A DNA stretch of 64,000 nucleotides from Aquisediminimonas profunda (GTDB taxonomy: Bacteria > Pseudomonadota > Alphaproteobacteria > Sphingomonadales > Sphingomonadaceae). Under the pieces are notes generated by a model, which searched no databases, was not told the origin of the DNA, and saw only the letters and a list, made by a program, of their open reading frames with translations. The position numbers and the translations under genes are program-made. Shown here one piece after another: positions 1-64,000 of the stretch. The stretch is from assembly GCF_019443285.1 (NCBI RefSeq), contig NZ_CP080327.1, positions 2,724,001-2,788,000 on the forward strand, read 5' to 3'. Position 1 is the first letter of the stretch. Each line of letters begins with the position of its first letter.

Positions 1-446
1 AGGTCAGCATCCCAAAGTGCCTTCAATTCGGGCTTTGCTTCCTGGCCAAGGCCCGAAAAGGTGATCTGACTTCCCCTGTCCTCAACCTGATCTCCCCAAA
101 CATTCTCGGCGGCAAGCCCTGCTTCGGCCGTAGCAACACCAAGCGCATCCATGACGCGCAGCCGTTCATCGCTGGAGAAATTATCGGCATATACTTGAGA
201 CCAGACGCCATCGAAGCGATAGAATTTGGTGCCCGACGTCGGCAGAAGAAAAAGGTCTGGATTTCCGCAGCGCGACGGCAAGTGTTCAAGCAGCTGCCGT
301 TCGAACTGAGGCCAATCCCCGCCCGAAATGACCGCGATCGGGAGGATCTGGAGCAATGCACAAAACAGGTCGGCCATTTCTCGATCGATAGCCTGCTTGC
401 TCGTCGCCAGTGTGCCGTCGAGGTCAAAGACAACAAGACTCTTCAT
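1..446 (-). CDS. HAD-IIB family phosphatase, 3' end cut by window edge
   Basis: The minus-strand frame opens with ATG at 446 and stays open to the window edge, giving about 148 N-terminal residues. It starts MKSLVVFDLDGTLATSK, the HAD motif I (DxDGT) with the nucleophile and acid/base aspartates. An ISGGDWPQF segment (motif II region) and a TSGTKFY segment follow. The residues near the edge, WGDQVEDRGSQITFS, fit the cap of HAD-IIB proteins related to phosphomannomutase/sucrose-phosphatase-like phosphatases. Inference: a cytosolic sugar-phosphate or phosphohexomutase-like enzyme; the substrate cannot be told. It is transcribed away from the lipoprotein hydrolase, with about 280 bp between them that shows no other gene. 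Confidence 0.85.
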   Translation of the reverse strand, partial: MKSLVVFDLDGTLATSKQAIDREMADLFCALLQILPIAVISGGDWPQFERQLLEHLPSRCGNPDLFLLPTSGTKFYRFDGVWSQVYADNFSSDERLRVMDALGVATAEAGLAAENVWGDQVEDRGSQITFSGLGQEAKPELKALWDAD

Positions 447-729
447 GTTGAGGGATGCTCCAGGTTTCTGCGCAAAACAGATAACGATCCATCTCTCGCT
501 TGGTTCCGACCTTGAATGGTTGCAATCAGCGAATATTGGAGCCGCTGGCATGGGAACATTTCATCTGCTGCCTGGTTATGTGTCTGCCCCCATTATGCGG
601 GCGAAATGGGGCAAATAACAAATGCACAATACCCTCCCCGAGGCACGCCCCGCGATATGGGCGCGCAAGATTGGCTGCGGATCGGCTGGCAATCACAAAA
701 CGGAGGCAGCCATTATTCTGCCCTTCCGC

Positions 730-1875
730 GTGACGACCACGCGGTCAAAGATTGTTGCAATTCTGGGCGCTACACTCCTGACCGGTTGCGCCGGTCATTC
801 CTTTCCGCTGTCGAACCGATTCATCATCCCTGATGCGGCTTCAGATACAGCAGAGGTCTTTTCAGATACTAACGGCACTCTCTATCCGTCCGGTTGGCAA
901 TCCTACTTCCATCCCAAATTTGACAAGAAACGGCCAGGAGAAGGAAGATGGCGCGCCGGAAACTTGCTGGCCCAATCGGAGCAAAGCCCAAAATTTAGGT
1001 CCCTCATTGAGCGAGATGAGGTGCGACAACTGAACGAGCTGCGCGCATTCTCAAACCACCATAAGAGAATTTTCATCCTTGTGCACGGCTACAACACATC
1101 GGTTGCCGAAACGACCATCCCCTACTCAATGATCGAGGCGGAATTGGATTTGAAGCCAGGCGACGGCATCATTCGCTTTTATTGGGACGGCCTCATCGGC
1201 AAGGGTGCAGGCGCGTTAAAGATTTGGTTCAAGGTCGCAAACGACAGTCAGCTGGTCGGGTCTCGTGGCTTGCGCGCTGTATTGTCGCAGATCTCCGGTC
1301 GAGAGGTTTACATTATTGCGCACAGTCGCGGAGCGTCCGTGGTCATGAGCGCACTCGGCAATCCTGTCTATGAATCCGGGTTTTTTGCGAGACTCAACCG
1401 GGCAGCGCGAAACTGGGGCAGATCCTACCACTCAATTCTTGCACCAAAGCCTTTGGACGATCAGTCGAACAATATCCACGTTCTGATGCTGGCACCTGCT
1501 ATCGATCGCATAGATTTCTGCGACAGCTCGCAACAGCCAAGGAGGTCAAAAGATTTTGTGTGCACCAAGCTCCGTCCACTCGGGGGCCAGGTGAAGAGTT
1601 TTGACTATACCGTGAATACAGACGATCCCGTACTCGGAAAATTCATTTTCTCGTCGCACGCCTTCAACCCGACAGGCTTGGGCTACAGCCCAAATATTGG
1701 GCGCGGACTGAAAGGCGAGAGCTACCCGATCTTGCGCGAATATCTTTTGGAAAAGCCTCAAAGCTTTCACGGGTTCAAGGAATATGCCGCGCACCCCGTT
1801 TTTCTCGAAATGCTGCATAATATCGGTATCGGCAAGGTGGCGGCGCAACGACCGATGGAACCTTTGGCAAACTGA
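730..1875 (+). CDS. lipoprotein alpha/beta hydrolase (DUF900-like)
   Basis: About 381 residues from a GTG at 730. This start gives a clean lipoprotein signal (VTTTRSKIVAILGATLLTGC, lipobox LTGC). An ATG at 622 in the same frame would add a charged extension in front of it. The fold is an alpha/beta hydrolase: ILVHGYN carries the oxyanion-loop HG motif, and IIAHSRGAS is the nucleophile elbow with the catalytic serine. This matches the DUF900 'esterase/lipase superfamily' proteins of Proteobacteria. Inference: an envelope-anchored hydrolase of unknown substrate. No good Shine-Dalgarno lies close to the GTG (GGAGG is about 25 nt upstream), so the exact start is uncertain. Confidence 0.75.
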   Translation: MTTTRSKIVAILGATLLTGCAGHSFPLSNRFIIPDAASDTAEVFSDTNGTLYPSGWQSYFHPKFDKKRPGEGRWRAGNLLAQSEQSPKFRSLIERDEVRQLNELRAFSNHHKRIFILVHGYNTSVAETTIPYSMIEAELDLKPGDGIIRFYWDGLIGKGAGALKIWFKVANDSQLVGSRGLRAVLSQISGREVYIIAHSRGASVVMSALGNPVYESGFFARLNRAARNWGRSYHSILAPKPLDDQSNNIHVLMLAPAIDRIDFCDSSQQPRRSKDFVCTKLRPLGGQVKSFDYTVNTDDPVLGKFIFSSHAFNPTGLGYSPNIGRGLKGESYPILREYLLEKPQSFHGFKEYAAHPVFLEMLHNIGIGKVAAQRPMEPLAN

Positions 1876-1938
1876 GGGGTTATTCAGGCGAGCCCGGTAC
1901 AAAGGCATGGCGCCTGCGGCTTGCTCTGGAGAAACTCC

Positions 1939-2139
1939 ATGTCCCTCATCAGCCTCGTTGGCGTATTGATCGTCATTGGCGTTTTGCTGTGGCTGATCAA
2001 CACGTATCTGCCGATGGACGGCAAGATAAAGAGCATCTTGAACGCGGTCGTCGTGATCGCCGTCATAATATGGCTGCTCCAGCTTTTCGGAATTGTAGGT
2101 TCGGTAAGCTCACTCGGTTCGATCAAGGTCGGTCGTTGA
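1939..2139 (+). CDS. small Thivi_2564-type membrane protein
   Basis: A 66-residue protein starting MSLISLVGVLIVIGVLLWLI, with two hydrophobic segments separated by NTYLPMDGKIKSILN. This NTY-PMD-KIK-ILN core is the signature of the Thivi_2564 family of small inner-membrane proteins, whose function is unknown. The ATG at 1939 is chosen over one at 1921 because GGAG lies about 10 nt upstream and the shorter form begins with the family N-terminus. It stands alone between the hydrolase and the repeat protein. Confidence 0.8.
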   Translation: MSLISLVGVLIVIGVLLWLINTYLPMDGKIKSILNAVVVIAVIIWLLQLFGIVGSVSSLGSIKVGR

Positions 2140-2232
2140 AACGCCCCTGATTGCGCATGCGGAACTTTCCGTCGCAGCGCACGTTAACTGTCAACATTTT
2201 CGGGCGACAGCCCTTTCAAGGAGTCCCACATC

Positions 2233-3765
2233 ATGGGTAAGTATTTTCTCACCGCCTGCATGGCTGCTACCGCGTTAATCCCGGCAAGTGCCCTCGCACA
2301 GCAATCCTGCGAACGTCAGCGTTCCAATCGTGTCGTGGCGACCGCAGGCGGCGCGGCTGTTGGTGGCGTAGCCGGCAATGTGATTGCCGGTCACGGCGAT
2401 AAAACGATTGGCACTGTCATCGGTGCTGTTCTGGGCGGCGTCATCGGCAATCAGGTTGCGAAGCCAAACGCGGACTGCAGCCACGCCTATGGATATTATG
2501 ATCAAAACAATCGTTGGCATGCGACGGGTGTCAGTGCTTCCGCCGCAACCGGCTATTACAATCGGAACGGCGAGTGGATGAACGGCACACCAAATGGCTA
2601 TTACAACGAGAGCAATCGCTGGATCCAGAATCCGGGCTCTCAGGAAGACAATGGCTACTACAGCGCCCAGGGTCATTGGGTGCCCGCATCCGCAAGTGGC
2701 TATTTCGATCGGAATGACCAATGGATAGCGGGTTCAACCGCCGGATACTATGACGATCGCGGTCGCTGGGTGGCAGGGAACACGACGGGACACTATGATC
2801 AAAGTGGCCGTTGGATCGCCGGCGTTGCGAGCGGGCATACAGATTCCAACGGAAACTGGGTCAACGACCCACAAAGTGGATACTATGGCAGTGATGCACG
2901 CTGGCACACTGGCAACGCCTCGGGCTATTATGATACGCGCGGTCGTTGGATTTCAGTTGGGGCGACTACTGAAACGAACTCACAGCCTGGGCGACGGAAT
3001 GATGCTTATGGCTATTATGACGACAAGGGTCGTTGGCATGTCGGCACTGCCGATCGCGATGCTGCCAGAGGATATTATGATCGCAACAACCAATGGGTTG
3101 AGGGCACTCCCAATGGTTATTATGATCCCCAAGGTCGTTGGGTTGCTGCAAATACCGACGCCTCAGCTGCCGGCTACTATGATACGCACGGCCATTGGGT
3201 GCCAGCTTCGGCCGAGGGCTATTACGATAATGACGGCAATTGGATTGCTGGTGCGGCAGGGGGCCATTATGACAATCGCGGCCGCTGGATCGCAGGCCCC
3301 ACGGTCGGCCACTATGATTCACGAGGCAATTGGATGGTTGGCGCAGCGAGCGGTCATCGCGACAGCGCAGGTGTCTGGATGTCCGAAGATCAGCCCGGCT
3401 ACTATGATAATCGCGGCCGTTGGCATGCCGGCGCGACATCGGGCTATTACGACGGACAAGGCCGCTGGATTGCAAGGCCGACAAGCGAAAACGGCCCGGG
3501 CTCCGGAATGCCGCGGGAGGTTCGCGCACGCGAAGCATGGCTTGAACGCTACATTCGCTCTGCAAACCGTGAAGGTTCACTAAACCGGTTTGCAACGAAC
3601 AGGGCCTTGCGGGACCTTGCCAATATCCGACGTAACGAAGGATCGATGAGGCGAAATCGTGAGGGTGCGCTCTCGGTCAGGGATGAGGCTGCAATCAACG
3701 TGCGCCTTGATCGCTTGAGCAACTCGCTTCGGATCACGACGTTTGAAGACGATCGCCGTTACTGA
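2233..3765 (+). CDS. secreted glycine-zipper protein with twenty GYYD-x-x-GRW repeats
   Basis: 510 residues. Residues 1-22 form a signal peptide ending ALA. Residues 37-77 are a glycine zipper (AGGAAVGGVAGNVIAG, then VIGAVLGGVIGNQVA), typical of envelope Gly-zipper_2TM proteins. Residues 86-418 hold twenty tandem units of about 15 residues with consensus GYYDxxGRWxAGxxs. Residues 419-510 are a charged, arginine-rich, probably helical tail. A good ribosome site (AAGGAG) precedes the ATG. The tyrosine/tryptophan-rich repeats recall carbohydrate- or wall-binding repeats, but no function is established. Inference: outer-membrane-associated or periplasmic structural protein. Confidence 0.85.
   Translation: MGKYFLTACMAATALIPASALAQQSCERQRSNRVVATAGGAAVGGVAGNVIAGHGDKTIGTVIGAVLGGVIGNQVAKPNADCSHAYGYYDQNNRWHATGVSASAATGYYNRNGEWMNGTPNGYYNESNRWIQNPGSQEDNGYYSAQGHWVPASASGYFDRNDQWIAGSTAGYYDDRGRWVAGNTTGHYDQSGRWIAGVASGHTDSNGNWVNDPQSGYYGSDARWHTGNASGYYDTRGRWISVGATTETNSQPGRRNDAYGYYDDKGRWHVGTADRDAARGYYDRNNQWVEGTPNGYYDPQGRWVAANTDASAAGYYDTHGHWVPASAEGYYDNDGNWIAGAAGGHYDNRGRWIAGPTVGHYDSRGNWMVGAASGHRDSAGVWMSEDQPGYYDNRGRWHAGATSGYYDGQGRWIARPTSENGPGSGMPREVRAREAWLERYIRSANREGSLNRFATNRALRDLANIRRNEGSMRRNREGALSVRDEAAINVRLDRLSNSLRITTFEDDRRY
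2488..3486 (+). repeat. intragenic repeat: two blocks of ten 45-bp units
   Basis: Twenty units of about 45 bp coding for GYYDxxGRWxAG motifs. Units 1-10 (residues 86-258) and 11-20 (259-418) correspond one to one. Units 1/11 both carry a six-residue extension, 3/13 both a four-residue extension, 2/12 both end GTPN, 4/14 both read HWVPASA, and 8/18 both degenerate to GH-x-D. The array therefore arose by doubling of a ten-unit block after the units had already diverged. Confidence 0.9.
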
Positions 3766-3780
3766 TTGAAATCCAGAATG

Positions 3781-3821
3781 GGATGCCGCGCCTCGCCTTC
3801 CCCACGCGAGGCGCCGCATCC
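3781..3821 (+). terminator. strong hairpin after the repeat protein
   Basis: Arms GCGCCTCGC (3788-3796) and GCGAGGCGC (3806-3814) are perfect complements. They extend over one C-C mismatch by GGATGC/GCATCC. No U-run follows, so it may be a terminator of the GC-hairpin type or an mRNA 3'-end stabilizer. It lies 16 bp past the stop of the repeat protein. Confidence 0.6.
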
Positions 3822-3957
3822 GAGACTTGGGATCGAAAAGTCAGCACGCCTCCAGGCCAAATAGAATTACATTAATCAAAACCTCATGGGCAGCCAGCGG
3901 AACTTAGTCGGGACCCGCAAGTTTAGTTGGCACACCTCACCAGAAAGGCCCTTATTT

Positions 3958-4602
3958 ATGAAGACTCACTTGCTCGCTGCCGCATTGGCCACCTTGGCGT
4001 TGCCGACTGCATCATATGCCGCAGCTGACGTGACCATCAATTTTGCAACGACGACAGCGATTCCGGGCTCCAACGATTTCCAGGGAAGTCTGGCCGCACT
4101 TGGCCTTACTCGTTATGCCTCGACCGGTGCCTCGCTCTTTCTCAATGGTCCTGCAACGATCATGTTCGAATTTCTTGGCAGCGAAAGTGGTTTCAATGAC
4201 ACATTCAGTACGTCTGGAGGCCTGACGCAGACCGAAAATTCGTCGTATACAAACTTCTTCAGCGCGCCCCTTGTGATCGGTGCACAAAGCTTTTCATTCG
4301 GTTCACTGGCAGGGCTATTGAACTTTTCGAGTTCAGGCGGCATTCCGGCAACAGTTGGTGACAACGGGTTTGGCATATTCCTCGACCCAAGCCTCATGAG
4401 CGGAAGCCCAGTTACAACTTTCTATTTCGGTTATGACGACGAGTTCACGAACCAAGACGATGATTATGACGACTTTGTGGTACGCGCGACCGTTTTGTCT
4501 GCTGTTCCCGAGCCATCAACCTGGGCAATGATGTTCGGCGGCTTCGCGTTGCTGGGGCTCTCGTTGCGCCGCCGGCAAACAAGACAAACTGCCTTTTCTT
4601 GA
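3958..4602 (+). CDS. PEP-CTERM (PEPxxWA) sorted exoprotein
   Basis: 214 residues from the ATG at 3958, preceded by an AGAAAGG ribosome site. The signal peptide is MKTHLLAAALATLALPTASYA. The middle is Ser/Gly/Thr/Phe-rich with an acidic stretch (DDEFTNQDDDYDDF). The C-terminus has the tripartite PEP-CTERM signal: VPEPSTWAMM, a hydrophobic helix (FGGFALLGLSL) and a basic RRR tail. Family knowledge: such proteins are processed by an exosortase and linked to exopolysaccharide or biofilm. No exosortase gene is in this window. An in-frame ATG at 3886 would bury the signal peptide and is not used. Confidence 0.88.
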   Translation: MKTHLLAAALATLALPTASYAAADVTINFATTTAIPGSNDFQGSLAALGLTRYASTGASLFLNGPATIMFEFLGSESGFNDTFSTSGGLTQTENSSYTNFFSAPLVIGAQSFSFGSLAGLLNFSSSGGIPATVGDNGFGIFLDPSLMSGSPVTTFYFGYDDEFTNQDDDYDDFVVRATVLSAVPEPSTWAMMFGGFALLGLSLRRRQTRQTAFS

Positions 4603-4741
4603 GAACATCCTTGAAATTGAACTACCTAACTGTCGATGTTCCGGGAGTACGGCCGAACAATCCGTAGGAACAAGAGCAAGTGAGCTGGCAACGCCCCGAC
4701 TGTTGCAACAGCCACTCCATCTAAAACCAGACTTCTTTGCT

Positions 4742-4802
4742 CAGGCGATCCTCTTCCGGATCGCCTGCACGGTCCCAGAACTTTTCGACCTAAGTCGGGA
4801 CC
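4742..4802. terminator. tandem hairpins between PEP-CTERM gene and gal operon
   Basis: Perfect inverted repeat CAGGCGATCC / GGATCGCCTG (4742-4751, 4758-4767, loop of 6). A second, looser one, GGTCCC/GGGACC (4771-4802), follows directly. The 4603-4958 gap holds no gene. Its left half carries these probable terminators, and its right half the promoter region and site A of the shared operator. Confidence 0.55.
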
Positions 4803-4872
4803 AGGGATAGCGGAAGAAGACAGAGTGATTTCACAGATCACATAGCATGATCGAAATCCACCATCCGACAGA

Positions 4873-4895
4873 TTTATTGTACTTATCGTCAATAA
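4873..4895. promoter_or_regulatory. shared regulon dyad, site A (before Na+/sugar symporter-galT-galK)
   Basis: Reverse strand reads TATTGACGATAAG-TACAATAAA. It has the dyad core TATTG-N10-CAATA and lies 64 bp before the symporter start. Near-copies occur at 10777-10798, 13678-13699, 17966-17987, 18040-18061, 18926-18947 and 20485-20506. This is a direct sequence observation; assignment as an operator is inference. Confidence 0.6.
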
Positions 4896-4958
4896 TTTGA
4901 GACGTCCGCTTGAACGCCTGTTGACAGTGCGGCATGACACAGCGTCAAACGGAGGACA

Positions 4959-6470
4959 ATGACAGTGGCGCTCACATCGACGGGATCCGGCCAAGTGGCT
5001 GTTTTCATCTCGATCACCCTGATGATTGGCGTTGCCACGTGGCTCAAGGTTCGCAGCTCAACCGGTGAGCATGATGGATCCGGCAAGGACGTGTTTCTGG
5101 CCGGCGGCGGCCTGACCTGGCTCTACATTGCGGGCTCAATTACCCTGACCAACCTGTCGACCGAGCAACTGGTCGGCATGAACGGAAATCAAATGCTGCT
5201 GCTCTCCTGGTGGGAGATTTGCGGCTTCTTCGGCCTGCTCATCCTCGCCTTTGTTTTTGTGCCGATCTATTATCGGAACAATTGCACCACGGTGACCGAA
5301 CTGCTCGAACGCAGGTACAATGGCGGCAGCATAAGGACGGTCATTTCCGCAATTTTCCTGCTGGGCAATATCCTGATCTATTTGCCTGCGGCGCTTTATT
5401 CGGGCAGCCTTTTTCTCAAGTCGATGTTTGGTGTCAGCTGGCCTCTGGTCACTTTCGCAGCGCCACTGGCGATCATTGCTGCGCTCTACACGATCACCGG
5501 AGGCTTAAGGGCGGTCGCGGTCATGGACACGTTTTCTGGTATCGGCGTATTGGCAATTGCCCTGCTGGTCGTGGTTCTCGCGCTTGCGGCGATCGACTTT
5601 GACCTGTTCAGCGGCGTGCCGGCAGAGCGAGTTTCGATGATCGGCGCAAGCGATTCGCCGATACCCTTCCACACATTGTTCACGGGAATGTTGTTCATCC
5701 AGATCTTCTACTGGTCGACCAATCAGAACATCACCCAAAAAGCGATGACGGCACCAACCGTTCGCGAGGCGCAAAAAGGCGTTCTCGCGGCTGCGGCCGT
5801 TAGGATCCTGATTATCCCTGCGATTGTCGTGATCCCCGGAGTGGTCGGCTACAAGCTGTTTGGCCCGATGGGCGATGCCAGTTATGGCAAGGTCGTAGCC
5901 CATGTGCTTCCCGAGTGGCTATCAGGCGCGTTTGCGGCCTTGATGGCTGCTGCTGTCATTGCCCACACCAGCGCGATCCTCAACAGCTCGGTTGCGCTCT
6001 ATTCGATCGACTTTCACGACAAGTTCATCCGGCAAGTGCAAGACCACTGGCGGCTGGCAGCAATTGCGTCGGCGGGGTTCACCATTACCTCGATTTTGCT
6101 GGTCCCGGCGTTTGAGGATGCCAAGAGCATCATCAACCTTTTGCAGGAATTGAACGGCCTTTCGTCAATGCCGGTGCTGTCTGCATTTATCGCGGGCCTG
6201 TTGTTCGCCAATGTAGATGCGCGTGCCGCTGTCATTGGCCTCATTTACGGCGTGGGTGTCTATGCGCTCCACACCTTTGTTCTGTACAAGCCCGGTGCGG
6301 TCTATGCGGGCGAGACCTTTTACGAACATATCGGCCTGCCTTCGCTTCATTATATCGACGTGATGGTGATTGTGCTCGCAACGTCGGTATCCGTCGCGCT
6401 CGTTGCCAATCGGCTGATCTTTGGAAACCACGCCCGTTATATCGGCCCTGGAGTCATCCGGCATGTCTGA
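4959..6470 (+). CDS. solute:sodium symporter (SSS family), likely galactose importer
   Basis: 503 residues, largely hydrophobic with the 13-14 helices expected of SSS transporters. The early motif FLAGGGLTWLYIAGSITLTNLS contains the unwound Na+-site helix region, and RAVAVMDTFSGIG is the SSS signature-like segment. The ATG has a GGAGG site. It overlaps galT by 8 bp and heads symporter-galT-galK, so galactose is the probable substrate. Family knowledge: vSGLT-type members take up sugars with Na+. Site A of the shared dyad lies in its promoter region. Confidence 0.88.
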   Translation: MTVALTSTGSGQVAVFISITLMIGVATWLKVRSSTGEHDGSGKDVFLAGGGLTWLYIAGSITLTNLSTEQLVGMNGNQMLLLSWWEICGFFGLLILAFVFVPIYYRNNCTTVTELLERRYNGGSIRTVISAIFLLGNILIYLPAALYSGSLFLKSMFGVSWPLVTFAAPLAIIAALYTITGGLRAVAVMDTFSGIGVLAIALLVVVLALAAIDFDLFSGVPAERVSMIGASDSPIPFHTLFTGMLFIQIFYWSTNQNITQKAMTAPTVREAQKGVLAAAAVRILIIPAIVVIPGVVGYKLFGPMGDASYGKVVAHVLPEWLSGAFAALMAAAVIAHTSAILNSSVALYSIDFHDKFIRQVQDHWRLAAIASAGFTITSILLVPAFEDAKSIINLLQELNGLSSMPVLSAFIAGLLFANVDARAAVIGLIYGVGVYALHTFVLYKPGAVYAGETFYEHIGLPSLHYIDVMVIVLATSVSVALVANRLIFGNHARYIGPGVIRHV

Positions 6471-7509
6471 AACCGAAGCCGTCCACCGCCGCTACAATCC
6501 TCTAACTGGGCGTTGGGTACTTGTGTCGCAGCATCGCACCCAACGGCCCTGGCTTGGCCAAGTGGAACCAGCTGCCCTGGCGAGCACCGCCAGTCATGAT
6601 CCGGCATGCTATCTTTGCCCTGGTAATACCCGGGCGAACGGACAGACAAATCCCGATTATTCCGGACCTTGGGTTTTTGACAATGACTTTCCCGCACTCC
6701 TGCCAACGAGCGAAGCGAAGTCGGGCGGCGCGAACTCGGCCAATGAATTGTTTCGGCACGAAGCTGTTGCGGGTGAATGCCGCGTCGTTTGCTTTTCGCA
6801 AGACCATGGCAAAACGCTGCCCCAGTTGACGAGCGGCGAAATGCGCGCCGTGATTGATTGCTGGGCGGATCAGGCACGGGACTTGGGGCAACGTTACGCC
6901 TGGGTGCAACTCTTTGAAAATAAGGGTGCGGCCATGGGTTGTTCCAACCCGCACCCGCATGGGCAGATCTGGGCAAGCAATCATATCCCGGATGAGCCTG
7001 CGGTTGAGGAGAGCACGCAACGGGACTATTTCGCCAGAAACGGTGTTCCCATGTTGCTCGATCTGGCAACACGAGAGGCACAGGGGCCTCGCGTCGTTGT
7101 CGAAACCGATTGGTGGATGGCCATTGTTCCCTGGTGGGCAGTATGGCCATTTGAAACTCTGCTTCTGCCTCGTTTCATTGTGCAAAGAATCGAGCAACTG
7201 GATGCAAAGCAGCGGGATGATCTTGGTAAAGTGTTGCGCGAACTGACAACGCGCTATGACAATTTATTTTCCTGTTCCTTTCCCTATTCAATGGGATGGC
7301 ATGGTGCACCCTATGTGCATGAACCTTGCGTTCACTGGCAACTGCACGCGCATTTCTATCCGCCATTGCTGCGCTCGGCGAGCGTACGAAAATTCATGGT
7401 CGGTTATGAAATGCTCGCTGAAGCGCAGCGCGACCTGACTCCCGAACAAGCGGCAGCCCACCTGCGGGAAGTTTCAACAGTCCACTACAGCAAGAATACA
7501 GCGTCATGA
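6463..7509 (+). CDS. galT: galactose-1-phosphate uridylyltransferase
   Basis: 348 residues, the usual family length. CYLCPGN near residue 47 is the zinc/iron-site CxxC. CSNPHPHGQIWAS contains the HPH active-site triad whose middle residue forms the uridylyl-histidine. A later H-x-HFYPPLLRS segment is the C-terminal metal/substrate region. It converts UDP-glucose and galactose-1-phosphate to UDP-galactose and glucose-1-phosphate in the Leloir pathway (cytosol). The start at 6463 overlaps the symporter stop; it overlaps galK by 4 bp (ATGA). Translational coupling is expected. Confidence 0.95.
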   Translation: MSETEAVHRRYNPLTGRWVLVSQHRTQRPWLGQVEPAALASTASHDPACYLCPGNTRANGQTNPDYSGPWVFDNDFPALLPTSEAKSGGANSANELFRHEAVAGECRVVCFSQDHGKTLPQLTSGEMRAVIDCWADQARDLGQRYAWVQLFENKGAAMGCSNPHPHGQIWASNHIPDEPAVEESTQRDYFARNGVPMLLDLATREAQGPRVVVETDWWMAIVPWWAVWPFETLLLPRFIVQRIEQLDAKQRDDLGKVLRELTTRYDNLFSCSFPYSMGWHGAPYVHEPCVHWQLHAHFYPPLLRSASVRKFMVGYEMLAEAQRDLTPEQAAAHLREVSTVHYSKNTAS

Positions 7510-8678
7510 CGATAGACCCAATTCTCATAGAACGAACCGTTTCCGCATTTCGCCGGGTTCACGGCCGTGTACCAGATCTCGTTTCCTTCGCACCAGGCCG
7601 CGTGAATCTGATTGGTGAGCACACAGACTATAATGACGGCTTGGCCATGCCTTGCGCGCTTGCCGTTGGAACACTTGTTGCTCTTGGACTCAGATCTGAC
7701 AAACGGATCGAGGCAAATGCACTCGACCTCGGGAATGCATCGGCATCCTTTGGACTCGGCAGCTACATTCCGCGCCAAGAAAATGGCGATTGGGAAAATC
7801 ATCTGCGTGGTATCGTTGCAGGCATGCCCCGATTTGATTTGCCAATTTCGGGTGCCAATATCGTCCTGTCTGGCAATATCCCGCAAGGGTCTGGCCTCTC
7901 TTCTTCCGCATCGCTCGGCGTCGCATTAGCGTTGGGCCTTTCGGCCCTTTCCGGCGAAGCAAGCCCCGATCGGCTGGCGCTGGCCAGAGTCGCACAATGG
8001 TCAGAGCATGAGTTTGTCGGCTGCGCTTGCGGGTTGATGGATCAGCTGGCTTCGGTCTTTGGCGAGCAGGATCAAGCACTCCTGCTTGATTGTCGAACGC
8101 TGGCAGTGCGCCATGTTCCATTTCCAGCTGATGCCACCATCATGATCGTTCATTCCGGTGTCACGCGGGGGCTTGTTGACAGCGCCTATAATGAACGCCG
8201 CTTGCAATGCGCGCATGCTGCTAAACATTATCATTTGGGCGCCTTGCGCGATTTGGACCTTGACGCCTTGCGGGCAGGCCGTGGCGAACTGGACGAGACG
8301 GTGTTTCGCCGCGCGCGCCACGTAGTCACTGAAAATGCGCGAGTGCTCGAAGCGGCGCAGGCAATGCGCGAGTCCGATTTGGTGAGCCTCGGTCGGGCAA
8401 TGTTCGCCTCACATGTCTCGCTGCGCGATGATTTCGAGGTGAGCCTTCCTGCGATCGATACGCTCGTGGAGTGCCTTACTGAGGCAATCGGTATCAATGG
8501 AGGCGCGAGGATGACCGGCGGGGGATTTGGAGGCTGCGTCGTTGCCGTCTTGCCGCAAAATCGGGTCAGCACCGTTCAAGAAGCGCTTTCGGCGCATTGG
8601 CGCCAGCACGGAATGGAGCAGCAAATGGTAATGGTTGCAACACCAGCGACAGGCGCACACCTAGTCAGCGGGTGGTGA
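7506..8678 (+). CDS. galK: galactokinase
   Basis: 390 residues of the GHMP kinase family. Motif 1 APGRVNLIGEHTDYNDG is the galactokinase signature. Motif 2 GSGLSSSASLGVA is the ATP-binding phosphate loop, and the C-terminal GGARMTGGGFGGCVV is motif 3. It phosphorylates alpha-D-galactose at C1. It is last in the symporter-galT-galK operon and its 3' end overlaps the convergent galM by 14 bp. No galE is nearby, so UDP-glucose 4-epimerase must be encoded elsewhere. Confidence 0.96.
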   Translation: MTIDPILIERTVSAFRRVHGRVPDLVSFAPGRVNLIGEHTDYNDGLAMPCALAVGTLVALGLRSDKRIEANALDLGNASASFGLGSYIPRQENGDWENHLRGIVAGMPRFDLPISGANIVLSGNIPQGSGLSSSASLGVALALGLSALSGEASPDRLALARVAQWSEHEFVGCACGLMDQLASVFGEQDQALLLDCRTLAVRHVPFPADATIMIVHSGVTRGLVDSAYNERRLQCAHAAKHYHLGALRDLDLDALRAGRGELDETVFRRARHVVTENARVLEAAQAMRESDLVSLGRAMFASHVSLRDDFEVSLPAIDTLVECLTEAIGINGGARMTGGGFGGCVVAVLPQNRVSTVQEALSAHWRQHGMEQQMVMVATPATGAHLVSGW

Positions 8679-9714
8679 AGCTATACTCCGTGCGGCTGTG
8701 AAACCGTCGGCCGGGCCGCAAGATAGTGTCCGGAAATGATGGCTGATTTGGAGAATCCGGAAATTGCTGGGTCTCAAGCGCGACGGCACAATGTCGATAG
8801 AGCGTGCTGCCTTCCCTCTTGGCGATCCGGGAATCGAAATGATTGGCGGTATAAACTTGGATACCGGGTTGATCAGTCGCAATCGAGAGAACCCGCCCCG
8901 ACTGGGGATGGTAAAGTCGCGCAGCCGGCCGAACGCCTGAGCCGTCAACCGCCCAGCAATGATCAAAGCCTCCCGCAATGGCGATCTGCAGTTCATCCGC
9001 CTCAAGGCCCTCGTCAATGCGTCGTTCCGACTGAAAATCAAAGGGCGTATCCAGAACTGGAACAAGTTCGCCCGTCGGTATCTTTTCCGCATCGATCGGC
9101 AGGAACCTATTAGCGTGCAGCGTCAACAGGTGATCACCAATCGCGCACCTAGACGGCTGCCCCGACAAGTTCCAATATGCGTGCAGCAAGAGATTGATCG
9201 GTGTTGGCCGGCTTGTCGTTGCTTCAAAATCGGTGACCAGACGATTGTCTTCGGTCCAGACAAACGACACCGATGCCAGAACCTCTCCAGGAAACCCTTG
9301 GTCGCCATCCGGGCTTGTCAACTCCAGGCGAACTCCCTCGCCTTCCGATGTCGCAATGACCGAACCGTGCCAGGTTCGGCAGTCAAACCCGTCTGCTCCA
9401 CCGTGGAGCGCGTGGCGGCCATCATTGCTGCTCAGTATGTGCCGCTCCCCATCCAGCACAAAGCTCGCCCCGCTCAATCGGTTTGCATAACGTCCAATAA
9501 CCGAACCCAGAAACTCCCGGCTCGCAAAATAGTCATCCACGCGATCAAATCCGAGCGTGACGTCATCCATCCTTTGGTGTCGATCAGGGACGATGACCGA
9601 ACAAAGCGTGGCTCCGCGATCCAGCACAGAGACACCCGCGCCGTCGGGATTTCGCAAAACCCAGAGCTTGGCTCTTACGCCATCCGGCAACACATGTTCG
9701 ACACATGAAATCAT
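8665..9714 (-). CDS. galM: aldose 1-epimerase (mutarotase)
   Basis: 349 residues from ATG 9714; a TTG two codons upstream is the alternative. Features of galactose mutarotases are seen: RYANRLSGASF (start of the sugar-binding sheet), GRHALHGGADGFDCRTW with the substrate-binding His, and LLLHAYWNLSG with the catalytic His. FDHCWAV and the late TDQPGIQVYTANHF region are also conserved. It interconverts the anomers of galactose for GalK. It is transcribed towards galK and lies 46 bp downstream of a hydrolase gene, with which it probably forms an operon starting at shared dyad site F. Confidence 0.93.
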   Translation of the reverse strand: MISCVEHVLPDGVRAKLWVLRNPDGAGVSVLDRGATLCSVIVPDRHQRMDDVTLGFDRVDDYFASREFLGSVIGRYANRLSGASFVLDGERHILSSNDGRHALHGGADGFDCRTWHGSVIATSEGEGVRLELTSPDGDQGFPGEVLASVSFVWTEDNRLVTDFEATTSRPTPINLLLHAYWNLSGQPSRCAIGDHLLTLHANRFLPIDAEKIPTGELVPVLDTPFDFQSERRIDEGLEADELQIAIAGGFDHCWAVDGSGVRPAARLYHPQSGRVLSIATDQPGIQVYTANHFDSRIAKREGSTLYRHCAVALETQQFPDSPNQPSFPDTILRPGRRFHSRTEYSFTTR

Positions 9715-9759
9715 GCCCAATGTGGCACCTGCCTAAAGTGCAATGGGAGGAGCACCCGA

Positions 9760-10737
9760 TTATGCACGTGACATTCCAATGGTGCCAAAACAGCGATCGG
9801 CGAATTCGAGGAGTGCTGCATTCACCTCGTCCGGCGCCTGCAACATGCACCAGTGACCCACGCCGTCCAGCCGCAATACAGTTGAATCTGAATGCTTTGC
9901 AGCGAAATATTCAGGTGCCCGTGGAACAAAAACCTCGTCAGCCTCACCCCAGACTAGAAGGGCGGGAATATCCAATGATGGATCGGCGGGCGGCCACATG
10001 CAATCCCGCGGAGATCGCGTTGCGTTGGGCAGATTGGCACGATACCAGAGTGACCCGTTCCAGAGCGCGCGCGGATTCCCGCATGCAAGTTCGAACAATG
10101 CCATTTCCTCGGAATCCACAGTGTCGAATGAGGCAAGCTCAGCATAAGCACCGGCAACGATTGAATGCGCCGTGAGTTCTGCCTGCTCCAGCGACATTGC
10201 ACAAAGTCGTTGCATATAGCTCGAACGACGTTGCTGATCCTTGTCGTTGGCCAAAAGGGCCAGAACCTGGTTGAATGGCAAGCTGGCGATGCCAGCAACT
10301 CCTGCAATTCTCTCGGGAAAGGCCTGCGCTACAGCAAAAGCGAGCGCTGCGCCCCAATCATGTCCAACCAGCAGCACTTTCTGTTCCGGTGCAATGATTT
10401 GGACGAGGTGATTGATCTGCGTAGCAAGTGCTGAGACGCGGTAGGGCGCCACCGCATTGGCGCATGTCGTCGCGCCTGCGCCCGGCGCGTCAATTGCAAC
10501 CACGCGATAATGATGGCGCAGCGCCTCAAGCTGTCGGGCCCAACAATACCAAAAAGATGGGAAGCCGTGGATGAACAGAACAACGGAGCCTTCACCGGAC
10601 GAAACACAATGGATGCGCGCATCAACCGCTTCTACCCAACTGCTCACAAAGGCGGGCTCCGCCGCCGCGGAATTGAGCCGATCCTGCGCCGCCAGCGACG
10701 CCGCATGCGCACCTGCACTGAAGTCATATGAGTCCAT
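9760..10737 (-). CDS. alpha/beta hydrolase (haloalkane dehalogenase/epoxide hydrolase-like)
   Basis: About 325 residues. VVLFIHGFPSFWYCW gives the HG-x-P oxyanion motif. VLLVGHDWGAALAFA is the nucleophile elbow with aspartate and the adjacent tryptophan, as in haloalkane or fluoroacetate dehalogenases and epoxide hydrolases. GVGHWCMLQAPDEV carries the catalytic histidine. Start: ATG 10737 is preferred over TTG 10755. It sits upstream of galM on the same strand and diverges from the TetR gene; site F lies in the shared promoter region. Inference: it cleaves a bond in the aglycone or a substituted sugar of the compound this region degrades. Confidence 0.82.
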   Translation of the reverse strand: MDSYDFSAGAHAASLAAQDRLNSAAAEPAFVSSWVEAVDARIHCVSSGEGSVVLFIHGFPSFWYCWARQLEALRHHYRVVAIDAPGAGATTCANAVAPYRVSALATQINHLVQIIAPEQKVLLVGHDWGAALAFAVAQAFPERIAGVAGIASLPFNQVLALLANDKDQQRRSSYMQRLCAMSLEQAELTAHSIVAGAYAELASFDTVDSEEMALFELACGNPRALWNGSLWYRANLPNATRSPRDCMWPPADPSLDIPALLVWGEADEVFVPRAPEYFAAKHSDSTVLRLDGVGHWCMLQAPDEVNAALLEFADRCFGTIGMSRA

Positions 10738-10776
10738 CCTCAATCCATAAGACAAGTCGTTAGCCAGTTACCATCC

Positions 10777-10798
10777 ATTACTGCATTTTTCGTCAATT
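10777..10798. promoter_or_regulatory. shared regulon dyad, site F (hydrolase-galM / TetR)
   Basis: The minus strand reads AATTGACGAAAAATG-CAGTAAT, about 16 of 22 positions identical to site B. It lies 40 bp before the hydrolase start and about 90 bp before the TetR gene. This position fits autoregulation plus control of hydrolase-galM. Confidence 0.5.
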
Positions 10799-10888
10799 AA
10801 GACATGCTTTCGCCACCGACAATTGAGCCACGGCGACTAAAGGGAATGCCTTATTCAATTTCCGTGAAATTGTGTTAAGGCTTGCGAG

Positions 10889-11524
10889 ATGGTCAAAAAT
10901 ACAAAGCCTGAGCGTCGTCGCTATAGTCCGGAAAAGCGAAGATCGCTGATCCTCGATCACACCGCCGACATTGTCGCGCGCGAAGGCGTCGCCCAGTTGT
11001 CGGTGGAACGCATTGGCAAAGAAGCCGGAATCAGCAAATCGCTGGTCTATGCATACTTCCCGAACCTGACCGAATTGCTCCGCGAACTTTACCAACGCGA
11101 GATGCGGCACATTCGCCGGGCCCAGGCAGACGCAGCCAATGGTGCGGCCACATTCGAGGATTTGGTCCGTTCGATTACCCACGCCTATCTATCGTACATG
11201 CATGAGCGTGGTCCACTGATCGAGCGTCTCGCTGCGGAGCCCAGTGTATCCGAAATGCGGGACCCGACAGAATTCAGCCGCAACAAGGCAGTCGATTACC
11301 TTGCGGAGATCATCACACATCATTTTGATCTTCCACCTGATATCGCAAGGGCAGCTACCGACATTTCGTTTGGGCTGCCTGCATCGGCAGGGTCCTACCT
11401 TCATCGTGGCAATCTTGACCTAAAGACGGTCGAGGATTTGACTGTAACGATGATTATAGGAACGATTATCCACCTCAAAGATGAATACTCAGTCCGCCGG
11501 CAACCTCTGCGACGGCAGGATTAA
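10889..11524 (+). CDS. TetR/AcrR family regulator, candidate regulator of the galactoside cluster
   Basis: 211 residues. Residues about 15-65 form the TetR DNA-binding domain: helix-turn-helix VERIGKEAGISKSLVYAYFPNLTEL with the typical K-x-x-[LV]-Y-x-[YH]-F ending. The rest is a divergent helical ligand/dimer domain (LVRSITHAYLSYMHERGPLIERL). It is the only regulator gene in the 4.9-25 kb region. The shared dyad occurs before it and before nearly all neighbouring units, so it is the best candidate to bind that dyad. Inference only; the inducer is unknown. Confidence 0.85.
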   Translation: MVKNTKPERRRYSPEKRRSLILDHTADIVAREGVAQLSVERIGKEAGISKSLVYAYFPNLTELLRELYQREMRHIRRAQADAANGAATFEDLVRSITHAYLSYMHERGPLIERLAAEPSVSEMRDPTEFSRNKAVDYLAEIITHHFDLPPDIARAATDISFGLPASAGSYLHRGNLDLKTVEDLTVTMIIGTIIHLKDEYSVRRQPLRRQD

Positions 11525-11647
11525 TCGGCAGCAGTTTCAGCACCTATGAACCCAATCCGCATTCATACGGCGAATGCCGTCGCTGGCTTCATGCTCGGCA
11601 AGATACCAATGGAAGCTTCCGAAACAGGCTCGGCTGTGACCCAATCA

Positions 11648-13579
11648 TCAGTCGATTTCCCAAACACTGACACCACCAGGCGCTAGCGTTGCTCCGCCGA
11701 GCACAAACTTCCCGGTGAGATCGCACGACAGGGAAAGCGAATTGCTTGCATAGTTGAAAGCAAAACAACGCTCGCCCGCGCGCCTGAGCCTTAGTCCTTC
11801 CGGCAGATTTTGGATCTTCAGCCCCGCATCACGCGCTGCAGCGCCCAAAACCGCAGCGGCGAGCTCAGGCTCTGGCCATGCTGCCAAATAACGGAACCTG
11901 TCGTGCTTCCAACTGGCGACTGTACCATCTGACGCCACAAACTCGGCGCTGGCCGTACCTTCGACATGTTCAAGCCAGCGAGCAATCGACCAGGTAAGAC
12001 CCGAGTGGGCAAGTCCAGGCCGCAAGCTCTCAACTTCGGTCACGCGCAACGGCAGAACAGCTTGCAGAGGCCCCGGTGGCAGTTCCTCCGGAATCGCAAA
12101 GTCAAGCGAGCGGCTGCCGCTGCGCGGCCCAATCACGACCTGTCCGGCAAATGCGTCAAGGCTGGCAACAAGTGCGTCGGGCACGATCGGCAGGCATGGG
12201 ATCACACACAGCGCGTAGCCATCCAGCGCTGCATCGGGCGGCACAATGTCAACATCCAGTCCCATGCGGCGCAACGCCGTGTAACAGGCAAAAGCCGCCC
12301 AAAGTGCCGACAGTCGGTCACCCTGCGGCTGAATCTGCGTCACCCATTCTGCATCATAGGCAAAGACCAGCGCAACGCTCCTTGGCGGTGCACCAACCGA
12401 CCCGAGTGTATCGATTTCAAGCGCCGTCTGCTGCATCTCCCCAAAGCCGGGTGCTGGCGAGCTATCAGGACGAAGCAAGCCGGCGTGATGCTGCTCCTGC
12501 GCCTTAGGGAATTGGCGCCATCGAAAATAGCTGACCAGTTCCGCCCCGTGCGCCATGGCTTCGAGGGTCCACAGTCTGACCATGCCAGGCAATGGAGCGG
12601 GATTGTTTCGAGCCCAATTGACCGGTCCGGGTTGCTGCTCAAGCACCCACCAGCGCCCATTGGGCTTGCACCCGCGATAGAGGTCATGGTGGAATGCGGC
12701 GATATCGGGATGGCCCTGCCGCGCATACGCAAGCTTGTCCGCCTCGCTGAACGGAAAGCTGTCGAGAAAGCCCAGCGGATAACTGTCCCAGCCCACAACA
12801 TCGAGATCGCGCGCCACGGCATGGTGATCGAACTCGGTGAAGAATCCCATGAAGTTGTGAACGACATCCCGCCCGGGAGAATGTGCACGGAGAATTTCAG
12901 CCTGGCCGCGATTGAAACTCACCACTTGGTCCGATGAGAACCTGCGGAAAGCGAGCCAGTGCGCCGGATTCGCTTCGGTGACGGTAAGATTGGGTAGGTC
13001 AACTTCCTCGAAGCTGCGATACTCCATGCTCCAGAAGACATTGCCCCAAGCCGCGTTGAGGGCAGCTATCGTACCATAGCGCTCTTCAAGCCAGCACAGG
13101 AAGCCAGCGCGAGCAGCATCAGAAAAGCTCAAAACACTGTCGTGACAGCCGTATTCATTGTCCGTCTGCCATGCCACAATCGCCGGGTGGCTGCCATAGC
13201 GCTCGGCCAACGCCGTTGTGATCCGCAAGGCCTCAACACGATAACCAGAGTGACTGAAGCAATAATGCCGCCGTGAGCCAAAACCGCGCTTGTGCCCATG
13301 TTTATCCATTGCCACCATATCCGGCATCGCATCGACCAGCCATTTCGGCGGGGTTGCGGTTGGCGTGCCCAGAATGATGCCTAGCCCGGCGCTATGGAGA
13401 ACATCAACTGCTTGATCGAGCCAGTCCCATTCAAGCCGTCCCGGATCAGGCTCGATCCGGCTCCAGGCGAATTCGCCGATCCTTACGCGCGTCAGCCCGG
13501 CTTCGACCATGCGCTGCGCATCGACCGACCACATGTGCTCGGGCCAATGTTCGGGATAATAGCATACTCCTAACCGCAT
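11648..13579 (-). CDS. GH42 family beta-galactosidase
   Basis: 643 residues, the normal GH42 length. The N-terminus MRLGVCYYPEHWP and VRIGEFAWSRIEP are GH42 hallmarks. AWQTDNEYGCHDS holds the acid/base glutamate (NEYG), and LEQQPGPVNW in the middle holds the nucleophile glutamate. SYFRWRQFPKAQEQHH completes the trimerization/active-site region. No signal peptide is visible, so it acts in the cytosol on imported galactosides. ATG 13579 begins at the conserved start; the upstream TTG extension is unsupported. It diverges from an SDR gene, with dyad site B between them. It releases galactose for GalM, GalK and GalT. Confidence 0.95.
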   Translation of the reverse strand: MRLGVCYYPEHWPEHMWSVDAQRMVEAGLTRVRIGEFAWSRIEPDPGRLEWDWLDQAVDVLHSAGLGIILGTPTATPPKWLVDAMPDMVAMDKHGHKRGFGSRRHYCFSHSGYRVEALRITTALAERYGSHPAIVAWQTDNEYGCHDSVLSFSDAARAGFLCWLEERYGTIAALNAAWGNVFWSMEYRSFEEVDLPNLTVTEANPAHWLAFRRFSSDQVVSFNRGQAEILRAHSPGRDVVHNFMGFFTEFDHHAVARDLDVVGWDSYPLGFLDSFPFSEADKLAYARQGHPDIAAFHHDLYRGCKPNGRWWVLEQQPGPVNWARNNPAPLPGMVRLWTLEAMAHGAELVSYFRWRQFPKAQEQHHAGLLRPDSSPAPGFGEMQQTALEIDTLGSVGAPPRSVALVFAYDAEWVTQIQPQGDRLSALWAAFACYTALRRMGLDVDIVPPDAALDGYALCVIPCLPIVPDALVASLDAFAGQVVIGPRSGSRSLDFAIPEELPPGPLQAVLPLRVTEVESLRPGLAHSGLTWSIARWLEHVEGTASAEFVASDGTVASWKHDRFRYLAAWPEPELAAAVLGAAARDAGLKIQNLPEGLRLRRAGERCFAFNYASNSLSLSCDLTGKFVLGGATLAPGGVSVWEID

Positions 13580-13677
13580 AACTCGGCCTGCATCCACCTT
13601 GAAGGAATTGAACGACTTTACAGTAATGGGACCGGACTTGTTGTCAAATGCCTGAATTTGAACTTCTCAGTTCAGAC

Positions 13678-13699
13678 TATTGACGATAGATACAATAAA
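13678..13699. promoter_or_regulatory. shared regulon dyad, site B (GH42 / SDR)
   Basis: Plus strand TATTGACGATAG-ATACAATAAA, the best copy of the shared dyad. It is between the divergent GH42 gene (start 99 bp away) and the SDR gene (57 bp away). Confidence 0.6.
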
Positions 13700-13755
13700 G
13701 AGCATGACAGGGTCATCGCGATGCTGTTTCGCAAGATGGCAAGGGAGAATTTGGT

Positions 13756-14511
13756 TTGTTTGATCTGGACGGGCATGTCGCGCTGGTCACCGGAGGAAAC
13801 GCCGGATTGGGACTTGGGATGGCTACAGGATTGGCAAAGGCCGGCGCAAAACTGGCAATCTGGGGACGCAATCTAGAGCGCAATAAGGCCGCTTGCGCAA
13901 GACTTTCTGATATAGGTGCTGAGGCCGTAAGTTTTGCCTGCGACGTCACCTTGCCAGAGCAGGTTGATGCTGCGATGGCTCAGACCCTTGAGCATTTCGG
14001 CCGCCTGGACAGCTGCTTTGCAAATGCGGGCGGCAGTGGGATCCGAGGCAGCTTGTCGAGCCTGTCAACCGCAGATTGGCAGAAGACGATGGATCTCAAC
14101 TTTCACAGCGTCGTAAGCACATTCCGGGTTGCGGCTCGGCACATGGCCGAACGCGGCGAAGGCGGACGATTGATTGCAACATCATCGATTGCCGGGATCA
14201 TCGGCCTGCCGGGCGGCGGATATTCGCCAAGCAAAGCTGCCGTTTCGGGCTTGGTGCGCCAACTGGCGATCGAATTAGGGGGCGCCGGCATAACAGTGAA
14301 TGCCATCCTGCCTGGATATATCGAAACGGAAATGTCGCTCGATACGCCGCCAGTCTTCCGCCAGTCATGTGAGCGGCGCACTGTTTCCGGCAAAATCGGT
14401 ACGCTCGAGGACATGGAAGGCATCGCCGTGTTTCTCGCTTCGCAGCACTCGAGACTGCTGACCGGAGAATCGATTGTCATGGATGGCGGCTTCACCATCT
14501 TTCCAATGTAG
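13756..14511 (+). CDS. SDR family oxidoreductase
   Basis: 251 residues from a TTG start at 13756 supported by AAGGGAGAA 8 nt upstream. Classical SDR: TGGNAGLGLGMA is the NAD(P)-binding glycine motif and NAGGSG the NAG motif. S at IATSSIAG and YSPSKAA form the catalytic Ser/Tyr/Lys, and PGYIETEMS follows. Closest in type to 3-oxoacyl-ACP reductase or gluconate 5-dehydrogenase-like SDRs; substrate unknown. It is divergent from the GH42 gene and shares dyad site B, so it is probably co-induced. Confidence 0.9.
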   Translation: MFDLDGHVALVTGGNAGLGLGMATGLAKAGAKLAIWGRNLERNKAACARLSDIGAEAVSFACDVTLPEQVDAAMAQTLEHFGRLDSCFANAGGSGIRGSLSSLSTADWQKTMDLNFHSVVSTFRVAARHMAERGEGGRLIATSSIAGIIGLPGGGYSPSKAAVSGLVRQLAIELGGAGITVNAILPGYIETEMSLDTPPVFRQSCERRTVSGKIGTLEDMEGIAVFLASQHSRLLTGESIVMDGGFTIFPM

Positions 14512-14555
14512 CCGTCATCGCCAACCTAGGTCATCCAGCGGCGGCGTACCTTGTG

Positions 14556-15479
14556 CTACTTTCCCGCCTCGAGGCGCGCGCAAACGCCAAGATCAGACAG
14601 TGCCGCCAGCGAAACGACGGGATCTCGCGGTTCCACCAATTGGATCATAATGCCGCTGCGGGTCTTTAGAAAATCTGATCGCAGCGACGGCACCTCATCG
14701 AGACCTTCTGCCGCGGTGCACCCAAGCGCAAGCAAGCGCGCCGTTTCTCCTTCAAGATCGTCCGTCTCGAAGGCGATATGGCTGTAGCCGGGTTCGGACG
14801 GGTCGGCCCGACAAACAGGGCCTTCGTAAGGCGGTGCGTGGAACTGCCAAAATTCAAGCAACATATTGGACGCCTGGAGCCAGGCACCCTCAAGCCGCGC
14901 ATTGCTCAGTCCGCCCATCCGATCAATTTGCGATGTCGGACCGATCATCTTCCGGCCGTTCGTTGGCACGCGGAGCAATTCGGAAAAGAAGGCCAGTGAG
15001 GCATCCATGTTCTCAGTCACAATCGCGACATGGCCAATCCATGTCGGTTGCGCTGCCGGGGCATAGGGCAGTCCCTCGATCTCGATAATGTTGTCTTCCC
15101 GATCTCGGGCATAAGCATATTGATTCCCGGTCCCCAAGTCGAGCGGTGGCGCGATCAGGGTTCCTCCCGAATGATAGACAGCCCGCTCAAGCTTGGCGCA
15201 ATCATGATTTTGGATGCAGAAATGGCGTATTCCTGGGCGGTTGATTGGGCTGGGTTCTGAAATCTTCCTAGCCGATGCCCCCTTTTGCAGAAGCTGGACA
15301 TACGCGTTGGGAGCGGCCAGCATGCAGGATTCGAAGGCTCCATGGCTGTGATCTTCCGCCAAAGCAGGCCGAGCGCGGCCGATATCAATGCGGCTTAGAC
15401 CTGCAGCGGTTTCATAGAGCGGCAGCATTGCTTCGATCGAGCGAACTGTCACACCAATATGATGAACGCCCAAAATCAT
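14556..15479 (-). CDS. two-domain VOC (glyoxalase/extradiol dioxygenase-like) protein
   Basis: 307 residues with two vicinal-oxygen-chelate modules. The first starts ILGVHHIGVTVRSIEAMLPLY and the second TWIGHVAIVTENMDASLAFF. Metal-ligand candidates are the His of HHIGV and GHVAI and late Glu residues (IIEIEGL, MIQLVEP). Family knowledge: such proteins include glyoxalases, methylmalonyl-CoA epimerases and ring-cleavage dioxygenases. The substrate cannot be told. It lies 91 bp downstream of the TBDR gene on the same strand, with a hairpin between, and is probably the second gene of that operon. Confidence 0.82.
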   Translation of the reverse strand: MILGVHHIGVTVRSIEAMLPLYETAAGLSRIDIGRARPALAEDHSHGAFESCMLAAPNAYVQLLQKGASARKISEPSPINRPGIRHFCIQNHDCAKLERAVYHSGGTLIAPPLDLGTGNQYAYARDREDNIIEIEGLPYAPAAQPTWIGHVAIVTENMDASLAFFSELLRVPTNGRKMIGPTSQIDRMGGLSNARLEGAWLQASNMLLEFWQFHAPPYEGPVCRADPSEPGYSHIAFETDDLEGETARLLALGCTAAEGLDEVPSLRSDFLKTRSGIMIQLVEPRDPVVSLAALSDLGVCARLEAGK

Positions 15480-15508
15480 CTGTAACTGTCCTCGCCGGGA
15501 AGCGAAGT

Positions 15509-15551
15509 TGCCACGGCACGACGCGGATGAAAAGCGTCATGAACCGTGGCA
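15509..15551 (-). other. intercistronic hairpin TBDR-VOC
   Basis: Outer arms TGCCACGG (15509-15516) and CCGTGGCA (15544-15551), inner arms GACGC/GCGTC. There is no U-run and the next gene is co-oriented. This looks like an mRNA processing/stability element or partial attenuator that uncouples receptor and VOC expression. Confidence 0.55.
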
Positions 15552-15570
15552 GCTCGCTTAAGCGTTCCGA

Positions 15571-17874
15571 TCAGAATTTGCCGCGAAACGTGACCTTCCA
15601 GGTGCGTGGATCACCGATATATTGGTTCGTTGTCTGGCCGCCATCAAGCACGCCGTAGGAACTGGGAAAAATGTAATGGACATAGTCTTTGTTGGTCACG
15701 TTCTCGACCGAGAACGTGACGCCATACCTGTCGTCCGGCCCGTCAAACCCAACCCGGAGGTTGAGCAAACCATATGAATCAACATTGTAAGCAGGTCTGC
15801 CGGCAAGGTCAGTATTCTTGGCAGATTGCCAAGCATATTCTGCTCTTACGAAGCCTTGAAAATTCGAGCTGCCCAGCGATGTGCGATAGTCTCCGATGAC
15901 GGAATAGAAATCATGGGCATTATCGCGGAAGCGCAACCCGACGAGGGCGGGATTGGCTGCAAACTTCGCGATCTTGATGTCGTTGAGTGTATAGGCACCC
16001 GTCAAAGTCAGGCCCGGTAGCACTGCCGGTCTCAGGATGATTTCGGCCTCGATCCCTTTGGATTTCAGCTTATCGATCCCGATGTTGAGCGCCGCACCAA
16101 CAGCGCTTGGCGTGATCGTCTGCAAATTGCGAAGCTGTTGGCTGTAAAAAGTGACGTTGGTTGTCAGTGCCTTATCGAACAGAGATGTTCTGATACCCGC
16201 TTCCCAAAGCGTAGGAATTTCAGGCTTCAGGACAGGAAGACCGCCAGGCGACAAGACGGCGCCAACGTTGACACTTTCTGCGACATCGATCCCTGGCCCC
16301 TTGTAACCGCGTGACCAGGAAACATAGGTCATGACATCATCAGTCCACAGGTAGCGAGCAATCACGCGACCCGAGAGATTATCGTTCTTGAAAGACTGGA
16401 TGCCGGTATAATCGGGCCCGAAAAAGCCGGAGAAGGGCTTCGTCGGATCGATCGCGACAGTCGTGCGCTTGTAGGTCGCGAGCAAGGAATCGTGCGTATA
16501 GCGGCCGCCGACGATAATTGAGGCCTTGTCCGACAGATGAAATGTCGCTTCGCCATATGCGGCATAGCTGTCTGTCGAGACCGCGCGGGTGGCATCCGTC
16601 CGAGCGTTGAAATAAAAGCCAGGAAATGGCAGCGCCAACTCAATGTCGACGTGCGCATCAGGGACGGCCAGATTCTGATGAAAGAAGAACAGGCCAGCTA
16701 CAATATCAGCAGCAGATCCGATCTTTGTATTGAGCCGCACCTCCTGCGTGAATTGCTCGGTGTTGACCTTGGTGCCATTTCGGCTGTTGACGTTTGAGTT
16801 GGAGACACCATCGGCCTCATTGAATTCGTTGATGCTCCATTTGCGCCAGGACGTAATGGAAGTCAGTGAACTGCTGCCAAAGTCATAGTCGACGTTGAGA
16901 GCAAGACCGCGCGGCGATTGTGTCTCGAGCAGGCGATTATAGAGCACCCCGACTTTCCTGTTGCTGGGCCCGGGCACAATTCCATAGGCGGCGAGTGCGG
17001 CACGCAATTGCTGAACGCCAGGGTTGGTCGCAAAAGCCAAAAGGCCAATGGCTGGACCAGCCGTCCGGAAAGTCGCAATGCAGCAGTGATTGCTGCTATG
17101 ACCAATATCGCCTGTCAGGACGACCCTGAGATCGTCGTTTGGCTGGAACAGGAGCTTGCCACGCAACGAATAGCCGTCGCGATCATTCAGATCGCGTTGG
17201 CCGGGAATTGCGTTTTCAAGCACGCCATCGCGCGTGTTGTATGTGCCCGTTAATCGGAAAGCGAGCTTGTCACCCACGATCGGTCCCGTCACGGTACCGC
17301 GCACCTTGGTTTCGTTGAATCGGCCATAGGTTGCATCGGCACTGCCACCGAATTCGAATTCCGGATCATTCGTCTTTATGTTGATCACGCCCGCGGAGGC
17401 GTTCTTGCCGAACAGCGTTCCCTGCGGCCCTTTGATGACTTCAATTGACTGAACGTCCAGAAAGTCTGCAAATCCTTGCGCTTCTCGGCCAAGAACAACG
17501 CCATCAACAACAGTCGACACGCTCGATTCAAAGCCGTCACTGAAACTGTATGTGGAAATGCCACGGATCTTGGACCCACTGGCCCGAGTCGTGTTGAGCG
17601 GCGAGAGGGCGATGCCTGGAACGAATCGAACGACTTCGCTGACCTGCGAAAATCCGGTGCGATCAAGAAATTCGCCCGTAACCACAGACACGGCAAGTGG
17701 CGCGTCTTGAAGCGTTTCCTTCACCTTACGGGCAGTGACGACAATGTCGTTTGGCGACCCCTCGGATTCCGCACTGTCTGCAGTAACGGGCGCATTCTGA
17801 GCGTAGGCGGCTGCCGTTGGCAATGCCGCTATGGCGACCGACGACAAAAGCACAAATCTTGAAACCGAGTTCAT
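15571..17874 (-). CDS. TonB-dependent outer-membrane receptor
   Basis: 767 residues. Signal peptide to AYA-QN, then a TonB-box-like NDIVVTARK. The plug domain holds LQDAPLAVSVVTGEFL, GSKIRGIST, VDGVVLGR and VIKGPQGTLFGKNASAGVINI. A 22-strand barrel follows, ending in a terminal aromatic (FRGKF). It belongs to the large sphingomonad TBDR group often linked to aromatic or glycoside substrates. Located inside the galactoside cluster with dyad site E in its promoter region, it probably imports the galactoside across the outer membrane. Confidence 0.95.
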   Translation of the reverse strand: MNSVSRFVLLSSVAIAALPTAAAYAQNAPVTADSAESEGSPNDIVVTARKVKETLQDAPLAVSVVTGEFLDRTGFSQVSEVVRFVPGIALSPLNTTRASGSKIRGISTYSFSDGFESSVSTVVDGVVLGREAQGFADFLDVQSIEVIKGPQGTLFGKNASAGVINIKTNDPEFEFGGSADATYGRFNETKVRGTVTGPIVGDKLAFRLTGTYNTRDGVLENAIPGQRDLNDRDGYSLRGKLLFQPNDDLRVVLTGDIGHSSNHCCIATFRTAGPAIGLLAFATNPGVQQLRAALAAYGIVPGPSNRKVGVLYNRLLETQSPRGLALNVDYDFGSSSLTSITSWRKWSINEFNEADGVSNSNVNSRNGTKVNTEQFTQEVRLNTKIGSAADIVAGLFFFHQNLAVPDAHVDIELALPFPGFYFNARTDATRAVSTDSYAAYGEATFHLSDKASIIVGGRYTHDSLLATYKRTTVAIDPTKPFSGFFGPDYTGIQSFKNDNLSGRVIARYLWTDDVMTYVSWSRGYKGPGIDVAESVNVGAVLSPGGLPVLKPEIPTLWEAGIRTSLFDKALTTNVTFYSQQLRNLQTITPSAVGAALNIGIDKLKSKGIEAEIILRPAVLPGLTLTGAYTLNDIKIAKFAANPALVGLRFRDNAHDFYSVIGDYRTSLGSSNFQGFVRAEYAWQSAKNTDLAGRPAYNVDSYGLLNLRVGFDGPDDRYGVTFSVENVTNKDYVHYIFPSSYGVLDGGQTTNQYIGDPRTWKVTFRGKF

Positions 17875-17965
17875 CCTTACCTCCCTCTTTCATTCTAGCC
17901 CGCATTCCCTGACGGATGCAGAATCATGCATAAGTGGATTATTGAATTTTCCGTCAGTAGTCAAT

Positions 17966-17987
17966 TTAATTATATAATACGTCAGTA
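17966..17987. promoter_or_regulatory. shared regulon dyad, site E (TBDR)
   Basis: The minus strand reads TACTGACGTATTA-TATAATTAA, close to site C. It lies about 92 bp before the TBDR start. A second CGTCAGTA copy 30 bp away gives a direct repeat. Confidence 0.5.
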
Positions 17988-18039
17988 AAGGTTCATATAT
18001 CACCGTTTTGCATGCCGAACATGGTCATTTTTTGAATAT

Positions 18040-18061
18040 TGTTGACGGGGTATATATTAAA
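18040..18061. promoter_or_regulatory. shared regulon dyad, site G (SDR at 18096)
   Basis: Plus strand TGTTGACGGGG-TATATATTAAA, about 15 of 22 positions matching site B, directly before the SDR gene. It is the weakest member of the set. Confidence 0.35.
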
Positions 18062-18095
18062 TGGAATGAAGATATCTCATCGGGAGAATGAGCGA

Positions 18096-18872
18096 ATGGC
18101 CAGCTTGAAGCTTGAGGGAAAAACAGCGCTGATTACGGGTAGTGCTCAAGGTATCGGGCTTGCATCGGCGGAAGCAATGGCGCGCGCGGGCGCGAATATC
18201 ATTGGCTTTGACCTGGTTGGAACGGATTGGAGTCAGCTTGAGGCAGCCATCTCAGCCCAGGGTCGCCGTCTGCTGAAGATCGAAGGTGACGTGGCGAGTG
18301 AGGCGAGCTGGATTGAGGCAAGAAAGGTGGTCGAAAGCAAATTCGGCGGGCTTGACATCCTTTTCAACAACGCCGGGATTTCAGGACCAAGGGCGCTGCT
18401 GCGTGATTGCCCGGTCGACGCCTTTGACGAGGTGATGCGTGTCAATTGCCGAGGCGTTTTTCTTGGCATGCAGGCCGGCGCAGAATTGATGCGAGACCGG
18501 GGCGGCTCAATCATCAACATGTCTTCCGTTTCGGGGCTTGGCGGCGGACGTTTTTTGATTTCTTACAATGCGAGCAAACATGCGGTTATCGGTTTGACGA
18601 AAGTCGGGGCGGTCGAACTTGCCCCGCTCGGTATCCGCGTCAATGCAATCTGCCCCGCGATGACCGATACTCCAATGATGCGAGACATGGAGAGAGGCAA
18701 AAGTCAGGCCGAAATCGCCGAACTGCGCGGCCTTTTCACGGCAATGATCCCCATGGCTCGCTATGCCACCCCTGATGAAGTCGCGGCCGTTGCCCTTTTT
18801 TTGGCAAGCACAGACTCTTCGTTTGTCAACGGCGCCGCGTTACCCGTGGATGGCGGCCTAAAGGCGCAATGA
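18096..18872 (+). CDS. SDR family oxidoreductase
   Basis: 258 residues from ATG 18096, with GGGAGAATGAG upstream; an ATG at 18039 in frame is less likely. SDR motifs: TGSAQGIGLAS (cofactor), NNAGISG, NMSSVSG (catalytic Ser), YNASKHA (Tyr/Lys) and PAMTDTPMM. The D of GFDLVG after the second strand suggests NAD preference. Substrate unknown; it probably oxidizes an alcohol of the imported compound. It is divergent from the TBDR gene. Confidence 0.9.
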   Translation: MASLKLEGKTALITGSAQGIGLASAEAMARAGANIIGFDLVGTDWSQLEAAISAQGRRLLKIEGDVASEASWIEARKVVESKFGGLDILFNNAGISGPRALLRDCPVDAFDEVMRVNCRGVFLGMQAGAELMRDRGGSIINMSSVSGLGGGRFLISYNASKHAVIGLTKVGAVELAPLGIRVNAICPAMTDTPMMRDMERGKSQAEIAELRGLFTAMIPMARYATPDEVAAVALFLASTDSSFVNGAALPVDGGLKAQ

Positions 18873-18925
18873 CGCTCCCCGCCTCGCGATGAGACCTTCC
18901 ATTCGCAGTCATCTGTCCCGCAATC

Positions 18926-18947
18926 TATTGACGTATTGTACAACAAA
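18926..18947. promoter_or_regulatory. shared regulon dyad, site C (exported hydrolase)
   Basis: Plus strand TATTGACGTATTG-TACAACAAA, 96 bp before the hydrolase gene at 19043. Confidence 0.55.
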
Positions 18948-19042
18948 TTGGGCGAATGGCCTTTCGCCAAAAACTGCGATGCGTGGATGATAGGCCCTAG
19001 CAATAAATCAATGAACGGTAGGACTCAGAAGAGAGGTGGACG

Positions 19043-20410
19043 ATGCGGAAATGGTTGAAAGCGACCCTGGGAGGCATGTCGCTAATTGGCGCCGGAGCCG
19101 CAGCATTGACGTATGTCGCATCACCGAAGGTGCATGCAGGTAAGCCAGGCGAAGCTCCTGAACTGGGGCGGAAGGGGCATTTCAGTATCGGCACGCAAAT
19201 CATCCATATTGCCTTACCGAATCGCCCCAGGATCGGAATTGCGAGCATGCTTGCGGGCTCGATGAGAGACGCCCCTCGCCCTCTTGATGTAAGGGTTTGG
19301 TACCCTGTCGAAGTGGGCGCGACGGGCGCGCCCGTCATCTATGAACACGAGCTGCGTTTGCCGAAAAAACCTGCGCTTGCGGTTTCGAGCCAAGGCTACG
19401 CAATCGCGTCTGCCAATCCCCTTTCTGGCCAAAAGTTCCCGCTTGTTGTCATGTCCCACGGTTATGGCGGATGGAATACGCAGTTCAGCAATCTTGCGGA
19501 ACATATCGCATCGCAGGGCTATGTCGTCGCATCGATCGAACACGCAGACATGCAGGCGGACAGCATGACATCGTTTCTCGTGTCGTTCTCAAATGTCCTC
19601 TTTGATCGCAGCCTCGACCAAAGAGGTGTGATCGATCGGCTGGTTGCCATGGCGGGCAGCGGAGAAGGAGGATTTGCCAGTTTGATCGACCCTCACAGGA
19701 TCGGATTGATCGGCTATTCCATGGGCGGGTATGGAGCGCTTGGATCAGCTGGCGCCTCCTATCTCTTTTCCAAGGATCCCCTTTCAAAGCTGCCTTCAAA
19801 AGCGCAGGCGATGCTGCACGAGGCGAACCAGAAGAGCGTGCCGATCAAGGCCTTGATCTTGTTCTCACCTTGGGGAGGGCAACCAGACAGCAGGGCCTGG
19901 GATGCTGCATCCTTAGCTCGGATCACTGCACCGACGATGATCTTCGTCGGCAGCGAGGATGATGTTGTGAATTATAGTGATGGCGTGAAGTGGCTCTTTG
20001 ACAGCATGGCGAATACAGATCGCTACATGCTCGTCTATCGAGAGGCCCGGCACAATATTGTCGGTAACCCCTTCAACCTCGGTGAGGGCAAGGATTTTGC
20101 CGGCTACGAATTTTTGGCCGAGCCGGTTTGGCGCAACGATCGGCTCAATGCGATCAACCAACATTTCGTGACTGCGTTTCTCGATTTGAACCTCAAGGAT
20201 GAGGCTGACAAAGCAGACTATCTGAATGTGCCGACGGCAAATTCAGATGCTGCAGAGTGGCCTGTGTCATTTGCGGAGCAGTTGAACGGCGAATGGGCTG
20301 GTCCGGAACAAAAAGCCTACTGGCGAGGCTTCCAGCGGAGATGGGCTACCGGGATGGAAATTCGCCACCTGCACAAGGGCGAGAAGGCAAATAGCCGCGA
20401 CTTGAAGTGA
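19043..20410 (+). CDS. exported alpha/beta hydrolase (dienelactone hydrolase/PAF-acetylhydrolase-like)
   Basis: 455 residues. An N-terminal hydrophobic segment (KATLGGMSLIGAGAAALTYVA) acts as signal peptide or anchor, with predicted periplasmic location. LDVRVWYPVE and FPLVVMSHGYGGW are the entry strand and oxyanion region. GLIGYSMGGYGAL is the nucleophile elbow (GYSMG), APTMIFVGSEDDVV carries the acid, and the Arg-His of REARHNIVGN could supply the histidine. It resembles platelet-activating-factor acetylhydrolase-like esterases. Inference: it removes an acyl or lactone group from the substrate in the periplasm. RBS GAGAGGTGG. Confidence 0.85.
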   Translation: MRKWLKATLGGMSLIGAGAAALTYVASPKVHAGKPGEAPELGRKGHFSIGTQIIHIALPNRPRIGIASMLAGSMRDAPRPLDVRVWYPVEVGATGAPVIYEHELRLPKKPALAVSSQGYAIASANPLSGQKFPLVVMSHGYGGWNTQFSNLAEHIASQGYVVASIEHADMQADSMTSFLVSFSNVLFDRSLDQRGVIDRLVAMAGSGEGGFASLIDPHRIGLIGYSMGGYGALGSAGASYLFSKDPLSKLPSKAQAMLHEANQKSVPIKALILFSPWGGQPDSRAWDAASLARITAPTMIFVGSEDDVVNYSDGVKWLFDSMANTDRYMLVYREARHNIVGNPFNLGEGKDFAGYEFLAEPVWRNDRLNAINQHFVTAFLDLNLKDEADKADYLNVPTANSDAAEWPVSFAEQLNGEWAGPEQKAYWRGFQRRWATGMEIRHLHKGEKANSRDLK

Positions 20411-20484
20411 CCACCGGCGCACGCTGGATGCCGCCTCTCATCACGCCCATCGCGGCCAATTCAACCAAAACAGCCGATTAAAGT

Positions 20485-20506
20485 TATTGACTATTAGTAC
20501 AATAAA
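20485..20506. promoter_or_regulatory. shared regulon dyad, site D (PhyH operon)
   Basis: Plus strand TATTGACTATTAG-TACAATAAA, 105 bp before the dioxygenase gene that heads a four-gene unit. Confidence 0.6.
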
Positions 20507-20610
20507 GGAGATGATGCCCTGGATCATGACGAGTATCCATCGGAACAGCGCAGCAGAGATCTGGGATTTTATGCAGGTCTGGTCCCTTCAAGCTCACAAG
20601 GAGGCCCTTC

Positions 20611-21576
20611 ATGCCAGATAAGCCGGCACGAAACAGAAACTTTTTTGTCACGGAGGCTGAAACACCTGACATCGACTCGTTGCGGGCACATCTCGAAGCC
20701 AACAACGGCCTAAAAGGACTGGACATTGTTGAACCAGGAAACATTGCTCGGGCAGTCAAAATTTTTCGCCGTGACGGCTTTGTAGTTATTGCGGACGTCC
20801 TGAATGAAGAGCAGACGCAGTTCCTCGCGAACGGATGCAATGAAGTTGCCGCAGAAATCCTCGCACTCGATACACAGCGCAACGGCAATCGCGGTTCCCA
20901 CCGCTATTCCTTTGGCGGATCGAGTCTGACTCGCAGCCAGCTGCACCGGCCAGAATGGCAAATGATGCTCGATATTCCTGTCGTAAACGAAGTCGTGACT
21001 GCAATTTTCGGATCGAGCGATTATGCGTTGCGTGCCGCAAGTGGAGACTTCTGCCTGCCGGGTGCACTGGGTTATCAACCACTTCATTCGGACGTTGGAG
21101 ACTGGATAAGCAACACCGTGTCTCCTTTCAGCGCATTTCATGATCCACGTGGGCATGTCACCGTCCGAGATCTGCCCTGCCCTTATGTCTGCGTAAATTT
21201 TTTGCCGCAGGAAATTACGCGTCTGAACGGGCCAACCCGGCAGATCCCCGGCACCCAACATTCCCGCACGCCAATACCCACACTTGAAGAAGAACCTGAA
21301 TGGATGCGGTTGAGTACTGTCTGCCCAGCTCCGGCAGGAGCAATTATGGTGCGCGACGTGCGCGCCTGGCACGGCGGCACACCCAATGTTTCGAATGCCA
21401 TGCGGGCGATCCCCAACCTCGAGTTTTACGCGCCGTGGTTCCGGGAACCTATTGTTCCCGGTATCTCTTATCAGGACCACAGCAAGCTCTCCGCAAGGGC
21501 CCAGTACCTCACACGGTTCTGCGTTGCCGATTCCAGCGAAACCTTGCAAACGGGAGCAACACTATGGGCGCCGTGA
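20611..21576 (+). CDS. phytanoyl-CoA dioxygenase (PhyH) family protein
   Basis: 321 residues with AGGAGG before the ATG. Non-haem Fe(II)/2-oxoglutarate dioxygenase core: FRRDGFVVIADVL at the start of the fold and LHSDVGDW with the HxD iron ligands. AWHGGTPNVSNAMRAIPNLEF holds the distal His and the Arg that binds 2-oxoglutarate. It is expected to hydroxylate an aliphatic or sugar carbon; substrate unknown. First gene of PhyH-AKR-hydrolase-MFS. Confidence 0.88.
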   Translation: MPDKPARNRNFFVTEAETPDIDSLRAHLEANNGLKGLDIVEPGNIARAVKIFRRDGFVVIADVLNEEQTQFLANGCNEVAAEILALDTQRNGNRGSHRYSFGGSSLTRSQLHRPEWQMMLDIPVVNEVVTAIFGSSDYALRAASGDFCLPGALGYQPLHSDVGDWISNTVSPFSAFHDPRGHVTVRDLPCPYVCVNFLPQEITRLNGPTRQIPGTQHSRTPIPTLEEEPEWMRLSTVCPAPAGAIMVRDVRAWHGGTPNVSNAMRAIPNLEFYAPWFREPIVPGISYQDHSKLSARAQYLTRFCVADSSETLQTGATLWAP

Positions 21577-21598
21577 TGCTCGCAATCGGGGAGGCCCA

Positions 21599-22564
21599 AT
21601 GAAATATCGCAGACTGGGCCGCTCTGCACTCAAAGTCAGCGAACTTTGTCTCGGTACAATGAATTTCGGACCCCGCACATCCGAAGAGGAAAGCTTTGCA
21701 ATCCTGAACGAAGCTGTCGCCATGGGTATCAATTTCATCGACACGGCAAACCAATATGGCGGGCACCTGGGTGTCGGCGCGACTGAGAGCATTCTCGGAA
21801 AATGGTTCGCGGAAGATCCGGCCCGTCGAGACCGAGTTATCCTGGCAACCAAAGTGTATGAGCCAATGTCAGGCGACATCAATGATCGCGGCTTGTCAGC
21901 TCGACACATCCAGATGGCATGCGACGCGAGCCTTCAGCGTCTAAAAGTTGATCATATCGATCTTTATCAAATGCATCACATTGACCGAACCGCACCGATG
22001 GAAGAAATCTGGCAGGCAACAGATCGTTTGATTGCCCAAGGCAAGATCACTTACGTCGGTTCCAGCAATTTCCCAGGTTGGAAGATTGCCCAAGCGAACG
22101 AAAAAGCGATTGCGCGCCACCGCCTTGGTCTGATTTCGGAGCAGAGCCTGTACAATCTGACCGAGCGCCGCGCCGAACTCGAAGTGATCCCAGCGTGCCA
22201 CGAATATGGTGTTGGCGTGATCGCCTGGAGCCCATTGGCTGGCGGCCTTCTGGCAGGTCCTTCCGGTGAAGCCGACGGGCGGCGCCATTCGCCAGAGGTC
22301 AAGGCCGGAACCGCCGCCAGGTCCGAACAATTGTCTCTTTTTGCTGAACTTTGTATCGAACTGGATGAGACGCCCGGTGCCGTCGCGCTTGCGTGGGCAC
22401 TACACCAAAGTGGTATCACTGCATCGATTGTCGGGCCTCGAAGCAGGCAACAATTGATCGCGATTGGGCACGTTCCAGAGATTGTTCTGGACGGCGCTGC
22501 GCTTGCAAGGCTTGACGCAATCTTTCCGCCGATTGGCCCAGCGCCCGAGGCCTATGCATGGTAA
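21599..22564 (+). CDS. aldo/keto reductase
   Basis: 321 residues from ATG 21599, where the family N-terminus MKYRRLGRSALKVSEL begins; upstream in-frame codons are out of family. The catalytic tetrad is visible: D of FIDTANQYG, its Y, K of LATKVY and H of YQMHHID. It belongs to the YhdN/Tas-like AKR group (NADPH-dependent). It follows the dioxygenase by 22 bp and overlaps the next hydrolase by 7 bp, so the three steps are probably consecutive on one substrate. Confidence 0.93.
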   Translation: MKYRRLGRSALKVSELCLGTMNFGPRTSEEESFAILNEAVAMGINFIDTANQYGGHLGVGATESILGKWFAEDPARRDRVILATKVYEPMSGDINDRGLSARHIQMACDASLQRLKVDHIDLYQMHHIDRTAPMEEIWQATDRLIAQGKITYVGSSNFPGWKIAQANEKAIARHRLGLISEQSLYNLTERRAELEVIPACHEYGVGVIAWSPLAGGLLAGPSGEADGRRHSPEVKAGTAARSEQLSLFAELCIELDETPGAVALAWALHQSGITASIVGPRSRQQLIAIGHVPEIVLDGAALARLDAIFPPIGPAPEAYAW

Positions 22565-23379
22565 TGGATGTCAGCTCATGGGGTTCCGGTGCAGTGGACA
22601 TCTCAGGTGGCCATCTGGCGTATCACCGCACAGGCGGTAACGGCCCGCAAATGGTTCTGTTGCATGGCCTAACCGACAACGGGCTGTGCTGGAGCCGATT
22701 TGCATCGGCATTTGCCAGCGAATTTGACATCATCATGCTGGACGCGCGCGGTCATGGCGCAAGTTCGCGGATTGCTGGACATGTGCACCACGATCCGGCG
22801 CAGGACATTGCCGAAGCAATTGACGGGCTCGGCCTGAATTTGCCCATCCTGCTTGGCCATTCTGTAGGCGCGCTCGCAGCTGCGGCCTTTGCCGCCCGGT
22901 TTCCGGCGTGTGTTTCCAAATTGATCCTTGAAGACCCTCCCCTCCTCCCCTTAGCCGAGCCGTCCGAGGCCAATGCTCGCAACGAACGATTTCGCAAGCA
23001 AATCACCCATCTCCAGTCGCTGACGGATACTGAATTGGCGGCAATGGGCCGGGATCTGTCGCCATCCTGGCACGAAGACGAATTCCCGGCATGGCTGCTT
23101 GGAAAGCGGCAGGTCGATCCGCTGGCGATGCCACATTACACGAAACCCTGGCAGAGCATTTTCGCAAGGCTCCCTTCGCCAACCTTGCTAATTTACGGCG
23201 AAAGCCAAAGGGGCGGGATGATTACCTCCGCCATCGTAACAGAAGCGTTGCGGATCAATCCTCAAATAGAAGCCGTGCGTATTGAAAACGCGGGACACAA
23301 CATCCGCCGCGAAAATTTTGCCGGATTTATGGCCGCCGTTCGCGCATTTCTCAATGGACGCACCGAACATGCCGATTGA
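22558..23379 (+). CDS. alpha/beta hydrolase
   Basis: 273 residues. MVLLHGLTDNGLCW gives the HG motif, LDARGHGASS the strand-4 loop, and ILLGHSVGALAAA the nucleophile elbow with serine. LLIYGESQRGG is the acid region, and AGHNIRRENF carries the catalytic His. It is a cytosolic esterase/C-C hydrolase type such as those acting after ring or side-chain oxidation. ATG 22558 overlaps the AKR stop; an ATG at 22564 is the alternative. Confidence 0.88.
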   Translation: MVMDVSSWGSGAVDISGGHLAYHRTGGNGPQMVLLHGLTDNGLCWSRFASAFASEFDIIMLDARGHGASSRIAGHVHHDPAQDIAEAIDGLGLNLPILLGHSVGALAAAAFAARFPACVSKLILEDPPLLPLAEPSEANARNERFRKQITHLQSLTDTELAAMGRDLSPSWHEDEFPAWLLGKRQVDPLAMPHYTKPWQSIFARLPSPTLLIYGESQRGGMITSAIVTEALRINPQIEAVRIENAGHNIRRENFAGFMAAVRAFLNGRTEHAD

Positions 23380-23499
23380 TAGCCCGTTTCGCTGCGGCTC
23401 AGCCTTCGCCCAGCAGACTACAATACACTCTGATATTAAGGCATTTCGAGCGCGGAAATCACTGGCACACAAGACTTTTGACAATATGGGGACCTGACT

Positions 23500-24975
23500 T
23501 TGGACAAGATCGACGAACCGGCAGTAACCGCGCCTGCGGCTTCTCCCCTTAAGCCCTCAATCCCGGTCAAGATTGCCTACAGCCTTGGTCAGGCTGCCCA
23601 GAATGGCGGATTTGATGCGGCAATTGCCTTCATCTTTTTCTATTATTCCGCAGTGCTGGGTCTATCCGGTACCCTCGTCGGTGCGGCTCTTGCAGTCAGT
23701 CTCGCGTTTGATGCGCTTGTTGATCCTCTGGTTGGCTCTTGGTCGGATAACATCAAATCCAGCCTGGGACGCCGACTGCCGCCAATGATCATGGCCATTC
23801 CTCTGATCACAATATCGATCGGGCTCTTGTTTTCTCCACCACATGGACTTGGCCAGGGGGGTCTGTTTGCCTGGCTGGCAGTCATGTCCGTTGCGGTTCG
23901 AAGCTTCATTTCGCTTTTCAACGTCCCCTACATCGCGCTTGGTGCCGAAATGACGTCCGACTATGCGGAGCGGACTCGAGTAGTGGTTTATCGTGCATTT
24001 GCGGGCATTTGTTCCGGCGTGGCGGTTACGGCAATCGGATTTTCGATTTATTTCGCGAATGGCGGGCTACAAAAGGCAGAGGGATACCCGGGCTTCGGGT
24101 GGTCAGTTGCCCTGCTCTTGTTTGTCTGCATGACACTATGCTGCCTTGGTGTGAGGCGCTATGCAGCTGCCCTTCCACAACCCGACCAGGCGCCCGGTTC
24201 GATGCTCCGCCGACTTCCTGAAGAACTCAAGGAGATATTCGGCAACCGATCTTTCCGGCTTTTGTTCATTTCCGCAGTCGTGATCTTCATAGCGATCGGC
24301 GCCAATGCCAGCCTCAACAACCACGCCTTCATCTATGTCTGGCAAATGAAAAGTGAAAAGATCCAGTTCATCAGCTACGCCTATCTCGTCGGAATTCTGC
24401 TGGGCGTTTTCGTCCCTCCTCTGCTTCAGCGACGTATCGAGAAGAAGTATGTCGTCATCCTCGGTTTTCTTCTTCTGATTGCAAATTGGGTGGTTCTGCA
24501 AGGGGCCAAACTTTTGGGACTTTACGTCCCGCTGGGTGATGCTGCTCTCCTGCCGATGCAGCTCAATTCATTTGTGGCGGGCATTGGCACTGGTTTCGTT
24601 TCCGTAGCCTATCCCTCAATGATGGCCGACGCCGCCGATGAGCACGAATATCTGTTTAATCGTAGACGTGAAGGACTGTATTTTGCCGGGCTTGGTTTTG
24701 CCGGAAAGGCGGCGACGGGACTTGGCGTGATGGTGGCAGGTCTGGCCCTTGATCTCATTGGCTTTCCCGGTCACGTCAATCAGGCCACCGCGGCCGCATT
24801 ACCGGAACCCATGCAGTTCCGACTTGTGCTGATCTGGGGCCCTGTTCCAGCCGTAATTGCGCTCGTTTCTCTCCTTATCCTCGCGTCCTACAGTATTACG
24901 CGCGTGCGCCACGATGAGATCACGACCGCATTAAGGCGGCGTTGCAGAACTGGAGAAAGCGCGACCCTTGGGTGA
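23500..24975 (+). CDS. glycoside-pentoside-hexuronide (GPH)-type MFS transporter
   Basis: 491 residues from a TTG at 23500 (GGGG about 10 nt upstream; no better start). Twelve membrane segments. The motif ALVDPLVGSWSDNIKSSLGRR is the GPH/MelB loop 2-3 signature, and DAADEHEYLFNRRREG in loop 10-11 is also typical. Family knowledge: cation-coupled uptake of galactosides, xylosides or glucuronides. It ends the dioxygenase operon and would carry the galactoside across the inner membrane. Confidence 0.88.
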   Translation: MDKIDEPAVTAPAASPLKPSIPVKIAYSLGQAAQNGGFDAAIAFIFFYYSAVLGLSGTLVGAALAVSLAFDALVDPLVGSWSDNIKSSLGRRLPPMIMAIPLITISIGLLFSPPHGLGQGGLFAWLAVMSVAVRSFISLFNVPYIALGAEMTSDYAERTRVVVYRAFAGICSGVAVTAIGFSIYFANGGLQKAEGYPGFGWSVALLLFVCMTLCCLGVRRYAAALPQPDQAPGSMLRRLPEELKEIFGNRSFRLLFISAVVIFIAIGANASLNNHAFIYVWQMKSEKIQFISYAYLVGILLGVFVPPLLQRRIEKKYVVILGFLLLIANWVVLQGAKLLGLYVPLGDAALLPMQLNSFVAGIGTGFVSVAYPSMMADAADEHEYLFNRRREGLYFAGLGFAGKAATGLGVMVAGLALDLIGFPGHVNQATAAALPEPMQFRLVLIWGPVPAVIALVSLLILASYSITRVRHDEITTALRRRCRTGESATLG

Positions 24976-25141
24976 CAATTTCATGGCCGCTTGAACGGCC
25001 CAGATATCGAGACATTGCTTGGGCTTCGGGAACAAAAATGTCGGCGAAACAGTTGATCCAATTAGCACTTTCTTCTGAATATCGCAGAAGTCACCTTGCC
25101 TGACATTTATGTTCCCGTGCTCACATTGTAATGGGCAGGAA

Positions 25142-25666
25142 CTAACTTTTGAACCGCGGTACACCCATAAAATCGCGCTTGCCCAGCGGCACACCCTTCA
25201 TCCGCAAAATGTCGTAAAAGGTGGCCGCATGGAAATAGACGTTTGGTTGGCTAAAGCTGAGCAGGAAATTTTGCCCTGTGAACTCCATCAATCGCTTGCC
25301 CCCCAGCACAAATCCAATGCTGCTGTCTGCCACCGCTTCCAATTCTTCAGGTGTGACCTTTCCCAGTCCGTCCAACGTTACGGCGACCTGCGCGCGCATC
25401 GCGTCCCAACTGTCCGGGATATCCGAGAAATCGGGCGAAAACTCGCCGCTCGGCAGCAGTCTGATAACATAGGCCGAATGGACCCAGCAACTGCGCACAT
25501 GCCATGGCAGGTTCCACATATCCTCCGCCAGCCGAGCCCCAATCATTTCTTCGTCAGAAATCCCTTTGTCCTTCGCAAATGCTTCCCCCTTGTCGATCAG
25601 GTTGCTGAGGGCACCCACAATTTGTTGGCAATTGGGAACAAAGGCTTCGTAGAGTGAGAGGGACAT
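25142..25666 (-). CDS. DUF1993 family protein
   Basis: 174 residues, starting MSLSLYEAFVPNCQQIVGAL. LIDKGEAFA, ARLAEDMWNLPWHVRSCWVHS and the C-terminal FLLSFSQPNVYFHAATFYDILR are the DUF1993 hallmarks. The fold is a DinB-like four-helix bundle and its function is unknown. It is convergent with the GPH transporter, with a weak GGCCG/CGGCC hairpin between (24985-24999). It stands alone. Confidence 0.9.
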   Translation of the reverse strand: MSLSLYEAFVPNCQQIVGALSNLIDKGEAFAKDKGISDEEMIGARLAEDMWNLPWHVRSCWVHSAYVIRLLPSGEFSPDFSDIPDSWDAMRAQVAVTLDGLGKVTPEELEAVADSSIGFVLGGKRLMEFTGQNFLLSFSQPNVYFHAATFYDILRMKGVPLGKRDFMGVPRFKS

Positions 25667-25757
25667 AGGGCGGTCCTTTTAGTTAAGCAGTTGAGATACA
25701 AACTCCAGGAGCAAATTCAATGGCTGATCAGCACGGTGCATTTGCTCTGACCGTGCA

Positions 25758-27485
25758 CTAATTCGCCTTCGCGCTAAAGCCAGCCCCACGCACCAGCTTT
25801 CCCGGGCGAGCACCCGTCGATCGGTCGAAACGGCGGATCACTTCACCTGCTACTATCGTCGCGTCATAGCCGGTTGCACGCTGGTGCAGGCGGCGCCCAC
25901 CGGCTGGTAGATCGCGCACTACCTCTGGCAAGTGCAGCTTGAGGCCATCCAGGTCGACGATATTGAGATCCGCCCGCGCGCCAGGTTTGAGCAGTCCGCG
26001 ATCATCAAGCCCGACGGCACGCGCCGCCTTGCGGCTCAGCATGTGCACGGCCTCGGCCAGACCCAGCCGCAGCCGGCCTTGGCCTTTTACGAATTGGGTC
26101 AAAAGATAAGTTGAGTAGCTGGCATCACAGATGGCCCCATAATGTGCGCCGCCATCACCCAAGCCGGGTACGCAATATGGGTGCCGCAACATTTCGTGCG
26201 CGCTCTCAAGCGTCGCATTCTCATAATTGCCGAGCGCAGCGAGGAACAGGCCCCGACCATTTGTAGCCAGGATCCGCTCATAGGCGATCTCCTGCGGGGT
26301 GCAGCCTTGAGCCGCGGCTTGCCCGGCCATGCTCAAATGCGCAGGCGGAGCATAGTCAGGTGGATCATCGAGCGGGAACAGCCAGCGCCAGTTGCGCGCG
26401 AGTTCGTTGAACGGGTGGCCGGGCGCGAAATCCTCAGTGATGAGGGCGGCGCGCAAAGCCGGATCGCGCATTGCAGCGACCTGCTCGTCAATTGAAAGCT
26501 GTGCAATCTTCGCCCAGCTCGGGCACAGCACAAAGGGATGCACTGTCAGTTCCAGACCCGCGATCAGGCCGATCGGGCGCGGCATGACCTGCGCGTGGGC
26601 GACTCCGCCGCTGGCATTGGTTTCATCGAGCATTTCAAGCACCCGCCGCCAGCGGGGCGGTGCGTCGTTGCCTGAAGCAAGCGTAAAGGTCGCCGGGCGG
26701 CCGCTAGCGGCGATAACCCGCTCGATCACCCGATACTCCTTGTCCCATCCGACAAACGCGTCAAGCACCACTTGAAACGTCCCTGCGCCCGCGTCCGCCA
26801 TACCGCGGGTGATTGCTTCCAGTTCCGCAATATCGGCCTCGAAGGTCGGGATGGCATTGCCATCGGCAGTCTTGTGAATCGACAAGCGCGAAGTGGCAAA
26901 GCCGATCGCGCCGGCGCGCATCGCCTCAGCGGTAAGCCGGCGCATCATCGCGAGATCATCGGCTGTGGCGATTTCGCGCGCAGCGCCACGCTCGCCCATT
27001 GCGTAGACCCGAAGGGGCGAATGCGGAAGGTAGGCGGCAACATCGATGTCGCGCTTTCGGGCGGCAACAGTATCCAGATACTCCGGAAATGTCTCCCAGT
27101 TCCATGAAAGGCCCTCGGTCATGACCACTCCGGGAATGTCCTCCACGCCCTCCATGACATTGATCAGCATGTCGTGATCCGCCTTGCGGCAAGGCGCGAA
27201 GCCCACCCCGCAATTGCCCATCACCGCTGTGGTGACCCCGTGAGAGGAAGAGGGCGAAAGTTCCTCGGCCCATATGCATTGGCCATCGTAGTGAGTGTGT
27301 ACGTCGATGAAGCCGGGTGTGACGATGCGGCCCTTCGCGTCGATTTCCTGCATGGAACGCCCGCTGACCGAGCCGATGGCTGAAATCCGTCCATTCGCAA
27401 TGGCGATATCACCCTCGATCAGATCGCCTCCGCTGCCGTCCGCAATAGTGCCGCCGCGGATGATCAGATCATAATCTGCCGTCAT
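25758..27485 (-). CDS. N-acyl-D-amino-acid deacylase-like amidohydrolase
   Basis: 575 residues. The N-terminal beta-sandwich (IIRGGTIADGSGGDLIEGDIAI) is followed by the TIM-barrel metal motif FIDVHTHYDGQ (HxH). MGNCGVGFAP contains the Cys ligand position of D-aminoacylases, and GLGDGGAHYG the late Asp. Such proteins hydrolyse N-acyl-D-amino acids or related amides; the substrate here is not known. RBS GGAGG is close to ATG 27485. It is 4 bp downstream of the MAPEG gene, forming a two-gene operon. Confidence 0.88.
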   Translation of the reverse strand: MTADYDLIIRGGTIADGSGGDLIEGDIAIANGRISAIGSVSGRSMQEIDAKGRIVTPGFIDVHTHYDGQCIWAEELSPSSSHGVTTAVMGNCGVGFAPCRKADHDMLINVMEGVEDIPGVVMTEGLSWNWETFPEYLDTVAARKRDIDVAAYLPHSPLRVYAMGERGAAREIATADDLAMMRRLTAEAMRAGAIGFATSRLSIHKTADGNAIPTFEADIAELEAITRGMADAGAGTFQVVLDAFVGWDKEYRVIERVIAASGRPATFTLASGNDAPPRWRRVLEMLDETNASGGVAHAQVMPRPIGLIAGLELTVHPFVLCPSWAKIAQLSIDEQVAAMRDPALRAALITEDFAPGHPFNELARNWRWLFPLDDPPDYAPPAHLSMAGQAAAQGCTPQEIAYERILATNGRGLFLAALGNYENATLESAHEMLRHPYCVPGLGDGGAHYGAICDASYSTYLLTQFVKGQGRLRLGLAEAVHMLSRKAARAVGLDDRGLLKPGARADLNIVDLDGLKLHLPEVVRDLPAGGRRLHQRATGYDATIVAGEVIRRFDRSTGARPGKLVRGAGFSAKAN

Positions 27486-27489
27486 CGGC

Positions 27490-27894
27490 TCACCCTCCGT
27501 TCACCAGCCGCACGACCCCGCCAACCAGCGAGCCAAGCACGAAGATATAGATTGGCGGCATAGACAGGTAGAGCGGGATCAGCCGCTTCTCTGGTGCCTT
27601 GTGATAGCCCCGCGCATAAAGCACCCGCATGAAGGGCCAGATCGCTCCGATCCCCGCCGCCCACAACGGACTTACGACATATGCGAAAAGCCACATCCCC
27701 GGCAGGAACAGCACTAGATGTTCGAGCGTGTTCTGATGCGCGCGGACATAGCGCTCATACTCTGGCGGCCCGCTGTGCGAGGGCACTGCGATCTTGAACC
27801 GCCCCCGCGCAAGCCCCGCCATTAGCAGTGTGAAATAATAGGCCAGCAGCGCCAGTGCGCTGACGATCACGACATAAGTGTAATTATCGGTCAT
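27490..27894 (-). CDS. MAPEG family membrane protein
   Basis: 134 residues with four hydrophobic segments. GPPEYERYVRAHQNTLEHLVLFLPGMWLF is the MAPEG signature (ERxxRAxxNxxE), here with the Glu and Asn kept. RVLYARGYHKAPEKR follows helix 3. Family knowledge: glutathione S-transferase- or peroxidase-like membrane enzymes. ATG 27894 begins MTDNYTYV. Its own ribosome-binding site GAGGAG lies inside a long hairpin (27904-27948). Confidence 0.88.
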   Translation of the reverse strand: MTDNYTYVVIVSALALLAYYFTLLMAGLARGRFKIAVPSHSGPPEYERYVRAHQNTLEHLVLFLPGMWLFAYVVSPLWAAGIGAIWPFMRVLYARGYHKAPEKRLIPLYLSMPPIYIFVLGSLVGGVVRLVNGG

Positions 27895-27903
27895 GGATCT
27901 TCG

Positions 27904-27948
27904 CGCTCCTCTTCCCCAACATATATGCAGGCTGGGGAAATAGGAGCG
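27904..27948 (-). promoter_or_regulatory. hairpin covering the MAPEG ribosome-binding site
   Basis: Two stacked inverted repeats: CGCTCCT/AGGAGCG (27904-27910, 27942-27948) and TTCCCCA/TGGGGAA (27912-27918, 27933-27939). The loop is 14 nt and the bulge small. In the transcript the GAGGAG Shine-Dalgarno is the 3' arm, 10 nt before the ATG. A stem like this should block translation unless opened, so it could act as a thermometer or other translational switch. Confidence 0.55.
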
Positions 27949-28137
27949 ACGCGGCAACTCACATTTTTGCGGCTCGCGCCCACAAGCTTGTGCCGATGTA
28001 AGGAGCCGACCGGTGGGCCATGTACCTTTGGCGGCGGGCGTTTGCACAGACTGAGGCGAACCTTTGAACCAACTTCAACTGCCGAAATTGCGGCATAGCT
28101 GGTTGCCTGCATCGGAGCATCTGGGAATCGAAGCGCC

Positions 28138-29406
28138 CTACCCCACCCCTGTTATCGGTTGGCGCATCTGATCTGGCCGCTTCCGACCATAGACTGCTTC
28201 GAAAAGTGGGGTCGCCATAAGTGTGGTAACAATTGCCATAACAACCAGAATTGCGAACAAGCCAGGTTCAATGATCCCGCGCTGAAGGCCGATGTTGATG
28301 ATGATAAGTTCCATGAGGCCGCGCGCGTTCATCAGCGCAGCTATGCCCATCGCTGTGCCGCTATCATGTCCGGAAAGCCTCGCTGCTGCATAGCAGGCTC
28401 CTCCCTTCGCGAGGATCGAAGCGGCCAGGATCGCGAGCGCTGCTGCCAGCAGATCAAAACTATCAACAACTTGCAATTGCGTATTCAGACCAGAAAAAGT
28501 GAAGAACATTGGCAGAAGGAAGACTGTGGCAAAAGGCTCCAGCTTGTCCCGCAGCTCTTCGGCGAAGCGGCCTCGCGGCATTGCAGTGCCTAGGAGGAAG
28601 CCGCCAAATACAGCATGAATTCCTGCCGCATCCATCGCAAAACAGGAGAGCAGCAACAAGACAAGCACGGTCCCCAAAAGCCCCCCTCCCATCTCTCCTT
28701 GACGCTCATGAATGGCCGCAAGGCGAGACAAAAGGCGTGGCGCGACGAATATCATTGTCAGCGCAAATGCCGTGCCACCTCCCATTGCCTTCCATGCCAA
28801 TGCTGGCCCATCCCCCAGGCTCGCAAGCACAAGTGCTACCACTATCCACGCTCCGGCATCTCCAATTGCTCCGGACGAAAGAGAAAGGGTGCCCAGTTTG
28901 GTATGGGCGATACCACGCTCGTGTATGATCCGAGCGAGCATCGGAAATGCGGTAATAGCAATTGCGGAACCGAGAAATACTGCGGCTTGGGCCGTGCCGA
29001 GCTGCGGTGAAAACAAACCCGGAATTGACATCAGCCACGGTGTCATGAGCGCCGCAACAGCAAATGGTGCAGCCATTGAGCCAAACGCAATCGTTGCAGC
29101 CGATCTCGCGCTCGCTTTGAATTCCGCCTTGTCGAAGGTGAGGCCGACGATGAACATGTACAGCCCGACACCCAACTGCGCGCCAACGTAAAGAATCTTT
29201 TTCGATTCAGCGGGGAAGAGCGCGGCCTCAACCCATGGAAACGCCAGCCCAAGGATGGACGGGCCGAGCAATACGCCCGCGATCATTTCGCCGACGACCT
29301 GCGGCTGACCCAGCCAACGCTGTGCCGCAAACCCGACCAGTCGACAGGTGGCGATGATCAGGGCCAGCTGCAGGAAGAAGAGGATTGAGAGTTGCGGAGC
29401 AGTCAT
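28138..29406 (-). CDS. CPA2 family cation:proton antiporter
   Basis: 422 residues, about 12-13 membrane segments. The start LSILFFLQLALIIATCRLVGF and GQPQVVGEMIAGVLLGPSILG are CPA2/KefB-type motifs. GAIGDAGAWIVVALVL contains the paired acidic/Asp transport site (here D-A in place of ND). AALMNARGLMELIIINIGL matches the conserved late helix. ATG 29406 lies 2 bp after the FHS transporter stop, so it is the last gene of the glucan operon. Inference: pH/K+ or Na+ homeostasis coupled to sugar-proton symport. Confidence 0.88.
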   Translation of the reverse strand: MTAPQLSILFFLQLALIIATCRLVGFAAQRWLGQPQVVGEMIAGVLLGPSILGLAFPWVEAALFPAESKKILYVGAQLGVGLYMFIVGLTFDKAEFKASARSAATIAFGSMAAPFAVAALMTPWLMSIPGLFSPQLGTAQAAVFLGSAIAITAFPMLARIIHERGIAHTKLGTLSLSSGAIGDAGAWIVVALVLASLGDGPALAWKAMGGGTAFALTMIFVAPRLLSRLAAIHERQGEMGGGLLGTVLVLLLLSCFAMDAAGIHAVFGGFLLGTAMPRGRFAEELRDKLEPFATVFLLPMFFTFSGLNTQLQVVDSFDLLAAALAILAASILAKGGACYAAARLSGHDSGTAMGIAALMNARGLMELIIINIGLQRGIIEPGLFAILVVMAIVTTLMATPLFEAVYGRKRPDQMRQPITGVG

Positions 29407-29408
29407 GA

Positions 29409-30683
29409 TCAGGCCGGGCGTCTTGCATACCAGCCAAAGCAGGCGATGACGCCGTAGCAGAGGGTGGGAAGGACAAGACCAGCTGCAAGACTTCCACTGG
29501 CATCTGCAATCATGCCAGTCAGCAGAGGAACGACCGCGCCGCCAAAAATGGCTACGTTTATGAGGCCCGAACCATCTGCCGCTCGCGGACCTAGTTTCTC
29601 GCAAGCCAAAGTGAAGATTGTCGGGAACATGATCGAATTCATCAGTCCGATGGCCAACAAGCTGTAACCCGACACAATACCTGTCGTCTGTGTCGAAACG
29701 GTAATCAGCGCGACTGCGCCGACAGCGACGGAGGCCAAAACAAGTCCGGGGCTCAACACACGCAGAACTGCCGATCCGATAAATCTCCCTACCATGGCAC
29801 CGCCCCAGTAGAGCCCAATCAATTTGCCGGCTTCTTGAGCCTCAAGCCCCATGACGTGCGGCTGCATCAAGTAGTTGACGATCAGCGAACCGATTGAAAC
29901 TTCGGCCCCCACATACAGGAATATGCACAAGGCACCGAAGCCAAACCTGGTGCGTTTCAGAAGATCAAGCCCGGCCAAACCGCTGCTTTCTTCATGCCTT
30001 TCGTTCTGCAGGGCATTGCGGAAATACCAGACCGCAGAAGCGACAATTGCCAGTGCAACCGAAAGCCCGAGGTAACCGTGGACGATCGCTTGGCTCTCGG
30101 CGGTGCGATATGCATCAAGTGCGGCCCCCGAGAGCCCCTCTGCCGAAACAGACGCCAGCCCGCCGAGGATAAGAATAGACCCGAAATAAGGAAAGATTGT
30201 CGTTCCAAGGGAATTGAAAGCCTGCGCAAATGTGAGCCGACTATGTGCCGTCTCAACCTTGCCCAACAGGGAGATCAAAGGATTGGAAACAACCTGTACT
30301 ATGACAACACCGCTTGCCAGCACAAACAGTGCAAGAAGAAATACGCCATAAGTTGCTGTCTGGCTCGCAGGTATGAACAAGAGGCAACCGACCATCATTG
30401 TCAGAAGTCCGGCTACCGCCCCCCTCATATAGCCTATCCGCTTGACCAAACGGGCTCCCGGGATGCCGATGACCGCATAGGCGGTGAAGAAGCAGAACTG
30501 CACCAGCATCGCCTGGGTGTAGCTCAACGTGAACAGTTCCTTGAGTTTCGGAATGATAACGTCATTCAGGGAAGTGATTCCGCCAAAGGTAAAAAACAGC
30601 CCCATCACAAATAATTGCAACTGTGGCGCATCGACCTGTTCAGATGGCTTCCCTGTTGTCGGGCTATTTGATGAAAATGCCAT
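29409..30683 (-). CDS. FHS family sugar:H+ symporter (glucose/galactose/fucose type)
   Basis: 424 residues from ATG 30683. N-terminal motif FVMGLFFTFGGITSLNDVIIPKLKELF is the FHS-family hallmark. TYGVFLLALFVLASGVVIVQVVSNPLIS and LTFAQAFNSLGTTIFPYFGS match GluP/FucP transporters. Its Shine-Dalgarno is a run of nine G residues 6 nt before the ATG, an unusual slippage-prone tract. It lies 55 bp downstream of the GH3 gene and would import the glucose released by GH3. Confidence 0.9.
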   Translation of the reverse strand: MAFSSNSPTTGKPSEQVDAPQLQLFVMGLFFTFGGITSLNDVIIPKLKELFTLSYTQAMLVQFCFFTAYAVIGIPGARLVKRIGYMRGAVAGLLTMMVGCLLFIPASQTATYGVFLLALFVLASGVVIVQVVSNPLISLLGKVETAHSRLTFAQAFNSLGTTIFPYFGSILILGGLASVSAEGLSGAALDAYRTAESQAIVHGYLGLSVALAIVASAVWYFRNALQNERHEESSGLAGLDLLKRTRFGFGALCIFLYVGAEVSIGSLIVNYLMQPHVMGLEAQEAGKLIGLYWGGAMVGRFIGSAVLRVLSPGLVLASVAVGAVALITVSTQTTGIVSGYSLLAIGLMNSIMFPTIFTLACEKLGPRAADGSGLINVAIFGGAVVPLLTGMIADASGSLAAGLVLPTLCYGVIACFGWYARRPA

Positions 30684-30738
30684 AATTGTCCCCCCCCCAG
30701 ATGTTATTCTTGGATCAACATCACAACTGCTGCGTCTT

Positions 30739-33216
30739 CTATGCTTTCGAAGGGCATGACAGATTCTCGCCAACGGCCTCAACGCGCGCTGCGAGCAACG
30801 TCAGGGCAAGACCCTTGTCACCGCTCAAACTGAATGGCTCGTCGACCTGCTTGAGGTTCGCGCCAGCGTCCGCGAAGCAGCGAAGTGGAATCCTGATTGT
30901 CCGCACCTGCCCCAGAGGAGATGCGCGCACGAGCGCGCCGACATCAAGTGCGATCTTGCCCAATGAAATTGAAGTCGTTCCGGAAGGCGCAGAATCGATC
31001 CGCCAATCGATGCGCAAAGCAAAGCTGTTATTGAGTTGGCGCGTCAAATCAGCACTCGGTCCCGTCAAGTGGAAAGAGGCTATGCCCGTCCAAGTGAAGG
31101 CCCTGCCATCCTCCTGAGCAGCCACATCGACAGAGCGCGTTCTGATATGCCCATAACCGCTCTCGAGCGGCGTCGTACCAACTTGTCGCGCGCCCCCCGC
31201 ATCGACGATCGATAAAGACCAGGGCGACCGTGCGCGCCCGCCCGAAAAGAAATTCTCGACGTTCAAAAGGTCAGCGATGTTCACGCCGGTCTTTTCAGAA
31301 AGCTTCGGGACCGACTTCCTTTCTGCATAGGTCAAGCCATAGCCAACCTTGAATTGTGGCTTGATAACTGGCGATCGCGCATCACCGGGCCAGGCAAAGG
31401 GAAGTTTGCCTGTAAAATCGCGCATAACTTTGCCGTCCTTGCCGGCCACAAGCACATCGGCAATCCCTTGTCCCTGCGAACCCGGAAGCCAAGCCGCTAC
31501 AAATGCGTCGGCAGCATTGATTTCAGGATTGGCAAACAAAGGCCTGCCCGAGAGAAAAACTGCAACAACCCGAACTCCAGCCGATTTCAGCTTCTTGAGG
31601 GTTGCCAAGGCAGTCGAACCTGTTGGCTGATAATCGAGGGTCGGAACATCGCCCTGAAACTCGGCATATGGGGACTCGCCAAAAACGACGACAGCGACAT
31701 CAGGCTTTTCCTTATAATCCCCATTTTCGGAAAGGGACGCTGTACCGCCGGCATCTCGCACTGCCGCTCCCATGGCTTCCCAGATTGTTTGACCGTTTGG
31801 AAAGTCTGCATGTGTTACATCGGCGCCCTGCCAACTGATTGTCCAGCCACCTGACTGCATCGCCATGTCGTTAGCCCCAGGGCCGGTGATCAAAACTCGC
31901 GACCCGGGCTTGATCGGCAAAGCGCCGCCATTATTCTTGAGGAGCACAAGAGACTTTGCAACGGCCTCGCGCGCAATCGCTAGATGCTCCGGTGATCCGA
32001 CGGTGGCGACATCGCCGCGTTCGACATGTCTCGCGTCAAACAGACCGAGTTTGAACTTGACGCGCAGAATACGCCGCACGGCATCGTTCAGCCTCTCAAT
32101 GCTGACCCTTCCATCCCTGACTTGTGCAAGAGTGGTTTCGAACAGTCCTTTCCAACTGTCGGGCGCCATAAACATGTCTAGACCAGCCATAATCGATTGA
32201 GGACAATCAGTGACATTGCACCCTTCGACCTGACCATGCCCGTTCCAGTCACCGACCACGAAACCCTGAAAGCCCATTTTGCCCTTTAGCGCATCTGTCA
32301 GCAGCGACTTGTTGCCGTGATTCTTGACACCATTCCAGCTGGAGAAGCTTGCCATCACAGTCAGCGTGCCAGCGTCGATTGCCGCCGGATATCCTTGCGC
32401 ATGCGTTGCTATCAGGTCCGTCTCGCTGATCCTTGCGTCGCCTTGATCCTTCCCTCCAAGGGTGCCGCCGTCTGCAAGAAAATGCTTGGCCGTGGCAGCG
32501 ACATGATGTGCGTCAATCGATTGTTCGACCGCAAGCGGGCCTTGAAGCCCAAGGACCATAGCCTTGGCATAAGCCGCAACGAGTTTGGGATCTGAAGCAT
32601 AGCCTTCATAGCTTCTGCCCCATCGCAGATCCTGAGGCACAGCCAATGTCGGTGCAAAGGTCCAGTCGATACCTGTTCCCGCCACTTCTGAAGCGGTCGC
32701 GCGGCCAATCCGTTCTATCAAATCAACATCACGTGTAGCTCCAAGACCTATATTGTGCGGAAATATCGTCGCGCCTGGAACGTTGGAGTGACCATGTACT
32801 GCGTCAATGCCAAACAGGATGGGTATTTTGGCCCCTGAGTTGAGCGATGCGGTTCGGAATTCATTTACAAGCCGCTGCCAGGTGCTGCCATCCGCGCGCT
32901 CATTGCCATAAGGCCCAGAATTTCCTCCAGCGAGAATTGAGCCTAGCGGATACTTTGCAAGATCGGCCGGAACGATTGTGCTGATGTCCGCCTGAATCAC
33001 CTGCCCAACTTTTTGCTCCAAGGTCATCCCCGACAATACTGCCGAGATTGCAGTCTCCGTCGAAGGATCAGTGATCGCGTCAGGACTGCTGGCAATCGGC
33101 CACCGATCGGGATGTGCTTGTGCTGAATGTTCGCTTGTGGAATTTGCCTGAGCTGTCGCTGCAAAACATGCCGACAACATTGCGAACAGGAACAAAAACG
33201 TTTTCCTGAAAGGCAT
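30739..33216 (-). CDS. GH3 family exo-beta-glucosidase, exported
   Basis: 825 residues from ATG 33216, which opens a signal peptide (MPFRKTFLFLFAMLSACFA-ATAQA) and has GGGGAAG upstream. GH3 motifs: GIDAVHGHSNVPGATIFPHN (N-domain), KHFLADGG and GFVVGDWNGHGQVEGC with the nucleophile Asp. The second domain (VLLKNNGGALPIKP) and a C-terminal beta domain follow. It matches the exo-1,3/1,4-beta-glucan glucohydrolase type. It removes glucose from beta-glucan oligosaccharides in the periplasm. It has its own LacI operator (33238-33249). Confidence 0.94.
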   Translation of the reverse strand: MPFRKTFLFLFAMLSACFAATAQANSTSEHSAQAHPDRWPIASSPDAITDPSTETAISAVLSGMTLEQKVGQVIQADISTIVPADLAKYPLGSILAGGNSGPYGNERADGSTWQRLVNEFRTASLNSGAKIPILFGIDAVHGHSNVPGATIFPHNIGLGATRDVDLIERIGRATASEVAGTGIDWTFAPTLAVPQDLRWGRSYEGYASDPKLVAAYAKAMVLGLQGPLAVEQSIDAHHVAATAKHFLADGGTLGGKDQGDARISETDLIATHAQGYPAAIDAGTLTVMASFSSWNGVKNHGNKSLLTDALKGKMGFQGFVVGDWNGHGQVEGCNVTDCPQSIMAGLDMFMAPDSWKGLFETTLAQVRDGRVSIERLNDAVRRILRVKFKLGLFDARHVERGDVATVGSPEHLAIAREAVAKSLVLLKNNGGALPIKPGSRVLITGPGANDMAMQSGGWTISWQGADVTHADFPNGQTIWEAMGAAVRDAGGTASLSENGDYKEKPDVAVVVFGESPYAEFQGDVPTLDYQPTGSTALATLKKLKSAGVRVVAVFLSGRPLFANPEINAADAFVAAWLPGSQGQGIADVLVAGKDGKVMRDFTGKLPFAWPGDARSPVIKPQFKVGYGLTYAERKSVPKLSEKTGVNIADLLNVENFFSGGRARSPWSLSIVDAGGARQVGTTPLESGYGHIRTRSVDVAAQEDGRAFTWTGIASFHLTGPSADLTRQLNNSFALRIDWRIDSAPSGTTSISLGKIALDVGALVRASPLGQVRTIRIPLRCFADAGANLKQVDEPFSLSGDKGLALTLLAARVEAVGENLSCPSKA

Positions 33217-33237
33217 GTCTTCCCCATGATTTATTTT

Positions 33238-33249
33238 GTGAACGTTCTC
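33238..33249. promoter_or_regulatory. LacI-type operator before GH3
   Basis: GTGAACGTTCTC in the context TTTTGTGAACGTTCTCATT, 11 of 12 positions identical to the TBDR operator. A TTGACT-like -35 lies just upstream on the minus strand. It indicates that GH3-FHS-antiporter is a second unit of the same regulon. Confidence 0.65.
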
Positions 33250-33290
33250 ATTCAATCGCAGGGCCTATTGCGAAAGTCAAGTAAAGCGGC

Positions 33291-34484
33291 TCAGTTCCGA
33301 CAAAAAGGCTTCCCGAGCATCAAACCTGCCGTCGCAGCAAGTATTGCCAGCAAGATGAATAGAACGGAAAAGCCAAAAAGCGGGACCAACGCCATGACAA
33401 ACCACGGCATGACCAGTGACGGAATTGTATTGGCAAGATTGAACAGTCCCAGGTCTCGGCCCCGGCGATCTGGCCGAGGAAGGACCCGAAGCGTTTGTGC
33501 CGAATGGAGCGCAAGGAAAACCGCACTTGATAAACCAAAAAATGCATACCCCAGAATTGCGCTGACCAAGTCTTTGGCAAAAACCATGACTGCAAGACCA
33601 CCCGCGGCCACCAACGCGCATGTTTGCAGCGGTCGGATCGGGTGACCGGTAGTGTCAGACCAGCGACCAATGGCCAGGGTGAGAGGAGCCGAAATCAGCA
33701 TAATTGTGCTGAACAGCCGAGCTGTCTGATTGTCGGTCACGGCAGGATCAATACTGGTTAGCCAAAAGAACAAATATGCGAACAGGGTCGCTTCCGCCAC
33801 CTGAACTGCAAGCCGTGCGAACCACATGCGAACAACTGGCGAAAACCGGAATGAAACGTGCAGGGCCGCTTGCGAGATAAAAGTGCCATTGGTCACCCTT
33901 TGATTGGGCATTGTCGGCGCGGGCAGTATGAGGACCGGCAACACACAGAGTGCAACCAATCCCGCCACGAGCAATAACCTGCTGTCATGCGCTGCCAAAC
34001 CTGGTTGGGTTACGACAGCCCCAGAGAGCGCACCTAACCCCGGCGCAAATGCCATGAGGCCGCCGAGCAGTCCCTTACGATGGTCTGGCACAATATCGCC
34101 TGCCCAAGCTGTTAAGGGCCCTAGCATCATATTCAGCGCAAGCTGCCAGCCCACGATCGCGGCGATCAACTCGCCGAGTCCTCTTGCGTGACCAATTTCG
34201 ATGAGCATGACGCAGGACAGAACCAGTCCGCCAAATATCCATCCACGCCTGTTGCGCGTCACATCGCTCAGATAACCAAAGACCACGCCCCCGAAGCTAG
34301 CGGCGACAGCCCCTGCCAGGGCAATAGTGCCAAGCCAGTCCACACCAAGCTGCTTGCCCGCCAATCCCGCAACCATAACCGGCAACAAAATGGTGAGAAG
34401 CGGTGTATAGGCAATCGCTCCACCAGCCCAAGCCAGCGCATAAAGCAGCACAAATCGATCTATCGCCAGATTTTTGTCAGGCAC
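33291..34484 (-). CDS. MFS transporter (oligosaccharide type)
   Basis: 397 residues, twelve membrane segments. GVVFGYLSDVTRNRRGW is the loop 2-3 MFS motif A variant, and DIVPDHRKGLLGG and RPDRRGRDLGLFNLANTIPSL are cytoplasmic loops. It overlaps the LacI gene by 8 bp. Context suggests uptake of beta-glucan oligosaccharides over the inner membrane. Family assignment beyond MFS is not possible by eye. Confidence 0.88.
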   Translation of the reverse strand: MPDKNLAIDRFVLLYALAWAGGAIAYTPLLTILLPVMVAGLAGKQLGVDWLGTIALAGAVAASFGGVVFGYLSDVTRNRRGWIFGGLVLSCVMLIEIGHARGLGELIAAIVGWQLALNMMLGPLTAWAGDIVPDHRKGLLGGLMAFAPGLGALSGAVVTQPGLAAHDSRLLLVAGLVALCVLPVLILPAPTMPNQRVTNGTFISQAALHVSFRFSPVVRMWFARLAVQVAEATLFAYLFFWLTSIDPAVTDNQTARLFSTIMLISAPLTLAIGRWSDTTGHPIRPLQTCALVAAGGLAVMVFAKDLVSAILGYAFFGLSSAVFLALHSAQTLRVLPRPDRRGRDLGLFNLANTIPSLVMPWFVMALVPLFGFSVLFILLAILAATAGLMLGKPFCRN

Positions 34485-35541
34485 CCGAATTGCCCGGAGG
34501 CGGAGCGACAGATTCGCGTTCGGTAATAGTCGCTGAAACCACAGTCAGCTCAGGTGTAACTTGATCGCCTTTTTGGGCCGCAATTATCAGCTCAACTGCC
34601 TTTGAAGTTGTTGCCGCAATCGGCTGGTCGACGGCTGTCAACGGCGGTTGCGTGAAATGAACGAGCGGGGTGTTGTCAAAACTAATCAAGGAAAGTTCGT
34701 CTGGTACAGCAATCTGCAGCAAACGCGCCACTTCCAAAGTGGCCAACGCCATCTGATCATTGCTTGCGATGATTGCGGTGGGCCGCATGGGCGCTTCCAG
34801 CAATTGCCGCGCCGCTGCCTCACCGGAAGCGTAGCTGAAGTCCCCCTCAGCCAGCAAGCCTTCATAATCGAGGCCTGCAGCGGCCATCGCCGCCTTCCAG
34901 CCATTCACGCGCCAGCCGCTCAGGGCATAGTCACGAGAGCCCGAAATGAATCCGATTCGACGATGTCCTCGGTCGATCAGGTACTGGGTTGCCTGTGAAG
35001 CTGACCCCTCATCATCCATCGATACGGGAATGCCTGCACCGTTCTGGATTGAGCCAATCCGAACGAAGGGAATTCTCTGGTGGTGGAGCAAGGCAACAAT
35101 TTGCGCATTGTCCGAATGCGGCGGTGTCAGGATTATCCCATCAGGCTGAAGCGCCGCAATTGCCCCCAACAATTCGCGCTCGACATGATCGGAATGTGTA
35201 TCAACCAGTTCGAAAATCATTCGGTATCCGTGCTCTGCACACTTCAACATCCCGCCAAGCAGCATTTGGTCGACCCAATCCGTGCCCTGACGGGCCCGCC
35301 AATCCTCAATCGTGCGATCACGATCATTTATTGCAAGTATCAGATATGAACGCGACCCACTCATGCGCTGTGCAGCGAGGGACGGCACATAACCCAGTTT
35401 ACGAATAGAATCCTGAACGCGTTCCCTCATTTCGGGGCGCACATTGGCTTCGTTGTTGATAACACGGCTCACCGTCTGCAACGAGACGCCAGCATCAGCT
35501 GCCACATGCTTGATCGTGACGGCTTGGCGACGTCTGGCCAT
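34477..35541 (-). CDS. LacI family transcriptional regulator of the glucan locus
   Basis: 354 residues. The N-terminal HTH (VTIKHVAADAGVSLQTVSRVIN) and hinge helix (LGYVPSLAAQRM) are classical LacI. A periplasmic-binding-like domain follows, with IIASNDQMALATLEVARLL and ISFDNTPLVHFTQPPLTAV. Its ATG directly follows the GH16 stop (TAAATG). It lies in the middle of the operon. The GTGAACGTTCAC sites at the TBDR and GH3 promoters resemble LacI operators and are its likely targets. Probably a repressor released by a gluco-oligosaccharide. Confidence 0.93.
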   Translation of the reverse strand: MARRRQAVTIKHVAADAGVSLQTVSRVINNEANVRPEMRERVQDSIRKLGYVPSLAAQRMSGSRSYLILAINDRDRTIEDWRARQGTDWVDQMLLGGMLKCAEHGYRMIFELVDTHSDHVERELLGAIAALQPDGIILTPPHSDNAQIVALLHHQRIPFVRIGSIQNGAGIPVSMDDEGSASQATQYLIDRGHRRIGFISGSRDYALSGWRVNGWKAAMAAAGLDYEGLLAEGDFSYASGEAAARQLLEAPMRPTAIIASNDQMALATLEVARLLQIAVPDELSLISFDNTPLVHFTQPPLTAVDQPIAATTSKAVELIIAAQKGDQVTPELTVVSATITERESVAPPPGNSGA

Positions 35542-36480
35542 TTATTGTCTGCCCCCTTTTTCGACCGTGCCTGCTCGCCCAGCCTCCTTCTGCCAAATGC
35601 GCACCCAGTCAACCTCCATCTGCTTGGGGTAGTCGTCAAACCGTACTCCTCCGAGCCCTCGGCTTTCAGCCAGCTTGCCGCCAATCGCGAGGTTGAGGAT
35701 CAGGTGGAAGGGTTGATCAAAGGGAGCACCCGGTTCGGCTGATCCCGAGGTTGACCAATCCTTCGCTGTGCGCACAGCATAGGTGCGTCCATCAACCTGC
35801 CAACTAATTTGATCATGAGTCCACTCAATCGCATAAGTGTGGAATTCCTGATCAAGCACCTGAGGGAAAGAGACTTCCTCACCTTTATGAACGTTCTTCG
35901 GCCACTGACCGCCGAAATGAAGAGTGCCAAGAATGGTATTTTCTCGACCTCCTGGGCACTTGGTGCACGCTACGCCAAGGTTGACTGCTTCGAGAATATC
36001 GATCTCCCCTGAAGCAGCCCAACTGCCATAGCGCTCTTTCTCTGGCAGCATCCAAATCGCAGGCCAAGTTCCCTGTCCTTGAGGAAGTCTCGCATTGACC
36101 TCAACTCGACCATATCGCCATGCCGCCTTGCCGCGGGTTGTGAGACGAGCGGAACTAAATTCCCGCGCAACCACGGCAAGCGGCAAGGGCGAGCTTGTGC
36201 GAAGATGAACCGGCAACGCGAGACCTGTTGTCCGTTCATGTCTTGCAGTGATTACGAGTTTGCCATCCTTGATGACAGCATTGCGCGCACTTCGGGTGTA
36301 GCACTGGCGCTCTTCATTGCCGCCTCCCCAGCAATCGACATCGAATCCCCACTTCCTGCTGTCGATTTTCTTCCCGTTGAACTCGTCAGACCAGACAAGC
36401 ATCCAATCCTGAGCGCTCACGGTATTTGCGTTGAACAGCAAAATCACGGCGGCGGCGCACTTGCGGCTACAAGATATCAT
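35542..36480 (-). CDS. GH16 endo-beta-glucanase (laminarinase type), exported
   Basis: 312 residues from ATG 36480, which overlaps the halogenase stop by 4 bp (ATGA). Signal peptide up to VSA-QD. WSDEFNGKKID is the usual GH16 opening. WPAIWMLP and SGEIDILEAVN (the E-x-D-x-x-E catalytic motif: nucleophile Glu and acid/base Glu) follow, then LGTLHFGGQW, HTYAIEWTHDQI and LNLAIGG. It matches GH16_3 beta-1,3-glucanases. With GH3 it forms the minimal laminarin-degrading pair. Confidence 0.94.
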   Translation of the reverse strand: MISCSRKCAAAVILLFNANTVSAQDWMLVWSDEFNGKKIDSRKWGFDVDCWGGGNEERQCYTRSARNAVIKDGKLVITARHERTTGLALPVHLRTSSPLPLAVVAREFSSARLTTRGKAAWRYGRVEVNARLPQGQGTWPAIWMLPEKERYGSWAASGEIDILEAVNLGVACTKCPGGRENTILGTLHFGGQWPKNVHKGEEVSFPQVLDQEFHTYAIEWTHDQISWQVDGRTYAVRTAKDWSTSGSAEPGAPFDQPFHLILNLAIGGKLAESRGLGGVRFDDYPKQMEVDWVRIWQKEAGRAGTVEKGGRQ

Positions 36481-37979
36481 TCCGCTGCAATGTCCTTCGC
36501 TCCGCAGTAACGGGCAACATAGGCATGATGTTCGGGCATCGAAGCGACCGTCTTGGAGACATTGTCGCGCAGGCCGGTCAATAGCTGGTCGAGCTCCTCG
36601 CTCGAAAGCTTTGTAGCAACCGGGTGATAGGCGCGCGGCAGTATCCCCTGTCCCATCATGACCTGGACCCAACTGTTCTCTGCGAACAGCTCCTCATTCT
36701 TTCGGAAAACACGCCCAGTCTCCCGGAAGAGTTCGATCTTCTGCGTTAGGCTGTCGGGGATTTCCATAGTGGCACATTGCCGCCAAAACGGGCTGTCGCG
36801 CCGTTCGGTGGCCTTATAATGAAGAATAAGGAAGTCGCGCACCTGCAGCATATCGGTATGCTGCTGGTCATTGAACTCCGCTACATCGCGCTCACTGACC
36901 TCGCCCATCGGCAACATGCGGATAAGCCGCAGCACGGCACGTTGGATGAGGTGGATACTTGTCGATTCGAGCGGCTCCATGAACCCGCTCGAAAGGCCGA
37001 CGGCGATGCAGTTGCGGTGCCACTGCTTGCGCCGCGCGCCCGTTGTGAAACGTATGAAGTTGGGCTCGGTCAGCCGCTCGCCCTCGACACTTGACAGCAA
37101 CCGATCGAGCGCAGACTCGCGATCAAGGTAACGGCTGCAATACACGATGCCGTTGCCTTGGCGATGTTGCAGCGGAATGCGCCACTGCCAGCCTGCATCG
37201 TGGGCAATTGCGCGCGTATAAGGGATCGGCGGGCGCACGCTAGTGGTCTGAACAGCGATGGCCGCGTCGCACGGTAGGTAGTGGGTCCAGTCATCATAAC
37301 CGACATGCAGAGCCCCTTCGATCAGTAACGCGCGAAAACCGGTGCAGTCGAGAAACAAGTCACCTTCGATTCGTTGCCCGGATTCGAGCAGCAGTGCGGC
37401 AATATGCCCGGTATCGCCGTTTAGCTGGACCTCGGCAATCTTGCCTTCGACCCTCCGCGCGCCATCGGCTTCGGCCAATTTGCGCAGGAAAACCGCATAA
37501 AGCGAGGAATCGAGTTGGTAGGCATAATTAACCCTGTTGTCCGGCAGATGTGCGAACCGACTGGCAAAGGCCGCCTTCAATTCAAGACAGTAGTCGTCGT
37601 AACTCGCTTTGTGCCCCTTAGTTTGTCCGTGCATCCAAAAGTGCTGGAACCCGGCAGACCAATGATCAAGTCCCGTAAGGCCAAAGGAATGAAAGTACCT
37701 TTCGCCCTGAACCTTCCAGTTCTCAAATGCGATCCCGAGCTTGAACGTCGCCTGGGTTGCGCGCATAAAATCGGTTTCGCCAATCCCGAGCAGGCGATTA
37801 TATGTGGCTAGCGGAGGAATTGTACTTTCGCCAACACCGATTGTGCCGATGGCATCGGATTCGACCAAGGTCAGCTCAATTGCATCCCCTAATGTCCGTG
37901 CCAACGCGGCTGCGGCCATCCAGCCCGCAGTTCCACCGCCGGCAATAACGACGCGCTGCTTTTTATATTCGCCCATCAT
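36477..37979 (-). CDS. flavin-dependent tryptophan-halogenase-like protein 1
   Basis: 500 residues. VVIAGGGTAGWMAAAAL is the FAD-binding GxGxxG box. GIGVGESTIP and ATFKLGIAF (candidate catalytic Lys) are halogenase motifs. GWQWRIPLQHRQGNG is the WxWxIP motif, and GFMEPLEST is the conserved late loop. It overlaps the JmjC gene by 4 bp and GH16 by 4 bp. Family knowledge: relatives are often next to TBDR genes in Alphaproteobacteria and their natural substrate is unknown. No indole-biosynthesis context is present. Confidence 0.9.
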   Translation of the reverse strand: MMGEYKKQRVVIAGGGTAGWMAAAALARTLGDAIELTLVESDAIGTIGVGESTIPPLATYNRLLGIGETDFMRATQATFKLGIAFENWKVQGERYFHSFGLTGLDHWSAGFQHFWMHGQTKGHKASYDDYCLELKAAFASRFAHLPDNRVNYAYQLDSSLYAVFLRKLAEADGARRVEGKIAEVQLNGDTGHIAALLLESGQRIEGDLFLDCTGFRALLIEGALHVGYDDWTHYLPCDAAIAVQTTSVRPPIPYTRAIAHDAGWQWRIPLQHRQGNGIVYCSRYLDRESALDRLLSSVEGERLTEPNFIRFTTGARRKQWHRNCIAVGLSSGFMEPLESTSIHLIQRAVLRLIRMLPMGEVSERDVAEFNDQQHTDMLQVRDFLILHYKATERRDSPFWRQCATMEIPDSLTQKIELFRETGRVFRKNEELFAENSWVQVMMGQGILPRAYHPVATKLSSEELDQLLTGLRDNVSKTVASMPEHHAYVARYCGAKDIAAE

Positions 37980-39007
37980 CGGCTAAGAGTCCTCAGTAGA
38001 AAAGAACGCAAACGTCCTGCAGATTCAACATCCAGCGGATCGAGAATTCCGCGGGCACCAACTGGAATATGGTTGGTTACCTCTGGCCCATTGTCGAAAA
38101 CGTAGTGTTCGAACATCGCACGCCAGATCGCTTTGTCTTCGTGCGGAAGGTCACGAATCGAGAGAATTGCATGATTTAGCGCATCCTGTGGCTGTCCGAG
38201 GAAGCGCGGCGTGTTCCGCCACCAATAGTTGAGCAGGATGTTGAACGGCGCAAGACCTTCTACATGGTGCCACCACATCGACGGGATGAAGAGCGCATCA
38301 CCTGGCTCCAGTTCTGCCAGTTGGGCTTGCTTGAGTGCGTCCGCAAAGCCTGGATGCAAATTGAAGTCTGGCGCATGGAAATCGACCATGCTTACCGCGC
38401 GGCCAGCAGGGGTATTATCAATTGGCCCGAGGTAGAGATTGCGAATCTGGTCGGGCGGAAAAAGGGTGAAGCGACGTCGGCCTGCAACACAACAAGCCAA
38501 GTTATCGGGAAAATCGTTATGTGCCGCGATGCGGGTCGGCGTACCAATCCACAGGCTCTCCAATGGCTCGCGCGTACCAAGTTCGAGACGGTTTTCCTCG
38601 TGCACACCAACAAAATGCGTTGGGATGTCGATCGAACCGAGGTAGACGGTCGGCGAATCAGCGCGACCCTCATTGGCGTCAAAGCCACCAAAAATATCGG
38701 CCAGCTTGCCGCGTGCGGTGCGGAAATTCATTTCCATCGCACCATCATAAAACATCCGGCCATTGTGACCCGGCGGGCCGATCGAGACGGCAAACGGCAC
38801 TGATCGAGCGCGCTCAAGCAGATAAGTCCGTGCATCTCGCGCCGAGCGCAGGCTTGCTTGAACCAGCGGCCAGCCGGAAACCAATCCGCGAATGACAAAA
38901 GGTGCACGCGCACCCTGCAAAAGTGCATCCAGAGCCGAAGCGTCAACAGCCTCACGCTCCACAACTGCCGGTATGGAGGCAAAAATTGAGGTGTCGACCT
39001 CAGCCAC
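37976..39007 (-). CDS. JmjC/cupin-like domain protein (cupin_8)
   Basis: 343 residues from a GTG at 39007 that overlaps SapC by 8 bp; upstream extension reads through SapC antisense to its family start, so GTG is preferred. PFVIRGLVSGWPLVQ is the typical cupin_8 entry. IGTPTRIAAHNDFPDNLACCVAG contains the HxD Fe ligands, and DALFIPSMWWHHVEGL the third ligand. It is a Fe(II)/2-oxoglutarate hydroxylase-like fold. It overlaps halogenase 1 by 4 bp. The role in the TBDR cluster is unknown. Confidence 0.87.
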   Translation of the reverse strand: MAEVDTSIFASIPAVVEREAVDASALDALLQGARAPFVIRGLVSGWPLVQASLRSARDARTYLLERARSVPFAVSIGPPGHNGRMFYDGAMEMNFRTARGKLADIFGGFDANEGRADSPTVYLGSIDIPTHFVGVHEENRLELGTREPLESLWIGTPTRIAAHNDFPDNLACCVAGRRRFTLFPPDQIRNLYLGPIDNTPAGRAVSMVDFHAPDFNLHPGFADALKQAQLAELEPGDALFIPSMWWHHVEGLAPFNILLNYWWRNTPRFLGQPQDALNHAILSIRDLPHEDKAIWRAMFEHYVFDNGPEVTNHIPVGARGILDPLDVESAGRLRSFLLRTLSR

Positions 39008-39719
39008 CGGCCACCCGAGCGTTCTTGCGCGCAACCAGTTCGGAAAACTGAGCAACAGACGCCAGCGCCATGAAGATCGGCAGCAGATACCCCTGAGCAT
39101 GAAGCGCGCCCAGCGCTTCACCCTCCAGCGCAGCAAGACGGCGTTCGTCAATCGTTTGGAAGCCGACGAGCGAATGCTTGGAACCGTCATTCAGCGGCAC
39201 TTCAAGAGTAAACGGTTCCAGCAACTCGTAGCGCTCTAACGCCGCAAAGAAATCTGTACTTTCGCGATAACCTTGATCGAGATCGCCTAGCTTTTCGGCA
39301 ATAGCTTCGAGATAGGGCGTAGGCATGCCATTTTCATCGAAGACGCGGGTACCTTCACCACTCTGCGAAATGCGAGGATGGCCCATATCCACATGAACCT
39401 GCGAATCAGCGCCATCAGTTGCAGAACGACCGATAAGAAAGGGTTGGATGGCAAGTGCCAGAGGCCTATACCTTGCATCCCAGCGATCTCCCTCAAGGAA
39501 GAGGTTCTCACCATTTTCGAACCCAAAAAGCGCGAGAGCGGAGAGCTTGTCGCTTTCGAAATCGCGGCGAAACACGATCGGGAAGTGGCCCTGAACCTGA
39601 AGAAACTCTGGAGGCACGGTGAGGCAGGCCATTACGTTATCGCCGTACGCCACCCCAATGTCGGTGCGCACCCTGAGATCAAGGTGATCTGAGTTGTTGA
39701 GGATCTGGTGCTTTGTCAT
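39000..39719 (-). CDS. SapC family protein
   Basis: 239 residues from ATG 39719 (ATGA overlap with halogenase 2). [25 protein letters not shown] is the SapC N-terminus. [33 protein letters not shown] and the C-terminal [24 protein letters not shown] are also family-typical. Named after a Campylobacter S-layer locus gene, but in Alphaproteobacteria the family sits next to TBDRs and halogenase-like genes. No signal peptide. Function unknown. Confidence 0.9.
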
Positions 39720-41266
39720 CGGCTGGCAAATTCTCCATGTGTCGCCCTTGGCTCGGCTTGCGCGGAAGCAGCGACGAAATAGTCCCGGTTCGCCGGCAAT
39801 GCTGCCGCAAGTGCCCGGCCTCTCTCCCGCACATCGACCAGACGTGCAGCAGCTGCGGGCGTGGCCATTATGCCTTGGCTCGGTGCCGGAAACTTCATGC
39901 CATAAAGCACATACTGTTGGCTGGCTGCGGAAAATATCTCGTTGACGCGGGGCAAGTCCCAAATCGTGGGAGGTTGCTCTGCCCACAGAGCAAGGTTTTC
40001 AGACAGACGCACAGGTATCGTTTCAGGTGCACGCTGCGCCTGCCAATAAGGTTCATTGCGCCGGCTGAGCACGTAGTGCAGCTTGAGAAACTCAACGATC
40101 CGGTCCCAACGATAGCGAAACAGCTCATTGAAGCGCGCGGCATGGATGCTCATGGTCGTGCGACTAGCTGGAAAGTTTTCCGCCAATGCCGTCAGCGACA
40201 ATTCAATCAGTACGATTGCCGATGCCTCGAGTGGCTCGATGAAGCCTGCTGAAAGCCCAACCGCCAGGCAATTGCGTTCCCAGAATCGGGCGCGATGACC
40301 GGTGGAGAAGGAGAGCTTGCGTGGTGACAGCTGGTCAACATCGACCCCAGGCATATTTACGCGCAGGTAGCCCAACAGGATTCGCTCCGAATCCTCGTCC
40401 GCCAGAAAACGTGAGCTGTAGACACAGCCGATGCCGCGGCGCGTGGGCAGTGCAATGTCCCATAGCCAACCAGCCTCATGCGCTGTTGCGATGGTCTGGG
40501 AGGCCACCGGGCTATCCAATGTCACCGGTACCTGCACAGCCAGCGCGCGGTCGTTGAATGAGACGTCCGAGCGGTCTATCCAGTCGACACCTAACTCCCC
40601 GCTAATAAGGATCGCGGCCTGTCCTGAGCAATCGAGGAAGAAATCGCCAACAAGTCTTGAATGGCTTCGAAGTTCCAGCGCGACTATGTCGCCGTTCTCG
40701 CCTGTAATTACCCCAGTTACATCATCATAAATTCGCGCAACCCCAAGGCGCTCAGTAGCATGCCTTGCGAGTAGAGCAGCAAACTTGCCCGCGTCCAGAT
40801 GGTAGCCATAATTTAACGCTCCAGAATAGTCGGGCATTGTGCGCTGACGTGGCGCGAGATTGCGCGCGCAGATTGCATGTTGTGCAGTCATGGCGGCGGC
40901 GAATGCAGTGCCTTCTGCTTCTGCCTGCCAGGCAGCAAGGAGCTCGCGCATGTCGCCCTGGGGGGGGTGGGTGAAAGGGTGAAGGTAGCTGTCGGTCGCA
41001 GACCCGTCGACCCATCCGTCAAAGCGCGAACCCTGCTTGAATGAAGCATCGCATTCACGGAGGAACTCAGCCTCCGAAATCCCTATTGTTGCCAACGTGT
41101 CCCGCATGGTCGGCCAGGTTCCTTCGCCCACGCCGATAGTTGGGATATTGGGCGATTCGACCAAGGTGATCGCCAGTGTAGGGTGCCTGGCTGCGAGGAC
41201 GCAGGCTGATAGCCAACCTGCCGTACCACCCCCGACAATCGCAACTTTTTGCACTGATCCGTTCAT
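39716..41266 (-). CDS. flavin-dependent tryptophan-halogenase-like protein 2
   Basis: 516 residues from ATG 41266. [17 protein letters not shown] is the FAD box; [10 protein letters not shown] and [12 protein letters not shown] (candidate Lys) follow. The WxWxIP motif appears as [13 protein letters not shown], a variant with an altered [13 protein letters not shown] is the conserved loop. It differs clearly from halogenase 1, so this is a two-paralogue locus. It follows the TBDR after a 108-bp gap containing a hairpin. Confidence 0.9.
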
Positions 41267-41305
41267 AGGTCTTTCACCGGGAAGCCTACCCGTCTCCACT
41301 ATGCG

Positions 41306-41344
41306 GAAAGAGAGCCGCACCGGCAACCAGTGCAACTCTCTTTC
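41306..41344 (-). other. intercistronic hairpin TBDR-halogenase 2
   Basis: Arms GAAAGAGAG (41306-41314) and CTCTCTTTC (41336-41344), with inner GCAC/GTGC pairing. No U-run follows on the minus strand. Like the hairpin after the first TBDR, it may lower downstream expression or protect receptor mRNA. Confidence 0.55.
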
Positions 41345-41374
41345 TTTGGACCCTACTGGCTCCGGCCATTTGCC

Positions 41375-44338
41375 TTAAAAAGTAAACCGAACTCCCCCCG
41401 AGTATCGGGCATAACCTGGTGCCGCAAAGAAGATGGCGCGATCATTACGTCGCACGCCGGTGCGGTCCGCATTGGTAATGTTGATCCCTTCCACGAAAAC
41501 GGTCATGCCTTTCCGGAATTCATAGCTCGCACTCACGTCGAACTGACCATAGGACTTGATATAATACGGGTCCTGGTCCTTGCCGGAGAGAAACTTGTCA
41601 CGCCAGTTGTAGGCAACACGCGCCTGCAAGCCGTTCTTGTCATAAAAGATCACCGCATTGGCACTGTTGCTCGCGCCCGGGACGGCAAATTGTGTCACAG
41701 TCCACGGCAAGGTGTTGTTGAAAGCGGTGTCACTCTGCACAACCGTGTAGTTTAGGATTGCACCGAAACCGGTCTCCCAGAAATTGTGCTGGATGGCGAA
41801 TTCCCAGCCCCATAGCCGCGCCTTCTGATTACTATTGGCTGGCTGGGTATAAGTAAAAATCACGTTGGGGTCGCTGGAACGACCGACAATACCTCCAGCC
41901 GTGCCGACTCCTGCAACAAAATCAGCAGGGCGGTTGGCGCTAACCCAAGCTACAATCTGATCGAATGATGCGCCAGCACCCAAAGCTTGGCGCGCCGCGG
42001 TCGCAGCCCCACCCTGTGATGGGTCTGGCAAGTTGAACAACGGCGTCTGTATGGTGTTGTTGGCGATGAAGTTGCTGACATCTTTGCTGAAGAAGCCGAC
42101 AGATACATAGCTCGACTTGTCATAGTACCACTCAGCCGACAGATCGATGTTCTTCGATTTGTATGGCAGAAGCCCCGGGTTGCCCGCGCTGGCCTGACTG
42201 CCACCGGCCCCGACCCGCAGCGGCTGGCCCAAAGTGATACCTCCCTGCATGCTGGCATAGTCAGGGCGGGTAATGGTGTGGCTGTAAGACGCGCGCAACT
42301 TGACGTTGTCCCAAGGCGACACATCAAAGTCAAAGGCCGGCAGCCAGCTATGGTATTTACCCTTTAGCGTGGTGGTACTGCCGGGCGTGCTGACCAGACT
42401 GATTTCGTTCTGGGCAACCCAGATTGTCCCGGTCGGGACATCGGCAAGTGCGGTCGAGGTCACCTTAGTTTCCTCATAACGCAGGCCGAGGCGCAGATTG
42501 GCCTCGGCGTCTCCGAGGTTGAATGAATGGAACGTCTGTATCCAGGGAGTAATAGACTTTTCTTCGATGTGACGGTCCGTTGTGTAAGGCGCAAGGCAGG
42601 TGTCACCTGGAGCGCGATTACAGATGCCGAGCCGCGAATCGAGCAGTTTGATCAGGCCGACGGTATCGATCAGGAAATAGTTGGGAATGATGCCGGCAGT
42701 GCTTGATCCGTTCATCCCGGCCAGATCTTGCGAAAGACCCCGCGAAGTGAACAGGGAGTCGGGCGTCTCTGCTGCAGTAAGCGTGCCACCCCAGGTATCA
42801 TTCTGGATGACACCGAAGGCTGTGCGCACCTTATTGTCGAGATAGCCGACCCCGAAGTCGAGCGTCTTGATGAAGGATGTATCAAAGTCAAACCCGCCGT
42901 GCAGGCTCACCTGGTCGATCGTATCCTTCATGTAGGCGTTACGAAAAGCATTGCCGGCAGGGCGGATATTTCCTGCATTGATCTCGGAACCGGGATACAT
43001 CGTCACCGAAATCACCGGCATATCTGTGGTAAAATCGACCCGCTGGCTCGCGACGCCGAAGATCGCCGTTCCGACCGCGATGCCGCTACCGTACGGCGAA
43101 GTCGGCTTGGATTCTGCCGTCGAATGATGACCGTCGAGCTCAAGCTTCAGGCCAAACGGAGCCTCCCACTTGATATTGCCGCCGATCGAATGGTTGACGT
43201 TGCGGTTGTTGCCGACTGCACCTGTAATAGCGAGATCCTTGCCAGGACCAAAAACTTCCGAGTAAAAGTTTGCGCCCGCAGCGGGACCGTTGGTCCAGCT
43301 GCTTGAGGTGTCGCCGTGGTTGAACCACACACCAATGCTATTCTGACGGCTGTCAAAGCTATTCTGCGAAAAGATGTAGTCGACCGCCATGTTGAGCGTA
43401 TCGGTCGGCTTGAACTGAATTACGGCCTGACCGTTGATGCGCTCGCGCGTGAAATCGTAAAAGTCATAAGCAGCATTCTGGGGGACCTGATAGACGTCGG
43501 TCGGCCCGGGGCGGTTCTGGATATTGGCATAACGAGGGTCGCCCGCCTGTGCGAGAGTACCCCAGTTATTTTCGGCGCCCGTGTAGCCGGGGCGCCAGTT
43601 GCCCACTGTAAACTGCGCTTGGCCCCCGCTACGCTTCTGATACGACCCAGCAACAAGGATACCGATTGTGTCATCGGCAAAGGTAGCACTAACGATACCC
43701 GAAATCTCGGGAGTCACATCGGTGCCATAGAGCTGCGAAGTGTCGTAGACCCCCTTCACACCGATACTGCCCTTCAGTCCGGGCCGATCAAGAGGACGCG
43801 GCAGCTTGATGTTGATGACCGAGCCAATGCCGCCAGTAGGAAGCGATGCTCGGCCCGACTTGTAAACCTCGACCCCGGCCACACCTTCAGCAGCAAGGTT
43901 GCCGAAATCGAAGCTGCGCGAGGACGGCGCAGAGAAGCCGTCACCGAGCGTCGAAGTCGGCATCTGCCGGCCATTGACTACGACAAGATTGAATTCAGGA
44001 CCGAAACCGCGAACGGTGACCGTCGAGCCTTCCCCGCTTTGCCGGTCGATCGACACGCCGGTGATACGCTGCAACGATTCCGCGAGGTTTGTATCAGGGA
44101 ACTTGCCAATATCTTCGGCCGATATGGCATCCACCACACCTTGCGCTTCGCGCTTGATTTCCATCGCATCGCGAAGGCTGGCGCGGATCCCAGATACAAT
44201 GATCTCTTCGCCTTCGTCCTGCACCTTTTCGGCTGCGGGCTGCTCTTGAGCAAAAGCGACACTCGGCAATGAGCAAAATGCAAAAACCGATGCTCCCAGC
44301 ATCAATTGAGTGGCCATGCGCTCGATGTGAATGCTCAT
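41375..44338 (-). CDS. TonB-dependent receptor of the beta-glucan locus
   Basis: 987 residues. Signal peptide to AFA-QE, then EEIIVSGIRASLRDAMEIK (TonB box plus the SGIR/R-x-S-L-x-D-A signature of Caulobacter/sphingomonad carbohydrate TBDRs). Plug motifs: VDAISAEDIGKFPDTNLAESLQRITGVSI and VVVNGRQMPT. The barrel ends GGVRFTF with terminal Phe. Ribosome site AGAGGGGGG. It would import laminarin-type oligosaccharides. First gene of the operon; promoter bracketed by two LacI operators. Confidence 0.95.
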   Translation of the reverse strand: MSIHIERMATQLMLGASVFAFCSLPSVAFAQEQPAAEKVQDEGEEIIVSGIRASLRDAMEIKREAQGVVDAISAEDIGKFPDTNLAESLQRITGVSIDRQSGEGSTVTVRGFGPEFNLVVVNGRQMPTSTLGDGFSAPSSRSFDFGNLAAEGVAGVEVYKSGRASLPTGGIGSVINIKLPRPLDRPGLKGSIGVKGVYDTSQLYGTDVTPEISGIVSATFADDTIGILVAGSYQKRSGGQAQFTVGNWRPGYTGAENNWGTLAQAGDPRYANIQNRPGPTDVYQVPQNAAYDFYDFTRERINGQAVIQFKPTDTLNMAVDYIFSQNSFDSRQNSIGVWFNHGDTSSSWTNGPAAGANFYSEVFGPGKDLAITGAVGNNRNVNHSIGGNIKWEAPFGLKLELDGHHSTAESKPTSPYGSGIAVGTAIFGVASQRVDFTTDMPVISVTMYPGSEINAGNIRPAGNAFRNAYMKDTIDQVSLHGGFDFDTSFIKTLDFGVGYLDNKVRTAFGVIQNDTWGGTLTAAETPDSLFTSRGLSQDLAGMNGSSTAGIIPNYFLIDTVGLIKLLDSRLGICNRAPGDTCLAPYTTDRHIEEKSITPWIQTFHSFNLGDAEANLRLGLRYEETKVTSTALADVPTGTIWVAQNEISLVSTPGSTTTLKGKYHSWLPAFDFDVSPWDNVKLRASYSHTITRPDYASMQGGITLGQPLRVGAGGSQASAGNPGLLPYKSKNIDLSAEWYYDKSSYVSVGFFSKDVSNFIANNTIQTPLFNLPDPSQGGAATAARQALGAGASFDQIVAWVSANRPADFVAGVGTAGGIVGRSSDPNVIFTYTQPANSNQKARLWGWEFAIQHNFWETGFGAILNYTVVQSDTAFNNTLPWTVTQFAVPGASNSANAVIFYDKNGLQARVAYNWRDKFLSGKDQDPYYIKSYGQFDVSASYEFRKGMTVFVEGINITNADRTGVRRNDRAIFFAAPGYARYSGGVRFTF

Positions 44339-44393
44339 ATTCCCCCCTCTAAATGGACCAGAGCTCGACGACGAATCGGCCCGAATTCAAATT

Positions 44394-44450
44394 GTGAACG
44401 TTCACTTCCTGTAATCGCCGATCAATGTCAAGCACAAATAGAACGTTCAC
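44394..44450 (-). promoter_or_regulatory. TBDR promoter flanked by two LacI operators
   Basis: Operator 1 GTGAACGTTCAC (44394-44405) is a perfect 12-bp palindrome. Operator 2 (44439-44450) reads GTGAACGTTCTA on the minus strand. Between them the minus strand has a TTGACA -35 box (44431-44426), with a poor -10 about 17 bp on. One site upstream and one over the start region, 45 bp apart, suits repression by looping or by double occupancy. Confidence 0.7.
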
Positions 44451-44459
44451 AATGACGCT

Positions 44460-45312
44460 GTCAGCTCGATGTGACCCGGTTTCTGAAAGACGCAAATGAC
44501 CTCGATCATGCGATCCTTCAGGCTAAGCGGCACCCCACTCAGCCACTGTGGCTCAGCGGAGAACCTAAAATTATTGACGGCTAATGATTGGCGCTTCTAG
44601 GTAAGGTGGCCGCGGACTTGGGCATGGACAGCGGCGAATTTCTGTTATGTCCCAATTCGTCGAAGCATTAGCATCGCCCACATGCGCTTTCCAAATCGAA
44701 GGTGACCATTTTCAGCACGATTATTGTTCCATCAACCGATCCCGCGACAAACGAGATGACCAAGGTCGCGCTTGGCTGCTGGGCCAGAATCGGAGCCAAC
44801 GGGTGACTATCCTTTCGGTCCAACCGCGGCGCAGCAGCATGCACTTTATGCATGCAAAAGCGACCGATTTGTTTCGACTTTTGCGACGACGCTCTCGAGT
44901 ATTTCACATTTGGGATCAACCGCTTGGCGCACATAGCAAATGTCGCTGTTGATCTTCACGTAGCGCTCACAAGGGTGCCAACAATCTGTGCTTCGCCTTT
45001 ACGCTCCATGGGCAGATGCCAACAGAAGATGTCGGACCAAACCTATTGCACCAAAGCCGCACGGCCTCGCGCTAGAAACTGTGAGTGCTCTGGAATACCC
45101 CACTGCGGTCATGAATGTGCGGTCATGAATGCGCAAAATCGCCAAGTAAATTCCGCAGAAAGCAAGAGATTCTCGGATTGAGCAAATTGGCGGGTGGCGC
45201 TGTCAGTCTAGCAGCAAATTGGCTCCGATTGGGGCATCTGTCCGAAACGTGCGGATCTCCTGCCCCACCGCTCTTGCCCAATGAAGCATATGTTCTGACG
45301 TTGCAGTGATTT
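44460..45312. other. gene-poor gap with one IS terminal remnant
   Basis: No convincing gene is seen in either strand. At 45196-45210 GGCGCTGTCAGTCTA matches the 3' terminus of the IS6-family remnant at 60003 (GGTGCTGTCAGTCTA), so a solo IS end is left here. The rest is unassigned. Confidence 0.5.
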
Positions 45313-46221
45313 TCACTTCCCGGCTATCTCCAAAATAGCCTGCACAAATCCTTTCGGATCATTCTCCTGAATGAAATGGCCGCCCTTGAGCGTGCGGTGT
45401 GGTTGCCCCTCCGTGCCGGGAACGCGTCCGATGAACCGGCTTTCGCCGCCTCGGGTCACCGGATCGCCATCGCTGAAGCAGCACAGGAAAGGCTTGTTCC
45501 ATTTCTCCAAAACCTGCCAAGCGCGCTTCTGGTCTCGAACCGCCACATTATTCTCAAATGGAACGAGGCTAGGAAAGATCCGTGCCCCTGCCTTGTAGCT
45601 GCTGTCGGGGAACGGCGCATCATAGGCGGCAATTTCCGCCTCACTGAGCGCGCGCTTGGCCCCGGCGTTGACGATCCTGCCGATCGGGAAGACCGGGCTC
45701 CACTTGGAAAAGGCCCGCCAGATTGCAAAGGCGAGCGGCGCCTTGCCGCCCTCAGGCAGACCGCCATTTGACAGTGCCACGCAAGCAAAGCGATCAGGCA
45801 TTTCTGCAACGAGACGCAGTCCGATAAGCGATCCCCAATCCTGACAGACGAGCGTTATTCGCTCCAGATCAAGCGCCTCGACCCACTGGCGCATCCAGCC
45901 AACGTGGCGAGCATAACTGTAGTCCGTCTTTTTGGTCGGCTTGTCAGATTTGCCAAAGCCGATCAGGTCGGGCGCCACAACCCGAAACCCGGCCGCGACG
46001 ACGGGAGCGATCATGTGCCGGTAAAGATAGCACCAGCTTGGCTCCCCATGCATCATCAGCACAACGGGCTCATCTCGCGGCCCTTCATCGACATAATGAA
46101 CCCGCAGCTTGGCCCCATGATCCGGATCAGTGATTTCCAGATAATGCGGCGCAAAGCGAAAATCGGCGATCCCGGCAAAGGCCGCATCGGGCGTGCGCAG
46201 GACTTTCACGTCGTTCTCCAT
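45313..46221 (-). CDS. haloalkane dehalogenase-like alpha/beta hydrolase
   Basis: 302 residues. VVLMMHGEPSWCYLYR is the HGxPxW oxyanion motif typical of haloalkane dehalogenases. LVCQDWGSLIGLRLV carries the nucleophile Asp followed by the halide-stabilizing Trp, and GGHFIQENDP the catalytic His. Overall it is closest to haloalkane dehalogenase subfamily I proteins by motif. Cytosolic and monocistronic. True dehalogenase activity is likely but not proven by motif alone, as epoxide hydrolases share the Asp. Confidence 0.87.
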   Translation of the reverse strand: MENDVKVLRTPDAAFAGIADFRFAPHYLEITDPDHGAKLRVHYVDEGPRDEPVVLMMHGEPSWCYLYRHMIAPVVAAGFRVVAPDLIGFGKSDKPTKKTDYSYARHVGWMRQWVEALDLERITLVCQDWGSLIGLRLVAEMPDRFACVALSNGGLPEGGKAPLAFAIWRAFSKWSPVFPIGRIVNAGAKRALSEAEIAAYDAPFPDSSYKAGARIFPSLVPFENNVAVRDQKRAWQVLEKWNKPFLCCFSDGDPVTRGGESRFIGRVPGTEGQPHRTLKGGHFIQENDPKGFVQAILEIAGK

Positions 46222-46491
46222 CGGGTCAGATATGGCACATCAAATGTCATATGATTGACCAGGGGTCAATGCGCAGGTCCCGTGCTTTCCGCAAGCTGAA
46301 TGGAAATCGAACGCGCATTAATCCAACAAGCTGGATTACCGCCGGCGACCGGCCTAAATCGCGGACCCTATTAACTGGTTTTCGAGGGCGAAGCATGCCA
46401 GCCCGCAACCTCTCAAGTGGACCCACTATCAACCGCTCCGTTGCTTTGACGTTGCCGGATCGGCAGCTGATGCGGCAACCGTGTTGCGGGT

Positions 46492-48084
46492 TCAGTTGAG
46501 GCGGAATCCGGCAGCCCATGCCGCATACGTGCCGTCAAGATGACTATCGAGCGCGCCGCTGGTTGTCGGAAAACCGCCTGAAAGCGTATAGCCACCAACA
46601 AATATGTTCAATCCATCTGGCGAGATCGCCGAATCCCGAGCGGAATCCTCGGCGGAGCCCCCTAGGAAAGTGAAATAACGAAGCGACGACAAATCCGACG
46701 ATAGGACTGCAACGAAACCATCCAAACCGCCTCCAAGCCTCGCCTGAGGCACACCTGCCGTCGCCGACAAGTTGCTCGATGATGTTTCTCCGCTGATCAC
46801 AACAGCATCAGCTGAGCCATTGCGGTGCAACACATTTATGCCCTGGACCATTTCATCCCCGCTACCGCCAAACAAGCTGGACGCAAGCAGGCGCGATCCA
46901 TCGGCTGACAGTATAGAGACGAAAGTGTCGGACCGTCCACCGAACTGCGGCTGCAGGACGTTAGCGGTGACTGGAAAATTGACCGATTGCGTAGAGCCCG
47001 TAACATAAATGCGCCCGACATTGTCGATCGCGAGAACGTGGGTCTCAATATCCTCGTTCTGTGAGCCGCCCAGATAAGACACAAAGCCGATTTGGTCATT
47101 GGATGAAAACTTCATCACCACCATGTCGGCGCCGCCTGCGTTGCGCGATTGATAGGATCCGGGTGTTGTCGCGATGCTGAGACCCTTGTCAACTGAGGCA
47201 ACAGCGACGCCACCATTGGGATCGACACGTATTGATGCGACCCCTGTCGATTGTCCCTGGTAGCCGGGCGACCCACCAAAGTAGGTTCCGTATTCTGCAT
47301 GCGTCGCGTCTGCACTCAAGCGCACATATGCAGCGTCGCGGCCGTCCTGAATCGTCTTCTGCCAAGCATTGGCTGTAATGAAGGACGTTATCGGCAGGCT
47401 GACATTCACAACGGCGAGATAGGCCCTGCCTTGTGCATCAATGTCAATATCGCGCAGAAATGCGTCACCCGCATCGCCAACATAGGTTGACCAGATCAGA
47501 CGACTGCCATCGGCACTGAGCTTCGCAACGAACCCGTCCTGCTGCCCATATTGTGCGTTTGGCGTGCTATCGCCCGCAAAGTTGGGTTGCACTACGCCTG
47601 CGGTGGTTGGAAATCCGGGTCCAGCCCTGCCTCCCACATAGACAGAACCGTCGGTGCCGACGCGGACAGCATAGGCGCGTTCATAATTTGGCCCGCCCAG
47701 AAATGTAGACCAAATGATGTGACCATCGGGTGCCATTTTTACCACAAATGCATCGCTGGCGCCTTGCAAGCCAACGGCGCTTCCACCGCCACCAAATGAG
47801 CGGTCATAGGCACCCGCTGTGGTCGGAAAATCGGATGCAGTTGTTCCGCCGACCAAGTAAATATTGCCTTGGGCATCAAGTGCAACGCCACGCGTTTCTT
47901 CGTATCCGCTGCCCGATGCGCCATCCAGCAAGGTGGAAAACGTCAAACCCGTAAGCGGCGGTGGTGGCGAAGGAGAGGGCGTTGGTGTCGGCGTAGGCCC
48001 CGGCGGCGTAGCTTGCGTTCCTCCGCCGCCGCAGCTCGCTAGCGCAAGCGCCAGCGCCGCAGTCAAACCAACACATCTGACCAT
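46492..48084 (-). CDS. SBBP beta-propeller repeat lipoprotein
   Basis: 530 residues. The lipoprotein signal ends LALASC (Cys 18), followed by GGGG and a Pro/Thr/Ser linker (PTPTPSPSPPPP). The body has at least seven SBBP-type repeats with the pattern GVALDAQGNIYLVGGT-x-S-x-FPTT-x-G-A and WSTFLGG-x-x-E. These are expected to form a beta-propeller on the cell surface. Ligand unknown. It is monocistronic, between the dehalogenase-like gene and an IS remnant. Confidence 0.88.
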   Translation of the reverse strand: MVRCVGLTAALALALASCGGGGTQATPPGPTPTPTPSPSPPPPLTGLTFSTLLDGASGSGYEETRGVALDAQGNIYLVGGTTASDFPTTAGAYDRSFGGGGSAVGLQGASDAFVVKMAPDGHIIWSTFLGGPNYERAYAVRVGTDGSVYVGGRAGPGFPTTAGVVQPNFAGDSTPNAQYGQQDGFVAKLSADGSRLIWSTYVGDAGDAFLRDIDIDAQGRAYLAVVNVSLPITSFITANAWQKTIQDGRDAAYVRLSADATHAEYGTYFGGSPGYQGQSTGVASIRVDPNGGVAVASVDKGLSIATTPGSYQSRNAGGADMVVMKFSSNDQIGFVSYLGGSQNEDIETHVLAIDNVGRIYVTGSTQSVNFPVTANVLQPQFGGRSDTFVSILSADGSRLLASSLFGGSGDEMVQGINVLHRNGSADAVVISGETSSSNLSATAGVPQARLGGGLDGFVAVLSSDLSSLRYFTFLGGSAEDSARDSAISPDGLNIFVGGYTLSGGFPTTSGALDSHLDGTYAAWAAGFRLN

Positions 48085-48199
48085 TAATTATTGCCTTTGG
48101 AAACTCGCTGAAATCGGAAAGCGCCTACTATGGCGGACAAGATCAATGCAAATGGAAAGAGATGAACGCACCGATAGAGGCGGCGATGTGCAACGTGGT

Positions 48200-48737
48200 C
48201 ATGCTTTGCCATACCGTTTCAGTGCCTTCTTCAGCAACAGAAGTACTGCACCTTTGTCGCGTTTTCTCGAGGTTTAGCTCTCAAGAACCACACCTTCGTG
48301 TTCGACCGCGCGCCACATGTAGTTCAGCTTGCCAAAGACGATGGCTTCGCAGCCCTTCGGGTTACGAACGCCTCATCAAGGCGTAACTTCCACTGCGGCA
48401 ACCCGCTCTTCCTGATCACCAGCAGGCCCCGGAAATCAGCCGCGAACAAAGGTCCAGACCTGTCCCACTTGGGAGGCACAGCTCCAATGACGGAGGCATG
48501 GCGAGGGCCGCGAGGCACAATCTCACGGCAATTGTAGGTCCAGAGTTCGAATGGCAGAACTGCCGCATTTCGCCACGACGGCGGAAAGTGCACTTGCATC
48601 TTCGCGACCCTGAGGATGATCCCGGTCGACGACTTGCAAGAACGAAACGGGCTGGCTTGTTTGCATGATCTCGGCGCCGCACAGCCCTGCCGTCAACCAC
48701 TCAACTATCAATCAGGCGCGTTTGCTTTACCGGCACC
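48200..48737 (-). pseudogene. IS6-family transposase remnant, frameshifted
   Basis: Read on the minus strand, segments of an IS6-type transposase appear in changing frames. 48550-48360 gives RNAAVLPFELW, CREIV, WDRSGPLFAADF and QWKLRLDEAFV (cf. RNVEDLLFERG, CHETV, WNRFGPLFAGDI, QWKWHLDEMYV of sphingomonad IS6 elements). Further down, after a frameshift, come MWRAVEHEGVVLES and LLKKALKRYG (48240-48203). The 5' terminus at 48737 (GGTGCCGGTAAAGCAAACG) matches the element at 60418. The C-terminal third and the other end are missing. Confidence 0.8.
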
Positions 48738-48824
48738 CGTGCCTGCAGTTCTGATCCGCAAGTGCTGCACGAAATGGAAAGAGACGCGGAGTCATGGCCG
48801 ACGCAGCGCCCTTTTCTATGGCGT

Positions 48825-49541
48825 TCACGGTGCAGACATTGCCGCGCCATCGACAAAGATGCCATGACCGCTGATGAAGCCTGCCCCATCCGAAAGTAGG
48901 AAGGCAATCGCGCTGGCAATGTCACCCGGCTGCCCGAGCCGCTTCAGCGCCGCTTTGTTACGCCAGAATTCGGCAAAGGCGGGATCAGAACTGAACGCGC
49001 CGGCCGTCATCGGAGTCTCGATGGCCCCGGGCTGCACACAATTCACGGTAATGCCATCCACGCCCAATTCGCTTGCCATGGCCTTGGTCATCCCGAGAAC
49101 CGCGTGCTTTGATGCGGCATACGCAACAAGCCCCGGCGCACCGAAACTCGACATTACCGATCCAATCAACACCACCCTGCCTCGACCGCATTCGCGCAGC
49201 GCCGGAACGGCGGCGCGCACCAGCTTGAACGGCGCTGTTACGTTGATCGCAAGCGTGCGATCCCACATCGAGTCTTCGAAGTTTTCGAGCGTATTGCCCT
49301 GCACCACCCCAGCGCAGGCGACCACGCTATCGAGCCCGCCCATCGCTGCGATTGCAGCTGCAACAATCTGTTCGCTTGCCCCTGCACCAGTCACATCGAT
49401 CTGCAGCTCAGCCTCGCCCGCCAGATCGACGCGGAACACCTGCGCGCCTTGCTCGCGGGCAAGCGCCGCTGTCGCTGCGCCGATGCCTGATCCCCCCCCG
49501 GTAACGATAATGCGGCGGCCCTCCAGCATCAGCGGGTTCAT
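48825..49541 (-). CDS. SDR family oxidoreductase
   Basis: 238 residues. TGGGSGIGAATAAL (cofactor), D of RVDLAG (NAD preference), CAGVVQG (NAG variant), LIGSVMSS with the catalytic Ser, YAASKHAV (Tyr/Lys) and PGAIETPM. Substrate unknown. A run of eight G/C lies within the codons of the glycine motif (49494-49501). It lies between IS remnants with no operon partner. Confidence 0.9.
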   Translation of the reverse strand: MNPLMLEGRRIIVTGGGSGIGAATAALAREQGAQVFRVDLAGEAELQIDVTGAGASEQIVAAAIAAMGGLDSVVACAGVVQGNTLENFEDSMWDRTLAINVTAPFKLVRAAVPALRECGRGRVVLIGSVMSSFGAPGLVAYAASKHAVLGMTKAMASELGVDGITVNCVQPGAIETPMTAGAFSSDPAFAEFWRNKAALKRLGQPGDIASAIAFLLSDGAGFISGHGIFVDGAAMSAP

Positions 49542-49670
49542 GCCTTGGCCCTTTCATGCATTGCGAGCGATGCCATCGAGGAGATGGCATTTCCAATCAC
49601 GCGGCAACAAATCGGATTGTCATAAGTCACTTCATCATCTCCTGGTTACAGATAGCCTGCCCCCGTAACC

Positions 49671-49744
49671 GAATGGTGCAGTTGCCTTTACAGTGCCCCT
49701 TACAGGCTCAATTTTCAATCAGGTGCGTTTGCTTCTACAGGACC
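49671..49744. mobile_element. paired IS6-family terminal remnants
   Basis: TGCAGTTGCCTTTACAGTGCC (part of 49677-49697) resembles an IS 3' end. About 15 bp on, the reverse complement of 49744-49712 begins GGTCCTGTAGAAGCAAACGC and continues ACCTGATTG, the 5' end seen at 48737 and 60418. No transposase remains between them. Confidence 0.5.
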
Positions 49745-50117
49745 TTCCCAATTGTGCGTGTCGAGTGAAATGAGGGGTGCAAAGCCAGCCAAATGCGCCG
49801 CATTTACAAGCTGCTCCCTTATCGAAGAACTTTTAGTGGAATTTTTGATGGTGTTATCGGCCGAACTGCAAATTATCTCACACTTGCACAATTGTGCCCT
49901 TTATTGTGGTCGCCTAAGACTTTTGGTCATCAATCAGGAACGATCGAAAGCTGCTTTTACTTCAATTGCCCTGTAAAGACCGGAAAGAGGTCGACGCCGC
50001 AACGGCAATCATCGCGCTTGGCGAGCCGCGAACAGATGGTCCGTTAACGGTCCCGATTCGTCGTTCGCAACCACATTGTTTGAAAATGATCGCACTAATT
50101 CCGAAGCGGGATGTCCG
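49745..50117. other. gene-free gap
   Basis: Open frames here are short and match no family I recognise. The composition is more AT-rich than its neighbours, in keeping with decayed insertion DNA next to the IS ends at 49671-49744. Confidence 0.4.
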
Positions 50118-50591
50118 TTAATTGTCGCATGCTGAATAGTCCCCAGCACGGCAAGCGTCTACGGCGCGGCGCCAATCATCCATTTGCCGCGCGAAGCGCA
50201 CACGACTGCGGGCATAGTTCGCCATGGCGCGTTGGTAGTCTTGAAACCGAGCGGCATATTCGTTGGCCGCTTCACTGCTGGCTAAATGCGCAGCGTGCCA
50301 AAGTTGTGCCCTGCGCGCATCGCGCTGACAAACCTTCGCACTTTCCTCGAGGTTGAGTTGGCGGATCATCTCGCGGTCGTGCGCGCGACCTGCGGGATAT
50401 TTCCACAATCCCAACCTTAGGCCCGATGACTCTTCATCGGGCCATTTCGCATAAATGCGAATAGAAGCGCAAACGTCGGCAATGGGATGGATAGCGAACG
50501 TTCCAAAGTCCTCTCGTGGTGCCTTTACAACACCGGACCAAAGTCCTTTCGGTCGCGCCCAAATGTTGCTCAGGATTGCCGAACGGTTCAC
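50118..50591 (-). CDS. hypothetical protein with Tyr/Arg-rich C-terminal helix
   Basis: 157 residues. The C-terminal half (YAARFQDYQRAMANYARSRV, then QMDDWRRAVDACRAGDYSACDN) resembles sphingomonad hypothetical proteins that end with a W-R-x-x-V-x-A-C-x-x-G-x-Y-x-x-C motif. The N-terminal half has no signal peptide and no family resemblance, which suggests that the original start was lost or fused after nearby IS activity. Function unknown. Confidence 0.5.
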   Translation of the reverse strand: MNRSAILSNIWARPKGLWSGVVKAPREDFGTFAIHPIADVCASIRIYAKWPDEESSGLRLGLWKYPAGRAHDREMIRQLNLEESAKVCQRDARRAQLWHAAHLASSEAANEYAARFQDYQRAMANYARSRVRFARQMDDWRRAVDACRAGDYSACDN

Positions 50592-50652
50592 TGGAAACGC
50601 CTGTCGTAAACGCCTAAAAATTCATGAAGGTTGAAAGTCCGAGGAGGTCTGG

Positions 50653-51381
50653 ATGGCGATCACCAACACTGAAAGCGGCACCAATGTCTGCGAGGTGGCG
50701 CAAGGCATCTGGCGCATCAATACACCCGTCGCGATTGATGGCGGCAAGGGGTTCTCGTTCAACCAATATTTGGTGCAGGCTGACCGCCCGCTGCTTTTCC
50801 ACACCGGTCCGCGTCAGCTTTTTCCCATAGTGCGAGAGGCGGTGGACCATGTCATGCCCGCTTCACAACTTCACTATATCGGCTTCTGCCACGTGGAAGC
50901 GGACGAATGCGGCGCGCTGAACCAATGGCTGCAAATCGCACCGCACGCTGTTCCGCTTTGCGGCGCAGTGGCTGCCATGACCACCATTGGCGATATTGCC
51001 GAAAGGCCACCACGCGTGATGACCGATGGCGAGGTGCTCGATATTGGAGGACGGCAAGTCGAGTGGCTCGCTGCGCCGCACGTACCCCATGGCTGGGACA
51101 ACGGATTCCTGTTTGAACGGGCGACGGCTACCCTGTTCTGCGGTGATTTGTTCACTCAAGGTGGCGGCGGCGCTGATGCCTTGACCGAGACTGATATCCT
51201 CGAACCGAGCGAAGACTTTCGTCGGGCAATGGACTATTATGCTCACAGCCCGGACACCCGGCAAACACTGGCTCGACTGGCTGGCACCAAACCAAGAACT
51301 CTTGCTTGCATGCATGGCAGCGCCTGGCGCGGCGACGGGGCTGCGCTGCTTATGCGGCTAGCGGATGCTCTGTGCGCCTGA
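50653..51381 (+). CDS. MBL-fold ODP (oxygen-binding diiron) protein
   Basis: 242 residues; GAGGAGG ribosome site. Instead of HxHxDH it has HVEADECGAL, the HxExD form of flavodiiron (ODP) metallo-beta-lactamase domains. HVPHGWDNG, FCGDLFTQGG and ACMHGSAWRG supply further metal ligands. Such domains bind a diiron site and reduce O2 or NO in flavodiiron proteins, but no flavodoxin domain is attached here. Its place beside NO reductase genes supports a role in NO or O2 sensing/detoxification (inference). Confidence 0.82.
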   Translation: MAITNTESGTNVCEVAQGIWRINTPVAIDGGKGFSFNQYLVQADRPLLFHTGPRQLFPIVREAVDHVMPASQLHYIGFCHVEADECGALNQWLQIAPHAVPLCGAVAAMTTIGDIAERPPRVMTDGEVLDIGGRQVEWLAAPHVPHGWDNGFLFERATATLFCGDLFTQGGGGADALTETDILEPSEDFRRAMDYYAHSPDTRQTLARLAGTKPRTLACMHGSAWRGDGAALLMRLADALCA

Positions 51382-51538
51382 ATGCCCCCCCAAACTTGGA
51401 CACATCGGAAAGTATGAGCCAAGGTGGCACGCGCATTCCCGCGTGACAGAGCTAAATCTTATCAGCTTGCCTGTCTAAGAGCCAAGGGGAGTTCGTTTTT
51501 CCGAACGCGCCTTTTGCGAGGCGTTCCCTGCTCGAAGA

Positions 51539-53851
51539 CTAGTTTGCGGGGTCGGTGACGTTGCTGTCAGTCGGATGCGAACTCGTCTCTCGCAGAGCAG
51601 GCACGAACGCCCGGAACATGAACCACGCAAAGGCGAAGACACCGACGCTGAAGACAATATCTCCAGGAACCCGCGCCCAGACCAGCGCCTGCATAATCGG
51701 GCTATGGATGAATTCCGCGGAACGTGCATAGGCATAACCATGCTCTACACTGGTATAGGTCTGGAGAATGCCCTGCGGGAGCAGCGATAGGAAAGTCATC
51801 ATCGCAATGCCAATGTTGAGCGACCAGAAGGCAATCTTGAGCGACTTCTGATGCCACTGCGCCACATCGGTGAGCCCGCGCATGCAATAGAGTGTCAGGC
51901 CCAGCCCGAGCATCCCATAAACGCCGAACAGGGCAGCATGACCATGGTTGGCAGTCGTGTTGAGCCCCTGCATGTAATAGAGTGCGATGGGCGGATTGAT
52001 CAGGAACCCGAACAACCCCGCACCGACCAGATTCCAGAAAAGGACGGCTGAAAAGAACATGAAGGGCCAGTGATACGTCCGCTCCCACTCAGCCTCATGC
52101 TCAACCTTGTGGCGCGTGTAGGCCTCAAAGCCGACGACCAGCAGTGGCACGACTTCAAGCGCAGAAGCCATTGCGCCAACGGCGATCACTGAGGTGGGCG
52201 TTCCGCTGAAATACAGGTGGTGGAATGTACCAAGCACCCCACCGAACAGAAAGATGATGGTGGCAAAAAGCACCATCACGGTAGCGGTTGACGTCCGCAA
52301 AATGCCCATGCGAACGAACAATAGCGAGATAATGGCGGTGGCGAAGACCTCGAAAATGCCCTCCACCCAAAGATGCACAACCCACCAGCGCCAATACTCC
52401 ATAACTGCAATATTTGTATGCTGACCCCACATAAGCCCGGCACCGTAGAGAAGGCCGATGGCCAGCGCCGATACAAGCACGAGATAGATTAGCGATTTGC
52501 TGCCTTTCTCCTGAAGCACGGGCCATAGAGCACGCACCACCAACGCAACCCACAAGAGCAAGCCAATCAGCAAATATATCTGCCAGAACCTGCCGAGATC
52601 GACATATTCATAACCCTGATGCCCAAACCAGAAATTGGCCGTCAAGCTGTTGAAGAAGCGGTGAACCGCCGCCCATTGCCCCGCAAACGAACCGATCACG
52701 ATGATCAGCAGGCTGATGAACAGGAAATTCACACCAAAACGCTGAAACTTGGGGTCTCGACCGGCGAGCATGGGCGCAACGTATAGCCCGGTGGCCAGCC
52801 ATGCCGTGGCGATCCACAGCACGGCGAGTTGGGTGTGCCAGGTGCGCGTTATTGCATAGGGCAGATATTCGGCAAAAGGCAGGCCATAAAGACCCTGCCC
52901 TTCCACTGCATAATGTGCCGTCACAATTCCCAGCAGCACCTGAGTCACGAACAGTCCACAGACTACCCAGAAATACTTTGCGGTCGCTCTCATGGATGGC
53001 GTGATGACCGCTGCGGCAAGATTGTCGGACAGGGCCAAACCCTGTTCAGGCAAGATATCACTGCGCCAGACGTCGAACTGCTTGGCATAATAGGCAATCA
53101 GCGCGCCTGCGCCCGCCAACAGGAGGATGACCGAGGCGAGGCTCCACAGCAAAGTTCCGGTTGTCGGCACATTGCCGACCAACGGTTCGTGCGGCCAATT
53201 GCTGGTATAAGTGATGGTGTCGCCGGGGCGGTTGGTGGTCGCGCCCCAGGCCGTCCAGAAATAGAAGGCCGAAACCTGCCGGGCCTCTTCAGGCGATAGC
53301 TGTCCATAGACCGGAAAGGCATAGGCTTCGCGCAGCGCCAATGCCACTCCGTCATTGCCTTGGTATAGGCTCACAAAGTGCGTCTGCACTTTTTTGATTG
53401 CCGCGGCGCGGGTGTCGCTGACCGTTATGATCCCGGTCGCCGGATCATAGCTGTTGGTGCGCATTTCCTCACGCAGTGCGGCCTTTTGTACGGCTTGTGC
53501 CTGCGCGGCAGTCAGCCCCGGCAGGGGTTTCGCTGAAGACAAGGCAAGGCGCGCTTCTGCTTCCCGGTGCAACCAGTCGGCAGTCCAATCGGGGGCGAGG
53601 TAGCTGCCATGACCCCAGATCGAGCCTTGCTCCATACCTCCAATTGACTGCCAGACATTTTGCCCGGCTTCAATGTCAGCGCGTGTGAACAGTGTTTCCC
53701 CACTCGCTGATTTGACTGTCTCGGGGATCGGCGGAGCCTGCTGATAAATCTGCTGTCCAAGGAGTAGCATGATGCCAAACATGACGACCATGCCAACAAC
53801 CAGAATCGTCCAGAGCCGCTTGACGCTGAACGTCGTTTCATAGCTTTCCAT
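51539..53851 (-). CDS. norZ: quinol-dependent nitric oxide reductase (qNOR)
   Basis: 770 residues from ATG 53851. An N-terminal extension with a periplasmic domain (TRADIEAGQNVWQSIGGMEQGSIWGHGSYLAPDW) fused to a 14-helix haem-copper-oxidase core is the qNOR mark. RTWHTQLAVLW, EYWRWWVVHLWVEGIFEVF (FeB His and Glu) and GTFHHLYFSGTP hold haem/FeB ligands; GHAALFGVYGMLG follows. It reduces two NO to N2O using quinol at the inner membrane. Last gene of the trHb-DUF1971-CopD-qNOR operon. Confidence 0.95.
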   Translation of the reverse strand: MESYETTFSVKRLWTILVVGMVVMFGIMLLLGQQIYQQAPPIPETVKSASGETLFTRADIEAGQNVWQSIGGMEQGSIWGHGSYLAPDWTADWLHREAEARLALSSAKPLPGLTAAQAQAVQKAALREEMRTNSYDPATGIITVSDTRAAAIKKVQTHFVSLYQGNDGVALALREAYAFPVYGQLSPEEARQVSAFYFWTAWGATTNRPGDTITYTSNWPHEPLVGNVPTTGTLLWSLASVILLLAGAGALIAYYAKQFDVWRSDILPEQGLALSDNLAAAVITPSMRATAKYFWVVCGLFVTQVLLGIVTAHYAVEGQGLYGLPFAEYLPYAITRTWHTQLAVLWIATAWLATGLYVAPMLAGRDPKFQRFGVNFLFISLLIIVIGSFAGQWAAVHRFFNSLTANFWFGHQGYEYVDLGRFWQIYLLIGLLLWVALVVRALWPVLQEKGSKSLIYLVLVSALAIGLLYGAGLMWGQHTNIAVMEYWRWWVVHLWVEGIFEVFATAIISLLFVRMGILRTSTATVMVLFATIIFLFGGVLGTFHHLYFSGTPTSVIAVGAMASALEVVPLLVVGFEAYTRHKVEHEAEWERTYHWPFMFFSAVLFWNLVGAGLFGFLINPPIALYYMQGLNTTANHGHAALFGVYGMLGLGLTLYCMRGLTDVAQWHQKSLKIAFWSLNIGIAMMTFLSLLPQGILQTYTSVEHGYAYARSAEFIHSPIMQALVWARVPGDIVFSVGVFAFAWFMFRAFVPALRETSSHPTDSNVTDPAN

Positions 53852-53871
53852 GGTAGTTCCCCCCAAGAAGT

Positions 53872-54336
53872 TCAGAAAAGCCCGTGGCTGCCACCGACAG
53901 CGCCGAACACGGTCAAAGCGCCCATAATGCCCAGCACCTGATGCAGCCGCATCATGCGCCCAAAATCAGCTTCCGGCGTAAGGGATTGTGCCATGCGGTG
54001 GTGCAGCACCAAGGGCTCCAGCACGAACAGCATGAGCGCCAATATCGCCCATAACGCCACCATCAGATGCATCCACCAGAACCGAAGCTCGCCAAACCGG
54101 CTCCACATATCGGCGCGGTAAATCAACCACAGCCCGCTCGCACCGGCCAGCGTGACCCAGATCCGCGCCTGCCATGCAAAGCGGCTCTCAATCTGCTGGA
54201 ACCGGAACAGGCGATCAGCGGGCTCCTCATTGGCCCTGAGTGCCGGCATGAGAGTCCAGGTGACAAAGCCGACACCGCCGATCCAAAACAGTACCGCGAT
54301 CACATGGATGGCACGCGCCAGAGCAATGTCATCCAT
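53872..54336 (-). CDS. CopD/DUF2269-like four-helix membrane protein
   Basis: 154 residues, four membrane helices: LARAIHVIAVLFWIGGVGFVT, IWVTLAGASGLWLIY, FWWMHLMVALWAILALMLFV and LHQVLGIMGALTVFGAVG. Conserved His residues near helix ends (IHV, MHL, LHH, LHQ) resemble haem- or copper-binding CopD-type proteins. It is 20 bp upstream of qNOR and overlaps DUF1971 by 8 bp. Inference: accessory membrane cytochrome or assembly factor for NO reductase. Confidence 0.8.
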   Translation of the reverse strand: MDDIALARAIHVIAVLFWIGGVGFVTWTLMPALRANEEPADRLFRFQQIESRFAWQARIWVTLAGASGLWLIYRADMWSRFGELRFWWMHLMVALWAILALMLFVLEPLVLHHRMAQSLTPEADFGRMMRLHQVLGIMGALTVFGAVGGSHGLF

Positions 54337-54619
54337 TGGTCGCCCCCTCATTCAGGTCTGGACGTTCGTGAAAGAATTCAACCTGCATGCGCATCGCGCC
54401 AGCCGGCACAACATAATGTGTGGCCTGAGGAGGAATGATGGCCGGAGAATCGGGCGTCACGCGATGTTCAATGCGTGGTTCGGTGAAAATCAACCGGACC
54501 TCGCCTTCCAGGACGCGCAGCAGCCCCCAAGCACCCGCTTTGGTGCGGTGATCATTCCGCAGCGCAGCGGGCAATGTCTGGTTATCGAATATGGGGGATG
54601 CGGCATAGGGTGCAGACAT
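54329..54619 (-). CDS. DUF1971 (tellurite-resistance-like cupin) protein
   Basis: 96 residues, a single small cupin. HRTKAGAWGLLRVLEGEVRLIF, then PQATHYVVPAGAMRMQVEFFHERP with conserved His positions. The family is also fused to TehB in some bacteria and often lies with NO-stress genes. It overlaps the trHb gene by 1 bp (TGATG) and CopD by 8 bp. Biochemical role unknown. Confidence 0.88.
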   Translation of the reverse strand: MSAPYAASPIFDNQTLPAALRNDHRTKAGAWGLLRVLEGEVRLIFTEPRIEHRVTPDSPAIIPPQATHYVVPAGAMRMQVEFFHERPDLNEGATNG

Positions 54620-55074
54620 CAGGCAGCCGCCTTGGCAGAAATCGCTGCCGGCCCGCCACGATCAACCTTGATGCCGGTCAGCAGACTTTCGCCAATGCGC
54701 CGCGCCGCATCGCGAAACTGGTTCGCGACTTGCTCGTTCGGCGCGATCCTGGTGAGGGTCGCGTCCCACACTGACTGCCAGCGTGCGAAATGCGCTGAAT
54801 CGAGCCCGCCAATCGCAATGTGCTTCTTCATCGGATTACCGCTGAAGCGGCCCGATTCCAGCAAGACCGAAGCCCAGAAATCCTTCATCCGCGCAAGATG
54901 GTACGGCCAGTCGTTAACCTTTGCGCCAAAGATTGGGCCGAGCATCGCATCTAGGCGAACCGCTTCGTAAAATTGCTCCACAAGCTGAGAGATGAAAGCA
55001 TCGTCGATGCCGCAAGCCAAGGCATCCGCCAACTTGCGGGCGCGTGCCTGGGCGACATGGTCCACCGCATTCAT
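54619..55074 (-). CDS. group III truncated haemoglobin
   Basis: 151 residues from ATG 55074. LVEQFYEAVRLDAMLGPIFGAKV (B-helix region) and HLARMKDFWASVLLESGRFSGNPMKKHIAI (E/F region with candidate proximal His), then ARWQSVWDATL match group III trHb. Such globins bind O2 and NO and act in NO detoxification. A further in-frame ATG at 55137 would lie in the NsrR sites, so 55074 is chosen. First gene of the operon divergent from nsrR. Confidence 0.92.
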   Translation of the reverse strand: MNAVDHVAQARARKLADALACGIDDAFISQLVEQFYEAVRLDAMLGPIFGAKVNDWPYHLARMKDFWASVLLESGRFSGNPMKKHIAIGGLDSAHFARWQSVWDATLTRIAPNEQVANQFRDAARRIGESLLTGIKVDRGGPAAISAKAAA

Positions 55075-55089
55075 AGTCTCGACTCGATT

Positions 55090-55112
55090 AAGATGTATTT
55101 CATTTGCATCGT
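55090..55112. promoter_or_regulatory. NsrR-like binding site 1
   Basis: AAGATGTATTT, C, ATTTGCATCGT: an 11-1-11 dyad matching the known NsrR consensus (AAGATGYATTT / AAATRCATCTT) at most positions. It lies 16 bp before the trHb start. Confidence 0.7.
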
Positions 55113-55131
55113 TTAGACGGTTGGCGATCAA

Positions 55132-55154
55132 ATGCAATATCTGATATGCATCTT
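55132..55154. promoter_or_regulatory. NsrR-like half-site 2 at the nsrR start
   Basis: The right arm ATATGCATCTT (55144-55154) matches an NsrR half-site; the left arm is poor. It abuts the nsrR ATG (55157), fitting autorepression. Confidence 0.5.
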
Positions 55155-55156
55155 TA

Positions 55157-55582
55157 ATGAGACTCTCGCTGCAAACGGACTATGCCCTCCGCACCCTCAT
55201 GTATCTGGCAGTGAAGGACGGCCATCATTCGATCGCTGATATCGCCAGAGCTTATGGCATTTCGAAGAACCACCTGATGAAGGTGGCGCAGCGGCTGACC
55301 GCGGAAGGCTTTGTTGATAGCGTACGTGGCCGAAGCGGCGGCCTCAAGCTCGCGAAGCCACCTGCGGAACTGAATGTGGGCGCGATTGTCCGTATCATGG
55401 AAGACACGGGCGCGTTCGTTGAGTGTTTTGACGCCAGGACCAACACCTGCGTGGTCACACCGGCATGCGGTTTACGCCATGCCCTTGCGGGTGCGCTCGA
55501 AGCCTTCGCAAATCATCTCGACGTAATCACTGTAGCCGACCTGATTCCAGATCAAGGAGCGTTCAGGCAGCGGCTCCCGTAG
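55157..55582 (+). CDS. nsrR: Rrf2 family NO-sensing regulator NsrR
   Basis: 141 residues. The Rrf2 winged helix begins MRLSLQTDYALRTLMYLA. SIADIARAYGISKNHLMKV is the recognition region and VRGRSGGLKLAKPP the wing. Three cysteines, C90, C98 and C104 (ECF...TCVVTPACGL), are in NsrR-type spacing for an Fe-S cluster. It is divergent from the NO-detoxification operon, with NsrR-like sites between. Expected to repress trHb-DUF1971-CopD-norZ until NO destroys the cluster. Confidence 0.93.
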   Translation: MRLSLQTDYALRTLMYLAVKDGHHSIADIARAYGISKNHLMKVAQRLTAEGFVDSVRGRSGGLKLAKPPAELNVGAIVRIMEDTGAFVECFDARTNTCVVTPACGLRHALAGALEAFANHLDVITVADLIPDQGAFRQRLP

Positions 55583-55952
55583 AGCGTCCGCTCCCGAATT
55601 GTTAGAACGAAGCCATAGAAACCCGGCATCCGTTGAGACCAAAGCAAGCGGCGTTGAACCGTCTGTCGCCAGCATATCGGTGCTTGCAACACCGAAAGCT
55701 CGCCGCCTAACAACAAACCCCAAGCGAGGCCGATATTGTGCTAAACGGCGAAGTGCGCTGCGCCAAATGTCTTGGCGACGGACTCATCCTGATGCTCTGA
55801 TTTGAAGTACAAGTTTTCGTTCGATTTTGCTCCCTTAAAGGCTCAAACAGCCGGTATTCTCATTTTCAGAATGGGCCACTTGTCAGGGAAAGGCCCAAAC
55901 CGCCTTCGGCTGAGATTGTCAGTCAACGTCAAGAGCCCGCTGATGCGGCGGG
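55583..55952. other. gap between nsrR and the NTF2-like gene
   Basis: No supported gene. Near 55931-55950 CCCGC/GCGGG can form a short stem followed by CTCTTG on the minus strand, a possible terminator for the following gene. Confidence 0.4.
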
Positions 55953-56543
55953 TCACTTTGGCGTATAGGGAAGGGAGGAATGGTGCAGGACGATGCGCAG
56001 CTTGCCATCTCCGCCACGCACATAGCCCCACGTCTTGTCGACCTTGGTCATGTTGTTTTTGTCATCCCAGAGCATGAGATTGCCCATTGATATGGCAGTA
56101 TTTCCGGCAATGACGATGCCTGCATTCTCGAGCTGGAATTTACGCCAATGCTTGAGGGCGAAGCCGCCGTCGTTGGGATAGGCCTTGTCTCCGCCGACGA
56201 AGTAGGCGAGCGCGCCATCACGTGTGGTTCGGAAGGTCTGTGGCGCCATTGTCAGGGTTGGTTTGAACAGCACTGGCCCCATGGTGTAGCCATAGGCCGT
56301 ATCAAGTACCTGCTCAGCCAGACGCTTTGCTGCGGCATGCCCCTTGGTGTCATATTCAGTGGAAATCGCCACCAGAGCTTCGCCCCACGCCTTTTGCGCG
56401 GCTTCCACCTCGGCGACGGTGATCGGCGCATAGATTGCGCTTGATGCAACGACTGGCGCTATGGTGCTGGTGTGCGCAAGCGCTGGTGCATAGGCAAGGG
56501 CCAGGCCTGCGACAAGCGGAACGAATAGAACAAAGCGTTTCAC
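55953..56543 (-). CDS. exported NTF2-like (CaMKII association-like) protein
   Basis: 196 residues; signal peptide to ALA-HT. The body has AWGEALVAISTEYDTKG, LDTAYGYTMGPVLFKPT, GALAYFVGGDKAYPNDGGFALKHW and TWGYVRGGDGKLRIVLHHSSLPY. These match a SnoaL/NTF2-like periplasmic family that databases sometimes mislabel as phosphoribosyl-AMP cyclohydrolase. Probable small-molecule binding; function unknown. It lies 12 bp downstream of the TerC gene. Confidence 0.8.
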   Translation of the reverse strand: MKRFVLFVPLVAGLALAYAPALAHTSTIAPVVASSAIYAPITVAEVEAAQKAWGEALVAISTEYDTKGHAAAKRLAEQVLDTAYGYTMGPVLFKPTLTMAPQTFRTTRDGALAYFVGGDKAYPNDGGFALKHWRKFQLENAGIVIAGNTAISMGNLMLWDDKNNMTKVDKTWGYVRGGDGKLRIVLHHSSLPYTPK

Positions 56544-56555
56544 GGTTTTTCTCCT

Positions 56556-57563
56556 TTATGGGATTGTGATGGACGAGGATTGGCTTGCAGCTGGGACGTT
56601 TCGTGTCTTCCACAGCGACCAGCCGATACCGGCGCCAATAAGAGCGAAAGTGACTGCAAGGCTTGCTGCGGGAGGGAACTTGGCGCCGCCCAGCAAGAAA
56701 TCGGAGACGAAGATCTTCGAGCCAATAAACACCAGCACGGCTGCCAGCGCATATTTGAGGTAGTGAAAGCGGTCGATCATGGCGGACAGCGCAAAGTAGA
56801 GCGCGCGCAACCCGAGGATCGCCATGATGTTCGATGTGTAGACAACAAAGGTGTCGGTGGTGATCGCAAAGATCGCAGGGACAGAGTCTACCGCGAACAC
56901 CAGATCGGCAAGGTTGATGACCACCAGGGCGAGAAACAGAGGTGTTGCGGCGCGCACCATTTTGCCCGTGCGTTCGTCTGGCACAGAGACGAAAAAGCGT
57001 TCGGCATGCAGCTCTTTCGTGACCCGCATATGCCCGGATATCCAGCGGATGGCAAAATTGTTGCTGAGGTCGGGCTGCGAATCGCCTGCAAAGAACATCT
57101 TGATGCCGGTCACAAGCAGGAAGGCGGCAAAGATGTAGAGCACCCAATAGGCTTCACTGACCAGCGCAGCTCCGGCAGCGATCATGCCCCCACGCAGCGC
57201 GATGACGCCAATGATACCCCACAACAGCGCACGGTACTGATACTTTGCCGGAATGGCGAAATAGGTGAAGATGAGGCTGATGACGAAGATGTTGTCGATC
57301 GACAGCGCCTTCTCGATGAAGAAGCCCGTAAAATACTTCATGCCTAGGTCGGCACCCTTTTCGGCCCAGACCCAAGCGCCAAAGGCAAGCGCTATCGTGA
57401 TGTAGAAAGCGGACAGCTTCAGCGACTCAGCGATTCCCATCGCCCGGTCCTCCTTGTGCAGAAGGCCGAGGTCGAACGCAGTAAGCGCCACTACAATGGC
57501 AAGGAACGCCAGCCAGAACCAGACCGGCGTACCCAAAAAGGAAGCCAGCAGAAATTCAATCAT
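56556..57563 (-). CDS. TerC family membrane protein (Alx-like)
   Basis: 335 residues, about nine helices. LTAFDLGLLHKEDRAMG (early Asp helix), SIDNIFVISLIF (conserved D-N), LADLVFAVDSVPAIFAIT (second Asp helix, D-S-V-P-A) and SNIMAILGLRALYF are TerC motifs. Family knowledge: metal (Mn2+/Ca2+) export or envelope-metal supply, tellurite resistance in some. No ykoY-yybP-type leader RNA fits in the 55-bp upstream gap. Confidence 0.92.
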   Translation of the reverse strand: MIEFLLASFLGTPVWFWLAFLAIVVALTAFDLGLLHKEDRAMGIAESLKLSAFYITIALAFGAWVWAEKGADLGMKYFTGFFIEKALSIDNIFVISLIFTYFAIPAKYQYRALLWGIIGVIALRGGMIAAGAALVSEAYWVLYIFAAFLLVTGIKMFFAGDSQPDLSNNFAIRWISGHMRVTKELHAERFFVSVPDERTGKMVRAATPLFLALVVINLADLVFAVDSVPAIFAITTDTFVVYTSNIMAILGLRALYFALSAMIDRFHYLKYALAAVLVFIGSKIFVSDFLLGGAKFPPAASLAVTFALIGAGIGWSLWKTRNVPAASQSSSITIP

Positions 57564-57618
57564 GCAGCGGTCCGATCAGGAAAAGAAATTTTGTTTGAGG
57601 ATGTGGAGCAGCAGCAGT

Positions 57619-57882
57619 TTAGTCGAACAGCTCTTCGAGAAACGATTTTCGCCGCTTGCCGTAATAAGGTTGATGATGCCCAAAAGGGGCGGACGGCGCG
57701 GCAACTGGGGGCGCGGCCGGAACGGCTGCGGCAAGCGAGCGTTCCAGGATCTTGTCGAGTTCCCCTCGATCCAGCCACACGCCGCGACACTTCGGGCAAT
57801 AATCGATCTCGATTCCCTGCCGGTCACTCATGACAAGCGCGACGCGGCAAGTTGGGCAGGACATTTCATCGTGAGAAGTCAT
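57619..57882 (-). CDS. zinc-ribbon (TFIIB-type) domain protein
   Basis: 87 residues from ATG 57882. MSCPTCRVALVMSDRQGIEIDYCPKCRGVWLDRGEL is the zf-TFIIB pattern (CPxC...CPxCxGxWLDxGEL). An Ala/Pro linker and a basic tail (GKRRKSFLEELFD) follow. A small cytosolic zinc protein of unknown role. It is 55 bp upstream of TerC and may be co-transcribed. Confidence 0.85.
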   Translation of the reverse strand: MTSHDEMSCPTCRVALVMSDRQGIEIDYCPKCRGVWLDRGELDKILERSLAAAVPAAPPVAAPSAPFGHHQPYYGKRRKSFLEELFD

Positions 57883-57962
57883 CAGAAACCTTCTTGGCAA
57901 TAGAGCGGGAAAAGAGAGAGTTTGGGGCGGCGAAGGGATGCGCCGCCCCATAGCGCAGGGCC

Positions 57963-58136
57963 TTATCGGGGGTTGAGAGACGGGCTGCGCTGTATGCGGG
58001 CAATTTCGTCCTTGAGCCTGAGGCGCAGGCGCTTGAGTGTTTTCATATCATTCTGCCGCGCGCCGTTCCGGCAATTGTCGATGAGCCGGTTCAGACGGCG
58101 ATGTTCTTGTTGCAGACGGACAAAATATCGGTTCAC
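57963..58136 (-). CDS. DUF465 (YdcH-like) small helical protein
   Basis: 57 residues from a GTG at 58136 with AAGGAGA 6 nt upstream; a TTG at 58154 lies before that ribosome site. HRRLNRLIDNCRNGARQNDMKTLKRLRLRLKDEIARI is a DUF465 helical hairpin (H-x-x-LD-x-x-I...LKKxRLxLKDEI). Function unknown. It is divergent from the LysR gene. Confidence 0.75.
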   Translation of the reverse strand: MNRYFVRLQQEHRRLNRLIDNCRNGARQNDMKTLKRLRLRLKDEIARIQRSPSLNPR

Positions 58137-58206
58137 GGCAAATCTCCTTGACAAGAATACTGAGCCAGAAATTGCGATTGCTCAAATTGAATATTTGATA
58201 TATCCT

Positions 58207-58225
58207 TGATAGTATATAGCTATCA
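58207..58225. promoter_or_regulatory. OxyR-type dyad before the LysR gene
   Basis: TGATAG-N7-CTATCA, a perfect arm match to the OxyR unit ATAG-N7-CTAT. A second, degenerate unit lies upstream at the right phase (ATAT at 58198). It sits between the divergent DUF465 and LysR genes. Confidence 0.6.
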
Positions 58226-58233
58226 GGATGATC

Positions 58234-59148
58234 ATGAGCACTCTGCGCCAATTCACCTATCTTGTCGCCATTGCCGATTATAGGAACTTTCGGCGCGCGG
58301 CAGATGCCGTGCATGTCTCGCAGCCGACACTGAGTCAGCAATTACGGGCACTGGAAGCCCGGCTTGGCGTGACTCTGGTCGAACGCAATGAAAGTCCGGT
58401 TCAGCTGACGCCCATCGGACGTGAAGTCGTCACTCGGGCGCGCAAGCTGCTGCTGGAAGTGAAAGATATCGAGGACATGACGAAGCGCGCGAAGACCGGA
58501 ATCGGAGGCACGATCCGCTTCGGCGTAACGCCCACACTTGGGCCGTATCTGATGCCGCGCATTGTCGCATCCTTGCACCGCGCCCATCCCGACATGCGCC
58601 TGTATGTTCGAGAGGGAATTCCCGATGAACAGGCCCGCGAACTGGCGCGCGGCGAGCTGGACATGATCCTGTCGCCGCTCCCGGTATCGGGAAGCGCGCT
58701 ACACATCGAACCACTTTTTCGCGAACCGCTCCATATTGTGTGCCCCCCTGATCATCCGGTCGCGAAGGCGGCGCTGGTGCGGAAGCAGGATCTGGCAGGC
58801 GCAGGCTTCCTGAGCTTTGACCAGCGCCACCATGCCTACCGCCAGGTCAGGGAAGTGTGCGAGGACTTTGGTGCGTTGGTACTTGAGGACTATCAGGGAA
58901 CAAGCCTTGATGCGCTTCGCCAGATGTGTGGCTCTGGGCTCGGCTTCGCGATCATTCCCGAATTATACCTGCGCTCGGAGGTCGGTGGCGAAGACATGGT
59001 CAAGCGGCTTGACCTGGCGGATTGGAGTGCCAGCCGGTCTATCGCTGCGGTCTGGCGCGATGGCGCTGCATATTCCGACATCTACCGGATCATCGCCGAA
59101 GCGATCGCCGGCGAAGCGCGCCGCATTCTCGGCGAGGATTTCCGATAG
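58234..59148 (+). CDS. OxyR-like LysR regulator lacking the peroxidatic Cys
   Basis: 304 residues from ATG 58234 (AGGA 5-6 nt upstream; an ATG at 58228 is too close). The HTH NFRRAADAVHVSQPTLSQQLRALEARLG is LysR. The effector domain has the OxyR order: GVTPTLGPYLMP, REPLHIVCPPDHP, LSFDQRHHAYRQVREVCEDFG and GTSLDALRQMCGSGLGFAIIP. In OxyR the DGHCLRDQAMGFC segment holds C199 and C208. Here C208 is kept (Cys209) but C199 is His200. A peroxide disulfide switch is therefore not possible in the usual way. Confidence 0.88.
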   Translation: MSTLRQFTYLVAIADYRNFRRAADAVHVSQPTLSQQLRALEARLGVTLVERNESPVQLTPIGREVVTRARKLLLEVKDIEDMTKRAKTGIGGTIRFGVTPTLGPYLMPRIVASLHRAHPDMRLYVREGIPDEQARELARGELDMILSPLPVSGSALHIEPLFREPLHIVCPPDHPVAKAALVRKQDLAGAGFLSFDQRHHAYRQVREVCEDFGALVLEDYQGTSLDALRQMCGSGLGFAIIPELYLRSEVGGEDMVKRLDLADWSASRSIAAVWRDGAAYSDIYRIIAEAIAGEARRILGEDFR

Positions 59149-59159
59149 ATACTATCTAT
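59145..59159. promoter_or_regulatory. second OxyR-type dyad, before the Bax-inhibitor gene
   Basis: ATAG-N7-CTAT again (GATAG, ATACTAT, CTATC), overlapping the LysR stop codon and 96 bp before the Bax-inhibitor-1 start. Same unit as at 58207-58225, suggesting both genes are targets of this regulator. Confidence 0.55.
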
Positions 59160-59254
59160 CAATTCTCGCCTAATGAATCCATCAATCGCTCCTAGGTCTG
59201 CAATGCTTCCTGTATTAGATTGTTCGTACTTTCGGATTTGCAGGAAAAGACCAG

Positions 59255-59974
59255 ATGGAACCGTATTTCGAAGCCTCCGCAAACGCGCGAGCCCAGTCGA
59301 CATCGAAATTCGACGCAGGGCTCCGGCATCATATGCAGGGCATTTACCGCAACATGGGTATCGCACTCATCGTTAGCGGATCGATAGCTTTTGCGATCAG
59401 CGCAACGCCAGCGCTGTATGAGCCGATTTTTGGTACGCCGCTGAAGTGGGTGGCAATGTTCGCACCACTGGCGTTCGCCATGTTCTTCAGCTTCCGGTTC
59501 GACCGGATCAGCCTCCAGGGCGCCTACGCCTGTCTTTGGGGCTTCGCGGCGGTGATGGGCATCTCCATGGCGAGCATCTTCCTGGTGTTCACCGGTGCCA
59601 GCATCGCCAGCACCCTATTCATCGCGGCCTCGATGTTTCTTGCCGTTAGCCTTTTCGGTTATACCACGAAGTCCGATCTGTCGCGCTGGTCGAGCTTTCT
59701 GTTCATGGGACTGATCGGTGTCGTCATCGCATCGCTCGTCAACCTGTTCCTGCAATCGGGCCCCATGCAGCTCGTGATTTCGATCATAGGCGTGATTGTG
59801 TTCACAGGGCTGACAGCATGGGATACGCAGCGTGCAAAAGCCGAATATATCGCTTATGGCGCTGGCGCGGCGACAGAGAAGTTGGCTGTAATGAGTGCAT
59901 TCTCCCTCTATCTCAATTTCGTCAATATCTTCCAGCTCCTGCTTCAGTTGGTCGGTGTTCAGAAATCTGAGTGA
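59255..59974 (+). CDS. Bax inhibitor-1/YccA family membrane protein
   Basis: 239 residues with seven helices. GLRHHMQGIYRNMGIALIVSGSIAF is the BI-1 entry; YACLWGFAAVMGISMASIFLVFTGASI, GVIVFTGLTAWDTQRAKAEY (conserved Asp in helix 6-7) and LYLNFVNIFQLLLQLV are family-typical. BI-1 proteins are pH-dependent Ca2+ leak channels or protease modulators in the inner membrane. It follows the OxyR-like gene on the same strand. Confidence 0.93.
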   Translation: MEPYFEASANARAQSTSKFDAGLRHHMQGIYRNMGIALIVSGSIAFAISATPALYEPIFGTPLKWVAMFAPLAFAMFFSFRFDRISLQGAYACLWGFAAVMGISMASIFLVFTGASIASTLFIAASMFLAVSLFGYTTKSDLSRWSSFLFMGLIGVVIASLVNLFLQSGPMQLVISIIGVIVFTGLTAWDTQRAKAEYIAYGAGAATEKLAVMSAFSLYLNFVNIFQLLLQLVGVQKSE

Positions 59975-60002
59975 CGATTGTTCGTATAGCCGTCGCATCA
60001 GG

Positions 60003-60418
60003 GGTGCTGTCAGTCTAACTGCAACCCGTTTGCGATCGGCGGAGTTCTCCCCTTCTCAGCGTCACCTCATAGCATGAGGTTCTGTCACTCGGCCAAGGCG
60101 GCCGGGTGACAGGTCTTGTAAGTTTGGCGGTAAACAAGGTGGACATTGGAATGGACCAAGGCGAACATCTGGAGCGAAACGGTTCCACCATGGCCGCACC
60201 GTCTCGTGGCAAAGGTCGATCCCGCGTTCGAACAGCAGGTCCTCAGCATTTCGAAGGCTCAACGGAAGGCAAACATACATCATCACGACCAGCCGGATGA
60301 TCTTGGGTGACGAGTTGAAATAGCGAAATGGGTTGGCTGCTTTGCAACGTCTGGGCATCGCCCGGCCCTAGCCTCACAAGCTCGCTTTGCAATCAAGTGC
60401 TCTTGCTTTGACAGTACC
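60003..60418 (-). mobile_element. internally deleted IS6-family element (MITE-like)
   Basis: On the minus strand the 5' end GGTACTGTCAAAGCAA (60418) and the 3' end, read inward as GGTGCTGTCAGTCTAAC (60003), form imperfect terminal repeats. Transposase N-terminus (ATG 60358): PFRYFNSSPKIIRLVVMM and RNAEDLLFERGIDLCHETV. This joins near 60170 to the C-terminus HSNVHLVYRQTYK...HPAALAE-stop-QN, where W is replaced by a stop. The catalytic middle (DDE) is gone, leaving a 416-bp non-autonomous shell. No target-site duplication is seen. Confidence 0.82.
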
Positions 60419-60847
60419 TGACCAGCCAGTCCCTTCTGGCCTATGGGCAGGTCTGCTGCGAGACAGACTCCAAACCTTGCCGAGCACGCTGGCTGACCTA
60501 GTTGCCACATATCGGCGCGACAGGGAGGAGCTAGGCTGGCTGGCCCATCCTTAAGGCCAACACGCTTGGGGCTTTCTTTTAAAGTGGATCGAAGATCCAC
60601 GCCCGCTGCTGCACGTACCGCGAATGTCGCCCAGTGGGCAAATCTGCTAATGTCCGCTTTCCGCCCCAAAGTCGTCATTGCGGCTCAACCAATTTCATCC
60701 CAAAAGCGGACATTGAAGCCCGGAGGCTTCCAAGAACGAGAGCAAAATGGATCAGGCCGCAAATGGCCCTAGCGCCCGGTTTATTGGGGAGCGTTTATGG
60801 GAACGAACGTCACTAGGTTAAAAAAACCTATATAAATCAATATATGG
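60419..60847. other. gap with long inverted repeat
   Basis: No gene seen. It holds the AATGTCCGCTTT/AAAGCGGACATT inverted repeat described separately. Confidence 0.5.
60649..60714. repeat. 12-bp inverted repeat AATGTCCGCTTT
   Basis: AATGTCCGCTTT (60649-60660) and AAAGCGGACATT (60703-60714) are perfect inverted copies, 42 bp apart. It looks like a dispersed intergenic repeat unit (REP-like). No further copy is seen in this window. Confidence 0.55.
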
Positions 60848-60938
60848 TGGCGGAGCGGGAGGGATTCGAACCCTCGATACGGTTTTGCCGTATACTCACT
60901 TTCCAGGCGAGCGCCTTCGACCACTCGGCCACCGCTCC
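60848..60938 (-). tRNA. tRNA-Ser (GGA anticodon)
   Basis: 91 nt on the minus strand. It begins GGAGCGGTGGCCGAGTGG (acceptor and D-arm) and has the anticodon loop CTGGAAA with anticodon GGA. A long variable arm (TATACGG...CCGTAT) is class II, as in Ser tRNAs. GGTTCGAATCC is the T-arm, and the gene-encoded CCA is at 60850-60848. Acceptor stem GGAGCGG/CCGCTCC is fully paired. Confidence 0.97.
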
Positions 60939-61013
60939 GCATGCTCTGGAAGCGAGGGCCACTATCGACTTGGTCGGACTTTCGCAAGCGAACAGGCTGT
61001 GTAAAAAGCACGC

Positions 61014-61889
61014 ATGACAAAATACGTTTTTGCACCATTCGCGCTGCTGGCTATTGCTTCTGCTCCGGAAGCGGCGCCATCTCCTGCCGAGATCGTCTCA
61101 TCTGCGCCCGCCACGGCTTGGCAAGATATTGCGCAAGAGGATCTCCTTGAGATGACTTTGGCTAATGGGTCCGTTGTCACGATCCAACTCGTGCACGAGT
61201 TTGCTCCCGTCCATGTCGCCAATATCCGCAAACTGGTTGCAGCGCATTTCTGGGACGGGACAAGTATCAACCGGGTGCAGGAAAACTATGTCGTGCAATG
61301 GGGGGACGCGACGGAAAAAAAGGCACTTCCAGCAGGTCTCGGTACGGCACCGGCCAGTGACTATGTTCGGCCACTGAATGGCCTTGGGTTTCTCCCCCTG
61401 CCCTATCCCGATCCCTATGCGCGACGCGTGGGGCATGGGCACGGCTGGCCAATTGCAACGGATGGAAAGCAGGCCTGGCTACCGCATTGTTTCGGGATGA
61501 TCGGTGTCGGCCGAAACCTGGCGCCAGATACCGGCAATGGTGCTGAGCTTTACGTCGTCAACGGCCACGCGCCGCGTCATCTTGACCGGAACCTTGCGGT
61601 GGTTGGTAGAGTGATTGATGGCATTTCGGCCCTGACGACCCTGCCCCGTGGCACGGGTGCGCTGGGCTTTTATGAAAAGCCCGAAGAGCGCACCTTCATA
61701 ACCAGCATCAAGGCCGGCAGTCGCGACCGCTGGCAGAATTTGCGCATTGAATCGCCGTCTTTTGCTGCATATTCACTGGCACGTGCCAATCGGCACGACG
61801 CATTCTTCAACGTTCCGGCTGGCGGTGCAGACATCTGTAATGTCCCGGTGCCAATTCGAAAATTGTCAGTGCAAGCGGGTGGACAGTAA
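61014..61889 (+). CDS. exported cyclophilin-type peptidyl-prolyl isomerase
   Basis: 291 residues; signal peptide MTKYVFAPFALLAIASAPEA. ITIQ-like strand VVTIQLVHEFAPVHVANIRKLV, YVVQWGD (cf. FMIQGGD), CFGMIGVGRNLAPDTGNGAELYVVNGHAPRHLDRNLAVVGRVIDG (cf. GTVSMAR...SQFFI...LDGKYTVFGRVIEG) are the cyclophilin core. A loop with PLPYPDPYARRVGHGHG and a C-terminal extension are specific to a periplasmic alphaproteobacterial subgroup. The active-site Arg is replaced (Gln in VVQWG context), so catalysis may be weak. Confidence 0.85.
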   Translation: MTKYVFAPFALLAIASAPEAAPSPAEIVSSAPATAWQDIAQEDLLEMTLANGSVVTIQLVHEFAPVHVANIRKLVAAHFWDGTSINRVQENYVVQWGDATEKKALPAGLGTAPASDYVRPLNGLGFLPLPYPDPYARRVGHGHGWPIATDGKQAWLPHCFGMIGVGRNLAPDTGNGAELYVVNGHAPRHLDRNLAVVGRVIDGISALTTLPRGTGALGFYEKPEERTFITSIKAGSRDRWQNLRIESPSFAAYSLARANRHDAFFNVPAGGADICNVPVPIRKLSVQAGGQ

Positions 61890-62011
61890 GAATCATACGC
61901 TGGCTTCCCAAAGTGGTCCAAATCGATGGATCGTCGAAAAATGTTTCGTTCTGCCGCTGCCTCCGATAGGGCGCATTCACTGGTTGCTCTAAGTTTTCGG
62001 AGACTGCATAC

Positions 62012-63451
62012 ATGCCTTTCGTCGCAGACAAGCTGATCCTGTTTGGAGCCACCGGCGACCTGTCACAGCGCATGCTTCTCCCGTCATTGTGCGCCCTGAA
62101 TGCCGATGGGCTTGTTGCCGACGATCTCAAAATCATCGGAACGGCACGGTCGGACCATGACGATGACAGCTTCCGCGCCTTTGCAGCAGACGCACTTGAA
62201 AAATACCTCCCGGATGACCGCAAGAGTGCAATCCCGGCCCTGCTCGCACGGCTGAGTTACCAGACGCTTGACGCTTCCAAGCCCGAAGGTTTTTCGGCTC
62301 TGGCGGGGAAAGCTGGCAAGGTAGACGACGGGCTTGCCATTTTCCTGTCAACCGCCCCTTCCCTGTTCGAACCCACAATAGCGGGTCTTGCAGCAGCCGG
62401 TCTGGCTGGCGAGCGGGTCAGAATCGGGCTTGAAAAGCCCCTTGGCACTGACCTGGAAAGCAGCCGACAGATCAACGATGCCGTATCGGCTGCTTTTACC
62501 GAAGACAGGATTTTCAGGATCGACCATTATCTTGGCAAGGAAACCGTCCAGAACCTTCTGGCGCTTCGTTTTGCCAATATCCTTTTTGAGCCACTGTGGA
62601 ATGCAACGCATATCGAGCATGTTCAGATAACCGTTGCAGAAACTGTGGGGCTTGAAGGTCGCGTGGGGTTTTACGATGAGGCCGGCGCACTGCGCGACAT
62701 GGTGCAAAACCATATGCTGCAATTGCTTGCGCTCGTCGCAATGGAGCCACCATCGAGTTTCGATTCAACGGCTGTTCGCGACGAAAAGGTCAAGGTGCTG
62801 CGTTCGCTTCGATATCTCGGCGAGGGTGACAGCGTGACTGGTCAATACCGTGCCGGGGCGATCGATGGGACGGCGGTCCCGGGCTATGACGAGGAACTCG
62901 GAAAACCCTCTGGGACAGAGACGTTTGTAGCCCTGAAGGCGCATATCGACAATTGGCGCTGGAAAGGCGTTCCCTTCTATTTGCGTACCGGCAAACGTTT
63001 GCCCCGCCGTGCGACCGAGATAGTTATCCAGTTCCGACGCGTACCCCATTCGATCTTTGCCGGCAAAGGAGCAACCACACAGCCCAACCGCCTGATCATC
63101 GGCATTCAGCCGGAGGAAAATATCCGTCTGTCTGTCATGGCAAAGGTCCCTGGTCTTGACCGTGGCGGCCTTCGTCTCAGGGAAGTGCCGCTGGACATTT
63201 CAATGCCCAATGCTTTTGCGGGCGTGAAGAAGCGGATTGCATATGAACGCCTGCTGCTTGATCTGATTGAGGGAGACCAGACGCTCTTTGTGCGCCGCGA
63301 TGAAGTTGAGGCTCAGTGGGACTGGATCGATACAATACGAGCAGGTTGGAGTGAACATGGGATGGTTCCAAAACCCTATACCGCAGGAAGCTGGGGGCCG
63401 TCTGCGGCAATTGCGCTCGCAGAGCGTGAAGGAGTGACCTGGCATGAATAG
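62012..63451 (+). CDS. zwf: glucose-6-phosphate 1-dehydrogenase
   Basis: 479 residues, normal length. [19 protein letters not shown] is the NADP-binding motif (GATGDLxxRxLxPxL), [15 protein letters not shown] the EKPxG motif, and [14 protein letters not shown] the RIDHYLGKE substrate-site signature with the catalytic His. It oxidizes glucose-6-phosphate in the Entner-Doudoroff/pentose phosphate entry step. It overlaps edd by 8 bp. No pgl gene lies between them. Confidence 0.97.
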
Positions 63452-64000
63452 GCTTGACCAGCGCATTGCTGCGGTAACCGAACGCATAGTTCGCCGCTCG
63501 GCAGACAGCCGCAAGCGCTATCTGGAAATGATTGCACGGGAAGGAAGCAAGGGCACCAACCGGTCCAACATTTCATGCGGGAATCTTGCTCACGGATTTG
63601 CGGCTTCGGGCGAGGACAAGCCGGTTATCCGCGCCGGGAGCGCCATGAATATTGGCATCGTCACCGCCTATAATGACATGTTGTCCGCTCATCAGCCCTA
63701 CGGACGCTATCCGGAACAAATCAAGCTGTTTGCCCGCGAAGTTGGGGCGACCGCGCAGGTAGCTGGCGGCGTCCCGGCGATGTGCGACGGAGTCACGCAG
63801 GGCCAGGCAGGCATGGAACTTTCTTTGTTCAGCCGGGACGTCATTGCGATGGCGACGTCGGTTGGACTGAGCCATGCAATGTTTGAGGGTGCTCTGCTCC
63901 TGGGCATATGTGACAAGATCGTTCCCGGACTTCTGATCGGTGCATTGCGCTTCGGGCATCTCCCGATGATCCTCGTACCAGCGGGACCGATGCCGTCGGG
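63444..64000 (+). CDS. edd: phosphogluconate dehydratase, 3' end off window
   Basis: The first 185 residues or so of the IlvD/Edd family. [49 protein letters not shown] and [12 protein letters not shown] contain the Fe-S Cys residues (CDG, CDK) of dehydratases. It makes 2-keto-3-deoxy-6-phosphogluconate in the Entner-Doudoroff pathway. ATG 63444 overlaps the zwf stop, indicating a coupled operon. Confidence 0.96.

Follow-up and report, generated by a model that had tools for sequence, protein, structure and literature searches.

Two flavin-dependent halogenase-like proteins (Hal1 and Hal2), a SapC protein and a JmjC oxygenase-like protein are encoded behind a TonB-dependent receptor (TBDR) in Aquisediminimonas profunda, and the cassette that they form tracks the receptor clade rather than one sugar. 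The cassette probably modifies a predicted target chemically ahead of export, either the receptor or a close partner. Tentatively, and at somewhat less than an even chance, we propose that Hal2-SapC-JmjC-Hal1 is a dedicated cassette that modifies one clade of glycan-importing TBDRs in the cytoplasm before their export.

The window analysed comprises 64,000 nucleotides (positions 2,724,001 to 2,788,000 of contig NZ_CP080327.1), in which the minus strand carries TBDR, Hal2, SapC, JmjC and Hal1 in that order (44338-36477), followed directly by genes for GH16, LacI, MFS and GH3 proteins. The TBDR (41375..44338, 987 aa) is of the TonB-Xanth-Caul type (TIGR01782, 591 bits against a cut-off of 310) and is the only such receptor in the 3.4-Mb genome. 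Hal2 (39716..41266, 516 aa; PF04820, 381 bits) and Hal1 (36477..37979, 500 aa; PF04820, 621 bits) are likewise the only full-length PF04820 proteins of that genome. Between them lie SapC (39000..39719, 239 aa; PF07277, 217 bits over profile positions 1-220 of 220) and a JmjC/Cupin_8 Fe(II)/2-oxoglutarate oxygenase-like, FIH-like protein (37976..39007; PF13621, 220 bits). Downstream, also on the minus strand, are a 312-residue GH16 beta-glucanase with an apparent signal peptide (35542..36480; PF00722), a LacI-family regulator (34477..35541; PF00356/PF13377), an MFS transporter (33291..34484; PF07690), a GH3 beta-glucosidase resembling exo-beta-1,3/1,6-glucosidases (30739..33216; PF00933/PF01915/PF18559), for which that enzyme is the top NCBIfam match at a score under the cut-off, and an MFS sugar transporter of the glucose/galactose type (29409..30683; TIGR01272, above cut-off).

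A preliminary description of this DNA had named the families correctly, with TIGR01782, PF04820 (twice), PF07277, PF13621 and PF00722 all matched. Its picture of five genes joined by 4-8 bp overlaps holds for Hal2/SapC, JmjC/Hal1 and Hal1/GH16 (4 bp each) and for SapC/JmjC (8 bp, provided that JmjC starts at GTG 39007; the alternative ATG 39190 would give a 191 bp overlap), but not for TBDR and Hal2, which are separated by 108 bp to ATG 41266 or by 39 bp to TTG 41335. GH16 and LacI abut, and LacI and the MFS gene overlap by 8 bp. With GH16, GH3, two MFS transporters, LacI and a unique operator beside the TBDR, the locus has the composition of a CUT/PUL-like system, its shared control being predicted from sequence. 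Xanthomonas CUT systems similarly combine LacI with a TBDR, glycoside hydrolases and a transporter of the inner membrane at a single locus, but the paper on them makes no mention of a four-gene modifying or uncharacterised cassette.

The gene-neighbourhood survey that the preliminary description had called for found TBDR-(Hal2)-SapC-JmjC-Hal1 in order in 40 of 80 halogenase-anchored loci (all five genes in 26, only Hal2 missing in 14 more). These span Alpha-, Beta- and Gammaproteobacteria, including Sphingomonas, Massilia, Alteromonas, Shewanella and Xanthomonas, and their flanking genes vary. In an unanchored sample of 40 relatives, 20 of 23 Hal1-type genes had a TIGR01782 TBDR no more than 10 kb away, where about 1-1.3% would be expected by chance. 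A halogenase is present for only 19 of 68 TIGR01782 receptors, so most of these receptors function without one. Three proteobacterial classes share the cassette as an ancient unit of fixed order, so the earlier idea of its special fusion with a laminarin locus is not supported. A literature search, with subscription journals outside its reach, returned no paper describing the cassette.

SapC-type cassettes adjoin GH3, GH16 or GH17 genes, whereas Hal1-only cassettes, the reduced TBDR-Hal1 form found in alpha-glucan loci, adjoin GH13, GH77 or GH97. This difference in neighbouring glycoside hydrolases indicates that the sugar varies while the pairing of receptor and halogenase is constant. The cassette label, mapped onto the tree of TBDRs, requires 11 changes, compared with 63.8 when shuffled, and the main cassette clade (52-54 members) contains zero cassette-less receptors. 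The receptor-directed role suggested earlier gains support from this clade linkage and from the cassette's company with both beta-glucan and alpha-glucan enzymes. Mantel co-inheritance values of 0.72-0.90 for the cassette were rejected as evidence of special linkage, since the neighbouring LacI correlates equally strongly and the signal therefore reflects no more than shared ancestry.

The catalytic residues of the cassette enzymes are intact at the sequence level. Hal1 and Hal2 both display the PF04820 hallmarks (GxGxxG FAD motif, catalytic Lys, WxWxI(P) and EPLE Glu). Hal1 has its catalytic lysine at K80 and a WQWRIP motif, and this lysine is found in 121 of 129 aligned Hal1-type copies; Hal2 has K77 and WLWDIA, with A replacing P, and the lysine in every aligned full Hal2 copy. 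Catalytic Lys, WxWxI, EPLE and the JmjC HxD..H are all conserved among cassette copies.

Comparison with solved structures showed that the crystallised halogenases Xcc4156, 2PYX and 9LTB belong to the receptor cassette. Hal1 is 58% identical to Xcc4156 of Xanthomonas campestris (PDB 6y1w) and, over the region compared, 46% to BrvH of Brevundimonas (6frl); identity reaches 70% between Xcc4156 and Hal1 proteins from full five-gene cassettes. 2PYX and 9LTB, both crystal structures of a 'tryptophan halogenase', are of the Hal2 type: Hal2 is 67% identical to 9LTB in the aligned part, and the Hal2 from a Shewanella cassette (L147) shares 95% identity with 2PYX. The literature search found no paper on 9LTB. 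Free-tryptophan halogenases (PrnA, RebH, Thal) grip the amino and carboxy groups of their substrate with a lid loop. In sequence comparison the best matches of Hal1 were the open-site enzymes Xcc4156 and BrvH rather than RebH or PrnA. Xcc4156 and BrvH have catalytic motifs identical to those of Hal1 but were studied as stand-alone indole brominases, in published accounts without TonB or SapC context. They do not accept free tryptophan, and peptide substrates have been proposed for them; both brominate indole, with a low turnover that is considered non-natural. Because Xcc4156, the closest studied enzyme, and the more distant BrvH reject free tryptophan and have open sites, a free-tryptophan product is unlikely, in agreement with the preliminary description.

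Flavoproteins that act on tryptophan within polypeptides offer partial parallels. QhpG, a peptidyl-Trp dihydroxylase distantly related to Hal1 and Hal2, modifies protein tryptophan in the cytoplasm and is a precedent for such chemistry before export. The two halogenases score 29.8 and 35.2 bits against a cut-off of 240 in the QhpG NCBIfam model, and QhpG is partnered by a radical SAM enzyme and a protease, as opposed to SapC and JmjC. The peptide halogenases MibH and SrpI act on tryptophan within a peptide, as proposed for the cassette, but their substrates are RiPP precursors, and MibH is only a distant relative (179 bits). The cassette lacks a precursor peptide: the genes from Hal2 through SapC, JmjC and Hal1 to GH16 overlap one another, and no more than 108 bp separate TBDR and Hal2, which leaves no room for such a gene inside the cassette. 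The layout is equally compact elsewhere.

The JmjC protein carries a facial triad of H163, D165 and H247 that is conserved among cassette copies. Its nearest solved structures are FIH, TYW5 and JMJD5, with which it shares the HxD..H centre and an LFPP stretch. FIH hydroxylates asparagine in ankyrin repeats and HIF. SapC has no apparent signal peptide, and family annotation identified no S-layer genes in the operon. Its structure is predicted with a pLDDT of 96.5, but Foldseek searches of the PDB and BFVD gave no match at E<=0.001, and the fold was dropped as a clue to function. The neighbours of generic SapC copies include no recurrent partner.

The AlphaFold model of the TBDR (pLDDT 88.9) comprises a plug and a 22-strand barrel, with four tryptophans conserved with the cassette (W338, W516, W640 and W912) on its extracellular side. 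All 4 conserved Trp columns of cassette receptors are cassette-specific, compared with 43 of 147 columns for all residues (nominal p 0.0066). The four are absent from the nearest cassette-less receptors (L205 and L206), which come from a genome without a halogenase, and the divergent cassette receptors L048 and L061 have W338 only or part of the set. The correlation is not independent of the tree (5 independent pairs, not significant), and whole-protein Trp enrichment (1.36% versus 1.02%) was set aside for the same reason. Alpha-glucan Hal1-only receptors have no Trp conserved at 90% or more, and we rejected a universal target Trp for all halogenase-linked receptors because this clade has no invariant one. 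This clade-level correlation is suggestive of W338, W516, W640 and W912 as candidate modification sites, and sugar binding by surface tryptophans could be another cause of their conservation.

We infer that the receptor is the substrate and tryptophan the modified residue, and both the chemistry and the part assigned to SapC are similarly conjectural. Glucan would release the LacI repressor, leading to co-production of receptor, enzymes, GH16/GH3 and transporters. Cytoplasmic, FAD-dependent Hal1 and Hal2 would then act on the receptor while it is still nascent and unfolded, brominating, chlorinating or oxidising its aromatic side chains; the likeliest targets would be tryptophans that later face the extracellular side. 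JmjC would add a hydroxyl group, SapC may act as an adaptor for the substrate or as a holding factor, and export would follow modification. Cytoplasmic modification of an outer-membrane protein is unusual and counts against the receptor as target. A fuller version is rather doubtful, namely that an ancient, widespread system halogenates or oxidises the specific candidate tryptophans and hydroxylates residues of glycan receptors in the outer membrane, SapC being its new-fold adaptor.

The lack of a universal Trp among receptors and the cytosolic look of the enzymes in sequence would also suit a target encoded elsewhere, for example a surface glycan-binding protein, an envelope client working with the receptor or a ribosomal peptide. 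Although peptide-type halogenase logic applies equally here, the cassette conserves no additional small gene or client and the TBDR is its sole constant partner, making such a target unlikely. Enzymes for an imported compound are usual in TBDR operons, and an aromatic or indole-like small molecule entering with the glycan, or made from it, might instead be the substrate of a catabolic or detoxifying side branch. Bromination of free indole by homologues fits this idea, as does DUF6445, a second 2OG-like protein encoded after Hal1 in several loci (considered as a missing cassette member, it is absent from the A. profunda genome). We judge it quite improbable, given that the same Hal1 family serves beta-glucan and alpha-glucan systems with no aromatic substrate in common and that indole turnover is low and considered non-natural.

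Pure hitch-hiking, in which operon inertia would carry an unrelated housekeeping unit along with the receptor, is very unlikely. Shared ancestry does account for part of the co-inheritance, as the LacI correlations attest, but gene order is kept across classes despite changing other neighbours, and the two cassette forms correspond to two receptor clades. That the halogenases serve competition or defence during glucan feeding, by making a halogenated natural product or hypohalous acid, is scarcely plausible: the halogenase family resembles PrnA/RebH, but the operon has no biosynthetic genes, close homologues reject free Trp and the pairing with a sugar receptor is strict.

If modification of the receptor by the cassette is correct, it would explain the role of the orphan halogenases Xcc4156, 2PYX and 9LTB, and possibly BrvH, and would represent a new kind of outer-membrane protein maturation that could affect uptake of algal and plant glucans by marine and soil bacteria. 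'Tryptophan halogenases' beside TonB receptors are common in environmental Proteobacteria. Placing orphan crystallised enzymes in one ordered cassette, with receptor peptides named, makes the long-open question of their substrate directly testable.

The link to one LacI regulator proposed in the preliminary description is strengthened by a perfect palindrome, GTGAACGTTCAC (44394..44405), a probable LacI operator 56 bp ahead of the TBDR start. It occurs once in the 3.4-Mb genome and recurs ahead of the TBDR in related Sphingomonas/Sphingopyxis cassettes (L126-L130). Sequence matching gave a second, weaker operator-like site, GTGAACGTTCTA (44439..44450, 2 mismatches), and another ahead of GH3, GTGAACGTTCTC (33238..33249, 1 mismatch). 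A consensus promoter scan ahead of the TBDR reported no sigma-70 site. A TTGACA box sits between the two operator-like sites ahead of the TBDR.

The operon lies on the minus strand of a complete 3.4-Mb genome and runs, in transcription order, from the TonB-dependent receptor (TBDR; 41375-44338) through the halogenase-like Hal2 (39716-41266), SapC (39000-39719), the oxygenase-like JmjC (37976-39007) and a second halogenase-like protein, Hal1 (36477-37979), to GH16 (35542-36480), with LacI, MFS, GH3 and a glucose/galactose-type MFS transporter downstream in that order. The preliminary description had five overlapping genes; this holds for four, with overlaps of 4, 8, 4 and 4 bp in turn from Hal2 to GH16, but not for the TBDR, which lies 108 bp from Hal2 (39 bp if Hal2 starts at TTG). 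The genome has no full-length PF04820 genes besides Hal1 and Hal2, and no receptor other than this TBDR scores above the TonB-Xanth-Caul cut-off. The perfect palindrome GTGAACGTTCAC, found once genome-wide, lies 56 bp upstream of the TBDR, with a weaker copy another 45 bp upstream and a one-mismatch copy upstream of GH3. Five related cassettes from Sphingomonas/Sphingopyxis have the motif (≤1 mismatch) ahead of the TBDR as well, and it is almost missing from 3.35 Mb of other loci. Typical of a LacI-family operator, it would be the regulator's binding site and backs the earlier proposal of one LacI regulator. Two genes outside the operon look unrelated: 46492-48084 encodes a large predicted lipoprotein carrying SBBP beta-propeller repeats, and 51539-53866 a nitric oxide reductase of the NorB type.

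Alignment of Hal1 relatives gathered 80 loci (flanks ≤10 kb). In 26 of them all five genes share one strand and keep exactly the order TBDR-Hal2-SapC-JmjC-Hal1, and 14 have this order without Hal2; TBDR-Hal2-Hal1 accounts for 4, TBDR-Hal1 for 18 and other or truncated arrangements for 18. Hosts include Sphingomonas, Sphingopyxis, Massilia, Alteromonas, Shewanella, Colwellia, Pseudoxanthomonas, Xanthomonas and Teredinibacter, and the cassette is an old, ordered unit. Among 40 related genomes sampled without anchoring, 20/23 Hal1-type genes lie ≤10 kb from a TIGR01782 receptor, versus ~1.3% by chance; of the three exceptions, two lie on contigs without any listed TIGR01782 receptor, and 19/68 such receptors have a halogenase. 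SapC was found in 49/240 Alphaproteobacteria, mostly as a distant generic form, common across the class without TBDR or halogenase, for which no constant neighbour was found. A second SapC in the window's own genome (G000:C1:1325361-1326017, L076) is of this form and far from the cassette.

In a tree of 138 receptors, whose sampling is biased by halogenase anchoring, the label SapC cassette, halogenase only or none changes 11 times versus 63.8 when shuffled. SapC-cassette receptors form one clade spanning three classes, with none of 48 cassette-less receptors in its core and one, from locus L206, as near sister. Genes adjoining the SapC cassettes (LacI, GH3, GH16 and GH17) point to beta-1,3-glucan, and GH13, GH77, GH97 and sugar transporters beside the remaining, chiefly Hal1-only, loci point to starch or maltodextrin. 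Two loci in relatives (L050, L094) also have the GH16-LacI-GH3 set, paired with a simpler complement of halogenases. The cassette tracks receptor clade, not laminarin, and a special fusion into a laminarin locus, as first proposed, is not supported. In several alpha-glucan loci (L198, L199, L200 and L203), one Hal1 gene is flanked by two TonB receptors, which could provide a natural test of the receptor served.

Four receptor tryptophans are candidate modification targets. W338, W516 and W912 are invariant in 45 cassette receptors and W640 is 93% conserved, versus 2-10% in 48 cassette-less receptors. Cassette-specific columns make up 43/147 conserved columns and 4/4 conserved tryptophan columns; tryptophan alone among residue types is nominally enriched (p 0.0066, uncorrected). 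All four are missing from L205 and L206, whose genome lacks any full halogenase, and the receptor model places them at extracellular strand ends or outer loops (sides assigned from strand order). Against this reading, the signal is clade-level, two divergent cassette receptors retain mainly W338, and the alpha-glucan receptor clade has no invariant tryptophan; tryptophans at the surface would likewise be conserved if they stack on sugars.

The cassette enzymes are intact in catalytic residues, judged by sequence: both halogenases retain the FAD motif, WxWxI and EPLE, the catalytic lysine is conserved in Hal2 and in 121/129 Hal1 proteins, and the HxD..H triad in all JmjC proteins. The window JmjC is nearest to FIH, TYW5 and JMJD5. 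The closest solved structures are Xcc4156 for window Hal1 (58% identity) and, with 67% identity over the aligned part, 9LTB for window Hal2. Hal2 of a Shewanella cassette shares 95% identity with 2PYX, and 9LUQ is the structure nearest to Hal1 of the alpha-glucan form. The predicted SapC structure (pLDDT 96.5) has no counterpart in PDB or BFVD and is possibly a new fold.

No signal peptide is apparent in the sequences of Hal1, Hal2, SapC or JmjC, so any receptor modification must come before export. The receptor would then be modified in the cytoplasm by a dedicated cassette, for which QhpG, a flavoprotein modifying protein tryptophan there prior to periplasmic transfer (PMC7876137), is a precedent. 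Because of these points, and because the cassette has no room for a precursor peptide gene, we tentatively favour a receptor-dedicated modification system; production of a natural product seems very improbable. Xcc4156 and BrvH have open active sites fit for peptides, reject free tryptophan and brominate indole, BrvH with low activity (PMC5945002, PMC7336383). Another protein client is an unlikely alternative and a small-molecule substrate somewhat more so; operon inertia we consider improbable.

Each cassette family is already known, the locus overall is a carbohydrate TBDR locus of known type, and specialists may know this neighbourhood; in the open literature we found no paper on the ordered cassette or its function. 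Receptor modification, if shown, could be categorically new biology.

A DUF6445 (PF20043) gene, absent from the window genome, occurs at L145:11545-12201 and in L147, L141, L178, L195, L148, L157, L168 and L204, directly 3′ of Hal1 in most of these loci. Its HxD...H...R pattern resembles that of 2-oxoglutarate oxygenases, so the cassette may include this gene product as an additional enzyme. Some receptor clusters with multiple halogenases contain, besides intact copies, degenerate paralogues that lack the catalytic lysine (L085:8606-10135, L088:10544-12064, L176:6908-8458, L192:8420-9964); these are possible pseudo-enzymes or scaffolds.
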